A stretch of DNA of 64,000 nt from Asterella californica (lineage: Eukaryota > Streptophyta > Marchantiopsida > Marchantiales > Aytoniaceae): assembly GCA_036924285.1 (NCBI GenBank), contig JAYKYS010000017.1, positions 1,159,501 through 1,223,500 on the forward strand, in the 5' to 3' direction. The first letter of the stretch is position 1, and each line of letters opens with the position of its first letter. The notes under the pieces are model-generated. The model did not search any database. It was not told the DNA's origin and saw only the letters and a list, made by a program, of their open reading frames with translations. Below, in pieces: positions 1 to 64,000 of this stretch. The position numbers were made by a program, and so were the translations under genes.

Positions 1-62
1 AAGAGAAGAGAAGAGAAGAGAAGAGGAGAGGAGAAGAAGAAAAAAAAGGAAGAGAGAAGGAA
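1..62. repeat. Purine-only GA-rich tract
   Basis: The window opens inside a strand-asymmetric run made only of A and G, dominated by the unit AGAAG/AAGAG. The run continues out of the window, so its full length is unknown. No coding signal is present. Confidence 0.9.
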
Positions 63-120
63 AATGAGGAAGAGGGGGTAGTATACCCCTTTCCATGGAG
101 AGGGAAAGGAGGAAGGAGGG

Positions 121-161
121 AGTCCTTCCTCCTCACACGCGCGAATTGAGGAGGAAGGACT
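121..161. repeat. Short perfect hairpin, 14-bp arms
   Basis: AGTCCTTCCTCCTC at 121-134 is the exact reverse complement of 148-161, with a 13-base loop. Flanking GGAAGG and CTTCCTCC runs make the surrounding 100 bases purine/pyrimidine-partitioned. No function can be assigned. Confidence 0.8.
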
Positions 162-950
162 TCCTCCTCTGAAAAATTCGAATTTTACAGGGTGCCTGAA
201 AATTTTTTCCGGCAGGTGAGAAACATCTCCAGTTGAGAAGTCTTCATATTTCAGGTGTATGTTTCAGGCAAGAGTTTTCAGACAATGTTCTTCTATCCAG
301 CTACTTGGTCGCTGTAAGAAAATCTGCTCAATAGGGTCACCACTAAGATTCAAAATTTGAAATGATTGGCTCAGATTGCAGCAAAGGCCTTTTGACTTTT
401 TCTCAGCCGTTAGATGTGCAAATTGACTCATCAATGGCTCTAAATGAAGATCTCAAGAAGATGCTCATTTTGAGCCCTAGATGAAGATCAGGCGATAACG
501 AATGAAAACGTGCCAACAATGCGCATTTTGCTGCGGGGCCCCCTCCTTTCTTAACCTTGAGTAGCCATAACTAAAAATGCTTAGAGGTGAGGGCCCCCAC
601 CTCTAATATAGCGGGAGGGGTGGTTTAAGGCCTAGGTGATCTGTCAACTGTGCTCCGTAGTTTCGCTTACCCTACATGGTATAAGGTTCCAGCTAAAAGA
701 AGATAAATAATATGCATGCAACTTCAGGAAACTTCTGTTCGTTTATTGTTATTAAGAAAATATATAAATGTTAAAAATATATATATACTAAGTAGATGTA
801 AAGAATTAAAGAATTATATAAATATTATTTGTTAATCTATTCTTGGAAACACGGGGAGAATCATAAGCACTGAGTCAGCTCTCGCGCTTCAAAAGATACA
901 AGACCGGGAGGCTAATACTCATGAATTCACTACTCTACTCATGCGTTAAT
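162..950. other. Intergenic DNA, no gene seen
   Basis: AT-rich sequence with a TATATA run near 778-790 and no credible reading frame in either strand. I see no RNA gene or transposon domain here. Confidence 0.6.
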
Positions 951-990
951 TTAATACCTAACCCTTCCGGCAGGAATGGTTAGGTATTAA
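951..990. repeat. 40-base near-perfect hairpin
   Basis: Arms TTAATACCTAACC (951-963) and GGTTAGGTATTAA (978-990) are exact inverse complements. Inside them TTCC (965-968) pairs with GGAA (973-976) around the tetraloop GGCA, leaving one C:T mismatch. It could be the tip of a small foldback element or a small RNA hairpin; no neighbour helps to decide. Confidence 0.7.
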
Positions 991-1766
991 AGTAACATGC
1001 ATTTCCTCCTCTTTCGAACTTGGAAGAGGGTGAATATGCATGCCTAACAAAAACAAAGAAGATAAGTATACAAAACCGTTATACGTTCTCTGAGCTCTCG
1101 CTCCCGAGGTTAGGTATAGAGAGCGAGTAGAATGAAATAAAATAAAATAAACCTTAAACATCAAGCTTAGGTGAAACTCTGAAGAGAAGTCCCCTTTTAA
1201 CCACCAACGGTAGGTATGCTCTGTCCTGGCACTACCTCTAAAAAGAATCCAAGGTGACGCAATTAAACTTATATATTAATAATAATCAAGCTTATACTTA
1301 AAACAAAATATTTGCTTAAAGGTGAGGTTTGGTACCATGTGGGCTACCACAAAACTAAACAAGGTAATGTGTAATCTCTTGTTAATCAACACACCTCTCT
1401 ACTACTTAAACTTTAACTCTAGTGACAAGACTATCATGTGTGCAAAGTCAATAGCTCATGACATGCTGATGATTTGCAGTTTATATAAGAAATGTTTTTT
1501 TTCAAGAAATATAAAAGAGAGTACCTTGTTTCGCAAGTGTTGAAAATCTCTTGAATTTGAAATATATGATCATGAACATCACTCGTATAGCTCGATTGAT
1601 GAGTACACGAACAAAAGAAGATTGGATTTATTTTTCACGTAAATGAGAACATATTAACATGTGATGGTTTTTATGGAGAATAAAAATAAGATCATGATCT
1701 GTCCAATAAGCATGTGATGATGAAGAGAGATTTTTCATATTGGGGAACGTTAGTCCATATTCCAAC
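991..1766. other. Intergenic DNA, no gene seen
   Basis: Low-complexity AT-rich DNA including an (AAAAT)n stretch near 1137-1152. The longest open frame here, at 1322-1543, has no recognisable motif and I do not treat it as a gene. Confidence 0.55.
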
Positions 1767-2073
1767 TATAAGGATCCATAACTCTGATTTCTAGCTTTTA
1801 AAAGAAGACATGTCTTTATGAAGAAGTTAGATTTAATAGTAACTAGATATTATCGTCATTTTATTTCATTCACACCCTCTCTCTTAGTAATATTTACCTC
1901 TTACCTATTTTTGTGTTACTTTGTGTATGGAGCTCTTATCTAAGAGGGGTCTCTATTCTAACATATATAAGGATCCATAACTCTTGTTTCTAGCTTTTAA
2001 AGAAGACATGTCTTTGTGAAGAAGTCGGATTTTGTAGTAACTAGAGATTATCGTCATTTTTATTTCATTCACA
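1767..2073. repeat. Direct repeat of about 108 bp, 200-bp spacing
   Basis: 1767-1874 and 1966-2073 are diverged copies of the same sequence. Shared blocks include AAGGATCCATAACTC, TTTCTAGCTTTTAAA, GAAGACATGTCTTT and TTATCGTCATTTT. About 90 bp of unrelated sequence separates them, including a CTCTCTCTTAGTAA stretch. This could be a two-copy remnant of a ~200-bp tandem repeat or the terminal repeats of a tiny element; no TG...CA ends are evident. Confidence 0.75.
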
Positions 2074-4196
2074 AGGGCCCTAAACCAAGGCAGTGATAGA
2101 GGTTGAGTTAGTCTAGAAATACCCCATCAAGGTGATTCATTAGGACATTGATTTACATAATGATGTTCACCACAGGTGCAACATTACAGATTTCTTAGAA
2201 GATCTCTCTTTGTCCTCGCTCCTTATTGGGGAGCATTCGTAAGATGTCGATTGTATCTGTAGTTTTGAACTAGATTTATTTTTTCTTCCCTTTGTGCTCG
2301 TTACAAGTTATGGTTTTGTTGTCCCCTAAAGAGCAAAATGACCTCTCACTTAGTGATATTGGCATCAATTATCGAAATGATGGATTATGACATTCCTAGT
2401 TGTTGTGTCCAGTATCGTGGGGTTCACATGTGGTAGTTGCTACCGGTGCTGTGCTCGATTGGTTTTCTACACCTTTACGTTTAGGTTGTAAAGTGGGGAT
2501 TGAATTTGAGGGTTTTGTAGCGTGAATCATGAATTTGTAGCGTTTGGGTTGTTGGAGCTACTTGTGTTGCTAAAGATGAAGCTATTAATCTGAAAGTGTG
2601 AGGATGTTGGGAAGAAAAAAATGTTTGAGTAGTAGTGGTCGGAAGTAGATCAGCCATAGGTAGCCTGAGTTGGTTGTTATCTAACGATTGGAGATGTGTC
2701 TCATATGCTCATGCTTCTACCTTATCATAAGCTTCTCTAGTTGGGGAATGGCACGAACCAAGCCTCGAAGAAGAGCAGGGTCCTCGAGGGATCACTTTTA
2801 CTCATTTATCAGAACAATATACAAATCAAACTTTAATTAAAATATAACTAGAATGGTCTATATCAATTATTTTAGTTTTTAAAATTCGTAATATAACATC
2901 ATGTAACATTTTATACTTAAAAAGATCAAAGATACTTTCAAGAGATTTAAGATTTTGCTAAAATGATTAAAGTGACCTTATTTCCTTTGCACGTGTTTAC
3001 AACAAATCCGCCAAGTTAAGTTAAATTCTTCATATTAGTAACGGGAGAGAGTATAGATCGGATCTTCAGTATTTAAAGCTAAAACACTATACCTAGCACT
3101 CCATATAAAATGCAATTGCATAATAATAAAAATACCCATCGATATGCAATATGAGTATCGATCACTATCCTCTTACATTATAGCTTCATTGGAGTAGTAG
3201 CTCTAAGCAGTAATAACAAAGCGACTACAAAGAAAAATCCATTTGCTTCATTACCCGCGTGAACAGACTACTTTTAACCAGAACCTCACTCATGAAATGG
3301 ATTCAATTTTCGGAGCTCGAATTCCTAGATTGAAAGAGCAGAAATGAATGTCAATTTGTGCTTTAATTTAATCTGCGTTGACATGTACTTAGCATGTCGA
3401 TCCACCTTCCACGCATAAAAGCAGGGTTTTCAACATTTTAAGGAAAATCACAGATGCATTTCACACAGATTGTAAGGCAGGGACGAAGCAAACCTTTATC
3501 TCGAGTATGTGTACATCATTGTGTAGGAGATGGACGCCTTGACCACCAAACAGTAGGACTTTGTCGTCAACAACTACCATGCCGGCTCCTTCGCGTACAC
3601 TTGGTAATGTCCCGTCAACCAGGGGCTAAATTGTACATAACCATGATGTTGTGTTAAGTCTTGATCTCTCGGGCAAAATATATGCTTCCAATTTCATTTT
3701 CCTTTTGTTGTTTTTCCTTTCATTCAGTTTCAAATTTAAAGTCATTTCACCACTTCCATCTTTTATCTTTTATGTCAAAGAATATTGTATTTAGACGAGC
3801 TCCTCAGCAACATTGCAATCCATCATCTAAGTAAATATTTGAATAATATTTTTCGAGTTCATCGTGTCGATTTCAAAAGTTGTAACAATACCGACATGTT
3901 TTACCTACAGATTCGACACGTATGATTGCAGATTTGATTTAGAGCCACATGAATATGATAGATGTAGTTAATGAAAAATCCAGCTATAGTAAAAAAGTAC
4001 ACCGATGCCAATTGTAGTACAAAAATATATATCCAAAAACCAGTGGTAGTCCAAATATATATATACCAGAGCTTCAACTCTCAATCATTGAGAGATATGT
4101 ATATATTTTCACCATGTTTCCATGAGTATCTTAAAAGAGTAGGAACTGTCCGTCACTGAGAGTTCCTAGATACGTTGAAACATGTTTCTTCCAAAG
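2074..4196. other. Intergenic DNA, no gene seen
   Basis: About 2.1 kb of AT-rich DNA without a coding frame that shows a domain or conserved motif. The open frames at 3454-3657 and 3971-4159 are short and motif-free. Nothing further can be supported. Confidence 0.5.
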
Positions 4197-4214
4197 TTTA
4201 GGGTTTAGGGTTTA
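4197..4214. repeat. Short interstitial telomere-like run
   Basis: Two and a half units of TTTAGGG, the Arabidopsis-type plant telomere repeat, in the G-rich orientation. Such short runs are common inside plant chromosomes (for example in promoters), so this supports a plant origin but not a chromosome end. Confidence 0.7.
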
Positions 4215-4454
4215 CTCTCACTGACTTCGAGTTACAACATTTTGTTATGTTATCCTAATACTTCTCGACTCTGAGTAGTGGTCATCCTTGTTATAGCCTA
4301 GTTACAAAATTTTGATCATAGACAACATAGGACAGCACTATTTATTTGAAATGTGTCTGACTAGAACTCTAGTCTCCATGCAATAGTATTTCACTTTCAG
4401 ATCATTCAGAAAAATCTACTAAAAAACTAAAGTTTTTGTTCAGTTCACCTGAGA

Positions 4455-5000
4455 TTGATCTTCTACGTAAATCAATCGAATGGAGCATGGATTCAACTCA
4501 ATCAAATCATTGAGGTGACCCCATTTTTTAAGGAGCTCTCATTTACCGATATGTTGACTTCATCTTCGTCTGATTGAATGGAGTATGAACTAAAATCTCA
4601 ATGGTTGACCCCGTTCAGAAACTCTAAACCCTCACAGGACGGAACAGGATTTAATCCGTTAAGAAACTCTCAACTACTTCTACAAAATGTTAATTTTTTA
4701 TATTAACTCTATTTCATCTCTAGAGCATAGACTCGACTCTCAATGGCTGAGAGTTTAATCTCATTCAGAAAGTCTCATCTCTCAATGGTTGAGAGTTGAC
4801 ACCATTCATAAACTCTCAATTATCACGATATCCGGTAAAAGTTAAACCGTTCAGAAACTCTCAACTACTTTTGCAAATCTTGATTTTGATATTAACAATA
4901 GTTCGTCTCTAGAGCATGGACTCAACTCTCAATGATTGAGAGTTGAATCAATTCACAAACTCTCAAGCCTCAGTAGTTGAGAGTACATCCATTCACTCTC
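4455..5000. repeat. Degenerate tandem array with palindromic core
   Basis: A unit of roughly 190 bp recurs: AAACTCTCAACTACTT at about 4664 and 4855, CTCTAGAGCAT at 4718 and 4907, each followed by a palindrome of the form ACTCTCAATGxTTGAGAGT. Two more diverged units precede it (GAATGGAGCATGGATTC near 4478 and GAATGGAGTATGAACT near 4577). Isolated TGAGAGT palindromes also occur upstream at about 4076-4096. It looks like an old satellite-type array; there is no coding potential. Confidence 0.75.
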
Positions 5001-5498
5001 ATTTGTTGTACAAGATGTTCATTTTTTAATCTTCACCTAGATTTCCTTGATTTATATTTGATATTGATACTAAATTATCTACCGAGTTGATGTTTTTTTA
5101 GCATGAATGTTTGCATAACATCATCTGTTAATGATTTCTAAGTTTTGATCATCGATAGCTCTCAAGGGCGTTCTTTCTAAAATCATATATTGGGACTAAA
5201 GGACTAACATTTCACCTTCAATATAATTTTCTTATCATCAGATGTTTGTCTATAAGGGACCGATCTGAAACTGTTCTTCCATTAGTATGAAGAAGCCTAT
5301 AAGACATGTTTTTGAGTTTCGATCATCGAGATTGTGTCAGTTAGGTTGCAATGAATGTTGACTAGAAATAAGTGGATCATCGTCCATGATAAAAAGTCAA
5401 GATTATGTATAACTTAGTTGAAAAAATGTATAAGTTCCAACTCTTCGCATGAGATTAGCATTTTTTCACATAAGGAAAACTGTTAGCGGAATTGCTTA

Positions 5499-6012
5499 AG
5501 ATGTAGTAACTTTTGATCATTGACATTCTTGTAAGTAGTCTGATGTGACTTAAGAGGAGAAAATATGGATCTCTAGGCAGTCGAGAGTTTAGTGATCATA
5601 ATACATACTTGTACAGAAGGTGAAACATTTTATAAAATTTTTAAAGATATAGTAACTTTTGATCATCGACATCGTGGTTTATAGACCAATGCTACTCTCG
5701 AAGAGGAGAAACACTCGATAGTTGAGAGTGCAACTGTTCTTACATATATTTGTACAATAGTTTACATAAATTTTAAAGATGTAGTAACTCTCGGTCGATA
5801 TTGTGGTTTGTAGACCAACACTCATCTTCAAGAGAAGGAATCACAAGTCTCTCAAAAGTCGAAAGTGCAACGACCATAACATATAATCGTACAGAAGGTG
5901 AACAGAATATTACAGATGTAGCAACTTTCGATCATCATGATTTTTAAACCGATGATTCTCTTCAAGAGGAGCAATCACAAGTGTCCAGATAGTCGAGAGT
6001 GCAGTGGTCATA
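5499..6012. repeat. Four-copy tandem repeat of 132-146 bp
   Basis: The anchor ATGTAGTAAC (or variants) is at 5501, 5647, 5779 and 5916, giving periods of 146, 132 and 137 bp. Every unit carries, in order, the anchor, a GATCATCGACAT-like block, a CTTCAAGAGGAG-like block, GTCGAGAGTGCA and a GTACAGAAGGTGAA-like block. Divergence is high, so the array is old. It shares the GAGAGT word with the neighbouring 4.45-5.0 kb array. Confidence 0.8.
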
Positions 6013-6628
6013 AAACATAATTTGGTTGACTAACTTCTTTGACATGAGAAACTATCAACTATCGATAAAACTGTGTGATAACGATAAAAATTATATTTAT
6101 GTAAGCTTATTGAATCTGCACTAATGTTATCTTTTCAAAGACGAATGAGGTTCATGTGCCATTGCACTAGACACGTGAGGCACTACAATGAAAGAATATT
6201 TTCCTCAAATGGCTTGCCCATTTTCAATTTGTACATCCACATATTATGCAGCGATGAGAATCGACAAATGAGAAGATTTGAAAATCTTAGTGTACGGAAA
6301 ATGTGTCTCTGTTCAAACATGCACCGAGATTACCAACTATAAAAAGTTCTAGATATCTACTTACGAGATTGAAAGTAGGTTCAAAAGATCCTTTCATTAA
6401 GAGCATGACAAATGTGTAGCTTTCAAGAAAGAGCTACACAAGAATTGCTCTTCTCCATCAAAAGGACATGCACAAGAGTTTCCAAATATGTAGGTGTTGT
6501 CGATCCAAAGCTCAAAGAGGAATGGTTGCAAAGATTATAATATGTCGTCTCTTTCAATAAAGAGAAAGAGAAAGAGTTGGCAGTGGATTTGGACAAGGTT
6601 CACAGTTTTTCTATGGCTGATCTAAGCA
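6013..6628. other. Region before LINE remnant, no gene seen
   Basis: This may be decayed 5' sequence of the adjacent LINE, but I could not read reverse transcriptase motifs in any frame. An AAAGAGAAAGAGAAAGAG run lies near 6561-6577. Confidence 0.4.
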
Positions 6629-7486
6629 ATGAAGTTTGATATTTGGGATAACATGATGCTGAAAGGTGTATCCTTCGTGAAAGGTGAAAGATGTATCCTT
6701 CGTAGAAGAAGGGTAGGGGAACTTTCTTTTATCTTTTTACTTTTAGGGTTTGGTGCAAGAAAAGGAGCTTGGGAACGTATTGAGAAGGTTCAAAAAGTGT
6801 TCTTACAAGTGGAGCTTGGTGTAAGATCCCAAACACCATATGCTATGCTCCTTGCTGAATCTGGTTGCTTATCCGTGGAAGCAGAAGCTCTTTACTTGAC
6901 TATCATTTATGTCTCAAGAGTGGGATCCCTTGAAGAGACGAGATTACCTTGTCAAGCTCTAAGAGCTACATTCTCATTTGGTTGGTACGCTGATGTGGTG
7001 ACTTGGTGTGGAAAATGGAACATTTTTTAGCTTGATTTTGATCTTCCACCTATTGCTCTTCGGGAGTTGATTCAGAAAAAGTTTTTACATGCTATATGGT
7101 CTCAACCTAAGACCAAGATGGCTTACTATCAGCAGCATGTCAATCCCATGTTGGTGTATTGTGAACAAGAGTACCTCCGAGCACCTGTTTCAATCTCTCT
7201 TTGACATATCATCGCTCAGCACCGCACTAGCTCTCATAGACTTGGCATTGAGGAAGGACGTTGGTTAAACATTGTTAGGAGTGAACGGCTTTGTAGACTT
7301 TGTGATTTAGATCAGATAGAGGATGAGGATCATGTATTCATTGTATGTCCCTTGTATGATGAGATTAGATGTAGACATAAGATAATTGCTAGTGATTTCT
7401 ATACACTTTTACAGATGTCAGCTCTCCCACTAGGGCTTTATATTAGAGATATAGTTTCTTGTCGTACCAATGCTCTTTTGCATTGA
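6629..7486 (+). pseudogene. Non-LTR retrotransposon (LINE) ORF2, C-terminal fragment
   Basis: One frame runs from 6629 to a stop at 7484-7486, broken by in-frame stops at 7028-7030 and 7202-7204. The first part (VQKVFLQVELGVRSQTPYAM, then LLAESG and EAEALYL) matches the region after the reverse transcriptase in plant-type LINE proteins. The last part reads SSHRLGIEEGRW, RLCRLC, EDEDHVFIVCPLYDEIR, the C-x2-C/H-x4-C zf-RVT zinc-finger pattern that ends many LINE ORF2 proteins. The catalytic RT and endonuclease are absent or unrecognisable upstream, as expected of a 5'-truncated insertion. What is seen is the frame and motifs; the family assignment is from known LINE proteins. Confidence 0.8.
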
Positions 7487-7605
7487 TACGATCTCCTAGG
7501 GTTTCCTAGGCTCACATGTTGACTTTGTATTGTATTTTTTCTGCCTTTTGACTCTTTGGGTCTTCCGGGCTTGATATTCATTCATTCATTCATTCATTTC
7601 GTCAA
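7487..7605 (+). mobile_element. LINE 3' tail ending in (ATTC)n
   Basis: Directly after the ORF2 stop comes a short untranslated segment ending in GGGTCTTCCGGGCTTG and then (ATTC)5 at about 7575-7598. A simple-repeat tail immediately downstream of ORF2 is typical for LINEs that do not end in poly(A), and it marks the probable 3' end of the insertion. Confidence 0.65.
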
Positions 7606-9788
7606 GAATTGATCTTCACTTGCTTCATCTACACATTTCTCCACTCACGACTTCTCTAAGTTTAGAAAAAACTATTATGTTATTCACATAGAATGAACAT
7701 ACATTAAGTATGTTCTAAAATTACATTGATGTCAAAAATTGAAACTTGAGATCGATGTATTTTGACAATTATACCTAGCTAATGATAGGTAGTTACTCAC
7801 ACATTTTATTTTGAACAAATGATCATCTCTCTATGGAGCAAGTTCACAATTATGGACTTCTATGCAAATGCACAAAACTCTTGTTGTTGATACATTTCAT
7901 TACTATCAGCTGACCGTTAACTTATATGCAAGTCTAATCATACGATAGTTCACGTGATCCACACCAAGGAAGTTATTGACATTCTGCCACTGCCGCTTAT
8001 TTTCTATTCCATGTCTATGGTGATAGCTCAAAAACCACGGTAGCGTATCGAAATGATGACAATGGTGACTGCTCTCCCAGCCTAAGCAAATCTACAATCG
8101 CTTAGAGCACTTTTGGACTTTTTTCTCAGGTTTGTTAGCATAGTAGCAAAATGAGGAGGAAAAATTGCATTATCACGTGATCAGTATTTTTGAATGATAA
8201 CTCTACTTCTCGCTTAATTTCTTAGTGATAGAACACTAGACTAGTCATCATATAAATCTTACCACTGATCCAAGTGAATGCAAGAAAGCGTGATCTCTTG
8301 TCAATTGATCGTCAATTACTATCCAAGTGCCTTCTGTCATAGATTGTCGAGTCATCATCATGTTCTACCATCTTCAAACTAGTATTCAACCAAGAATGAT
8401 AAGCGACTATCAAATCTTTCCTCCTCTTCTATGCTTCTTCTCGACCTTTTCACTCCATCAGAAATGTTCTCATCATTGTCAATGATGCACAATTAATAGC
8501 TTAATTGCTCCTCCTAATCAGTATCTACATGTTGTCTCAAAATCTCGAATGAAGAACAACCGACTATGATCCTACTTAGTAAGACGGTTGACATGCATAC
8601 ATGGTTATCTACTTCTAACATTGTTAAAATTCTATGATTAAAGTCACTTTTCATTTTCCTTAACACTCTGTCGTAATCTCAATTGCGAATCTAAACAAAA
8701 CTAGAGTCGCACTTATCATTATTCATTCAATACTCATCTTATTCTTCATTTATTACATCTGATTCGCTAAACATTTATTGTACCGTCGCTACAAGAAAGA
8801 GTTATGTTTGCATGCGGAGATAAACACATAAAATACGTAAGGCCATCTGTATAGTCCATATACGAGGGCAGAGGAACTCCTGACAATAGAAATTATAGAA
8901 TACAAATGGCTATCACAACATGATCACACGTCGTGCCTCTTGTAGAACTGCATTTTTGCAGGTTTTTTCGACTTTCGATGTCAAATTGAACATAGATCTC
9001 GACATCAAAACTACAGAATAATTGCATAATTCTGTCGAGAGTTATGCGTGTTGCATGCATGCCGAGTGGTCAACCTCTTAGGTTACATGAGTATAGCAAA
9101 ATAAATTATCCGTAGTGGACTTACTTTACCCGTAAACCTAAGCTGAGCAAGGTCTTCCACAACATACATCTTGTAGCAAAGTTTCCATCTCTTACATGTT
9201 GCTCTTTTGTTGCTTTGCAATAGCATAGCTATACGTCGATTGTGAAACAAACAGATGGAGTCGTGGTGAAAGCCAAAAACAAAAAAGAAGTAGAGAGAAA
9301 TGACGGTTCAAGTCGTTGTGAAAACCAAAAATGAAAAAGAGAGAAAATAGATCCAAAAAATGCTAACGCATAGCACCGCAATTCCGTTGCAAGCAGTGCT
9401 CATGGTTATCATATATAAAAAAGTATGAATCACAAAGGTTAAATATATCGGATATCAAACTAAATCTATATTTCTTCGTAGAATATCATCAATTGTGAAG
9501 AGTTTCACAAAGTAGTCAATTAATATTTATTCTAAATTTAGTCAAATACCTTCGAATTTTAGCATTAAAATATTTCTTAGGCTTATAGTTTCAAGCACTT
9601 AGAAGAACGTTGCAACAATCTTTTTCTTGGAGATTTTGTAGTTACATTTGATTTAAATTTGAATGAGAACTTAATCAATTACTCTATAAGTACTAAGAAA
9701 AAGAACAGATCGAGTGTTTGGACGATCTTACACAAGCAAAATCATAATAAGGAGTGAGTTTTGTGCGATTAGAGTCTCCTTCTTCAAT
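7606..9788. other. Intergenic DNA, no gene seen
   Basis: Two kilobases of AT-rich DNA with frequent stops in all frames. I see no transposon motif, RNA gene or tandem repeat. Confidence 0.5.
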
Positions 9789-10252
9789 GTTGTGCACATA
9801 CACATCGCTACACAACATACATTGCTGTCAGAGATACACCACACATACACATAACACATGGACAAGGTTTTAGTTCTTCGAGTTGAGTCTTCAAGCTCGT
9901 GGCTATGGTGGACAGTCTTGGTGAACGCAATCTGGACTCTGATGCAAAGAGTGAATTTGGCTCGACTTTAGTGTTTGTTTAGTATCCATGGCATGATGGA
10001 GTGAGTACATATCGTTTATTATTGTGGTACACTTGTGTATGTGTATGACACCTTGTGAAGTATACCCCTAGTGGGGTTAGCCCAAGAACCCGTCCTAACG
10101 GCACTAACGAACCTACCGGGATTAGTCACTCCTAGCCAAGGTGCTAAACTGACGTGACAGCTGTCGTGAGCATACACATCGCTGTTAGAGATACACCACA
10201 CATACAAATAACACATGGACGATGTCATACACATACACAAGTGTACCACAAT
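9789..10252 (-). repeat. Family B 3' terminal module with internal inversion
   Basis: The region pairs with 31075-31577 in opposite orientation. There the order is S (about 105 bp, starts TGTGATACA, ends GCACAACA), X (about 286 bp, starts TGTCACGTCAG) and S again. Here the order is reverse-complement S (10156-10252), reverse X first half (10051-10155), then X second half plus the first 30 bp of S in the opposite sense (9867-10050), then the rest of reverse S (9789-9866). Thus 9867-10050 is inverted in place, which creates a perfect 30-bp inverted repeat, 10021-10050 with 10223-10252. The exact LTR limits are unsure because S can be read as part of the LTR or as a separate module. Confidence 0.65.
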
Positions 10253-10428
10253 TGCTCCCCTAACTGACGGTTAGATCTCTCTAACCTCAGATACCTCATA
10301 TCCCAACTACGTGATATACACCTTCGTGGATGCAAGGATCAGGAGGTCATGTGCTACATTGCCCCATCGTTAATCATATGTATGTAATCCATATCACGCA
10401 AATATCTAATCGGCTATCCTTGCTATAT
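10253..10428 (-). other. Family B 3' untranslated region with polypurine tract
   Basis: On the minus strand this begins after the pol stop and ends in GTCAGTTAGGGGAGCA directly before the TGTGGTACA terminal repeat, the position expected for the polypurine tract that primes plus-strand DNA synthesis. The same sequence occurs in opposite orientation at about 30900-31074. Confidence 0.65.
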
Positions 10429-11450
10429 ACATCGATGGCAAACCCATCGTCCAATAAGAATGACATTGAGAGATGAAATCAGACACGACATGTGTCAATT
10501 CTCTCGAACAACCATCACCCACCAACATACGGACTGCTCCACTAGGAGACCAACACAACATACACATCAAGCCCACGCGTACAACCGTTAAGCTTGTGTC
10601 AACGGTACCATCGATGCTATTCATTTTTACTTGTTCTAAAAACTGAATAGCACCGATGACATGAAGATGACATGGTGCACAAATATGCACATGGTCCTTC
10701 CAAACAACACCATCATGATGCTCTAACATGAGTACTCTAGAAGGTAACACCTCACGCACTTGTAAAATATTGCACCTTGCGGTCACATCCAACGTCGTTG
10801 GTGTAGTCTGTTGTAGATAGATATAATCGTCAGGATGAAACATGCGAATAGATGACCGATAACCTCCTCAAATAGTCGCATATCGCAACGTGTCTCTATG
10901 CTGAGCAATCGCTAAGTTCTCAAAAGCCATAGATATAACTCCCCGAAATATCTCAACTCGTTGAGAACATGCTCTCACTCACGTATCTAGATCATCAAGG
11001 TCCAGCACCTCAGCAGAATCACGACGAATGACCGAAGATAGATTTGGATTTCGGTCATACAATAGAAAATACGGTGAGAAAGAAGCCAAAGACGCTTGTT
11101 GGCTAAACCGGTAACCCATAGCCAACCATGGTAATTGCACATCCTAGTCTCCCAAGTGATATTTCCGCAAGCCATACTTGCGCAATCCTCTCTTCACCGT
11201 CTGAACAACCCTCTCAGCCAGACCATCCATCTTGGGATGATCTCGAGATGTAGTCCGATGATCAATCAGCGCTTGATCACACAAGGGCTGAAACTCACCA
11301 AGAAATTCTATACCTTGGTCCGTCAACACTTCAGCTGGTGCTCCAAAACGACTCAGCACTCGATAGAAGAACGCATACATTGTCTCCTCACTCGCGTTGT
11401 CTGGTATATCACCAACTCAATCCACTTGGAGAAGTGCTCCACCATTGTCA
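10429..11450 (-). pseudogene. Family B integrase C-part plus terminal PHD finger
   Basis: The part nearest the insertion reads VEHFSKWIEL, then YAFFYRVLSRFGAPAEVLTD (second catalytic Asp of the DDE integrase core), then SRDHPKMDGLAERVVQTVKR (catalytic Glu in GLAER). A basic linker and an SH3-like segment (FHPDDYIYLQQT, GVVWKDHVHICAPCHL) follow. The end is a C4HC3 PHD-type zinc finger at 10429-10564: CMLC, then GDGC (first Cys lost), then across a -1/+1 frameshift HMSC and RWVCHRC, followed by one Ile and a stop. A finger at the very end of pol is not usual for Ty3/gypsy, where a chromodomain is the known alternative. The upstream half of the integrase lies at 20625-21163, beyond the nested element. 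Confidence 0.8.
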
Positions 11451-11630
11451 AGGTGAGAGTTTCATGGGAAGGGCGGAACTTTCTAGATGTGATACGATCG
11501 TGAAGACTGTGATACGTCTAGGTAGGAAGGCGTTGAATTCTAGCTGTGGTTGTTTATTCAAGAGATAGGCTTCAGGTTGTAAGGTGGCACTATAAACACT
11601 CACACAGGTCTGTTGGGTCCTCTTATATGC

Positions 11631-11736
11631 TTCAAGAATGATGAACTAAGTCATCATTCTTGAAACATATGATGACTTAGTTTTGAAGTCTAAGTCATCA
11701 TATGTTTCAAGAATAGGAAACATATGATGACTTAGA
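11631..11736. repeat. Overlapping inverted repeats inside family A LTR
   Basis: TTCAAGAATGATGA (11631-11644) pairs with 11651-11664. A second, 25-bp perfect arm at 11656-11680 pairs with 11690-11714, and its GAAACATATGATGACTTAG core recurs directly from 11718. The partner LTR (about 19263-19360) and the LTR at 32464-33774 lack this structure, so it arose after insertion, by local inverted duplication. Confidence 0.8.
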
Positions 11737-11856
11737 CTTCAAAACTTCTCTTACATGTAAATGAGGTCCTATTGAACACACATACGAACTTTCAGCCTGA
11801 GATCAAATCTGAGCACTGAGATGTGGACAAAAACGTTATGAGTAAAGAAATTATGA

Positions 11857-11912
11857 CAATTCTCTATTCTAGGTCAAAGTAGCTAGCTACTTTGACCTAG
11901 AATAGAGAATTG
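11857..11912. repeat. Perfect 56-bp palindrome inside family A LTR
   Basis: 28-bp arms meet without a spacer at 11884/11885 (core GTAGCTAGCTAC; outer ends CAATTCTC and GAGAATTG). The right half is the ancestral LTR sequence (compare 19510-19536, TTTGACCTAGAACAGAGAA); the left half replaces an unrelated ancestral stretch seen in the other LTR copies. This is the product expected from strand-switch copying during replication or repair. Confidence 0.85.
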
Positions 11913-12963
11913 GTTCGATAGCTTTCAAGGATTCTTACAGGATTTGGAGTCTACAGCACGCTAAACATCCCTGTGAAATTTGCCATGCTGACTGTACACA
12001 GTTGTCCAGATCTCGAGCTCTGAAGTTGCTGCTCTAGATTGAAAGCTTTTCAGACCCCCTCTTCTCTCACTCACTCAAATGACATGAAACTGTTTGGACA
12101 GTCATAGCCCTGCTGACAGTGAAAGAAACCACCAAGGTTTGAAGCAAATATCTCAATTCTGCTGCAATTGACACGAAAAATCCAAAAATCACCATTGTGA
12201 TGCAATTCCGTCCCAATCCGAACTTCAAATTAACGTAACTCCTTCTTTATTGCTCCAAATCGATTGAAACTTTCACTAATAGTGACTGGCACGACGAGGT
12301 CTGTCTTCCTTTGTTCTCAGATTTTTGAATGTCTCTACCAAAAGCTCGAACTCTCCTTAAGATCCCTACTTCCAAGTTTAGAGTTTCACAAAGGACAAAG
12401 ATGGACCAATGGGAGTTCATAACTTCATTCCCCTGTCCTTTTGTGCCCCAATCCACATGGTAAATTAATTTCACACATAGGTTACCACGTCAAGCCTCTA
12501 AAGTGCCAGCGTAAACTTTAAACTACATATGAAGACATGTAAAATGACACGTAACCCTGAAAGATAACTTAAACCAGCTAGAAAGCATGCATGGGCAATA
12601 TGTAAGTACAACCCATGAGCTTAAACTCTATCAAAATGGTAAACCTAAGTTATGAACTTTGAACAACATAGATAAGAATGGAATCTTGCACAAGCTTATG
12701 AATACTTGAATAAGATAAATAACATAGTATCAACCTACCAAGACTCAAAATATATAACATAACAATGTTAACATCATATGAAAAACTGTCAAACAAATGC
12801 ATAAAGGACTAGAAGTAATATTGAGCTAACTTCAAGGACTACTAAACTCAAGTGTCGGAGTAGAAGTGTAACATGTAGTCGCCAAGATGTGATCAGCGCG
12901 ATGAGACTAACTCTTGACAGAGAGGTGAATTATTTACTATGTGAAATGATTCACATCACGACA

Positions 12964-12977
12964 TCCACCTCCTCTAA
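12964..12977 (-). other. Family A polypurine tract
   Basis: The minus strand reads TTTAGAGGAGGTGGA directly before the 3' LTR start TGTCGTG. The + oriented family A end at 32450-32463 has GGAAGGGGTGGA at the same place, supporting this as the plus-strand primer. Confidence 0.65.
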
Positions 12978-13002
12978 ACCTGCACATCTTCTGACATGTG
13001 CC

Positions 13003-14225
13003 AACCTCTTCATTCTTCTATCTGTTCTTCATCATCATCACTCTCCTCAGCCTCAGCCTCTTCAGTAGCCGGGACGTCTCCGTCTCTTATTATCCTCTAC
13101 TCTGACTCCAGAAAGTTGAATAACTCTACTAATCCTCTACGCCTTTGGAATAGTTTCACACATTTGCCAGCCACATATAACTTCAAAGGAGTATCATCTA
13201 GCTCCAGTAAACTATAAGTGGCATTTTCATAAACATCTAGCACAACATAAGACCCGAACCATCTTCGAGAAAACTTACGAAGTGTAGAATGCTGATTCTC
13301 CAACAGCTGTCATACACCAGAACCCAATCACCAACACGCATTGACTTTGGTCGTAGTCGGTGAGTCTTGTCAAAACGTTCCTTATTTCTGACTCAAGCCA
13401 CCTTCAGCTTCTCTTGCGCTTCAGCAAGATCTTCCTCCCTCCGCTCTAACTGCCTGGTTCGTAAAGCAATGAGTGAAGTACCATCTTTATCATCTTCCCA
13501 CGGTAGCGTAACTCACGTAAGAAAGTCTTCCTCAGTTGGCATGATTGGTTTCTATCCCAACATAAGCTCAGCCGGCCTATAGCCAGTCGTGGTACAATGT
13601 GTCGTTCTATCAGTCCATAAAGTAAATGGAAGTAGTCTCGGTCATTTTCTAGGCCTACCATCACATGCTTTCACTAAAGCGTGAACAATAGAAGGATGTC
13701 CTCGTTCACTCTTACCAATGTCCTATGGATTCATGGCAGTAGTAAGCCGAAGCTTTACTCCATAACGAGCAAAGAACTCCTTCGCTTCTGTGTCTCTCAA
13801 CTCGTCCTTATCTGCTCGTAATCTCTCAACAGATCCATAACGACAGATGATGTCTTCAAGCACGAACTTACATATGTTCTCCGTAGTCTTCGTTTGTAGT
13901 GCTCGTCCCTCCACATAGTTGGAGAGATCTTCTCGAGCCAACACCAAGTAGCGCATCCCTCATAACCCCGGCGACATCATCACAAGATCAAGGATCCATA
14001 GATGAGTATAAGCCCATCCTTGTAACAGACCTTAGAGTAGAACTGACAATGCAGACACAACTCAACAAAATTCACCACGTCTTGATACAAATCCTTCCAC
14101 CAGTATCTCTCCTTCATCTTCGTGTAAGTAGCCCAAACTCCACGGTGTCTAGCCCACAAGGTGTCATGAAACTCCTTAAGTAGATTCAGCTTTGTGGGTT
14201 GATCATCGACCACTCTAGCAATCAT
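13003..14225 (-). pseudogene. Family A integrase
   Basis: From 14225 down: an H2C2 zinc-binding region (LLKEFHDTLWARHRG with two His; LCLHC with two Cys), a core with candidate acidic residues in LVLAREDL and RLRADKDELRD, then Glu in GKSERGHPSI near 13700. A linker follows, then an SH3-like segment RKFSRRWFGSYVVLDVYEN and KLYVAGKCVKLF at 13150-13303. A strongly acidic tail (PATEEAEAEESDDDEEQIEE) ends at a stop near 13003. Several stops and frame changes separate the parts. The layout and wording resemble integrases of a Ty3/gypsy lineage I know chiefly from basidiomycete fungi. Confidence 0.8.
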
Positions 14226-14249
14226 TCCATATCTTCTTTTCGGACGTTT

Positions 14250-14924
14250 TTACAGATAATCTTCACGTAGAAGATAACTATACGCTTTTCGTCTGATCTC
14301 TTTGAACTCTCCATCATCCCATCCTTCCCGTCTGCATAATAAACTCAGATAGAATCCAATATCGTGAAACTTTTCCGTGTAGAACTCCTTGTTGAACGGC
14401 AGTGGTTCCAAGTCTGAAGTCTGTTGACCAACTTGGCACCAAACGTCTCTCTTCTCTTCATTCTTGACCTCTGCAAACATCTCATCTGTATAATGAAATT
14501 TGTATGCAATTGGATTATCCTTCCCTGCTATATGCTTTAGCTCATGGTTTAGACTCCGGATATAAGCAATCAACCGTAACATTGCTATGTCTGGTGTATT
14601 GCAGTTTGCTATCATACCCAGCAAAGATAAACAATATGTTTCTAAAATCACACGAGCTCCAATCAAGAACTCTTGATCTATCTTCATAGCAGTAACTGTT
14701 CTCCACAACTCACGCTTCACTTGAGGATAGTTACGTTGTCTATCTGTTAAGATTCGAGCTCCAAACCTAGAAATAAACCGTACACCATCTGCATCTGTCT
14801 GACCAACTATCCATCCAATCGTCTTTGGACTCGTGTCAATAGTAAGTATCATAGGTCTCCCACTCTCGTAGTTAAGTCTCCTTAATACAAGTGGAGACTT
14901 CAGAATCTCTTTCAACTGCTCCAT
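14250..14924 (-). pseudogene. Family A RNase H and connection to integrase
   Basis: A 225-codon open stretch. MILTIDTSPKTIGW supplies the first catalytic Asp of a retroelement RNase H, QVKRELWRTVTAMK the Glu and LETYCLSLLGM the region of the second Asp, which here is replaced (ETD expected, ETY seen). HELKHIAGKDNPIA is the usual final motif. The rest (CRREGWDDGEFKEIRRKA) is the linker before the integrase. The missing Asp suggests an inactive enzyme even before the flanking stops. Confidence 0.8.
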
Positions 14925-14989
14925 CGTCTCGCGATGTTCTTGTCGTCAAGTAAATCTCTTTCTTTTTCTCAAAAGTGCATATAGAGGCT

Positions 14990-15786
14990 CGGTAATGTGT
15001 GCATAATGAGAAACACTCACACGAAAGAACACACAAGCTCTTAAGAATCGTCAAACCTCAGTGATGTTGATACAGTCTGCTATCCCTTGCTATATCATCT
15101 ACCTTCTCTGGGTTCGGACGCCTCCAAAAAATACCACACAAATGATCCATCACCACAATCTCTGACATTCTAAAGCGAGATTTGGTACCTAACAGAGTGA
15201 AGTGTACCTCCTTCAAACGCGTCAGAATCTTTTCTGCATCTCGAATGTGGTCTGCAACGAACTTTCTGCAACCATCAGAAGTCACAACTTCGTTCTTGTC
15301 CTCCACCGGACATCTTTTCATGGGAATATCATCCAGAAATGGGATAGTGACCTCAGGTACAAACTCTCATAACACCTTATACATCGCGTTTTGCATATGG
15401 ACTACTGAGTTTGTCGCGTCATGAGGAAGAGTACACATCCACATCAACCTCAAAGGTGTACGCATAGTAGTCAAGTCTCTACTCTCCAAAGCAAGCTGAA
15501 ACTGATCATAACTTGAAAACAGATCTCCAATCGAATAGATTGATCTTTCAGCAAATGCCTCAACCACTTCATCAACCACATGTCCTATCCCAACATATCA
15601 AATCGTGATGTTGTTGATAGGCTGTAAGTCTTGGATGAAGCGTAAAGCTCTTGTCTTCTTAGATAATATGAACCATCGGCTAGAGTATGGAGCCATAGAT
15701 GGTTCAAGAATACTCGTTTGTATCCTCTCCTTCAACAACTCAGTAACCTTTGGTAGCAAGGCACAAGGGATTGGAATCGGCTTCAA
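14990..15786 (-). pseudogene. Family A reverse transcriptase
   Basis: From 15786: IPIPCALLPKVTELLKERI, then YSSRWFILSKKTRALRFIQD and LQPINNITI (fingers), then VDEVVEAFAERSIYSIGDLF, FSSYDQFQLALESRDLTTM and MCTLPHDATNSVVHMQNAMY (palm). The catalytic YxDD box appears as FLDD at 15328-15339, after a stop that interrupts MYKVL-EFVPEVTI. IRDAEKILTRLKEVHFTLL follows. SRWF, SRDLTT and FLDD/FIDD are features of the basidiomycete-type Ty3 lineage rather than of the usual plant chromoviruses or Tat/Athila elements. Confidence 0.85.
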
Positions 15787-16510
15787 GTCCTAAGGTACGT
15801 GAGGAACAGTGAAGATAACCATCAGAGCTATCACACTAGGATCCACACAACCAATCTCTTCAGTTGAGAAAGAAAATGCCTTACCATGACTAACTATCAT
15901 CTTCTCGAAAGCACTTTTTTCTACTTTAGTCAAGAAGCCACCCCCTCTTATCTGGAGTTGCTCGAGTGTCTCTTGAGTAAACTGGTGTCTTATCTATGTA
16001 GGATTTCTAAGCACAGGCTCAATGACCGCTAACTCCATCTGTTGTCATGAATCAACAAATAATTGGGTCGTAATTGATTTCACCTTCCTCGCTATTGTTT
16101 TGTATTTTGTGTGCACCTCTGCTTCTTGACGAGAGCCACACCAGCAAATTGCATCCTTCCATCTGCTCTTTAGTGGATGAGGACAAGATTGTAAGCACGA
16201 GATAACCTCCTCATAGACGTTATGAGAGTGGATGAGGATCACCACCCTTTCTCCCATCTGCTCCATCAACCTATCTACATCATCCAACCAACGAACAAAA
16301 GGCTGTACACCTACAAACTTCTCGTAAACATCAGAAATCATCTCGTCTTTCTTCAGAACTCATATACAGTGCAGATCTACAACATACTTCTCCATCTGCC
16401 TTCTACTCTTCTCAGTCAGATCCTCTACTCGCATGAACTCACTCCAATCGTCAGAACTGAAAGTCATCAAACTAGATTTCCAACTATGTACAATATAGCT
16501 ACTCTCTGAA
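15787..16510 (-). pseudogene. Family A spacer between protease and RT
   Basis: A decayed pol segment holding one open stretch at 16045-16341 (MISDVYEKFVGVQPFVRWLD at its start). No enzyme motif is recognised. In elements with this kind of RT a poorly conserved spacer of this length precedes the fingers domain. Confidence 0.5.
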
Positions 16511-16865
16511 TCTTGAGCAATCCTTCACCAGCCTCTTGTGACCCCTCAAGCTGCTCAAGCGAGACCATAGTAGCAATAGATCCATCACTCTTGCTATCTC
16601 GTCCTACAAGAGTGGTTTTTGAAAACCCTTACTCCTACAGATAAGAGAATCTCACAAAGTCTGTCGATTTCGTTCGTGATTCATACGTATGGTTAGAAAC
16701 TGCATAGAACGCATATCATCTGGACTACGGATCCTAGCATAATGACATCCGTCATTCATCACCTTGATCTCTATTCGAATTGCAGTGATATAAAGCTGAC
16801 CAAGTATCATAAGATATGAAGAAGAAGACTACACGAAGAAGTGCTGATCTATATCCACATCACTT
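16511..16865 (-). pseudogene. Family A protease C-terminal part
   Basis: Minus-strand reading gives CNTSDVDIDQHFFV, a stop, then SSYLMILGQLYITAIRIEIK and SPDDMRSMQF. ILGQ-(P/L)-(Y/W)-(I/L) is the conserved C-terminal motif of retroviral-type aspartic proteases. The catalytic half belongs just upstream but lies in the opposite orientation at 16866-17234. Confidence 0.7.
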
Positions 16866-17234
16866 GTATTGCAAAGAGGGAGTTCCACGAACTGATCATC
16901 GACATCATCAAGCACAAGAGACATGTGATATCCGAACAAGTAGAAAGTCAAATGATAGATGTGGTAGGAGCTTCTGTGAATGATGCAGAATTCAAGAAGG
17001 TGCATTTTCAGGAGTTCGTCCCACGACTGCTGCACGAGTTCGTCTTGGAAGTCTATCTGAACCTGTTGATGCTTTAGTTGATCACGGATCTGAGATCAAC
17101 ATCATGTCACGAGAGGTGTACGAGAGAGGTCAGTGGTCTATCAAATTGAACCATGGTTGGGTTATGTGCTACAAACAACTAGAAGGGTGAGTTATATGAC
17201 GCTTGTCTTAACGTGAAGGTGAAGATCACCTCTC
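16866..17234 (+). pseudogene. Inverted block: family A protease catalytic half
   Basis: Although the element is on the minus strand, this ~369-bp block reads on the plus strand: IAKREFHELIIDIIKHKRHV, then VDALVDHGSEINIMSREVYE with the D-H-G-S catalytic box at 17077-17088, then QWSIKLNHGW and ELYDACLNVKVKI. Minus-strand sequence on the right (TADIETSTNLKSILEQMIMD, IEFSLRE) and on the left (SDVDIDQHFFV) would join smoothly if the block were turned round. It is therefore an in-place inversion, with breakpoints within about 10 bp of the limits given. Confidence 0.8.
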
Positions 17235-17239
17235 GAAGA

Positions 17240-19046
17240 GAAAACTCGATTCACGCATCCATTATCATCTGCTCCAAGATGCTCTTGAGATTAGTAGAAG
17301 TTTCAATATCAGCAGTCAACTTGTAGGTTGGTCTCTTCTCCTTCTCTTGGACAATAAACCGCCTTCTAGCAGTCGTTGACTCTTGCTAGGACCTCTGCAC
17401 GTCCTCCATCAGACCTGGTGTAGGTGGAGGAGTTTGAGTAGTAGAAGGGATGTCCTCTGGAGAAGCTGCTCTCCTCCTTGTGACTCTCCGTCTATCCCCA
17501 GTTCCTCAAGAACTCCAATATCAAGTTCATAGGCTTCTCGCCGTCTTTTTTCCTCCACAGAAGCATCTTGTTAATGAACGTGTCTATCCGCATCTAAGAA
17601 TGCTTTGATAGAAGTAGCGTCCACAAGATCTCCTTACCTTGTGATCTTACGAATAGACTAGGCTCCTCTCTTCAATATCTCATAAGGAACTGGAGCAATA
17701 CTTTTCTCAGCAGTCCTATTTAGCAACGTAGGCATAGAAAAGACTTTGATATGCCCAGCATATACATCAGAATTTACCAACGGTGCCATTAATGTAGTTG
17801 CCGTTGCAGCCGCAATCTGAGATAGACTCCTCATGCCTCCTCGTCCAAAATGCGTGCTCAACAACTCTCCAGTAGAAGAAAGGTGTAGTCTATCGTTCTG
17901 GTCGCGAACCATACCATCTCGCAAAGCAGATGTGAGCTCTTGACTGTCTCCTCAAAAATGATCAAGACTGTCACACCATATACATCTATGAACAAGAGCA
18001 CCTCCTGAACGTGCAGTAGCAGGCGTCGGTGGCTGCCCTCTCTGCAAGCCGGCTAGCTCCACTTTCAACTCATGCATCTACCGGATAAGGTCTTCGATCT
18101 AATGCTGACAATGATTCTCCGTAGGTCTTTAAACATGTGCTCTTTGTGCAGGAACTGACACAATTGACATCAAAAGAACTGCAATCGAGACAACAAGTCT
18201 GGGAGCAGGAGCCGGAGGCTGCAATACTTGAAGAACAGCATGAGGTTGAGGAGCCACTTCTGCAAGCAAACGTCCCCTTACAGCCACTCTTCCTCGTCTC
18301 TATCTCGTTAGTACAGCCGCATCATCCTCGACTCTTCTCCAGTCAGTGGTAACATCTCCTTCAGCCGATCGATCAACATAAAACATAACAGAATCTGCCG
18401 TAGCATCATCGGTAGCTTGTAGAAAAAGATATGTTCTTTTGACATCTAAGGTTATTCGCTCAAAGTTGTCGGTATCTTCGATCAAACTCTCTCAACAATT
18501 CATTCATGCTCATCATACAACCAGGTTGTTGCTCAACCCAGTCTAGAAACGTTCTCCTGATAACTCTCTCTGAATCCTCTTCAAGAAACTCCTCTCGAAG
18601 AGATCGCTCAAAACTCATCCAGATACCAAGATTTCTTCTCTACACATCCCTAACTTGATCTCACAATTCACGAATCACAGCTAACTTGAAACTGGCTATA
18701 ATCTCAGCATCAGTAAATCTAATCAGTTTCATCTCTCCTCTATACTCACATGATATCTAGAAATATCTCTACCCTCAAACCTTCCACATCTATTCACAAT
18801 CGCTTGTAAAGCCTTGGTGGATTTTAACTCACCCTCTCCAACGATCGGATGTTGTTGGACCAGGGCCGCAAGCGTCTTCAAGATCTCAGTTGTATCCAGA
18901 CCAGATGCAGATGTCGATGTAGAAGACGTAGGTGCAACTGAAGGTGCAGTAGTAGATATTGATGCTCCAGCCGTAGAGGTAGTAGCAGCACTTCCGCTAT
19001 TGCGATCTATCTCTTTTTGTATAAGAATCTCAACCTCCGCGATCAA
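17240..19046 (-). pseudogene. Family A gag
   Basis: The N-part (18729-19046) begins IAEVEILIQKEIDRNSGS after no clear ATG, has a Ser/Thr/Ala-rich stretch and then LKSTKALQAIVNRCGRFEGR, a gag-like helix region. 18300-18485 (DNFERITLDVKRTYLFLQAT) continues it. A decayed zinc knuckle is at about 17940-17990: CIWC, H at the expected spacing, a stop inside, and Ser for the last Cys. DGMVRDQNDRLHLSSTGELL and FGRGGMR follow. Many frame breaks. Confidence 0.65.
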
Positions 19047-19084
19047 TCACCCCAAGAGCTCTCAGTGGAAGCACAAGATGTCGA

Positions 19085-20624
19085 GGTGAGAGTTTCCCGA
19101 GAATGGCAGAACCTTCTAGTTGTGATACGATCATGGAGACTGTGATACGTCTACCTAGGAAAGCGTTGGGTTTCTAGCTGTGGTTGTTTACTCAAAAGAT
19201 AGGCTTCAGGTTGTAAGGTGGCACTATAAACACTCACACAGGTCTGTTGGCTCCGCTTATATGTTCTGAAAATGAAAATAAGGACTGACTAGTAGTAATT
19301 AGGTCAAATAGTGGACTTTATCACTCAAGAATAAGAAATATATGATGGCTTAGACTTCAAAACTTCTCATACATGTAAATGAGGCCCTACTAAACACACA
19401 TACGAACTTTCAGCCTGAGATCAAATCTGAGCACTGAGATGTGGACAAAAACATTATGAGTAAGAAAATTATGACAATTTTTGATACCCAGATAACTATT
19501 TTGACCTAGAACAGAGAATTGGTTCGATAACTTTCGAGGATTCTTACAAGATTTGGAGCCTACAGCATGCTGAACATCTCTGTGAAATTTGCCTTGCTGA
19601 TTGTACAGTTCTCCAGATCTCGAGCTCTGAAGTTGCTGCTCTAGATTGAGAGCTTTTCAGACCCTCTCTAATTCAACGGTCGCCTTGGATTACTCACTCA
19701 CTCAATGACATGAAACTTTTTGGACAGTCGTAGCCCTGCTGACAGTGAATGAAATCACGAAGGTTTGAAGCAATTATCTCAATTCTGCTGCAATTGACAC
19801 CAAAAACCCAAAAATCATCAGTTGTGATGCAATTCTGTCCCAACATCACAACTCCGCCCCAATCCGAACTTCAAATTGACATAACTCCTTATTTATTACT
19901 CAGAATCAATCGAAACTTTCACTGATAGTGACTGGCACGACAAGCTCTATCTTCCTGTCTTCTCAGATTTTTGAATGTATATATCAAAAGCTCAAACTCC
20001 CCTTAAGTCCCCTACTTCCAAATTTAGAGTTTCACAAAGGACAAAAATAGATCAATGGGAGTTCATAGCTTCATTCCCCTGTCCTTTTATGTCTCAATCC
20101 ACGTGGTAATTTAATTTCACACATAAGTTACCATGTCAAGTCTCTAAAGTGCCAGCGTAAACTTTAAACTATCTACGAAAACATGTAAAATGATATGTAA
20201 CCCTGAAAGATAACTTAAACCAGCTAGAAAGCATGCATTGGCGACATGTAAGTACAACCCATGAGCTTAAACTCTATCAACATGGTAAACCTAAGTTATG
20301 AACTTTGAACAACGTAGATAAAAATGGAATCACTTGCACAAGCGTACGAATGCTTGAACAAGATAAATAACATACTGTCAACCTACAAGGACAAAAAATA
20401 TATAACATAACAATGTTAACACCATATGAAAAAGTGTCAAACAAATGCGTAAAGGGCTAGAAGTAATATTGAGTTAACTTCAAGGACTAATAAACTCAAA
20501 TGTCGGAGTAGAAGTGTAACATGTAATCGTCAAGTAACGCGACAACAGTGATCAGCGCGATGAGACTAGCTCTTGACAGAGAGGTGAATTATTTACTATA
20601 TGAAATGATTCACATCACGACACC
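19085..20624 (-). repeat. Family A 5' LTR
   Basis: About 1540 bp, paired with 11451-12965. It carries the transcription start for the element on the minus strand. The sequence just inside the element (19065-19084) does not show a standard TGG-type tRNA primer site that I can recognise. Confidence 0.85.
19254..19263 (-). promoter_or_regulatory. Candidate TATA box of family A 5' LTR
   Basis: The minus strand reads CATATAAGCGG. The 3' LTR has CATATAAGAGG at the equivalent place (11621-11630). Conservation in both LTRs and a central LTR position fit a promoter; no expression evidence is available. Confidence 0.4.
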
Positions 20625-21163
20625 GTCACCAACACGTACGGACAAAGGCAAAGGTCTCATAAAATCCAAACTCCAACGATAATCTAACCTATAATCGATA
20701 AGGGGTGTAATTATGAAGTAGGAGCATTAAATGATGCTCATACTCGATCACAAACTACACATCATGCGACAAATTGCTACACATCGATGTGCATACCACG
20801 CCACCAATACTGTCTTTGGAGTAAGCTATGTGTATGCTTCTCCTCATGAGCATGTCGTACTAACTGTGCCCTCTGGGATGGATGTGACACTATCTGTACT
20901 CTCTCATTGTCTCACATTCTTAGTACATGTCGTCCTTCTCATCGAAATCTCTTCGCTCGTGGGAAGACACTATCTTGCTCCTTAGTACTTACTATGTCTA
21001 CCACCACGCCAGCACGTGTATACTCCATTTTTGTCACATCGTCATGGATATCTCGTTGATCTAGAACATCATCTCCACCCTCTGGTTCCGGGGACTCACA
21101 ATTTATTCTTTGACCTGAGAAAGATGCGACCTGACCTTCCATACTAGAGTTCATGACCAACAC
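20625..21163 (-). pseudogene. Family B integrase N-part, copy 1
   Basis: Minus-strand frames give WRGMH, CDRV-stop-ASFNAPT and LHPLSI, then PYVLVT at the junction with family A. This is the zinc-binding end of the integrase and the start of the core, the piece missing from 10429-11450. CGA-to-TGA and TGG-to-stop type changes break the frame. Confidence 0.65.
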
Positions 21164-21239
21164 ACAAAGAAAGACAGATGCGATGTCACCCTGTCACTAT
21201 CTCCTCATCAACCTCGTCATGTCGTCGAGCTCCATTCTG

Positions 21240-22600
21240 ATCTTATAGACTCGTGCATGAGTTGCGACTCAACCCATCGGCATCTAGGTTTGCAACTCTA
21301 GGTCTATGCACTATCTTGAAGTCATACTCTTGTAAGATCAGAGCTCATCATGCAAATTTTTTTATAAGCTTGTCAGACTCCATCAACCACTCGAGTGGCT
21401 GGTGATCAGTGATGAGAGTAAAGGGGTTCTCAAACAAATAACGTCAGAAGCGTGCCACAACCCACACTACTATCAAACACTCTCCATCATACGAACTATA
21501 TCTCGCCTCCATCGGATTGTTGGAACGACTGACACACGCCACCACAAACTCTTTTTTCTCATCATCATGCTGAGTCAGCACTGTTCCAAGTCTCGACATA
21601 CTCCAATCAATGTGCACTTGGAAGGGACGCCTCCTAACGAATCTCCTCAAGATGAGAGCAGATGTCAACTTATCCTTGAGCTCTACAAAGCTCACTCCTG
21701 CTCATCTCCCTACTGCCACTCCTGGTTCATCTTCATCAGCTTGGTCAATGGCTTCGCAATTGCAATAAACCCTTTCAAGTATCGACGATAGAAGTTCATC
21801 AAACCAACAAATGTCCAAATCCGACTCACATCTGTGGGACATGAGATACGTGCAATAACCTCAACCTTCATCTATTGAACACCCAACTCCTAGAAGAACT
21901 TACACTTCTCAAGGTGTAACTTCAACCCACGAGCTCTCAACCGCTCGAACACATCTTGTAAGTGTCTCTCGTGCTCCTCCACTATAGCACTATAGACTAA
22001 TATGTCGTCAATATAACATCGAACGAAATCTAGTCCTGCTAGGATCTTGTCCATCACCCTTTGGAACTCAGTAGGGGCGTTCTTCAACCCAAATGATAAG
22101 AACCGTCACTAATACAAACAATCTTTGCCGTGAGAGTCAATTCCCAAAAACGTTGTCTTGGACCTATCTCATTGACAACTGATGATACCCTGCTCGAAGG
22201 TCTAAAGTACTGATGACCTTCACATGTCTCACTGCATCAAATCTCTTCAGGTGTCAGAATGACATACTTATTGGACTTCATCTACCGATTGATAAGACGG
22301 TAGTCTCCACACATCCACCTATTCGTGTAGTTGTCATACATATCCTTCTTTGATGACATAACTGTGACAAATGCGTACTCTCCATGCGATATCTCCACCA
22401 CCCAACCTCCAACAAGTCTTGAGTCCTACTCTGGATCAAAGCTCTCTTCATGTCACTGTACATGTAAGGACGTCGGAAAATTGACGTGTCACTAGCCAAG
22501 TCGATCCGTATACCTGGTCTCTCCAAGATACCCAAATCCTTCATACTGAAGGAAAAATAATTCTTGTAACTCTTCAGGAATCTCTGAACTCTTCGTCTCT
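21240..22600 (-). pseudogene. Family B reverse transcriptase and RNase H, copy 1
   Basis: From 22600 down: LERPGIRIDLASDTSIFRRP and RTQDLLEVG (fingers), KNAPTEFQRVMDKILAGLDF then CYIDDILVYS with the catalytic YIDD near 22003-22014, EEHERHLQDVFERLRARGL and LHLEKCKFF (thumb), then RNase H reading PFQVHIDWSMSRLGTVLTQH, KKEFVVACVSRSNN and RYSSYDGECLIVVWVVA (catalytic Asp and Glu), and finally WLMESDKL near 21380. Standard Ty3/gypsy order and spacing. Frame changes and stops occur, for example at about 22100 and 22260. Confidence 0.85.
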
Positions 22601-22859
22601 CCTCTCCTATAAGCTTGGGTCCAATCTTTAGCTCTCAAGTATTCACTGTTACCATGCTAGAGAAAGAAGACGAAGTCGTTGACTGCTATCTTGCAACCTC
22701 TAGAATAGTTTCCTTCTGCTCACCACCAACAACCTCCACTGTGCATAAAACTCTTGTAGTCCTAGCTGCAAGCTCCGCACTCTCTCCTAATGCATCCCAT
22801 GATGTCCAAGTAACTTCAGTAACTAGCAGTAACACCCGTCGATCGTATTATCACTACTC

Positions 22860-23800
22860 AGCCAATCCAAAGCTAACAATCCACGTGAAGCATTCAAATC
22901 CATTGCTTGATCCAACACCTGATGACGTGAAGCCTCCGACATCGAAGCTAATGCCGTCGTATTCGTAGAGAAATCTGCTCGCTCTCTCTCATCGACATTG
23001 GGCTCCACCAACTGCTATAATTGAACATCCCATACAAGCCCATGTCTTCTATCTTCGTAAGCATGTGACGCTAGAAAGCTCACCAAAGTGAGTAATGCTG
23101 TCATGTGTCGTCTCACTAAGTTCACCACTACTATGGATGACCTATCAACGACTCTCATTACTTGAGATCGTAATCTTACATCCAAAATGTCATCAACCGT
23201 GAGGTGTGCTAGTCGTCTCACTCCATCATGTACGCGCTTAAGCACCTCTCTCGATAACAAGTTCGTCCACCACAACCGTGGATTATGTGCACGAGATCCA
23301 CTCTCGTTACATCTAACAGCACTGCCAGTCCAACCCAAGACAGCACTTGGTACACACTCGTCATCATCTGTGTATGAGCATCACCCAACAAAAGAACGTT
23401 CTCCAAGATGTACGTTGAAAAATCCACTTTGTGCATCTATAGATGCCATAAGATCCGTAACATGTCCCAAAATATACTAGATCTCGAGTCATGTTAACCC
23501 TAATTTCTTCCAGCACGCGTGTGATCATGACATGGTCACTCGGCTATCACCAAGTGAATGGTGCCCCCAGTAGTGAAATATCTGACGGTACAGCTTGTTG
23601 GTATCCTCTGATGGTTGATATAGACAACAACTCAAGATATCTCTGCACCAAGCGTGTCACATAATGCAATGAGATACGTCTCGCAATCTCATCTCTCTTC
23701 ACATACAAGTCTCTATATACTCGCATGCTTGTTTGCATTATCACATCCAAACTTGTGTTGATCTCTCCAAACAGCTCCAGCACACACACACCCTCCTTTG
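22860..23800 (-). pseudogene. Cytosine-C5 DNA methyltransferase carried by family B, copy 1
   Basis: Sits between protease and RT. Motifs in order on the minus strand: I, VLELFGEINTSL at about 23745-23783 (SAM-binding FxGxG type); YVKRDEIARRI (motif II/III area); IV, PCH at 23527-23535 preceded by a TGG-to-TGA stop (PCQ expected); VI, YILENV with ENV at 23395-23403; VIII, HNPRLWWTNL at about 23263-23295; IX, LTLVSFLASHAYED near 23050-23085; X, QVLDQAMDLN near 22885-22925. Such enzymes move a methyl group from SAM to carbon 5 of cytosine, the PCQ Cys being the nucleophile. This copy is broken by stops and frameshifts but keeps the ENV box. The target-recognition part lies between VIII and IX and is not interpretable. 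Confidence 0.85.
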
Positions 23801-24510
23801 GATACTGTCATACAATGAGAGTCGTATCCAACGGTGATAAGGTCACATGGTCAATAGCATGAACAACTTTATGTTCTTCTAGTAGCGATACAAAGGCTTC
23901 ACTCCAAGCCTGCTACACCAACCGATCAGCATACTGCTGCAATTCTCCACTCAAACTCCATAGTGGAACATCCAAGACAAATGGTACTACTTTAGTCATG
24001 CTAAGCATGTCTTCCACCTTCTCAAAGACCGAAGTATCCTCCGCATAGACATCATCCGATCAAGTGCTGACTGAATTGAACTCTACAACTGATGTCATCG
24101 TCCTTGATGTAAGCTCCGTTGTCCTCACTCTAACACTGAATCGCATTAGTAAGCGGCTCACTCGTCTCTCACCAGACTATCAACTTGATCTATAAGATGT
24201 TATCTCCGTCTAATAGTCGATCACAAATCCCATAAGGTATAACACAGCCTCTCCAACAAATACGTCATAAGACTCCAAGGTCGTAATGATGACCTTGACC
24301 TTCACCATAGAGCCATTTATGAGATGATCTGATCGAACTCTCATTGTCAACATCTCACATGTCACGTGTGTAGAGCTGTATCATTTGATCTCCTTATAGA
24401 TATCTGCAGCTGGAATGAACATCTCTCTACCTCGGACTTCCTTAGACCCAAACCAATGCACGCCGTCTTTCTTAACATCAACGACTGGGCTCTAACAAGA
24501 CTTTCTACGG
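23801..24510 (-). pseudogene. Family B protease and spacer before methyltransferase, copy 1
   Basis: Collinear with 38111-38800 in copy 2. The part at about 24180-24260 encodes VLYPMG-like protease C-terminal sequence; the catalytic area near 24480-24500 has lost about 5 bases, which removes the D-S-G/R box and shifts the frame. The spacer (23810-24180) is of unknown role and more decayed than in copy 2. Confidence 0.6.
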
Positions 24511-25205
24511 TCGATACACCTTCCCTGAAGGTGTCACCAAACAGAAGATACTACTTCTGTTGTCCAACAACACCACACCTGGTGCTAAACCAACATGGTC
24601 AATCGCCGGCCTAGCTGGTAAGTCATCTAACCTAGCAGTCGCTACTTGCCAAGTACCACTGATGGCCGTCTTGATCCTTGACTCCATGAACACATCTATC
24701 GTCTCTCGCTGAACCACCTCAGCTCTAGAGATGACTACATCCTCGTTCTCACTGAGCATGGCCGTCAACTAGAACACTAGAGCCAAACATCCTCCCAATG
24801 CCTTCATATCCATGGTTGAAAACAGTGGGGCTCGCAGAAGTACTGTAGCTATCCCCAACATCGAGTTTGACGTTGCATCCACAGACGTCGAGAGTTGACT
24901 CGCATCACCTTCATTCCTGGATGTCGATGTCTCCAACTCCACTACATCATCGTAAGAATCATAGACAAGACCTCTGATAGCGTGAATGACTGAAGAAGCA
25001 TGTACTATCTACCAGCCTCTCCATGTTGTGGATCCAACTCCACCGACGTACCTCATGACTCAAAGACATGTACTGCACCACGAGTCACTACCGTATATGT
25101 CTCAATCTGCACCACACCAATCATGAACTCGAAGTCAACTCCTTTCTCCTCCGTAAGATGTGGAAGCCTTTGTTCTTCAACCAGATCTCCGTTGAGCCAT
25201 AGTCA
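24511..25205 (-). pseudogene. Family B gag C-terminal / pre-protease region, copy 1b
   Basis: Collinear with 38800-39500. An open stretch at 24505-24768 contains VVQRETIDVFMESRIKTAIS and GTWQVATARLDDLPARPAID, which also occur at 26229-26426 and 38789-39283. The three copies show it is a conserved part of the family polyprotein upstream of the protease; its role is unknown. Confidence 0.6.
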
Positions 25206-25964
25206 TACTAGTGCTGACTCATCATCATGTTGAGTCAACACTGCTCCAAGTCTCAACATACTCCAATCAGTGTGCAATTAGAAAGGACGTCCCCTAACGG
25301 GTCTCCTCAAGTTGAGAACAAATGTCAACATATCCTTGAGCTCTATAAAAGCTCACTCTTGGTCCACCTTCATCAGGTTGGTCAATGACTCTGCAATTGC
25401 ACCAAACCTCTTCATATATCGATGATAGAAGTTTGCTAAACCAACAAATGCCTGAATTCGACTCACGTCTTTGAGACGTGATACGTGCAAAAGCCTCAAT
25501 CTTTGTCTGTTAAACACTCAACCCACCTGGATAGATGGTGTGACCCTTATACTCTACCAACTCTTGAAAGAACTTGCACTTCCCAAGGTGTAACTTCAAC
25601 CCATTAGCTCTCAACCGCTCGAACACATTCCGTAAGTGTCTCTCATGCTACTCCACTATAACACTATAGACTAAGATGTCATTAATATAACATCGAATAA
25701 AATTCAAGCTTGCTAGGATATTGTCCATCACTCTGTGAAACTCAGCAGGAACTTTCTTCAACCCAAATGGTAAGAACCGTCACTGATACAAACACTCCTT
25801 GCCATGAGAGTGAATTCTCAAGAATGCTTGGACTTATTTTCCTCTCTCACCGGCAATTGATGTTACCATGCTCGAAGGTCCAAAGTACTAAAGACCTTCA
25901 CATACCCCACTGCATCAAAGATCTCCCTCAAGTGTCAACATGGTATACTTATCGAACTTCAGGG
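25206..25964 (-). pseudogene. Displaced family B RT/RNase H block
   Basis: A second, partial RT plus RNase H start, collinear with 35820-36540 but placed between two gag/protease regions. The catalytic box reads YIND near 25676-25690 (YIDD expected). The left junction (about 25205-25232) switches from gag-type to RNase H-type sequence through the shared word TGACTCATCATCATG. The right junction (about 25958-25975) switches from RT to protease at AACTTCAGGGTATAACACAAC. Confidence 0.75.
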
Positions 25965-26300
25965 TATAACACAACATCTCCAACCAATACGTCATAAGAC
26001 TCTAGACCGTAATGATGACCTTGGTCCTCTCATAGAGCCATCTGTGAGATGATCTTATCAAAATCACATCGTCAGCATCTCGTGTGTCATATATAGAGTT
26101 GTATCCCTTGATCCATCTAGAGATGTATGCAGCTGGAATGGACATCTCTTTATCTCGCACTTCCTCAGACCAATGCATGCCGTCTTCTCCAACATTAAAG
26201 GTTAGGTTCCAAAGTCTAACAAGACTTTTTACGGTCGATACACCTTCCATGAAGGTGCCACCAAACAGAAGATATCACTTTTGTTGTTCGACAACATCAC
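25965..26300 (-). pseudogene. Family B protease, copy 1a
   Basis: Reads VLLDFGT at the catalytic site (DSGA expected; DSRA in copy 2), then PLMLEKTACIG-like and, toward 25970, EVVLYP. Only fragments of the usual ~100-residue domain are open. The C-terminal end is cut by the junction to the displaced RT block. Confidence 0.6.
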
Positions 26301-28463
26301 ACATGATGCCAAACCAGCACGGTCAATCGCCAGTCTAGTTGGTAACTCATCTAACCTGGTTGTCGTTGCTGACCAAGTACCATTGATAGTCGTCTTGATC
26401 CTCGACTCCATGGACACATCTATCATCTCTTGCTGAACACCTCAGCACGAGATAACTACATCATCGCATTGAGCATGGCCATCAACTAGAACACTGGAGC
26501 CAAGCTTATTCTCAATGTCTTCATATCTGTGGCTGAAAATAGTGAGACTCGCAGAACTGTTGTAACCGCCCTCAACATCAAGTTTGACGTCGCATCCATG
26601 AACGTCGAGGGTTTGACGTCCTAGATATCGATGCATCCAACTCCACTATATCATCGGTAGACTATTTAGGAACCATAGACGCGGTTCTCAACGCCTTCGA
26701 TAACATGAATGACTAAAGAAGCCTAGCTTGCCTACCAGCCTCTCCGTGTTATGGATCCAACTCCACCGATGCACCTCGTGGTTCAAAGACATGTACTGCA
26801 CCTCGAGTCACTATCATAGATGTCTCAATCGGCACCAAACCAGCCATGAAGTCAAAGTCAACTCCTTTTCCTTCATAAGACATGGAAGTCTTTGTTCCCA
26901 AACCGGATCTCCACTGAGTCATAACCATACTAGTTATCTTATGCTCCAACTGCTCAATCCGAGTAGCCATACCCGCATTTGACGTCGTAGCGGACGGTGG
27001 ACCGACTAGTCTTCTCTCGAGCGTTAGACCTCTATCTCCAACTCGACCACCATGGTCTTCATGAGCTCCTCCGTCTCGTTCACGATCAGCCTTCTCTTGT
27101 CATAGCTCGAGGTGGAGATCAAAACAATGGTCACTACTGTGACATAGTCACTCGCAATGCTCACACTACCTAGGCATCACATGAGACATCTCATAAGTCT
27201 CATAACCACCTCTCTTTTGTGTGCATTCCTTGTGATTATGAAGAACATCACACATCCAACAAGGACCCACTTGCTGCAAGCTAGAGAAGGACAACATGAG
27301 CTTCTACCCACTAGGTCCTCCAACACATGCATAAGATCGTGACTATTCAACACGATCTCTACCACCTTGATGTGTAGTCTGTGGTCTCCGAATAGAGGTG
27401 GTCATCCCATGTGACACCTTCCTACTCACCCAGCAGTCACCATCCTCTCCTCCACCATGTTGAGCTCAATCCGCTCAGTCAAACTAAAGACAATCGTCAA
27501 CTTCGGAGCGGTGTCTCTAAAATGAGTCGTATCTCTAACTCTCTTACATAGCTCTCGGTCTAGTATCTCATATCAGAATTGCTTGTGCCTCCGTCATCTA
27601 TTGAGTACCACGGATCAACCGCCTCATGCGAGTATACGTCTCGTGTAGGCTCTCTCCAGTCTTCCATTAGAACTCATGCAGACTCCTCAACTTATCGATC
27701 CGCACATTTTGACAGTTCTTCCTCAAACACTAGAAGAACTGAACCAAAGGGTTAAACCCTAGTGGTATCTCGCTCATACTACCCCTGCTCCACTATTAGT
27801 GGATGCACCGCTGGTAGATATTCTGTCACTCGTGGATGTACCACTGCTATTGGCATCCGAACTCGCATGTGTTATACCTCCCAAAACTGCACAAGTAGTG
27901 ACAGAAACATAGTTGGAAGATCAATGTTATCTCCACAACTCAATCTCCATGCTGTAGTCCCGTCTGAACTTATGATAATCATCCATAGGTGGCCCGTCTG
28001 TCATAAAGGATGTGAACAGCTGTGGGTTCCGCATTTGCTGCAGATAATACCAATTGTCAAACTCTTGGATGAAGTCATCTAGCTCAATGATATCCAGCGT
28101 ATCCGAGTATCGTCGAGGATCCTTCGTGACCTCATAGATCTCGTCCATGTCTCACAACAATGGTGTGACAACGCTGTGTGTACTTCCAACCACATCTTCG
28201 TCCGAATGGATATTCTCTGTCGATGAGACCGTTGCTACTGATTGGTACCTCACACCACTCTGTGTGAACCTACTGCTTATTACAACTGAATCTCCGTCGG
28301 AACCTCTGTAGACCTCCGTGATGACAACCCTCGTCTCAATCGTGAACACTAAGCTCTAACTAGAGCGTCAAAAACTCATCACCACACGTGACGCCAACCT
28401 GCCTAACCCCGCTCCTACAAAGCTCACATAACCTCTACTAGGACGGTCAAGGTAAGGACAACC
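26301..28463 (-). pseudogene. Family B gag and leader, copy 1a
   Basis: From 28463 down: a short leader (ACTAGGACGGTCAAGGTAAG, shared with 41045-41064), the N-part MDEIYEVTKDPRRYSDTLDI and EFDNWYYLQQMRNPQLFTSF (27927-28148), a gag core around 27500-27900, a knuckle-like region near 27200-27350 and the Ser/Thr-rich C-part near 26700-26970. It matches copy 2 gag throughout. Numerous frame breaks. Confidence 0.6.
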
Positions 28464-29617
28464 TTTCACACACCTATCACCTTGTTGCGCTAGCAGAAGC
28501 TCTTGCTCAGTAGATCACAAAACTCACAACGCTAACCTGCAAACCACAATCACATGTTAGCGTTCATGCACCACTTATCTTTGTCTCGTTTGGTCTAGAC
28601 TAGAGCCAGACCGTCTCCCTAACTCTCAAGTTCAACATTCCTTAAGTCTCGACTTTGATCCGGCTAGGTCGATCCCGAAACATGAGCAAGTCACAACATG
28701 ACTTAAGACGAACTTCCCATAAAGTCCAAGGTCCTAAATGATGTCTCCAGCACATCTAGCGGTCCAGTCATCCGTGAAGTTCGTCTTGGTCCAGGCTCCT
28801 GAATGATGATCTAACCAGCCGTCTCGTTCCCTAGTCTTGTCCTAGCCCTTGGGTTGTTCTTAAGTCCAGACGTCCAAGTCTAGACCAGAACGCGCCTAGG
28901 TACTGACCCAGCCATCATCTCATGTTCTCAGAGTCCATCCGCTGAACTCTAGAGTCGGATGACTTGTCTTGGCCCACCTAGGCATCGAGCTCCCCTCATA
29001 TATACTTCTGAGGATCGACATGCCCGCTCTCCTCTTTGGTCCCTGAAAATTATATCACAATTTGATCACGGGACCGGTCATAATTCTCAGCTCTGAGGTC
29101 AGTTCGAGGAGTTCTATATATCATTGATAAGCTCTCGTAGAGGCCGTTCAAATGATACCTTAACCTTAATCGCCTCGAGGTCTTACTTGGAGCTCCATCC
29201 ATGATCCAAAACGTCGCTGGAGCTCCAACACTTGGGATTTTTATGAGGAACCGTGGTCCAGCGCCAGACTTGGACCTTGTGGTTCGGATCAGCGTTCAAA
29301 CCACGATCCGTTTGCATCAGATCCATGTCTCGATCCCACGTCGCAGACTCACGTCTCAAAACTATATCTCATATTTATGTTTTGATCTGTTTCCGGACTT
29401 GCCTCCTTAAGTCAGTGTACGTCTGGGGTCGGCTTGGGATAGGTCCTTATGCCTAACCTAATGTTCCAACTTGGTTCAGAAAACCACTTAAGGTTCATCT
29501 ATTCTCGACTTCTCGACAAGCCGTGAAGTCCTACTTGTAACATTCACAACCTAGCGCAATCCACTAGGTTTCTATTGTTTGCGTCTGCGCCCGATCTTGA
29601 GACTGAGGGTCGCGACA
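28464..29617 (-). repeat. Family C LTR (C3, 3' LTR remnant)
   Basis: 1154 bp, plus-strand ends TTTCACACACC and GTCGCGACA; on the minus strand it starts TGTCGCGAC like all family C LTRs here. CATATATACTT near 28998 is the common TATA segment. It abuts the family B leader on the left and family C 3' untranslated sequence on the right, so it is the 3' LTR of a C element of which only the 3' end remains. Confidence 0.85.
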
Positions 29618-30310
29618 TTCATCCCCACTTTGGAGGTTGATGCCCTCATCAACAATGATTAAGTTAACGCAAAGTTCAAAATACGTAGTCAAATAATTGC
29701 GCCAGAATTATGGCAATTATTGAATTAGAATTATTGCAATTCTCTTCTTGGCTTGAGTCTTAAGTTATCGTTAGAACACTTAGAAAATTCCAACTAGTCT
29801 CGAGAAAGCCTAACTTTTTGATCATCCCTAAACAAAACTAGTTGACAATTTCTAAATATTCTACTTAAGACTCTAACTTGCTAACTTATAAATATTCACA
29901 CGGGTGTCTCCCAGAGCTCACTTTCTGGTTGCAACCTGATTTGACTTAGACGTGCGACTAAGTTTATCTTGCAGTTAGAAAATGACAATGTAAGATCACC
30001 CCAAGCCCCAAGACAAGTATATAAATTCATATTTACTTTATCAACGCTAAGGCAAACCTAACTCTTGACTTCAAGACTTAGTCTTGATTTAGATGCTTAT
30101 CCAAATCAGCTCGCTTTCTTTGAGTGTGCTTCGGTCCTCCTCTTGCAACATCTTAAGCATCTGATCACAACTAGTCATAGCCTGCACAACCAATACACTT
30201 AGACAATTTCTAAGAAACAAATTATTTATTTCCACAAAATACCTTCGGCTCAAATCGCCTCAAGTTGCTACTTGTACGATTTGTCGTTCCTTCACTCCTT
30301 CCTACTCTCA
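29618..30310 (-). mobile_element. Family C 3' untranslated region (C3)
   Basis: Collinear with 46645-47345 of C1: starts with the purine tract (minus strand CCAAAGTGGGGATGAA) and includes GTTGATGCCC, GACTTAGTCTTGATTTAGATG and GCCTCAAGTTGCTACT. No coding motif; the match to C1 stops near 30310. Confidence 0.75.
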
Positions 30311-30790
30311 GAAATTCGTCCTTACTTTCTCTCTAGCTGCAATTCGATCCTCGCTGACCCCGATTTCACTCTGCTGACCCTCCTCACTCAATTCGGCACC
30401 TCCTAATTCAATGCGGTACCTCCTAACTCGATCTTCTGTGCTAATGCCTTCTATGCGGGAAGCAGGTGATGATTCTGCACTAATGCGCTTCTCCCGTATC
30501 TTCTCGCGTAGTTATGGGTTCTTCGACCTACCTTACCTACCTACTACCTTGGGCTACCTAGTAGGTACACGTACCCTCCTACTAGGTGGTGTGCAGTTAG
30601 GCCTATGTAGTCACGGTTACTGTCTTCTGGAAGACACGCGTCTTCCGTCTTCCGTCTTTCGTCTTCCTGGTCGGGAAGACGTCTTCTCGGAAGAAGTCGA
30701 CTTCTCTTACAAAAAGTTCTTAAGGCCATCTTCCTTCTAAGCAAGATGTATTCTTAAGCAACAAGGTTATTTTAATTACACAGACATGTG
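30311..30790. repeat. Hairpin-rich segment with GAAGAC motifs
   Basis: Not family C, B or A. It contains TACCTACTA (30538-30546) inverted at 30559-30567, GGAAGAC (30629-30635) inverted at 30640-30646, a (CGTCTTC)-type run at 30639-30667, and the palindromes GAAGACGTCTTC (30675-30686) and AGAAGTCGACTTCT (30692-30705). A similar GAAGAC/AGAAG-rich stretch occurs at 34200-34460. Open frames on both strands reflect composition, not genes. Confidence 0.6.
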
Positions 30791-31074
30791 ATTGACTTCA
30801 AAAATTTCAAAAGTTCGTACATCTTGTAAATTATGGGCACCACAACTCCACCTCTCAATGTTGTTCTTACTAGACGGTGGGTTTGTCCTCGATGTATATA
30901 GTAGAGATAGTCGATTAGATCTTTACGTGGTATGGATTGCAGACAGGCGACTAACGAGGGGACGATGTAGCACCCGACCTCATGATCCTTGTACCCATGA
31001 AGGTGTATATCTCGTAGATGGAATATGGAGCTATCTGGAATTAGAGGGACCTAACCGTCAGTTAGGGGGACGAT
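30791..31074 (+). pseudogene. Family B pol 3' end with PHD remnant and 3' UTR
   Basis: Plus-oriented counterpart of 10253-10450. Near 30876-30899 it encodes RRWVCPRCI followed by a stop: the last Trp and the final C-x2-C pair of the PHD finger. This confirms that family B pol terminates one residue after the finger. The 3' UTR and polypurine-like GTCAGTTAGGGGG follow, up to TGTGATACA at 31075. Confidence 0.75.
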
Positions 31075-31577
31075 GTGATACATTTGTGTATGTGTATGAG
31101 ATCTTCCATGTGTTATGTATATGTGTGGTGTACCTCTGACCTCGATGTATGTGTGTAGTGATGTGTATGTGCACAACAGCTGTCACGTCAGTTAGACACC
31201 TTGGCTAGGTTGACCGAGTGCGGAGTGACGAATCCCGGTAGGGCCGTTAATGCCGTTAGTTCTTGGGATGGCCCACTAGGGATATACTTCGCAGGTAGGG
31301 CTTGGAGATCTTAGTTCTTCAAGTTGAGCCTTCAAGCTCCTAGCTATGGTGGATAGTCTTTGTGAGTGCAATCTAGAGTCACTACGAGCACAGAATGGAT
31401 TTGGCTGGACTTTAGTGATTGTTTAGTGCCAGCTGGCATGGTGGAGTGAGTACATACCGTTTAACATTGTGGTACACGTGTGTATGTGTATGAGATCGTC
31501 CATGTGTTATGTGTATGTGGGATGTATCTCTGACAGCGATGTATGTTGTGTAGCGATGTGTATGCGCACGACACCTT
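31075..31577 (+). repeat. Family B terminal module S-X-S
   Basis: S at 31075-31178 (TGTGATACA...GCACAACA) and again at 31469-31577 (TGTGGTACA...GCACGACA) flanks X at 31181-31466. X is the reverse complement of 42497-42787 and of the pieces around solo LTR F, where S is absent. The same X-S junction occurs near 10020, so S-X-S existed before these copies were made. It may be the true 3' LTR, a tandem of partial LTRs, or an LTR carrying a duplicated end. Confidence 0.6.
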
Positions 31578-32292
31578 GAGAACCACAAAGAAGACTCCGA
31601 GACTGATGTTTCTACAAGCCAAAGTTGCTAACCGTGATGTTACTTTCCTTGTGGACACAGGAGCGACCCACTCCTTCATAAGTCCGAAGTTGGTGAAGAA
31701 GTTAGGCATGTCTAACTCCAAGACATACAAGCTTATTCAGGTGCGCTTTGCCAAGGGCAAGACGTATCAAACTTCTGAAGTGGTATTTGACGTATGACTT
31801 GCGTGTGGGAAGTTGGAGTTCACATAGAACTTGACGGTGTACAAGATAGATGATATCCATACGTCTTGGGAAACAATTTCTTGGATAGGTTTGAAGAGAA
31901 ACTTAGGCAAAAAGTTTGCGGGACCTTTGGTCATTGTCAAGAATCCACACGAAGATGTCTATATGTTAGATCTTCCTCTCGAGTGGTAGTTGCATCTTAC
32001 CTTCAATGTTTCTTTGTTAAAGAAGTACTTCAAGGATGATTTGCGTCCGAAGCATAAACAAGTTTTCAGGTCTCAATCTGATGTTGTGCAAGACGAAGCA
32101 GAAAACGAGATGGAGACTATTTAGCGATCACGATATAAATCTAACCGAACGGAGTACTTGGTCAAATGACATGGATACCATTTGAACGAAGCAACTTGGG
32201 TACTAGAGGAAGAATCTGGAACATGCAAACAAATTACTGGATCTCTTCAAACGGCGACAATGACAACAAGGAAGTTAGCAAGATGAGGACAT
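31578..32292 (+). pseudogene. Family C protease fused to integrase tail and chromodomain
   Basis: Plus-oriented, internally deleted C fragment. The protease part reads FLQAKVANRDVTFLVDTGAT (catalytic DTGA at 31654-31665), SFISPKLVKKLGM and VRFAKGKTYQTSEV. After LDRFE near 31890 it jumps to the integrase C-terminus (FAGPLVIVKNPHEDVYMLDL) and the chromodomain at about 32107-32218 (TEYLVK, stop TGA at 32167-32169 where Trp is expected, HGYHLNEATWVLEEES). All of RT, RNase H and the integrase core are missing. The same domains are more complete in C1. Confidence 0.8.
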
Positions 32293-33774
32293 CTCCTCCA
32301 TAGTTATTCAACTTTCTAGAGTCAGAGCAGAGGACAACAAGAGACGAAGATGTCCCAGTGTCTGATGAGGCTGAGGCGGAGGAGAGCGATGACGATGAAG
32401 ATCAAAGAGAAGATTGAGGAGATTGCCACATACCGGAGGATGTGCAGGTTTGGAAGGGGTGGATGTCGTGATGTGAATCATTTCACATAGTAAATGATTC
32501 ACTTCTCTGTCAGGCGTTAGTCTCTCTGAGTGAAGTTAAGACCTCAAAGAAGTCCATTTTTGGAAAATGTTATATATTTTGAGTCTTAGTAGGTTGATTA
32601 CCATGTTGATAGGGTTTACGCTCATGGGTTGTATTTGCGTGTCGTCCATGCACGCTTTCTAGCTGATTTAAGTTATTTTTCGGGGCTACGTGTCATTTTA
32701 GGTAGTTTAAGTTTTACGCTGGCACTCTAGGGGGCTTGACGTGGTAGCCTATGAGTGTAGATAAGTTACTAGGTAGTTTAAGGCACAAAAGGACAGTCAA
32801 GTGGAGCTATGAACTCCCATTGGTCCATTTTTGTCTTTTGTAAAACTCTAAGTTTAGAAACAGAGCTCTAGAGTGGATTTCGAGCAATTGGTAAGGGCAC
32901 TGCGAAATCTGAGAGCACAGGGAGATAGAGCTCGTCGAGCTAAGCACTGTCAGTGAAATTCTTGATCGATTTGGATCAATAAACAAGGAGTTATGTCCAA
33001 TTGAAGTTCGGATTGTGCCAAAACTACATCACTTTTGTTGGATTTGGGATTTTGAGTGTCAATTGCAGCAGAATTGAGGAAATCGCTTCAAACCTTCATG
33101 GTTGCGTTCACTGTCATCAGGGCTATGACTGTCCAAAAACTTTCAAGTGATTGGAGTGACTGAGTAATTCAGGGCGGCCGCTGAAGCTGAGGGGGCCTGA
33201 AAAGCTCTCAATCTAGAGCAGCAACTTCAGAGAACGAGATCTGGAGTTCTGTGTACAATCAGGAGGTCCAACTTCACACGGGTGTTCAGCAAGCTGTGAA
33301 CTCAAAATCCTGTAAGAATCTTCGAAAGTGATCGAGCCAATTTCCTGTTATTGGTCTAAGTAGCTATTTGGGTACCAGAAATTGCCATAATTTTTCTGTT
33401 CAGAAAGTTTCTAACCATATCTCGGTGCTCTGAATTGATCTCAAGCTGAAACTTCGTATGTGTATCCAGTAGGACCTCATTTACATGTAGGAGAAGTTCT
33501 GAAGCCTAAACCATCTTAGTTTCTGATTCTTGACTGTTAAAGTTCGCTGGTGAACCTTATTACTGTTAGTCTGATCTGATTTTCACTTCCTGAACATACT
33601 AGAGGATCCATTCGACCTGTGTGAAGGTTTATAGTGCCCCTTATGACCTGAAGCCTACCTCTGGATAGTAAACAACAAGAGCCTGAAGCCCAGCACTTTC
33701 CTAAGTAGTCTTCCCACAACCTTCACGATCATATCACAGCCAGAAAGTTCCGCCCTTCCCGAGGAAAACTCTCA
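32293..33774 (+). mobile_element. Family A 3' end and LTR, plus orientation
   Basis: 32293-32463 is the family A pol end (acidic tail) and polypurine tract; 32464-33774 is an LTR starting TGTCGTGATGTGAATCA and ending ACTCTCA. At about 1311 bp it is shorter than the LTRs of the nested A element, mostly through a deletion near 32540-32600. It lacks both foldbacks of the 11451-12965 LTR and so gives the ancestral sequence for them. Confidence 0.8.
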
Positions 33775-33780
33775 ACTCTA

Positions 33781-34130
33781 CAACGGACATCATAGACGGT
33801 TGGACCGCTAGGTGTGCTGGAGGAACCGTTTAGAACCTTGGACTTTATGGGAAGTCCGTCCCAAGTCATCTTGTGACTTGCTCATGTTTTGAGACCGACC
33901 TAGACGGGTCTAGCTCGGGACTTAGGATTGTTGAGCTTGATGATTAGGGAGACGGTCTGGTTCCGGTCCGGATCAAACTGAGATAAGGTAAGTGGTGCAT
34001 GGACGCTAACTTGTGATTGTGTTTGCAGGTTAGCGGTGTAAATTTCGTGATCTACTGAGCAAGAGCTTCCGCTGGCGCAACAAGACGGTAGGTGCGCGAA
34101 ATGCAGGAAGACCGTTTCCGTAGACAGAAG
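33781..34130 (+). repeat. Family C LTR, 3' portion, plus orientation
   Basis: Reverse complement of the outer 350 bp of the other C LTRs: GGTTGGACCGCTAGGTGTGC, CATCTTGTGACTTGCTCATG, GTGGTGCATGGACGCTAACT, ending GGTAGGTGCGCGAAA. No TGGTATCAGAGC primer site follows, so it is a truncated LTR, not the start of an element. Confidence 0.75.
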
Positions 34131-34590
34131 CCTGGGAAGGCTACATGGGGCATACACCTTGTGATTAATCTAACCCGTTGAGACTTGGAAGAACAATGTG
34201 CGGCAGACGTTGCTAGTTCGACTTCTACGAAGCAGGAGCAGTCTTCTGGAGGTGTGAGAAGTCGAGTTGAACCCCCGTAAGCCGAAGATTGCTTCGGGAA
34301 GACTGTGTTGAGAAGACTAGAAGAAGTGATCTGGAAGCAAGACACGTCTTCCCGAGCTTCCCTGTAGATAAGTGTGTGATATTTTAGGTGGTAGTTGTTT
34401 GTTTAGGTCCAGAGCACCTTCTGAAGGGTCTAGAAGTCGTGTGGTTTTGTGAGAAGACGGGATTTCTAGACAAAACCCATGTGTTTGTGTGTTTGAACAG
34501 ATCTTAGAACTTAGAGCAACGATACTTGTGCAAATCCTCTGTGGGAACAATATCTTGTATACTAAATGGGCAAAAGGAGAAATCACGCGT
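34131..34590. other. Spacer rich in AGAAG/GAAGAC, no gene seen
   Basis: Between a C LTR end and truncated family B copy 2. GAAGAC or its complement recurs (for example near 34211, 34280, 34297 and 34346). Composition resembles 30311-30790. Open frames have no motif. Confidence 0.45.
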
Positions 34591-35560
34591 CACTATAGGA
34601 GTCAAACATGACATGTGTCAACCTCTAGAACAACCATCACACACCAACATACGGGCTGCTCCACCAACAGACCCACATAACATACACCTCAAGCCTGCTA
34701 AGCTTGGGTCAACGATACCATCGATGTTGGAAAAATGACATGGCGCGCAATTACGCACATGGTCCTTCCAAACAACACCATCACGGCACTCTAACATGAG
34801 TACTCCAGAAGATAACATCTCACGCACTCGTAAAATAGTACGCTTTGCGGTCACGTCCGCAGTATGCTGTAGATAGATATATCTACAGCAGACTGCATTA
34901 TATGTATATACGCAGTCTGCTGTAGATAGATATAATCGTCAGGATGAAACTTGCGAATCGATCGCTGATAACCTCCTCCTTGAATAGTCGCATATCGCAA
35001 CGTGTCTCTATGCTGAACAATCGTTAGATTCTCAAAAGCCATAGACATAACTCTCCGAAATGTCTCTGCTCGTTGAGAACATGCGTTCACTCACATATTC
35101 GAGTCATATGCGATCTGAGAACGCATACGTCGTTCCTTCACTCGTCTTGTCCGATAATGTGACCAACTCAATCCACTTGGAGAAGTGTTCCACCATCACC
35201 AACACATACCGGTGGTGACTTGCGCTCAATAATAAGGATCTCACAAAATCCAAACTGGGTAACCCAACCTCATAATCGGTAAAGGGTGTAACTGTGGAGT
35301 AGGAGCATTAAACGATACTCATACTCGATCAAAAATCACACATCATGCGACAAACTGCTGCACATTAACGTGCATACCACGCCACCAATACTGTGTTTGG
35401 AGTAAGCTATTCGTACGCTTCACTCCAAAATGTCCCAACTCCTCATGGGCATGTCGTACTAATTGTGCCCTATGAGATAGATGTGGCACTATCTGTACTC
35501 TCTCATCATCTCACGCTCGAAGTACATGTTGTCTTTCCGATACTCCAACATGTACCCTAA
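34591..35560 (-). pseudogene. Family B integrase and PHD finger, copy 2
   Basis: From 35560 down: zinc-binding region, then VEHFSKWIEL near 35160-35190. The core is cut short: near 35095-35130 the sequence jumps to the segment ACSQRAETFRRVMSMAFENL, losing the second Asp and the Glu of the DDE triad. FHPDDYIYLQQT, then VLMLECRDGVVWKDHVRNC and PCHFSNIDG lead to the finger: CMLC at 34675-34686, CDGC at 34630-34641, a TGG-to-TGA stop at 34618-34620, HMSC at 34606-34617. The final C-x2-C pair is lost at the truncation. With copy 1 and 30876-30899 all eight zinc ligands of a C4HC3 PHD finger are represented. Confidence 0.8.
34865..34928. repeat. Triple alternating inverted repeat inside family B integrase
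   Basis: TGCTGTAGATA (34865-34875), its reverse complement (34880-34890) and the forward sequence again (34918-34928) alternate. The middle and last form a 17-bp perfect hairpin (34880-34896 with 34912-34928). Copy 1 has only the single ancestral sequence (TGTTGTAGATAG near 10808), so this is a local inverted duplication that also broke the reading frame. Confidence 0.75.
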
Positions 35561-35579
35561 TGCAACTCCAAGTTTATGT

Positions 35580-36800
35580 ACTACCTGGAAGTCATACTCA
35601 TGTAAGATAAGAGCCCATCGTGCAAGCTTCCATGTAAGCTTGTCGGACTCCATCAACCACTTGAGCGGCTGATGATCAGTGATGAGAGTAAAGAGGTTCC
35701 CAAACAGATAACGTCGGAAGTGTGCAACAGCTCACACTCTCCTCGTACGAACTGTACCTCACCTCCGCTGAATTGTTGAAGCGACTGACATACGCCACCA
35801 CAAACTCTTTTTTCTCATCATCATGTTGAGTCAGCACTGCTCCAAGTCTCAACATACTCCAATCAGTGTGCAATTAGAAAGGATGCTCCTAACGGATCTC
35901 CTCAAGATGGGAGCACATGTCAACGTATCCTTGAGCTCTACAAAAGCTCTCCTACTCATCTCTCCACTGCCACTCCTGGTCCACCTTCATCAGCTTGGTC
36001 AATGGCTTTGCAATTGCATTAAACTCTTTCACGTATCGACGATAGAAGTTTGTCAAATCAATAAATGTCCCAACTCGACTCACATCTATGAGACGTGAGA
36101 TACGTGCAATAGTCTGAACCTTTGTCTGTTGGACACCCAACCCACCTGGGTAGATGGTGTGGCCCATATACTCTACCAACTCCTGGAAGAACTTACACTT
36201 CTCATGGTGTAACTTCAACCCATGAGCTCTCAATCGCTCGTACATATCTCGTAAGTGTCTCTCGTGCTCCTCCACAGTAGCACTATAGACTAAGATGTCG
36301 TCAATATAACGTCTGACAAAATCCAATCATGCTAGGATCTTGTCCATCACCCTCTGGAACTCAGCAGGGGCGTTCTTCAAACCCAGATGGTAAGAACCTC
36401 CACTGATACAAACAATCCTTGCCGTGAGAGTCAATTCTCCACAATGCTGCCTTGGACTTGATGTCCTGCTCGAAGATCCAAAGTACTGAAGATCTTCACA
36501 TGCCCCACTTCATCAAAGATCTCCTCAGGTGTCGGCATGACATACTTATCGGACTTCGTCTGTCGATTGATAAGACGATAGTCTTCACACATCCGTCTAT
36601 CCGTGTAGTTGTCATACATATCATTCTTTGTTAGCATAACTGTGGCAGATGCATACTCTCCATGCGACATGTCCACTAATCCAGCTTTCAACAAGTCTTG
36701 AGTCCTACTCTAGATCAAGGCTCTCTCCATGTCATTGTATCTATAAGGACTTTGAAAGATTGACGTGTCATTAGTCAAGTCGATTCGTATACCTGGTCCC
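35580..36800 (-). pseudogene. Family B reverse transcriptase and RNase H, copy 2
   Basis: From 36800: GPGIRIDLTNDTSIFQSPYR, KAGLVDMSHGEYASATVMLT, MCEDYRLINRQTKSDKYVMP and FSTLDLRAGH (fingers and palm, first catalytic Asp), DFVRRYIDDILVYSATVEEH with YIDD at 36298-36309, LHHEKCKFFQELVEYMGHTI, then FIDLTNFYRRYVKEFNAIAK and KLMKVDQEWQWRDE (connection), then RNase H HTDWSMLRLGAVLTQHDDEK and KEFVVAYVSRFNN. Typical Ty3/gypsy polymerase; 35952-36326 is the longest open part. Stops and frame changes lie at about 35880, 36330 and 36430. Confidence 0.9.
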
Positions 36801-37229
36801 TTCAAGGTACCCAAATCCTTCATACTAAAGGTAAAACAATTCCGTATCTCTTCAAGAATCTCTGAACTCTTCGTCTCTCCTCTCTTATAAGCTTGGGTCC
36901 AATCTCTGACTCCCAAGTATCCTCTGTCATCATGCTAGAGATAGAAGACGAAGTCATTAACTGCTATCTTGCAGTCTCTGGAGCAGTTTTCTTCTGCTCA
37001 CCATCAACAACCTCCACCGCCACTATGCGAAAAACTCCTACAGTCCTAGCTGCACGCTCCACACTTTCTCCTATGACATCCCATGATGTCCAAGGATGAC
37101 GAACTTCACACGCCTCACCCCTTGTCTTTGCCTCCACCGACTCGATAAGCAAAGAGCTCGGAAGTGTCCGAGCAATAACATCTGTCGATCGCATTCGACG
37201 CTGCTCAGCCAATCCAAGGTTAACAATCC
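36801..37229 (-). pseudogene. Family B linker between methyltransferase and RT
   Basis: An open stretch (36964-37293) reads RSTDVIARTLPSSLLIESVE and then VRHPWTSWDVIGESVERAAR, GVFRIVAVEVVDGEQKKTAP. Its start overlaps the end of the methyltransferase. It is present in copy 1 at about 22560-22860. No domain is recognised; it probably tethers the methyltransferase to the polymerase before protease cleavage. Confidence 0.5.
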
Positions 37230-38110
37230 ATGTTAAGCAATTCAAGTCCATTGCTTGATCCAATACTTGAGGACGTGAAGCCTCCAACACCAAAAGTTAC
37301 TGTCGTCGTATCCATAGCGAAACCCATCGCTCGCTCTCTCTCATCGGCATTGAGTTCCACCAACTACCGTAACTAAGCATCCCATACAAACCCAGGTCCT
37401 CCATCTCTGTAAGCATGTGACCCTGGAAAGCTCACCAAAGTGGGTAACGCTATCATGGGCCGTCTCACTAGATTCACCACTGCCATGGGTGACCTGTCGA
37501 CGACTCTCACTACTTGAGCACCTCTCTCGGTAACAAGTTCGTCCACCACAACCGTGGACGATGTGCACGAGATCCCACTCTCGCTGCATCTAACAACACT
37601 GCCGATCTGATCCAGGATCGCACTTGGTGCACACTCGTCATTATTTGTGTACGAGCATCACCCAACAAAGGAATGTTCTCCAAGATGTATGCTGGAGAAT
37701 CCATCTGATGCATCTGAACATTTTCTAGAACATCCTAGATCGCTGGTCATGTAAACCCTGACCTCTCCCAACACGTGTGTGACCTTGACATGACCACCCG
37801 GCTATCACCAAGTGAATGGTGCCAACAAACGTGAGATCATGCGCCTCTAGCAACGAAATATCCGACGGTAATGCTTGTTGGTATCCTCTAATGGTTGATA
37901 TGGGCAACAACTCAAGATATCTCTGCATCAAATGTACCACATGACGCAATCATATGCGTCTTGTAACCTCATCTCTCTTCACATACAAGTATCGTTGTAC
38001 TTGTATGTCTACCTGCAATACCCCAGCCAAACCTGTGCTGATCTCTCCAAACGACTCCACAACACATATACTCTCCTCTGGATACTGTCTCCTATGGAGT
38101 CGTATCCAAC
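37230..38110 (-). pseudogene. Cytosine-C5 DNA methyltransferase carried by family B, copy 2
   Basis: About 290 codons, a short C5-methyltransferase core. Minus-strand motifs in order: I, VESFGEISTGL at 38022-38060; YLYVKRDEVTRRI (motif II/III); YLELLPISTIRGYQQALPSD; IV, LVIAGWSCQGHTRVGRGQG with SCQ at 37786-37794 (PCQ expected; the Cys nucleophile is kept); a TGG-to-TAG stop at 37725-37727; VI, PAYILENIPLLGD with ENI at 37672-37680; VLLDAARVGSRAHRPRLWWT, motif VIII, at 37543-37590; IX, LPTLVSFPGSHAYRDGGPGF at 37393-37450; ADERERAMGF near 37325-37350; X, QVLDQAMDLNCL at 37231-37262. Order and spacing match the family. Frameshifts and stops make it inactive here. Being in the same place in two copies, between protease and RT, it belongs to the element and is not a captured host exon. 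Confidence 0.87.
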
Positions 38111-38460
38111 GGTGGTAAGATCACAATGTCAGTAGCAGGAACATCCTTTGATTCCTGTACTGGTGGTACAAAGGCTTCACTCCAAGCCTGCTGCACCAAC
38201 CGATCAGCATACTGCTGTAACTCTCCACTCGAACTCCAGAGTGGAACATCCAAGGCAGATGGTATTACCATAGTCATTCTATGCATGTCTTCCATCTCTT
38301 CAAAGACCGGAGTATCCTCCGCATGAGCATTGTCTTCTAACAACTCGTCCGGCCAAGTGATGACCGAACTGAACCCTGCAATGAATGTCATCGTCCTTGG
38401 TGTAGGCTCCGTTGTCCCAACTCTAGCACTGAATCGCACTGGTAAGCGACTCACTCGGTC
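38111..38460 (-). pseudogene. Family B spacer before methyltransferase, copy 2
   Basis: A 121-codon open stretch (38092-38454) from SRLPVRFSARVGTTEPTPRT to VPATDIVILPPLDTTP. It contains SSSGELQQYADRLVQQAWSE, a likely amphipathic helix. It links the protease end to methyltransferase motif I and exists, more decayed, in copy 1 (about 23810-24180). It could be an N-terminal arm of the methyltransferase; no known domain fits. Confidence 0.5.
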
Positions 38461-38890
38461 CTCATAGGACTACCAACCTGGTCTATAAGATGCTATCTTT
38501 GCTCAATATTCGATCACGAACCCCATAGGATATAACACAACACCTCCAACCAATACATCATAAGACTCTGCGGTCGTAATGATGGCCTTGATTCTCACCA
38601 TGGAGCCATCCGTGAGATGATCTCGTCAAACTCTCATCGTCAGCATCTCTCCTGTCATGTGTAGAGATGTACCTCCTGATTCCTTAGAGATGTCTATAGT
38701 TGGAATGGACATCTCTCCACCTCGGACTTCCTCGGACCCAATCCAATACACGCCGTCTTTCTCAACATCAACGGTTGGGCTCTAGAGTCTAACAAGACTT
38801 TCTGCGGTCGATACACCTTCTCTGAAGGTGCCACCAAACAGAAGATACCACTTCTGTTGTCCAACAACACCACACTTGGTACCAAACTTG
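38461..38890 (-). pseudogene. Family B aspartic protease, copy 2
   Basis: Reads CLVAPSEKVYRPQKVLLDSR then AQPLMLRKTACIGLGPRKSE near 38700-38830; the catalytic D-S-G-A box appears as D-S-R-A, so Gly is replaced by Arg. Further on, SYDVLVGG and VVLYPMGFVIEYWA (38520-38580) give the domain's C-terminal part. A retroviral-type protease cuts the gag-pol polyprotein; its position directly before the methyltransferase suggests that the latter is released from, or kept within, pol by this enzyme. Confidence 0.7.
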
Positions 38891-40965
38891 CACGGTCAAT
38901 CGTGGTCTAGCTGGTAACTCATCTAACCTGGCAATCGCCGCTTGCCAAGTACCACTGATAGCTGTCTTGATCCTCGACTCCATGGACACATCTACCGTCT
39001 CTCGCTGAACCACCTCAGCACTGGAGGTAACAACATCCTCGCTCTCACTGAGCGTGGCCGCCAGCTGGAACACTAGAGCCAAGTTGACTCCCAATGTCAT
39101 CATATCTGTGGTTGAAAATAGTGAGGCTCGCAAAAATATTGTAGCCGCCTCCAACATCGGATTCGACATCGCATCCACAAACGTCGAGGGTTGACTTGCA
39201 TCACCCCCACTCCTGGATGTCGATGCCTCCAATTCCACTACACCATCGGTAGGTCGTTTAGGAACCATAGACGTGGTCCTCAACGTCTCCGATAATGTGA
39301 AGGATTGAGGAAGCTTGGCTTATCTACCAACCTCCCCGCGTTGTGGATCCAACTCCACCGACCGCACTTCGTGACTCAGAGGCACTTACTGCACTTCGAG
39401 TCACCGCCGTAGATGCTTCAATCTGCACCACACCAGCCATGAAGTCGAAGTCACCTCCTTCTTCTCCATAAGACGTGGAAGCCTCTGTTCCATCAGATCT
39501 CTGCTGAGTCATAGTCATACCTGCTTCTGACGTCATAGCCATACCTGCTTCTGACGTCATAGCAAGCGGTGGACCGACTGATCCTCTCCTAGGTGCTGGA
39601 CCTCTACCTCTAGCTCGACACCACGATCTCTCTGAGCTCCTCCGCCTCGTCCACGATCAACCTTCCCTTGCCGTAGCTGGGGATGAAGATCAAAACAATA
39701 GTCACTACTGTGACCAGGTCATCCGCAATGCTCAAATTGCCTAGGTACCGCTTGAGACGTCGTTGACGTCTCATAACCATCTCTCCTCTGTGGACAATCC
39801 TTCTGCTGATGAGCACCATCACACATCCAGCAAGGATCCACTTGCTGCTGACTAGAGAAGGACGGCATGGACTTCTACCCACCAGATCTTCCAACACCAC
39901 CTTGACATGGTGACTGCTCCGCATGATCTTTATCACCACCACCACCACGCTATTGCGAGCTTGTGATCCTCGAGAAGAGCTGGTTGTCTCATGTGGTGTC
40001 TCTTTGCTGAACCTAGCAACCACCACCCTCTCCTCCACAATGTTGAGCTCAATCCGCTCAGCCAAATCAAAGACAAACGCTAACGTCGGAGCGGTGTCTC
40101 TAAGGAAAGTGGTATCTCTGACTCACCTACGCTGCTCCCGATCTAGTATCTCATATCAGAACTGGACTGCCTATGCTTCCGTCACCCCTTAGATAACGCT
40201 GATGAACCGCCTCATGCGAGTAAACGTCTCGCTTAGACTCTCTCTAGTCTTTCGCTGGAACTCCTGCAGACTCCTCAACTTGTCGGTCCGCACACCTTGA
40301 TAGTTCTTCCTCAAACACTGGAAGGACTGAACCACAGGATTAAACCCTGGTGGTATCCCGCTCACACTACCACCTGCTCCACTACTAGTGGACGCACCGT
40401 CGGTAGTAGGTACTCCACCACATGTGGATGTACCACTGCTACTGGCACCTGAACTCGTAGGTGCTACGCCTCCTGAAACTACACCAATAGTGATCGAAAT
40501 GTAGTTGGGAGACCAATGTTGTCGTCACAACTCAATATCCACACTGTAGTCTCATCGGAACTCATGGTAATCGTCCATCGGCGGTCCCTCCAAGTGTTGG
40601 AACAAACTCTTTCATGTCATGAAGGGTGTAAACAGCTATGGGTTCCGCATTTGCTACAGATTGCACCAACTGTCGAACTCCTAGATGAAGTCATCCAGCT
40701 CGATGATACCCATTTTACTTGAGTAACGTCGAGGTCCTTCGTGGCCCCATAGATCTTGTCCATGTCCTACAAGAACGGTGTGGTGACACTCAACTCACCA
40801 TCAGAAAACGCGCTATCTACGTATGACTCGTCTTCTGGAACAACCGACGGCAATGGTGTAGGTAGTCGGTACCTCACCCCACTCCGTGTATATCCACTGT
40901 CCGAGAAAACCTCACCAGAACCTCCCGAGAACTCCGTGATGATAGAATCTCGATAACACACTCTC
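38891..40965 (-). pseudogene. Family B gag, copy 2
   Basis: N-part at 40767-40961 (Ser/Gly-rich, GSGEVFSDSGYTRSGVRYRL), followed by a diverged gag core around 40100-40700. Two zinc knuckles lie at 39698-39832: CWMCDGAHQQKDC (CWMC codons 39821-39832) and EHC-G-x-PGHSSDYC. A basic RG-rich stretch (RGRGGAQRDRGVELEVEVQH) and a Ser/Thr-rich stretch (39324-39560) follow, then MVPKRPTDGVVELEASTSRS onward to the protease. Knuckles bind genomic RNA in such capsid proteins. Frame changes are frequent. Confidence 0.65.
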
Positions 40966-42496
40966 CAACCAAAATGTCAAAATCTCCGTCAATCGTAACC
41001 ACCACTTGCCTAACCCCGCTCCTACTAAGCTCACCTATCCCTTACTAGGACGGTCAAGGTAAAGACAACATGTATCTGTCATCATCATAGACAGCCTCTC
41101 ACGGTCTGTTGGTCGTCACTCCAACCGCACTGTGAGAGAAACAAAGATACTCTAACTGATCCGCAACTCCAGCCTCACTATCGACAGCACACTGGAGTGA
41201 ACTCACTCTAGAAATCAAGCGCCAACACAAGCAAACGTGACGCACAAACAGGAAGTAGAATATGGAGGGGTTCCAACCACAAGAAGTCCATACGATAACC
41301 TTTCACACTCAAACATTCACATAAAGAGAAACCCAGTCCCATCCGGACAGACGTCTCTCCTTCGGTGACCACATGCACAATATATGGTCACCAATCGTCA
41401 TAACTGATACTTAAGGTCATTAACTAGATGTCCACACCTCTAGTAACTCCAAAAATATCTACGTGGTAGCTCTACTAGCTCACCCAAGACAACTACCACC
41501 AACTGTCTTCATATGCGTCTCTACGGTATAGGCAAACACTACCACAACTATAGCTTCCCCCTAATACTGTGGGGTTGTCCTACCACCCATCTAGGAACGT
41601 GTGAGAAGGTCTCTTACTACCTTAAACAAGTCGATAAGTACTTGTACGCATTCTAGAAGACACCAAGTGCTATTGGTCTAATGATAAAGCCAAAGCTAAG
41701 ATTGCAGAGTTAAGGGACAAGTTCATGATTAGTGTTGGGATGGATGACCTACTAGTTTTACACTTCTCACACAACTGAAACTTGTATACCTCTCTCACGC
41801 ACGCCTGCAAGCTGGCTTGCGGCGGGCTCAGGCTTGAGCTCCGCTCCGCCTCCGCACTCTCGCACTCCACTCTCACGCCTCTGCACCTTTGCTCCTCAAA
41901 GCCTCGAAGCCTCTAAACGCCTCCTAACACGCACTCCCGCTCACTCTCCGCTTGGATAGGAGAAGAAACTCGAGCCAAACACCACAAGAAGGATGCGTAC
42001 GAAGAGCACACACCCCAAAACAGCAACTTAGAGATCAAAATCTGCCAAATTGGCACTCGCAGGCGAGTTTAGATCATCTACGACCTTCTTTGACTTGTAA
42101 CTTCTTTTATCTTTCACCAAATTGAACGATTTTTGATACGTTGGAATCGTCTTCTCAGCCCGCACCTACTGCACTCTTCAGCACCACAAATTGTCGACTC
42201 ATGCCAATCCGACATCCACCGATGCACTTCTGCCGATCTCAAATTGATCACAAAAATCGGTCACAAGAAATTCCAGCAGCGCTTCCGCACTATCTCACCA
42301 TCAAATCGACCAAGAACAGGTTCAAATGACAGTAATCCATACTGTGATCGATCACCCAACCAAAAAGAACCACTCCGCGTACGCACACATCCGCAAATCA
42401 AAGATATCAACGATCTGTCCACTCCGGAGATACCACTGGCTGAAATCTGCGACCTGAAACCTCTCAATCAGACCTCACAATCTGAGTTCTTCAAGT
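40966..42496 (-). mobile_element. Family B long 5' leader, copy 2
   Basis: About 1.5 kb between the partial 5' LTR and gag, collinear with 53812-55110. It includes ATGGAGGGGTTCCAACCACA (41270), a CT/CG-rich stretch at 41800-41950 and CTCAATCAGACCTC near 42462. I see no coding conservation between the copies. No TGG-type tRNA primer site was recognised at its start. Confidence 0.6.
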
Positions 42497-42787
42497 GATA
42501 AACGGTATGTACTCAATCCACCATGCCAACGAGCACTAAACGATCACTAAAGTCGAGCCAAATCTACTATGTGCTCGTAGAGACTCCAGATTGTACTCAC
42601 AAAGACTATCCACCATAGCTAGGAGCTTGAAGGCTCAACTTGAAGAACTAAGGCCTCCAAGCCCAACCTGTGAAGTATACCCCTAGTGGATCATCCCAAG
42701 AACTCGCCCTAACGGCACTAACGGCCCTACCGAGATTCGTCACTCCGCACTCGGCCAACCTAGCCGAGGTGCCAAACTGACGTGACA
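42497..42787 (-). repeat. Family B 5' LTR part (module X), copy 2
   Basis: Minus strand starts TGTCACGTCAGTTTGGCACC at 42787 and ends ...TACCGTTTATCA near 42497. It matches X at 31181-31466. Module S, which precedes X at 31075 and 10252, is absent here and also at 56514, so at least two copies end at the same base. Confidence 0.65.
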
Positions 42788-44032
42788 AAGGTCACAGCCA
42801 TCTGGCCCTCCAATAAGTTCTTTGCAACAAACTCATTCATGCTATAGTTACTAACCTTAGGCTTCGTACACCTCTTTGCAATATGACTCGCCTCATCACA
42901 GTTGTAGCAGGTAAACTTAGCACCATTGTCTTTCTGAGGTGTTTGCCCCTTAGGTTTCGACCCTGTTTGCTACCGCTTTGCTGTTGGAGTAGAAGAGTCC
43001 TTTCAATCCTTCTCACCTCCATCTCATTGTCGCTTGAAGCCTTTGTTCTTCTTATGAACCTTGTCCAAGCTACGTGGTTCAAAAGGTTTTTGTTGCTAGA
43101 CTTCGTCGTCCTCGATCCGCTCTGCTAGCTTCAAAAGTTCGGCACACGTCTCAAATAACTTTGACATTCGAAAGAGAACCTTCTCCGAGCTAGACTTGAG
43201 TCCTCCAATAAATATACATATTTTGGTCTCCTCAGTCCACTTGGAGAACGAATCTAGCTTAGCACTAAACTCGTGCACATAGGCACTCAAGGCCCACATC
43301 TGCTTCAACGTAACTAACTCAACATCATCTCGAATCCTTTGATACTCTAGAGTGAACCGTCCCACGAGCAACTCTTTGAACTCTTTCTAACCAAGCGCCG
43401 AGACCGTCAAGACATGTCCGTCTCTATATGCAATCCACCATAGAAGCGCACGACCCTTCAGGAACGTAACCACCATCCTCCTCTTGTCTGACTCCTTAGC
43501 ATGTTGCGCCTCAAAGTATAGATCCAACTGATTTAAGAAACCCTTAACCTTGCGAGCCTGTCCTATACTTGAAAACAAGATTGGTAAATTCGTCTCACAA
43601 AGTTTTCTAGTAGACGAAGAACTCCGTTGGTATGTCTCAAGCTCGGTGATACGTTTATCCCTAGAGACTATACCCTCTTGTATGATCTTCATCATCTTGA
43701 TGAGTTTTGCATACAAGACTCCTTGACTTCACGTGCTTGCATCGTTGGACACTGTTGACAAAGCTCCATCTTGTTACATTGGTGCCGCAGCTGGTACTAG
43801 GCTTCTTTGATATTAGGACGAAGATTGCCGATTATTGTCCCTTGACTGTGCTTCGGGATCTGATCTTGGTGTCAGTCGTCACTCATTTCTTGATCTTCTT
43901 CTTGAAACTCTATCATACGTCGACCATTGCTCCAAGTGTTCACTTAGAAACGTTGATCCGCTTCGTATCTCACGTCTCTCCTCAATTGTCCAGCCCTCAA
44001 CGGCTACCTCGAGTTCTCGCTCACTGAAGCGT
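42788..44032 (-). pseudogene. Family C gag (C2), with zinc knuckle
   Basis: From 44032 down: a Retrotrans_gag-type capsid region (KLCETNLPILFSSIGQARKV, VTFLKGRALLWWIAYRDG, KEFKELLVGRFTLEYQRIRD, LKQMWALSAYVHEFSAKLDS), then SSSEKVLFRMSKL, then the knuckle CYNCDEASHIAKRC at 42868-42909 (C-x2-C-x4-H-x4-C) and NEFVAKNLLEGQMAV at the truncated end. Stops include TGG-to-TGA at 43024-43026. The rest of the element is gone; its 5' LTR is at 44048-44972 plus 53622-53807. Confidence 0.8.
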
Positions 44033-44033
44033 C

Positions 44034-44046
44034 GGCTCTAGTACCA
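44034..44046 (-). other. Decayed Met-tRNA primer-binding site of C2
   Basis: Minus strand TGGTACTAGAGCC, against TGGTATCAGAGCC in C1, next to the C2 5' LTR. It primes minus-strand DNA synthesis in intact elements. Confidence 0.7.
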
Positions 44047-45542
44047 CTTTTTGCACACCTACTACCTTGTTGCACCTGCAAAAGCTCTTGCTAAGTAGGT
44101 CACGAGACTCACAACGCTAACCTGCAAACTACAATTAGACGATAGCGTTCATGCACCACTTATCTTTGTCCCGTTTGATCTAGACCGGAGTCAGACCGTC
44201 TGCCTAACTCTCAAGTTCAATATTCCTTAAGTCTCGACCTAGAATCAGTTAGGTCGAGCCCGAAACATGAACAAGTCACAACATGACTTGGAGTGGACTT
44301 TCTATAAAGTCTAAGGTCCTAAACGGTGTCTCCAGCACACCTAGCGGTCCAATCGCTCGTGATGTCCGTCTGGGTTCAAGCTCTCGGACGGTGGTCTAAC
44401 ACGTCGTCTCGTTCTCTAGTCTTGCCCTAGCCCTTGGGTTGTTCTTAAGTCTAGACGTCCAAGTCTAGACCGAAACGCGTCTTGGTACTCACCCAGCCAT
44501 CACCTCATGCCCCTAGAGTCCGCTCGCCGAACCCTGAGGTCGGGTGACTCATCCTAGGCCACCCAGGAATCGAGCGCACTCCTCTTTGGTCATTGAAAAT
44601 TAAACCACAATCCGATCACGTGATCTGCTATAATTCTAAACTCCATGGTCAGTTACAGGAGTTCTATATATCACTGGAATCTTCTCGTCAAGGCCTTTCC
44701 AATGATACCTTACTCGTCTCGAGTTCTTACATAGAGCTCTGTCCACAATCCAAAACGTTGCTGAAGCTCCAAAACTTAGAAATTTTCTGAGGAACCATGG
44801 TCCAGCGCCAGACTTGGACCTTGTGGTTAGGACCAGCGTTCGAACCACGGTCCGTTTACGTAGATCCACATCTCGGTCTTGTGTCTCAGATCCACATCTC
44901 ATACTTATGTTTTGGTCTATTTCCATACTTGTCCTCTTAGGTCAGCGTTCGTTTGGGGTCAGCTTGGAGATAGTTTCGTGCATCTACCGCCTTGTTGCGC
45001 CAGCGGAAGCTCTTGCTCAGTAGGTCACGAAATTCCAACCACTAACATGCAAACATAATCACAAGTTAGCGTCCATGCACCACTTATCTTATCTCAATTT
45101 GGTCCGGACCGGAGCCGGACCGTCTCCCTAATCATCAAGCTCAGCAGTTCCTAAGTCTCGACCTAGACCCCCCTAGGTCGGTCCCAAACATGAGCAAGTC
45201 ACAAGATGACTTGGGACGGACTTCCCATAAAGTCCAGGGTCCTAAACGGTGCCTCCATCACACCTAGCATGACAACCGTCAGTGATGTCCGTCAAGGTCT
45301 AGGCTCCCGAACGGTGGTCTAACCCGCCGACTCGTTCCCTAGTCTTGCCCGAGCCCTTACAGCATTCCTAAGTCCGACGTCCAAGTCTGGACGAGAACGT
45401 GCCTTGGAACCGGTCCATCCATCACCTCATGCCCCTAGAGTCTGCCCGCGCAACCCTGGGGTCGGATTACTCCTCCTGGCCCACCCAGGCATCGAGCCCC
45501 CCTCATATATACTTCTGAAGATCGGCGGCCTCGCCCTCCTCG

Positions 45543-46644
45543 TTTCGTGCACCTACCGCCTTGTTGCGCCAGCGGAAGCTTTTGCTCAGTAGGTCCCGAA
45601 ATTCAAACCGCTAACCTGCAAACATAATCACAAGTTAGCGTCCATGCACCACTTACTTTAGTTCTGTTTGGTCCGGACCGGAGCCGAACCGTCTCCCTAT
45701 TCATCAAGCTCAGCAGTTCCTAACTCCCGACCTAGATCCGCCTAGGTCGGTCCCAAACATGAGCAAGTCACAAGATGACTTGGGGCGGACTTCTCTTAAA
45801 GTCCAGGGTCCTAAACGGTGCCTCCAGCACACCTAGCGGTCGAACCGTCCGTGATGTCCGTCTGGGTCTAGGCTCCCGAACGGTGGTCTAACCCGCCGAC
45901 TTGTTCCATAGTCTTGCCCCAGCCCTTACATCATTCCTAAGTTTAGACGTCCAAGTCTGGATCGGAACATGCCTTGGAACTAGCCCAGCCATCACCTCAT
46001 GTCCCCAGAGTCCGCCCGCCAAACCCTGAGGTCGGGTGACTCGTCCTGGTCCACCCAGGCATCGAGCCCTGCTCATATATACTTCTGGGGATCGGCGGCC
46101 CCGCCCTCCTCTTTGGTCCCTGAAAATTATACCACAACCCGATTGTGGTTCAGTCATAACTTCCAGCTCGGACGTCAGATCGAGGAGTGTTATATATCAC
46201 TGGAAAACTCTCGACGAGACCTTTCCAATGATATCTCACTCGCCTCGAGATCTTATGTAAAGCTCCGTCTACGACCTAAAACGTCGCTGGAGCTCCAACA
46301 CTTGGCTATTTTTCCGAGAATCTGTGGTCTAGACCCAGACTCGAACCCTGTGGTTCGTCTGCATCTCGGACTCACGTCTCGATCTCACGTCTGAGACTCA
46401 TGTTTCAGTCCTTTCCCAGACTCGCCCCCTTAGGTCAGCGTTCATCTGGGGCCCTCTTGGGGTAGGCCCTTATGTCTTAACCCAAGGTTCCAACCTTGGT
46501 TCAGAGAACCACTTAGGGTTCATCTGATCCCGACTTCTCGTTCAAGCCGTTAAGTCTTACTCGTAGCGTTCACAACCTAGCGCAAGTCCGCTAGGGTTCT
46601 GTTGTTCGCGTCTACGCCCGATCTTGAGAACGAGGGTCACGACA
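45543..46644 (-). repeat. C1 3' LTR
   Basis: About 1102 bp, plus-strand TTTCGTGCACC...GTCACGACA, pair of 51936-53051. The TATA segment is at about 46073-46081. Confidence 0.85.
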
Positions 46645-47440
46645 CTCACCCCCACTTTGGAGGTTGATGCCCACATCAACAATGATCCTTTAAGTTAACA
46701 CCAAGTTCAAAATGGGTAGCCAACCCCTTGGCGTCAGAATTGCGTTCTGATAGCTAACCCGCAATTCCCTTCTTGGCTTGAGTCTTAAGTTGTCCTAGAA
46801 CACTTAGAAAATTCCAACTAGTCTCGAGAAAGCCTTACCTTTTTGGCTTACCCTAAACAAAATTAGTTGACAACTTCTAAACATTCTACTTAAGACTCTA
46901 ACTTGCTAACTATAAGTATTCACACCTACTTACGAGGTCCCCCGAAACTCACTTTCTGATCGCAATCTGATTTGACTTAGACGCGCGACTAAGTTTACTT
47001 TGCCGTTAGAAAACCGCAAATCAAGATCACCCCAAGCCCCAAGACAAGTATGAAAGTTCATACTTGCTTTGCCAACGCTACGGCAAACCTAAGTCTTGAC
47101 ATCAAGACTTAGTCTTGATTTAGATGCTTATCCAAACCAGCTCGCTTCCTTTGAGTGTGCTTTGTTCCTCCTCTTGACAACATCATAGGCCTGATCAGAA
47201 CTAGTCATAGCCATGCACTACCAATACACTTAGACAATTTTTCAAGAAATAAAATCTTTATTTCCAAACACAAGTCAAAGCTACAAAGTCCATCGGTCCA
47301 AATCGCCTCAAGTTGCTACTCGTATGGTTCGTCGTTTCTTCACCCCTCGCTGGAAAGAGATGTCCTCATCTTGCTAACGCCCTCGTTGTCCTTGTCGCCG
47401 TTTGAAGAGGTCTAATACTTCGCTCGCATGTGCGAGATCT
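46645..47440 (-). other. C1 3' untranslated region and polypurine tract
   Basis: Between the chromodomain end and the 3' LTR. The minus strand ends in CCAAAGTGGGGGTGAG right before TGTCGTGAC, a good polypurine tract (46645-46660). GACTTAGTCTTGATTTAGATG and other blocks are shared with C3. A 3' UTR this long is notable but shared by both copies. Confidence 0.7.
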
Positions 47441-48806
47441 TCACCCAAGTTGCTTCCTTCAAATGGTAACCACGTCATTTGACCAAGTACTCTATCCGGT
47501 TTGATTTGCGCCGAGATCGCAAAATGGACTCCACCTCATATTATGCTTCGCCTTGCACGACATCAGGTTGAGGCCTGAGAACCTGTTTGCGCTCCGGCCG
47601 CAAATCATCTTTGAAGTATTTCTTTAATAAAGAAACATGGAAAGTTGGATGCAACTGCCACTCACGAGGAAGGTCTAATGTATAGACATCTTCATGCGGA
47701 TTCTTGACAATGATAAAGGGTCACGTGAACTTTGATGAGAACTTCGCCGATATATCCTTCGGAAGTGTGAAGTTTTTCGCACTTAACCATACTTCTTCAC
47801 CCTCTTGAAACTTCACTTGCCGCCAATGCTTGTTTACCTGCTTCGTGTATCGCTGCTGCGCCTTCTCGAGGGTCTTCTTTACTTGCTCCTCGCGCCGCTG
47901 CATTGCCGCCACCAACTCTTCAGCTGATGTTTGCCGTGTTCTTGGTCGTGCCGATGTAGAACTCCTTGCAAGAGTCAAGTCAAGAGGCCCTTCTGGCTCA
48001 CGTCCGTAAGCCAGCAAGAAAGGAGATTCGCCGGTTGCCGAATGCTTCGTGGAATTGTAGCAATACTCCGCAAGACTGAGCCACTCCGTCCAATCACTTT
48101 AGTCCGCGCTCACATAATTCCTCAAGTATTGATTCAGAACCGAGTTAACTCTTTCCGTTTGCCCATCTGTTTCCGGATGAAAGGCGGTACTAAATTTTAA
48201 CTTAGTCCTCAATTTTTGGAACAAGTGTTTCCAAAAGGCACTTGTGAACTTAGAGTCTCTATCTGAAATAATACTCCGAGGTAATCCATGTGAACGCCAC
48301 CAAGTATCTAGGAACAAACGAGAAGTTGTGAACGCTGTTGCAGTATCCAAGGTCGGAGCAAACTTCGCTAGTTTGCTAAACCGATCAACTATCACAAAAA
48401 TCGCGTTGTATCCATTCGAGTCATGCAGAGAGGCAATGAAGTCCATGCTAATGCTTTCTCAAGGTCTGGCTGGAATCGGCAGAGGATGAAGCAACCCTTG
48501 TTTCTTCTCATAAGAAACGCGGTTAGCTTGACACGTTACGCATGTTTTCACAAAGTGGGCAACATCATGTTTCATGTGGGGCCAATAAAACTTTTTAGCT
48601 ATCACTGCTAAAGTGGACTTTTCTCCTTTATGGCCTGATAAGGGCACATCGTGACATTCTTTTAACAACTTAGTCCTAAGTTTTCCTTGTCCCACATAAA
48701 CCCGACTTTGCTTGAACATGAGTAAACCATGTCTTAGCTGCATGTGCTGCAACTTCACTCCTCGTTTGAGCTGTTCTAGATACTCCTTCGCTTGGTCATC
48801 GCCCAT
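47441..48806 (-). pseudogene. C1 integrase with C-terminal chromodomain
   Basis: From 48806: H2C2 zinc domain (LLKECHDVPLSGHKGEKST, KTCVTCQANR), then RP-stop-ESISMDFIASL (TGG-to-TGA at 48459-48461), catalytic core with Asp in ISMDFI, Asp in IISDRDSKF and Glu in DGQTERVNSVLNQYL (48099-48446), then FGREP-like LAYGREPEGPL and QVNKHWRQVKFQEGEEVWLS (47721-48017). The chromodomain at 47441-47545 reads YEVESILRSRRKSNRIEYLV, K, stop TGA at 47475-47477 (Trp expected), RGYHLKEATW. Chromodomains of chromoviruses bind methylated histone H3 and steer integration to heterochromatin. Confidence 0.85.
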
Positions 48807-49007
48807 GTAACCTTCACGTATGCGCCTTCTAAGTCTGACTCCTTAGGATACATAGCTCGCAAAATCTGTGTTGACGATGGAAGATATTCCTCCTTGCGAC
48901 TCAAGGCGTCAAGAACCACATTGTCCTTTTCTCGCTTTGTGGATTAATTCCATGTTCATGAGCGCCAAGGTATCATGCCACCGTAGTTGCTTTGGCGTCA
49001 CCCGATC

Positions 49008-49245
49008 TTATGTCTCAAAGTACTTGAACGAAATATTATCAGTATATACTTGGGTTTTGTGAAGTCCCAAGTAATGCCGCCATTTCCTCAAGCAATGAAC
49101 CACCGCAAACAGTTCCTTCTCGTGAGTCGGCCATCGACTCTCTGTCCCAGATAGCTTCTTGCTTTCGTACGCTACAGGTTTTCCATCATGCATCAACACT
49201 CCGCCAATCGCATAGTCGCTCGCGTCCTTTGTGCACCTCGAATGG
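49008..49245 (-). pseudogene. C1 RNase H
   Basis: Reads MHDGKPVAYESKKLSGTESR, THEKELFAVVHCLRKWRHYL (catalytic Glu) and VYTDNISFKYF (Asp in TDN). The leading DASDYAIGGVL segment, with the first Asp, is separated from RT by a one-base frameshift near 49225. 48807-49007 after it is the decayed linker to the integrase. Confidence 0.8.
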
Positions 49246-50118
49246 TTAGTCGAACTCCAGCAGCTTCAATACTGGCGTCTTTGACAAAATAGCTTTGATC
49301 GTCTGAAACGCATCATCCGCCTCCTTGGTCCAACTTACTTGTGCGTCTTTGCCCGTCCAGTCCGTCAGCGGCTTCGCGATCTTTGAAAACCCCTTCATAT
49401 ACTTGCGGAAGAACTGCGTCAATCCTAAGAATCGCTGCATCCTCTTCACTGTAGTCGGAGGCTCCCAAGTCACAATCACGTCCACCTTCTGCATATCCAG
49501 GCCGACTCCTTCTGCACTAATGACATGTCTCAAGAAGTTAATGCGCTCCAAACCAAACTCACTTTTGTCAATGTTGGCAAACAGCTTATGCTCCCGCAGC
49601 TTCGTCAACACCACCCTTAGCTGCTCCGCGTGCGACTCCAAGGTTTTGGAGTAGATCAAGATGTCGTCGATGTAAACGATGACAAACTCATCCATCTCCT
49701 CACAAAAAATTGTGTTCATCAATGTAGTGAACGTCGAAGGGGTGTTGCAGAGTCCAAATGGCATCACCACGAATTCAAATGATCCGTATCTGGTTCGACA
49801 AGCGGTCTTCTCAACATCTAGGTCAGCTATCCGGATCTGATAATATCTTGACTTCAAGTCTATCCTGCTGAAGTACTTTGCGCCCGCTAACCTGTCAAAG
49901 AGGTCGTCTATCCTTGGCAAGGGATAATTATTCTTTACCGTCACCTTATTGAGTGCACGATAATCTACGCAGAGTCGTAACTTCCCATCCTTCTTCTTTG
50001 CGAAAAGAACTGGGGCTCCATAAGATGACTTGCTGGTTCGAATATATCCCCGCGCTAATAGCTCACCGAGTTGTCTTTTCAACTCAAGGAGTTCCACCTG
50101 ATTGAGTCGGTAAGGGGC
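49246..50118 (-). pseudogene. C1 reverse transcriptase
   Basis: 284 codons without a stop, covering the whole [62 protein letters not shown] then [12 protein letters not shown] (first Asp), [37 protein letters not shown] with YIDD at 49663-49674, [20 protein letters not shown] and [20 protein letters not shown]. Substitutions such as LRHV for LGHV hint at early decay. It is in the same frame as the protease, one stop apart (50119-50121). Confidence 0.9.
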
Positions 50119-50799
50119 TTAGGAAGGTGGTTCTGATCCTGGCAAGACCTCAATCTTGTGATCCACCACCCGCCTTGGAGATAACTCAGTAGGTAACTCA
50201 TCCGTCAAGACATCCTCAAACTCCTTAATCACTTCGCGAAGCACCTCCGGAAGTTTAGTCGCGTCTCCTGATGTTTCCTCTTGTCTGTCACCCGCCATCA
50301 AATCTGCAACCCGCATTAAACACATGACTCCGTCGTTGAAGTCCATCTGTTTATCTTTGATCAAATTCACTGCAAAGTCGTCCATTTTCCGCGCCTTTCG
50401 GATCAGCCTCACTCCTAGCTTCCGCCCTTTAACTATGACATTCAACCTCAAAGGTCTCCGTCTAAGTTCCACGTCGAACCTATCTAAGAAAGTGTTCCTC
50501 AAAACCGCATGGATATCATCCATCTCGCACACCGTGAAGTTCTCTGTGAACTCCAACTTCTCACACGCAAATCGTACGTCCAAGGCCACTTCAGAAGTTT
50601 GATACGTCTTGCCCTTAGCAAAGCGCACCTGAATAGGCTTGTCTGCCTTGGAGGTAGACAAGCCCAACTTCTTCACCAACTTTGGACTTATGAAGGAGTG
50701 AGTCGCTCCTGTGTCCACAAGAAAAGTAACATCACGGTTAGCAACCTTGGCTTGTAGAAATATCAGTCCTGGCGTCTTCTTCGTGGTTCTCAAGGTCAC
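50119..50799 (-). pseudogene. C1 aspartic protease and RT lead-in
   Basis: 227 codons. RTTKKTPGLIFLQAKVANRD then VTFLVDTGATHSFISPKLVK with the catalytic D-T-G-A at about 50704-50715; AVLRNTFLDRFDVELR is the protease C-terminal region. Then a linker and EFEDVLTDELPTELSPRRVV, DHKIEVLPGSEPPS, the usual start of RT, followed by a stop in place of a sense codon. The start is open-ended because the frame continues upstream into the gag junction without an ATG. Confidence 0.8.
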
Positions 50800-50801
50800 A
50801 G

Positions 50802-51815
50802 TCAGTTGAGGTGTTTGCTCCTAGGTTTTACTCCTGTTTGCTGTCGCTTTGCTGCCGGGGCAGAAGAATCCTTCCTATCCTTCTCACCCCCATCCCACTG
50901 TCGCTTGAAGCCCTTGTTCTTATCCTGGAACTTGTCTGTGCTGTGTGGTTCAAAGGGTTTCTGTTGCTGGACTTCGTCGTCCCCAATTCGCTCCGCTAAC
51001 TTCAAAAGTTCGGCACTGGTCGCAGGTAGCTCCGGCATCCGAAAGAGAGCCTTCTCCGAGCTTGACTTGAGTCCCCCGATAAATATACATATTTTGATCT
51101 ACTCAGTCCACTTGGAGAACGAGTCCAGCTTGGAACTGAACTCGCGCACATAAGCGCTTAAGGTCCTTGTCTGCTTCAGCCGAACTAACTCAACACCATC
51201 CCGAATCCTTTGATATTCTGGAGTGAATCGTCTTGCGAGCAACTCCTTGAACTCCTTCCAACCAAGCGCCGAGACGGTCAAGGTATGCTCATCCCGGTAT
51301 GCAGTCCACCAGAGAAGCGCATGGTCCTTCAGGAACGTAACCGCCGCTCTCACTTTGTCTGACTCTTGAGCCTGATGCGCTTCAAAGTATAGGTCCAACT
51401 CAGTTAAGAAATCCTTAACCTTGCGAGCTCGTCCTATACCTGTAAACGGGGTCGGCAAATTCGTCTTACAAAGCTTTCTGGTAGACGAGGAACTGCCTTG
51501 GCCGGCCTCAAGCTCACCGATACGTTTATCCCTGGAGGCCATACCTTCCTGCATGGTCTTCATCATTTTGATGAGTTCCGCATACAAGGCTCCTTGACGT
51601 CCCGCGTCTGCATCGTTGGGCATCGTTGACAAGACTCCATCTTGTTGTAGCGGTGCCACAGCTGGAACTGGGCTTCCTTGACGTTGGGACGAAGGTTGTC
51701 GGTTGTCGTCCCTTGACTGTGCCTCAGGGCTAGCTCGACTCAATCTGGTCCTGGTGTCAGTCGTCACTCCCCGTTTCTTGGTCTTCCTTCTAGAACTCTG
51801 TCCTACGTCGGCCAT
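50802..51815 (-). pseudogene. C1 gag lacking zinc knuckle
   Basis: Starts at an ATG (51813-51815), about 106 bases inside the primer-binding site, and has MADVGQSSRRKTKKRGV, a Gln/Arg-rich region, then the capsid core LCKTNLPTPFTGIGRARKVK, VTFLKDHALLWWTAYRDEHT, FKELLARRFTPEYQRIRDGV. A TAG at 51096-51098 interrupts FSKWTE-IKIC. The end reads QQQKPFEPHSTDKFQDKN and QQTGVKPRSKHLN, then stops. C2 has a CCHC knuckle and NEFVAKNLLEG here; in C1 about 150 bases are missing between CAAACACCTCA and CTGTGACCTT, which also changes the frame into the protease. Confidence 0.85.
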
Positions 51816-51921
51816 CGCTCCAAGTGTTCACCTAGAAACGTTGATCCACTTCGTGTCTCGCGTCTCTCCTCAAGCGTCCAGCCTTCAGCCGCTACCTCAA
51901 GTTCTCGCTCACCGAAGCGTC

Positions 51922-51934
51922 GGCTCTGATACCA
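51922..51934 (-). other. C1 primer-binding site (initiator Met-tRNA)
   Basis: Minus strand TGGTATCAGAGCC, the standard plant initiator-Met primer site, separated by two bases from the 5' LTR end. This fixes the direction of C1 and the position of the LTR edge. Confidence 0.9.
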
Positions 51935-51935
51935 C

Positions 51936-53051
51936 GTTTCGCGCACCTATCGCCTTGTTGCGCCAGCGGAAGCTTTTGCTCAGTAGGTCCCGAAATTCAA
52001 ACCGCTAACCTACAAACACAATCACAAGTTAGCGTCCATGCACCACTAACCTTAGTTCTGTTTGGTCCGGAACAGAGCCGGACCGTCTCCCTATTCATCA
52101 AGCTCAGCAGTTCCTAACTCCCGACCTAGATCCGCCTAGGTCGATCCCAAACATGAGCAAGTCACAAGATGACTTGGGGCGGACTTTCCTTAAAGTCCAG
52201 GGTCCTAAACGGTGTCTCCAGCACACCTAGCGGCCCAACCGCCCATGATGTCCGTCTGGGTCTAGGCTCCCGAACGGTGGTCTAACCCGCCGACTCGTTC
52301 CCGAGTCTTGCCTCAGCCCTTACATCGTTCCTAAGTTCAGACGTCCAAGTCTGGATCAGAACATGCCTTGGAACTGGCCCAGCCATCACCTCATGCCCCC
52401 AGAGTCCGTCCGCCGAACCCTGGGATCGGGTGACTCGTCCTGGCCCACCCAGGCATCGAGCCCCCCTCATATATACTTCTGGGGATCGGCGGCCCCGCCC
52501 TCCTCTTTGGTCTCAGAAAATTATACCACAATCTGATTGTGGTTCGGCCATAACTTCCAGCTCGGACGTCAGATCGAGGAGTGTTATATATCATTGGAAA
52601 GCTCTCGACGAGTCCTTTCCAATGATACCTCATTCGCCTCGAGATTTTATATAGAGCTCCGTCCACGACCTAAAACGTCGCTGGAGCTCCAACACTTAGC
52701 CATTTTTCCGAGAATCTGTGGTCCAGACCCAGACTCGAACCCTGTGGTTTGTCTGCGTCTCGGATCCACGTCTCGGTCCCACGTCTCGGACTCACGTCTG
52801 AGACTCATGTTTCAGTCCTTTCTCAGACTCGCCCCCTTAGGTCAGCGTTCGTCTGGGGCCCTCTTGAGGTAGGCCCTTATGTCCTAACCCAAGGTTCCAA
52901 CCTTGGTTCAGAGAACCACTTAGGGTTCATCTGATCCCGACTTCTCGGCCAAGCCGTTAAGTCCTACTCGCAGCGTTCACAACCTAGCGCAAGTCCGCTA
53001 GGGTTCTGTTGTTCGCGTCTGCGCCCGATCTTGAGAACAAAGGTCGCGACA
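51936..53051 (-). repeat. C1 5' LTR
   Basis: About 1116 bp, pair of 45543-46644. The 53051 edge abuts TCTTTGGTCCC of LTR D, which continues the sequence left of 45543. Confidence 0.85.
52466..52477 (-). promoter_or_regulatory. Candidate TATA box of C1 5' LTR
   Basis: Minus strand AGTATATATGAG. The same TATATA is found at the equivalent place in C3, D, the C1 3' LTR and F, in an otherwise GC-rich stretch (GGGGGG follows). The position fits the U3 core promoter. Confidence 0.5.
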
Positions 53052-53811
53052 TCTTTGGTCCCTGAAAATTATATCACAACCCGATCCTGGTTTGGTCATA
53101 ACTTCCAGCTCGGAGGTCAGATCGAGGAGTGTTATATATCACTGGAAAGCTCTCGACGAGACCTTTCCAATGACATCTCATTCGCCTCGGAATCTTACGT
53201 GGAGCTCCGTCCACGACCTAAAACGTCCCTGGAGCTCCAACACTTAGCCATTTTTTGGAAACCTGTGGTCCAGACCCAGACTCGAACCCTGTGGTTTGAA
53301 CAGCGTCCGAACCACGGTCCGTCTGCGTCTCGGTCCCACGTCTCGGACTCACGTCTCAGACCTATGTCTCAGACTCATGTTTCGGTCCGTTCCCAAACTC
53401 GCCCCCTTAGGTCAGCGTTTGTCTGAGGTCCTCTTGGGGTTGGCCCTTATGTCCTAGTCCAATGTTCTAACCTTGGTTCAGAGAACAACTTAGGGTTCAT
53501 CTGATCCTGACTTCCCGGCCAAGCCGTTAAGTTCTACTCGCAGCGTTCACAACCTAGCGCAAGTCCGCTATGGTTCTGTTGTTCGCGTTTGCGTCCGATC
53601 TTGAGAATGAGGGTCACGACAGGTAGGCCCTTATGTCCTAACCTAATGTTCCAACCTTGGTTTAGAGAATCACTTAGGTTTCATCTGGTCTTGACTTCTC
53701 AGCCAAGCCGTTAAGTCCTATTTGTAGCGTTCACAACCTAGCGCAAGTCCACTAGGGGTCAGTTGTTTGCATATGCACCCGATCTTGAGACTGAGGGTTA
53801 TGACAAACTTG

Positions 53812-56514
53812 TACCTGCCATCATCACAGACAGTCTCTCATGATCTACTTATTCGCAAGTCCAACCTCACCGTGAGAGGAATAGAAGTAGTCTGACTGGT
53901 CCGCAACTCTAGACTCACTACGACAACACATTGGAGTGAACTCACTCAGAAATCAAGCGCCAACACAAGCAAACACTGCATACAACAAGAAGTAGAATAT
54001 GGAGGGGTTCCAACCACAAGAAGTCCAAACGATAACTCTCCACACTCAAACATACACAGAAGATAAATCCAGCCTCACTCTCACTGACGTCTTCTCTTCG
54101 ATGATCACATGCACAATATATAACCACGAACTATTATAAACTGTACCTAAGATCATTAACTAGATGTCCAAACTTTTAGTAGCTCTAAAAGTCTATATGT
54201 GATAGCTCTACTAGTTCACCCAAGTCAACTGTTATCAACTTCTTCCATGCGCATCTCTATGGCATAGACAAACGCTATTACAACTACAGCTTCCTTCTGG
54301 TACTATAGGATCGTCATACCACTCCTCTAGGAACGTGCAAAAAGATCTCGTACCATCTTAAACAAGTCCATAAATATTTGCACGTCTCTCTAGAAGACAC
54401 CAAGAGCTATTGGTCTAGTGGTAAACCAAAGCTAAGAGCTAAATAGTTAAGCACATTCTTCAAGAATAGTGTTGGGATGGGTGACCTGATTTTACTCACT
54501 CCCACATCATTGAAATTATGCTTAGCTTATGCATACCAGCAAGCTGACTTGCTGGCTTGGTTCGACTCCGCACTCTCTCATGCCTCCGCACATCTGCTCC
54601 AAAAGCAACTTCGAACAACTCCACAAGGCAGAAATCTGCCAAAGGTACACACGTAGGCAAGTTTACATCAGATTTTTGACCACCCGCAATCTTTTTTCTC
54701 ATCTAACTCACTCGATCCTTCACCAAATCAGATATTTTTGGTGCGTTAGAATCGTCTTCCTAATGCTCACCAAGTACACTCATTGTCACAAGTAATTGCC
54801 GACCAATGCTTACCCAACATCCATCGACGCACATCTGTCGATCTCCAAATTGATCTAAAAATCTGTCACAAGAAATTTCAGCAGCGCTTCCACACTAGCC
54901 CATCACAAATCTTATCAAGAGTAGGTCCACACACTACTAATCCGAACAGCGCTCAAGCACACGATCAAAACGAATCACTCCGAGCATGCGTGCACCAGCA
55001 AATCAAAGGTACCAACGATCTACACACTCCGGAGATATCATCGGCACAAATCTGCAATCTTAGAGCACTCAATCAGACCTCGCAACTTCAGTTCTTCGAG
55101 TAATAAGGATCGCTACTCACTCCACCATGCCAACCGACAATACACAAACACTAAAGTCGAGCCACACTCACTTTATGCACCAAAGAGTCCAAGTTGCAGT
55201 CACCAAAGACTATCTATCATAGCCAGGAGCTTGAAGACTGAACTCGGTAGGTACGCATATACCCCTAGTGGGGTTTTACGCACCTACTGCTTTGTTGCGC
55301 CAGCAGAAGCTCTTGCTCAGTAGATCATAAAACTCACAACGCTAACCTGCAAACCAAAATCACAAGTTAGCGTCCATGCATCACTTACCTTAACTCTGTT
55401 TGGTCCGGACCAAAGCCGGACCGTCTCTAAAATCATCAAGCTCGGCATTCTCTAAGTCCCGACCTAGACCCGCCTAGGTCGGTCTCAAAACATGAGCAAG
55501 TCACAAGATGACTTGGGGCGGACTTCCCATAAAGTCCAAGGTCTTAAACGGTACCTCCAGCACACCTAACGGTCCAACCGCTCGTGATGTCCGTCTGGGT
55601 CTAGGCTCCCGAACGGTGGTCTAATCCGCCGTCTCGTTCTCTAGTTTTGCTCCAGCCCTTACATCGTTCCTAAGTCCAGACGTCCAAGTCTCGACCAAAA
55701 GGTGCCTTGGAACCAGTCCAACCATCACCTCATGCCCTCAGAGTCTGCCCACCGAACCCTTGGGTAGGGTCACTCGTCCTGACCCATCCAGGCATCGAGC
55801 CCCCCTTATATATACTTCTAGGGATCCGCAGCTCCGCCCTCCTCTTTGGTCCCTAAAAATTACACCACAACCCGATCACGAGTTTGGTCATAATTCTCAA
55901 CTCAAAGATCAGTTCGAGGAGTTCTACATATTACTGGAAAGCCATCGGCGAGTCCTTTCTAATGATATCATAGTCACCTCGAGATCTTATGGGGAGCTCC
56001 GTCCACGACCTAAAACGTCACTGGAGCTCCAACACTTAGTCATTTTTCGAAAACCTGTGGTCCAGATCCAAACTCGAACCATGTGGCTCGGATCAGCGTC
56101 CGAACCACGGTCTGTCTGCGTCTCAGACTCACGTCTCGGTCTCGCATCTCAGACCCACGTCTTTGACGTATGTTTGGTCCGTTTCTAGACTTGCCGTCTT
56201 AGGTCAGCGTTTGTATGGGATCGTCTTGGGGTAGACCCTTATGTCCTTATCCAATGTTCCAACCTTGGTTCAGAGAACCACTTAAGGTTCATCTGATCCC
56301 AACTTCCCGGTCAAGCCGTTTAGTCCTACTCGTAGCGTTCACAACCTAGCGCAAGTCCACTAGGATTCTGTTGTTCACGTTTGTGCCCGACCTTGAGATT
56401 TAGGGTCACGACATGGGGCTAGCCCAAAAACTCACCTTAACTGTACTAACGGCCCTACCGGGACTAGCCATTATGTACTCGGTCAACCTAGCCGGAGTGC
56501 TAAACTGACGTGAG
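53812..56514 (-). mobile_element. Family B fragment, copy 3 (leader and LTR part X)
   Basis: 53812-55110 matches the copy 2 leader (41071-42490); 55110-55268 and 56419-56514 match module X, split by solo LTR F. No coding region remains. The right end, CTGACGTGAGA at 56505-56515, corresponds to X start TGTCACGTCAG and borders non-repetitive DNA. On the left, C2's 5' LTR E ends at 53807. Confidence 0.75.
55274..56413 (-). mobile_element. Solo family C LTR F with 5-bp target duplications
   Basis: 1140 bp, plus-strand TTTTACGCACC...GTCACGACA. TGGGG at 55269-55273 and 56414-56418 are perfect target duplications; removing F restores CCCTAGTGGGG-TTAGCCC-like family B sequence as at 10061-10082. No internal region, so a solo LTR. 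It gives the best definition of the LTR ends for the family. Confidence 0.9.
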
Positions 56515-56875
56515 ATAACACTGAGATATTTTGTCCACTAGTTAGTAACTAAAGATAGTAGTGCTAGTTTGACGCAACGGCTAGTACCACAGAGCATGTT
56601 GCTCACGGTTGCTGCCTATGTAAATTAGATAAGTTTTATGATTCATGTAGGATGGTATTTGAACTAGCTTTCATAGTCATTGAAGCACTAGTGTTAGAAG
56701 CAATCGTTATGGAGAATTGAAGTAGAAGCTTGTCACTTTCATATTTTGTACCAGTTCAATCCACAGAGAGAGAGAAGCTCCACTTCAAGGACAAGGTCGG
56801 CCTCCCAAGAAAGGACATGAAGCAATCTGGGGAAGAGGCCAAGCTTTAGAATGAAATTATGAAGCCTAATTGTAA
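56515..56875. other. Non-repetitive DNA, no gene seen
   Basis: First sequence to the right of the retroelement block. No motif or frame of interest; a GAGAGAGAGAAG run lies at 56764-56775. Confidence 0.45.
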
Positions 56876-57110
56876 GTGTTCAAGGCAGTAATACAAATAA
56901 TCTTTTTTGAGAGCTCACGCGAGTAACTCAAGAATACGTTCTTTAGCATTCAAGAGAGTGGTTCAAGTAGTCACATTTGAGTGTCCAAGAGAGTAGTTCA
57001 AGGAATCACTTATGTGTGTCCATGAGAGTTGTACAAGGGATCATACTTGAAGAGCCTGACGAAGTAATCCAAGGAGTCTTGAGAGTTCAGGGAAGCAATA
57101 CCATAGACCT
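56876..57110. repeat. Minisatellite, about 35-bp unit, six copies
   Basis: Units share GTGTCCAAGAGAGTAGTTCA followed by AGGAATCACTTAT-like sequence: starts near 56876, 56910, 56948, 56980, 57014 and 57049. The two best units (56980 and 57014) are each about 35 bp. An open frame at 56977-57165 is a by-product of the 35/36-bp spacing. Confidence 0.7.
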
Positions 57111-57479
57111 TTTGATAGATATAGGAGAATCGTTTATCAGAAAATGGAAGGTATCAAAAAAGTAATCATCAAGACAAACTACTTTCAGGAGATATTAACT
57201 TATATTCTCAAGTTTAACATTTAACTTGCGTTCAATTTCAAAAGAAGGTCAGTTTCAAGAAGTCGTGTCTCTAATAGTCGTGACACTTCTTTCATGGGCT
57301 CATGCATAATCTACAAGGAGAATACAAACCTAAAAGTTGGGCTAATCGACGACAAATTGATTAACATGCACAAATGATGTCTAAGATATTGTTAGGTCCA
57401 AATATGAGTTAGTAGAGGTAGTGAGTATACATGAACCTCCAAATATTCATGGTTTACCAACATAAACCACGGGTAGAGG

Positions 57480-57790
57480 AAGAACATCAGTCATCAACAA
57501 CTTATATGTTGATATCAAGAGAATTTTTATTTGATATCAATAGACTATTTTCTTGATATCAGTAAATTATTAGATATTTTTAAAGAACAATTAGATTTTT
57601 ATAGTAATATAACTTTGATTTCTATATTAGAAATCAAACTATAATAATCGAGGTTATTATAATATTCATAGAAATAGAAGTTCAATTACTATAATCACGA
57701 TAGTAATCGATATCGATTACTATAAACGCAAGAGTAATCAAAGTTGACCACTAGTTACTGATATCAGTATATCACTTCCTGATTACTCAC
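57480..57790. repeat. AT-rich segment with clustered palindromes
   Basis: GATATC occurs repeatedly. TTTGATTTCTA-TAT-TAGAAATCAAA spans 57614-57638 and AGTAATCGATATCGATTACT is a perfect 20-bp palindrome at 57702-57721, flanked by TTACTAT/ATAGTAA. It may be a decayed foldback element or a matrix-attachment-like stretch; no evidence decides. Confidence 0.55.
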
Positions 57791-59283
57791 AAGCTACTCG
57801 TCTCCATAAACCACTCTGTTCAAAGGTTTAGTTACTTCATAGAGGCATGTAAGTTTCTGCGAAAAATCTCAAATCCTTCTCAATTACCGTATGGAAATTT
57901 TCAAGAATTTGATTTCAAACAAAAAAAAACTTAATTAAATTTTCTATGGACAATTGGTTTTGCATTTTACCATATTACAATTACATATAGATTAATTTGA
58001 AGTTTTATGTAGATGTAAAACAAATAATATAAGATTAAAAGGATGAAAATGAATCACTATCCTTGAAATAAGTTTAATATTCATTTATCCAGTTGCAATA
58101 TAGACCGCCAGCTACGGTAGAGAGGTTCGAAATGTACAGAAGTTAGGACCAAATTTCTATTTGTCCACTGCCCTACGGAAGTGTACAATTAAACATTATA
58201 GAAGTTCTAAGGTGAAAAAAGTACACTCCAGATACTAAATACGTAGATGTAATAAATCAAAGTTTACAGTACCATTTTTTTGCGTCGCACACATATCTAG
58301 TATAGTGTAGCTTTCGACGATAATCGCGCGGTAAGCAGCGCGAGGTGTAGCTTAGGTCTGTTTAAAGTCTTAAAACTTGCATTTTTCTGCTTACCTATGT
58401 TGTGTAGATGATCATGTGATTAGAAAAAGAATACATGGACCCTATACATGATACCCTGATACATGAATACATATACATGGACCATATAAGCATCCTCAAC
58501 CGTCTTTGGGGAACTTTTACTCTCTTTCCTTTATTGGAAGATTAAATGTGATGTATTAATTCTGTATTTAAGTTGTTATGAACAATAATTTGTGGTTAAA
58601 TGACAACAAGGAGTGAAATTACAAGAAAATCCAAATATAACCCATAAACCAAACGCTGAAGAGCTAGCAAAACTACAAGTGCACAAACTGACTAACAAAA
58701 ACACATTAATTTAATTCAGATATTAATTTATTATCTAAACTTTCTGTAAAATGTAACAAATTAAACTTGCTAAGGTGAATAAAGCAACCTTAAAGCAAGC
58801 TAGTGACCCTAAACCCTAATCCAACCTACAGTCGTAGATCCCCATCAGAATATAAATTTCAAAATACAAAAGAACGGTACGCTGAGGACGTGATAATTGC
58901 CGGATTATAGTTAGCAAGTTGTTGCCAGAAAAATCGAAAACGTCGAGAAATGTAGCATAAAGTGAGGAAGATCTAGGGCATGCTCTGTATTCTTTATTAA
59001 TTTCGTTGAATCACCCATAGACTATTGAGTAATGCAAACTTTAGACATAGGAAATCGTCAAGAAATGGTTTCCTTTCAGTGTACACCATAAGTACTTGAT
59101 GGGGTCTTCCCATCCGTTTGCTATTCATTGGGTCGCGTTTTTCCTTTAGTAGGACTTGGATTGAAAGATATGACATATGAACCAGAAAGCATGCAATAAA
59201 TCGTGATACAGATTAAATTGTGAGCAAGATTGGGTTGCAAAGAAATCACATCCATTAGTATCAAAAGATCAAACAAAGTCTAC
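57791..59283. other. Intergenic DNA, no gene seen
   Basis: AT-rich, frequent stops. It might hold downstream exons of the Kelch-type gene at 59284-59371, but none could be recognised. Confidence 0.45.
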
Positions 59284-59371
59284 CTTGGTCCATGTCATGC
59301 TTCGGAGGTCCAGATAGAAAAGATCATTGAGAAGTTTCTGTTCGTCGTTTCTTCCTCCAAAAATGTATAAA
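59284..59371 (-). CDS. Probable exon of a Kelch-repeat protein
   Basis: The minus strand reads LYIFGGRNDEQKLLNDLFYL then DLRSMTWTKVD, one Kelch blade: hydrophobic-x-(F/Y)-GG, then N-D-(L/V)-x-x-(L/Y)-D and W. The stretch is bounded by a good acceptor (TTATCTCAG, 59372-59380) and donor (ACCAAG/GTAGAC, 59278-59289), giving an 88-bp exon. Plant Kelch genes (for example Kelch-phosphatases and acyl-CoA-binding Kelch proteins) have many short exons. Neighbouring exons were not found, so this may be a real gene running through the region or a relic. It is the only host-type coding signal in the window. Confidence 0.5.
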
Positions 59372-59380
59372 CTGAGATAA

Positions 59381-61769
59381 GAAAGAATCAAGTGAGTTAG
59401 TGAAACGTTAATCTCATATGCATGCATTATGTCGAACAGATCCACAAGTCTCAACGAACTACAAACAATATAAAAAGTTGATAAAGATATTTTACATAAA
59501 CATTTGATAAAACTGAACCAGATTGATCCTTCCTAGAATCCGTCTGAATAAAAGGCTATCTCTCTTGCGCTAGCACAAGCATACTGTAGCACAAGATAAC
59601 TTCAAGAAACTAACCTATGCATAGACTCATTAAACCTATAGCTACATGTAAGAGCAATTAACATAAAATTTTCTGATTGACCGCTCTAAATTAATCCAGT
59701 TTCGTTTATAATTAAAACAAAGAATAGAAGACAATTTGGCACCTCTTCCTTCTTTCTTCCATGAGCCGAAGTTAGACAATATTATTGTATAAACTCATCT
59801 CTAGAACCGAATGGTAAGAGTGTGGTAAAAGTCAGATACCGTGCCGAATGAACATGTAGTAGTGAAACTGCAAATAGCGACAATATATGTTTTAATGTCC
59901 CGAACGGTTGAGGCTTGGTAAGGAGGGTTAGAGTTTTCCAGAGTCCATATCTTGCAATATGGATGGAACTTACACACAAAAATTTAAACACATGCGAGCA
60001 GTGGAATGTACAACTGTCTTGACAACTCTCTTGTGTGTCTCGCTATTTGCAAACAAGATCATCTCCATGTTTTAGAGAAGTAAGTTTCAAGTGGACAAAA
60101 AAACCACACGAAATGCGATTTTTTATTTTTTTTCAGTAACAGATGTACCCTTCTATCTAACATGGAAATTTCAGAGAGTTACTCCTTTAAATGCACATAT
60201 ATCAAAATTGTCTATATTTTAATTTTTTGTAAATATAAACATCAGAACTTCTTAGAACATGACAGATTCAAGTCATAGTTGTCACTTTGCAACAACGGTG
60301 TAGTTCTTTTCATCATCTCTTGGTTTTCAGTGACTTAATCAGCTTCATATAGTCCCCCACAAATGGAAGCTTCAAGAAAACTTAAACCTACGTTTGTTTA
60401 TCAGTAAAGCTTTATGACAACAAGTATTCCGACAGACCAGAAACATTCCCTTCTTCAGTCGAGGTTTGAGAGTTTACAGAGCTCGTAGTTCTGCGACCTC
60501 TAAGTTCAACATGACAATGATAATCATGTCGCTACTACTTTATACAGGTGAATCTGAGCATGGAAGAGACATTTATAGTACCCTTTCCAGAATGAAAGCC
60601 TCATAATTATTTGGTTTGTTTAGTAATTATATTTTAGACCTTTGTTCTAGGATAACAGTATTTCAGAAAACAGGTGATTCCTTGTAAAAGTAGTTACGTT
60701 GCGCAAATTCCACGTCTTGCTACTGATAAAATTTTACCCAGTCTAGATTATGGAGAAGATATGGCATTTGGGGTACAAAGGAATGTCTATGATAGAAATG
60801 TGTATGTTCAAACTAATTTATCTCTTAGGAAATAGAGAACTCATAGGCTTTAGTAGATTATCTTATCAACAACAACAAGTCATTATCATGAATGATAAGT
60901 AGGAAGGAGTGAGGATCTTGATTTGCTTTTTGAGCTATCCTCTACCCACATTGCCTTACTCTGCATTACCACAGAGCCTCTCGAAAGTAGTGATACGAGT
61001 TTACCAAGTTCCGCGCTTTCGTGTAGCGTTCTCAAGCAATCAATGGTGCAAAGGGACTTAGGGTTTTTTTCCACTATATGCTTATTTTGTTTATCAGTGG
61101 TCGTCAGAAAGGCTTGGTAATAAGAACGCCCTCCCCACTGGCAAAATTTTTCCTCTTAAGAGAATACTTTCAGGAATATAGGATATTAACGATTTTGGCT
61201 GAGTGTACCTGCACCCCAATTTTTTTGATATTTTCGCCCAGAGCGTCTGACGCACGGTTCCACTTGCTTCCACGTGGACGGTCAGGAGTGGTTAAACGAT
61301 GACGGGGACAAACTCACAGGAGTAGAGGGCGTGCGAAGAGGATTTTGACTTCCTACCTCCTTGCAACACCGCGTGCGTCTGATTTCACAGTTCCCCCGTT
61401 AGCTTTGTGCTCTCGTGGAATTCGAGCATTTTCAAAGAATTTGGCTACTGTTGCTCGTGTTGCGGCAGGTGGGTAGTTTCCAAACTGCATCGTCGGACAT
61501 TGGATGCGAAACAGTAGGCGTGCGTGAAATTTCAAAGGCGGAGAAGAATTTGCGAGTGTTGTGGCTGTTGCAAGTGACGCGGCAGGTGGCAAATTTCGGA
61601 GCTGAATCGACGAGCGGTGGAGCAATGGTACAGTGAGGAAAGGACTTTGATCTCGTGCTCGGGCCCAAGAGCATTCATCAGGTGAGAGAGACTTTGGCCA
61701 TGCACCCATAACCGGTGTCAAGGTAGAATTTACATCGAGAGTATTTATCTCATTAGTTGGTTGTGGTTG
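59381..61769. other. Intergenic or intronic DNA, no gene confirmed
   Basis: Two open stretches on the minus strand (60886-61074, starting MEKNPKSLCTIDCLRTLHES, and 61353-61721) look less random than others but show no known motif. A poly-T/A tract lies near 60117-60135. I do not call genes here. Confidence 0.4.
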
Positions 61770-61870
61770 TGTTAGAATTAGACTGTATAGTATGAATATA
61801 AGTACAGCAACTAGTTCAGATCATTTGGATTCATGCTCTTTCGTAGATCAAGCTTGTCCTTGTACAGAAG

Positions 61871-61878
61871 TATAAATA
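61871..61878 (+). promoter_or_regulatory. TATA box in Copia 5' LTR
   Basis: TATAAATA, repeated at the same LTR position in the 3' copy (62828-62835). Confidence 0.5.
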
Positions 61879-62121
61879 TTTGGTCTATAGACCTCCTGTC
61901 TCATTATTATCTTATTAGCTTACACATACTTGGTCTCTCTTGCATAGATTCTCTCTCTTTTTTTTTTAATATGATATGAGAGCTTCATGTTGTGATTTTC
62001 CTAGCACAATAACATAGGCTTCATGATCCTAGGCATAGGTGAAAGAGCAATCAGAAGATGCTCCTCGCTCAGACGATCGCAGAGCTCAATAGAATCTTAG
62101 TAATTCAGCGACACATCTGAG

Positions 62122-62726
62122 ATGGTGAACACGTTCAGCATGAAAAGTTGGACGAAGTTCGATGAGACGTACTTCACATACTGGAAGCACAAGATGAAGC
62201 TCCAGTTAGACGTGAAAGATGTCTTTAGAATTGTTGATGATAGTGTATTTCGATCAGTTGTCACTTCCGGTAATCTTTTATTCGCAAATGGAGCAGATAG
62301 CATTGAGGAGTGGGATCGTGAGAACATGCTCTCACGGTGATAAATCAGTGTTGCGAGAACATTGTTATCGATCACATTATTTCTTGTCGTTCGACTATCA
62401 ATGCGTGAAACATGTTGACTTCCAACTTTACCGCGCAAGACATAGTGACCCATATCCATTTGAAAGAAAAGTTGTGAATATTCAAGATGAGGACGAACGA
62501 CACTGTCACATTGCATGTAAACACCTTCAAATCTATCGTCGAGCAGTTGGCGTCTACAAGTATACAAGTAAGCACACAAGAGCAACTGCTCACACTCATT
62601 GATAGCATGCCTGAAAGCTACCAAATGTTCTTACAAGTGATGAGATGCAACACCAGCTTGACAGTGCAAGATCTCATCTCATTTTTTTCTCACCGAAGAA
62701 ACCTTCCGTCGAAGAATGCAACATGA
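62122..62726 (+). pseudogene. Ty1/Copia gag
   Basis: Starts MVNTFSMKSWTKFDETYFTY then WKHKMKLQLDVKDVFRIVDD and GADSIEEWDRENM, the UBN2/retrotran_gag domain of plant Copia elements (F-x-x-W-x-x-x-M, W-x-x-x-D). After a frame change it continues NMLTSNFTAQDIVTHIHLKE in another frame, then NDTVTLHVNTFKSIVEQLAS, EQLLTLIDSMPESYQMFLQV and SLTVQDLISFFSHRR. TGG-to-TGA at 62406-62408 is one lesion. The usual zinc knuckle downstream is missing. Confidence 0.8.
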
Positions 62727-62940
62727 ACCTTCGACCGCATTGCACAGGGAAGAGACAATCACGCAAGCAAGGCAAAAGTTTAGAGTTATGAGTGTGAGTT
62801 TAGGCCTAGCCTGCCTTTGTACCAAAGTATAAATACCTGACCTATGGACCTCCTAGCTCATTATTATCATTCACTAAACAAGCTTACACATACTTGGTCT
62901 CTCTTGCATCGATTTTCTCACTCTTTTCTCTATAGGTTGA

Positions 62941-63368
62941 GCATATAGTGGCATAGTTGTGTGGGCATAACATTCTCTGTGGTCACGTGGGCGTAATATT
63001 TCATATACCATGTTAGTTTGATACTTGTCACACGCCTTGCGGAAGAGAATGTTGCTGCATTTGATTCATTTTGCGAGTGAATCATGCTACAGGAATCACA
63101 CGTCTAAAGGCTTGAATTGTGAATGTTGTTGTTGTGTTGTGTTGAATTTTCCGGCTTGATGCTCCTCGTGACACCACCTCATATATTTCTTTTAGCATGA
63201 TAACATTGTCTGCACTGAGATGCTCCAGTCCAAGTAAATGCATCTTGTAGTTCAACGTGCTTGAGCAATGTAAGTGTTTTAAGAATTTTTTTCCAAGTGT
63301 GGGATATTACACTCTGTCGTTGTGCATTGTTACTCACTGTAGGTTATAGAATAAAGAGCATTGCAGTA
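62941..63368. other. Intergenic DNA, no gene seen
   Basis: No motif or frame of interest; GTTGTTGTTGTGTTGTGTTG run near 63125-63143. Confidence 0.45.
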
Positions 63369-63660
63369 TGTTTCAGCAATTGTGACTCCTGAAGTCTTGT
63401 GTTTGTCTTTCAAGTTCTGTACTTACCTGAACTATGTTAGGACTCTATTTATCTCGCTGTAGTATGTCCATATACGTGTAAGATCTCGTGCAATAGCATT
63501 CCATTGTGATAATATAGAGTTTTTATACTGTCGTCATGTTTCAGGAATTGTGCAACGTGAAGCCTTGGCTTTGCGTTTCAGGTTTTGTACTAACCTGAAG
63601 TATTACCTGCACATGGAACTGGAGTCTAGGACTCTATTCATCTCGCTACTCTATGTACAT
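63369..63660. repeat. Diverged direct repeat, 168-bp offset
   Basis: 63369-63490 and 63537-63655 share TGTTTCAGxAATTGTG, GTTTTGTACTxACCTGAA-like blocks and GACTCTATTxATCTCGCT, with indels between. Too old to date; no coding potential. Confidence 0.6.
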
Positions 63661-64000
63661 GCTTCAGTCATTCATACTGCACACCTGCAGAAGAGATAAA
63701 CATTGGGTTCTCTACATGGTTGTTGTGCTGCTATGTGTGAGTGCTTCTTTGACGTTTGAATTCTACTGAAAGTGCAGCTAATTTCTGATAAAAGATCTAG
63801 GTACTCACACATCGATGTGAGTCCACTCTGTGCATTTCAGTTTGAGAAGAGACAAATGTTCAGAAGGAGTTTATATGTTCTCAGAGTTTGAATGTGTCCT
63901 TAATTTTCCTGATGGACTACTGATGGTTCCATCTGGTCTATGTGGAGCACGCAATATGGATCTCTTGCAGGAGTCGGATATCTTTGACTCTCTGACAAAC
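63661..64000. other. Intergenic DNA to window end, no gene seen
   Basis: No reading frame with a recognisable motif and no repeat. Confidence 0.4.

What the first reader, a model, noticed from the sequence alone, without database searches (positions are those of the whole stretch)
37230..38110. LTR retrotransposon encoding a cytosine-C5 DNA methyltransferase
In family B copy 2, between protease and RT on the minus strand, six C5-methyltransferase motifs stand in canonical order: VESFGEISTGL (I), SCQ with Cys kept (IV), LENIPLLGD (VI), DAARVGSRAHRPRLWW (VIII), LPTLVSFPGSHAYRDGG (IX), QVLDQAMDLN (X). Seen directly: motifs, order, spacing and position inside pol. Known: this is the C5-MTase fold signature. 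Inferred: an active progenitor could methylate its own or neighbouring DNA.
Basis: partly seen in the sequence, partly recalled or inferred. Interest (0 to 1): 0.95.

Follow-up and report, generated by a model that had tools for sequence, protein, structure and literature searches.

The report
Plant jumping gene with DNA methyltransferase
The stretch is a decayed copy of a plant jumping gene (retrotransposon) that carries its own DNA-methylating enzyme; the same genome holds closely similar copies with unbroken reading frames, and relatives occur in mosses and liverworts, so a land plant appears to host a recently moving element that may write the very mark plants use to silence such elements.

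Summary
Window 37198-38087 (-) is a broken cytosine-C5 methyltransferase (DNMT3 class) between protease and RT in a Gypsy-type retroelement; a second broken copy lies at 22853-23807 (-). The window's own genome (517 Mb) has 1,338 matches to the element's ORF1/ORF2 junction and copies with unbroken frames. These show what the window only hints at: ORF1 = gag-protease-DNMT3 (about 1370 aa), then UAG-CAG-UCA (the CAR-YYA readthrough context), then in the same frame ORF2 = RT-RNase H-integrase-PHD finger (1041 aa). The ends are not LTRs but split direct repeats A-coding-B-A-B, with TG...CA termini and 4-bp target duplications. The DNMT3 domain keeps its catalytic residues in 16 of 16 copies examined and is under purifying selection (pN/pS 0.19). 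Relatives are in Sphagnum, Marchantia, Riccia and Calypogeia. Closest published: KnitGypsy-Dnmt3 of the alga Klebsormidium (2018), also with DIRS-like repeats. New here, as far as the searches show: land-plant hosts (one paper says such elements are absent there), signs of recent activity, DNMT3 on the gag side of a likely readthrough stop, and a PHD-tailed integrase. That the enzyme methylates the element's cDNA is inference.

The parts
42552..42787 (-). copy 2: 5' repeat A1 (recognisable part), begins TGTCACGTCA
   Evidence: blastn with repeat A of natural copy L018, 84%; preceded by CCTT
40954..41937 (-). copy 2: leader between A1 and ORF1
   Evidence: blastn with L018 piece, 86% over most of it
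36967..40949 (-). copy 2: decayed ORF1 (gag-protease-MTase)
   Evidence: 88-89% identical to L018 ORF1
38685..38900 (-). copy 2: protease remnant
   Evidence: tblastn of Sphagnum protein P0108, 67% over 72 aa
37198..38087 (-). copy 2: DNMT3-class methyltransferase remnant (the finding)
   Evidence: tblastn P0001 E 2.9e-51; DNMT3A best in PDB with joined pieces, E 0.01
36958..36966 (-). copy 2: TAG CAG TTA, ORF1 stop in CAR-YYA readthrough context
   Evidence: context
34598..36963 (-). copy 2: decayed ORF2 (RT, RNase H, integrase, start of PHD)
   Evidence: 89-92% to L018 ORF2; RVT_1, RT_RNaseH, Integrase_H2C2 over cut-off, rve below it; PHD piece
30845..31069 (+). copy 2: last part of ORF2 and 3' leader, turned round by an inversion
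   Evidence: ORF2 positions 3070-3123 here, up to 3074 at 34598
31074..31178 (+). copy 2: repeat B1
   Evidence: blastn, 89%
31181..31359 (+). copy 2: repeat A2 (recognisable part)
   Evidence: blastn, 85%
31466..31573 (+). copy 2: repeat B2, ends GACA, followed by CCTT
   Evidence: blastn, 94%; target duplication CCTT
22689..28167 (-). copy 1: decayed ORF1, partly duplicated and interrupted
   Evidence: 80-84% to L018
22853..23807 (-). copy 1: methyltransferase remnant, keeps the PC of motif IV and the region between VIII and IX
   Evidence: tblastn P0001, P0006
22680..22688 (-). copy 1: TAG CAG TCA
20634..22685 (-). copy 1: ORF2, first part
   Evidence: 86-88% to L018
10426..11445 (-). ORF2 end (integrase C-terminal part) of copy 1 or of a further fragment
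   Evidence: 86-89% to L018

Best explanation
Shown: two decayed copies of a Gypsy-type retroelement with split direct repeats that encodes gag-protease-DNMT3 in ORF1 and, behind an in-frame UAG-CAG-UYA, RT-RNase H-integrase-PHD in ORF2. The family is abundant in the same genome, some copies have identical end repeats (recent insertion), and the DNMT3 domain is conserved. Inferred: most ribosomes stop at the UAG and make Gag-protease-DNMT3; a minority read through and make the full polyprotein. The DNMT3 is thus made at the level of Gag, enters the particle in which reverse transcription takes place, and methylates the new cDNA (probably at CG, as published for SymbioDIRS DNMT3s), so that it looks like host DNA and is spared by nucleases or DNA sensors. 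The B1-A2 junction serves as template for completing the ends; the integrase, perhaps guided by its PHD finger, inserts TG...CA ends with 4-bp duplications. I put the readthrough step at about 0.75 and cDNA methylation as the main role at about 0.4.
Against: No activity was tested. The published KnitGypsy DNMT3 gave no methylation in yeast (called inconclusive there). Decay of the window copies is C-to-T in all contexts, strongest at CHG, so it does not point to a CG-specific enzyme. RNA folding after the stop is only weakly better than shuffles (z -1.3 to -1.85). In the Riccia and Marchantia proteins P0066 and P0117 the annotated protein runs from MTase into the RT start without a stop, perhaps by predicted introns. 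No primer binding site was recognised (by eye). The last 78 codons of ORF1 show no protein-level constraint (pN/pS 1.47).
Confidence: 0.8

Rival explanations
1. The methyltransferase acts on chromosomal copies rather than on cDNA: it silences its own or competing copies after insertion and limits damage to the host (self-limiting element).
For: Window copies decay by C-to-T in all contexts, as methylated DNA does; 1,338 junction matches exist.
Against: Decay is strongest at CHG, as expected from host pathways (recalled); selection within a mobile element for self-silencing is hard to sustain, yet the domain is constrained.
Confidence: 0.2
2. The domain is kept as an RNA methyltransferase or as a nucleic-acid-binding part of Gag, not as a DNA methyltransferase.
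For: Its position in the Gag ORF; weak similarity to DNMT2 (E 4e-4).
Against: DNMT3 is the best profile and structure match and the catalytic motifs are conserved.
Confidence: 0.2
3. The UAG is a plain terminator; ORF2 is expressed by reinitiation or from a spliced or separate RNA.
For: Readthrough was not measured; gene models P0066 and P0117 join MTase and RT start without a stop, which splicing could explain.
Against: Same frame in the 11 copies with a long ORF2, CAR-YYA context, 96 of 100 listed junctions still TAG, same ORF1 end in Sphagnum and Calypogeia proteins.
Confidence: 0.2
4. Chance resemblance, or a host gene that happened to land in one dead copy.
For: Pieces alone miss PF00145.
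Against: Two window copies, many same-genome copies and four named bryophyte genera have it, with protease before or RT behind it where the protein reaches that far.
Confidence: 0.01

Closest known systems
KnitGypsy-Dnmt3 of Klebsormidium nitens (PMC5890265; abstract and passages seen)
   Same: Dnmt3-class domain inside the polyprotein of a Gypsy-type element; repeats arranged as in DIRS; [quoted passage not shown]
   Different: Charophyte alga, with fewer copies than Symbiodinium has. The main text does not hold the words PHD or readthrough and calls the ORF Pol. Sequence kinship could not be tested: no protein named Klebsormidium was listed.
SymbioDIRS-Dnmt3 of Symbiodinium (PMC5890265)
   Same: Dnmt3 domain and split direct repeats; de novo CG methylation shown in yeast by the authors.
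   Different: Tyrosine recombinase instead of rve integrase; dinoflagellate host.
DIRS/PAT-type retroelements (features recalled, and from PMC5890265)
   Same: Split direct repeats A-coding-B-A-B.
   Different: This element has an rve integrase, TG...CA ends and 4-bp target duplications.
Gypsy elements with candidate gag-pol readthrough, e.g. RIRE2 of rice (cited in PMC2754532, passage)
   Same: In-frame stop as proposed gag-pol switch.
   Different: Here the stop separates gag-protease-DNMT3 from RT-integrase.
Orchid Ty3/Gypsy elements with an m6A demethylase domain (PMC9289625; listing and passages)
   Same: Land-plant Gypsy element that captured a nucleic-acid-modifying enzyme.
   Different: RNA demethylase, not DNA methyltransferase.

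Membership tests
DNMT3-class C5 methyltransferase | Motifs I, IV (PC), VI (ENV), VIII (RxR), X in this order | tested here: met
   16 of 16 same-genome ORF1 copies; the window copy has SCQ and ENI
DNMT3-class C5 methyltransferase | PF00145 over the curated cut-off | tested here: met
   L018 35.4, L024 34.6 bits against 22; the window copy itself 13.1, not over
DNMT3-class C5 methyltransferase | Closer to DNMT3 than to DRM, DNMT2 or bacterial enzymes | tested here: met
   Profiles against PDB (no DNMT1 at E <= 0.001); structure ranking
DNMT3-class C5 methyltransferase | De novo DNA methylation | not testable with these tools
   No assay
Gypsy-type retroelement | gag, aspartic protease, RT, RNase H, rve integrase in this order | tested here: met
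   RVT_1, RT_RNaseH, Integrase_H2C2, rve over cut-off; a CCHC start at 409 and DSG at 731 of ORF1 in 16 of 16, though Pfam names no gag or protease in the two ORF1 copies scanned
LTR retrotransposon | Long terminal repeats at both ends | tested here: not met
   A1-coding-B1-A2-B2 in 9 of 10 copies with 5' flank; no pair seen in L017
DIRS / tyrosine recombinase retroelement | Tyrosine recombinase, no target duplication | tested here: not met
   rve integrase; exact 4-bp duplications in 7 of 9 copies, 3 of 4 bases in the other two
KnitGypsy-Dnmt3 type | Dnmt3 domain + Gypsy domains + DIRS-like repeats | tested here: met
   definition
KnitGypsy-Dnmt3 type | Common descent with the Klebsormidium element | not tested
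   No Klebsormidium sequence came up by name or 36
UAG-CAR-YYA stop codon readthrough | UAG followed by CAR YYA with an open frame behind it | tested here: met
UAG-CAR-YYA stop codon readthrough | Readthrough product | not testable with these tools
   No translation data

The most novel reading that the evidence does not exclude
A land-plant retroelement makes a DNMT3 at Gag level, by placing it upstream of a readthrough stop, so that every particle carries a DNA methyltransferase that pre-methylates the cDNA before a PHD-guided integrase inserts it. The mark of silencing becomes a passport. The same architecture, with DIRS-like repeats, has persisted from charophyte algae to mosses and liverworts as one lineage.
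Probability: 0.3. Interest if true: 0.88.

Novelty: new variant of a known kind. Interest (0 to 1): 0.72.

Why it matters
DNA methylation is how plants silence transposons; an abundant, apparently recently mobile transposon that carries its own DNMT3 turns that on its head. [quoted passage not shown] the bryophyte proteins argue otherwise. Marchantia, which carries relatives, is a tractable laboratory plant (recalled), so the open question of why retroelements keep methyltransferases becomes testable. The combination of rve integrase and split direct repeats is also a puzzle for models of reverse transcription.

Tried and rejected
Rejected: chance, single host gene insertion, recent capture from the host's DNMT3-like gene (36% over 61 aa), a near bacterial or phage relative (the one viral-contig scan gave one locus, a phage-type Dcm by eye, 34%; bacterial-type enzymes P0131-P0133 at E about 1e-6).

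Led nowhere: codon-position bias between the two window copies (MTase 0.183 at positions 1+2, 0.161 at position 3, P 0.44; RT P 0.41; protease P 0.54), as expected of decay after insertion. LTR search. CpG observed/expected: 0.72-0.73 in five young copies, 0.70-0.76 in the window copies, 0.65-0.72 in the flanks, 0.92 in family A; not interpretable. First structure job poor (pLDDT 54.1), made with 20 sequences; the second, with 84, is the one used. Host identification with the family A RT failed: the three top-scoring rows are angiosperm proteins at 54-58% identity and the rows that cover it best (61-64%) are unnamed. RT kinship of the MTase elements: the sample was drawn by similarity to family A, so biased; one of three RT pieces matched other Gypsy proteins better than P0129.

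Full report
Observation. Minus-strand translation of 36800-38500 shows the quoted motifs in three frames. Separate pieces give no PF00145 match (0 of 8); the MTase pieces joined with X give PF00145 as the only family, at 13.1 bits, below the cut-off of 22. In the PDB the joined pieces find DNMT3A first (E 0.01). The protein search settles it: 141 proteins at E <= 0.01 among 3207 candidates, 120 listed, best 63% identity over the whole query at E 5e-123, many with PF00145. Every source name among the 120 that gives an organism is a bryophyte: Calypogeia fissa, Sphagnum troendelagicum, S. tenellum and S. jensenii, Marchantia polymorpha and M. paleacea, Riccia sorocarpa; most rows are unnamed.

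Place in the element. Copy 1 and copy 2 both read protease, linker, MTase, linker, RT on the minus strand. Proteins from elsewhere show the same neighbours: protease with MTase in P0122 (both over the Pfam cut-offs) and, by alignment only, in P0108 (Sphagnum); MTase with RT in P0129 (RVT_1 over the cut-off; MTase end by alignment), and MTase with the start of the RT ORF in P0066 (Riccia) and P0117 (Marchantia) by alignment only.

Same-genome copies. The window is part of a 516.7 Mb assembly in 773 contigs. PF00145 gave 123 scored matches of 1250 candidates (a lower bound; at least two are host genes). I fetched 20 stretches chosen for long open frames, so the fractions below are not genome-wide rates. 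ORF1 has 1367-1381 aa in 16 of 20, with 92-100% pairwise identity, median 98%. Seventeen of 20 end in TAG CAG TCA; the other three are shorter (1243-1281 aa) and end at another stop. ORF2 follows directly behind the stop in the same frame and has at least 1030 aa in 11 of the 17 copies checked. In the two copies scanned, Pfam names DNA_methylase in ORF1, and RVT_1, RT_RNaseH, Integrase_H2C2, rve and a C-terminal PHD finger (42.5 bits) in ORF2. Window copy 2 is 88-92% identical to copy L018 and copy 1 80-88%.

Readthrough context. The six bases CAR YYA behind UAG are described as essential for TMV readthrough in PMC2754532 (passage). Genome-wide the junction pattern occurs 1,338 times with up to one mismatch, against 0 for the pattern read backwards; of the first 100 places, all that are listed, 96 have TAG, 3 TAA and 1 AAG. 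Related proteins end at the same place: 100 residues from motif X to the end in P0003, P0022, P0052 (Calypogeia), P0060, P0062 and P0108 (Sphagnum), 97 in P0008 and 99 in L018; 149 in four proteins of another group (P0033, P0059, P0077, P0084). P0128 and P0129 of a distant clade run on into RT, and so do the gene models P0066 and P0117. Some ends may be contig or gene-model ends. The final window of ORF1 has the lowest synonymous diversity of 32 windows (0.0165; next 0.0302), which would fit an RNA signal; the first windows of ORF2 do not show this. A stem beginning about 10 nt behind the UAG is predicted in both window copies and in L018 and L024, but the folding energies are not decisive (z -1.3 to -1.85).

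Ends. Ten copies were extended at the 5' side by 1 kb. Nine show A1 (about 294 nt) at the 5' end, and B1 (about 108 nt), A2, B2 at the 3' end; L017 showed no pair. Termini are TGTC...GACA; the 4-bp flanks are identical in 7 of 9 copies and share 3 of 4 bases in L013 and L024. A1 and A2 are identical in L018, L020, L021 and L023 and differ by 1-4 bases in the other five, with one gap in L024. Window copy 2 fits: CCTT precedes A1 at 42787 (-) and follows B2 at 31573 (+), so the 3' part was inverted after insertion. DIRS-like repeats with Gypsy domains are what the legend of Fig. 4c in PMC5890265 says of KnitGypsy-Dnmt3.

Selection. Pairwise over 16 copies, pN/pS is 0.19 (95% 0.13-0.27) for the MTase, 0.24 (0.19-0.30) for gag, 0.40 (0.27-0.61) for protease and linker and 1.47 (0.71-4.48) for the tail behind the MTase; over 11 copies it is 0.06 for RT and 0.10 for integrase. 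Choosing copies by open frame removes nonsense changes but not missense ones. PCQ, ENV and the two arginines of motif VIII are intact in 16 of 16. In the wider protein set the motif IV Cys is kept in 59 of 61, the VI Glu in 66 of 78 and the first VIII Arg in 61 of 82; the commonest losses (E to K, R to H or C) look like cytosine deamination (by eye). Of 12 proteins there that span motifs I to X, 8 keep Cys, Glu and both Arg.

Host. The genome also holds a DNMT3-like exon (L002) and a DRM-like gene with rearranged motifs (L003) (class by eye). The element's domain is 36% identical to L002 over 61 residues.

Literature. PMC5890265 (abstract and passages) reports DNMTs in retrotransposons of dinoflagellates and a charophyte. 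[quoted passage not shown] its supplements were not read. PMC7264820, on additional ORFs in plant LTR elements, does not hold 'methyltransferase' or 'methylase'; passages of PMC6453930 and PMC10952607 do not mention such elements. Ten searches listed no title or abstract start that describes such an element in bryophytes, one with a readthrough stop behind a DNMT, or a plant Gypsy integrase with a PHD finger; only open-licence papers are held and most were not opened.

Judgement. What the thing is rests on tool results. How it works beyond anatomy is inference: readthrough is likely, cDNA methylation is the best of several uses, and none was tested.

Noticed in passing
window 30845-34597: Segment inverted after insertion of copy 2: element position 3070/3074 lies at both breakpoints, and the target duplication CCTT is found only if the inversion is assumed.
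   Followed up: yes
window 34621-34938 (-); L018 ORF2 996-1040: PHD finger at the extreme C-terminus of the integrase ORF, PF00628 42.5 bits in two natural copies; pN/pS 0.09 (0.00-0.25).
   Followed up: partly
window 46900-51830 (-): A different Gypsy family (family A) with long open stretches (290 aa with RT, 242 aa gag-like by eye) and no methyltransferase seen.
   Followed up: no
window 44000-46600, 51900-56400, 28464-29440: A further repeat family in several tandem or nested copies, with 13-bp tandem repeats inside.
   Followed up: no
window copies 2 and 1 against L018: C-to-T decay is highest at CHG (0.19 and 0.27), then CG (0.12 and 0.21), CHH (0.10 and 0.15), against 0.04-0.05 for A/T transitions; in the reverse direction C-to-T is 0.03-0.06 (reverse done for copy 2 only).
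   Followed up: partly
window 25218-26354 (-): A further partial stretch of the element (RT and protease parts side by side) inside copy 1.
   Followed up: no
P0130, P0125: Very divergent protease-MTase (P0130; protease below the Pfam cut-off) and MTase (P0125) proteins from unnamed sources, 28-30% identical to P0071, hinting that the element type is wider than the plants named here.
   Followed up: no
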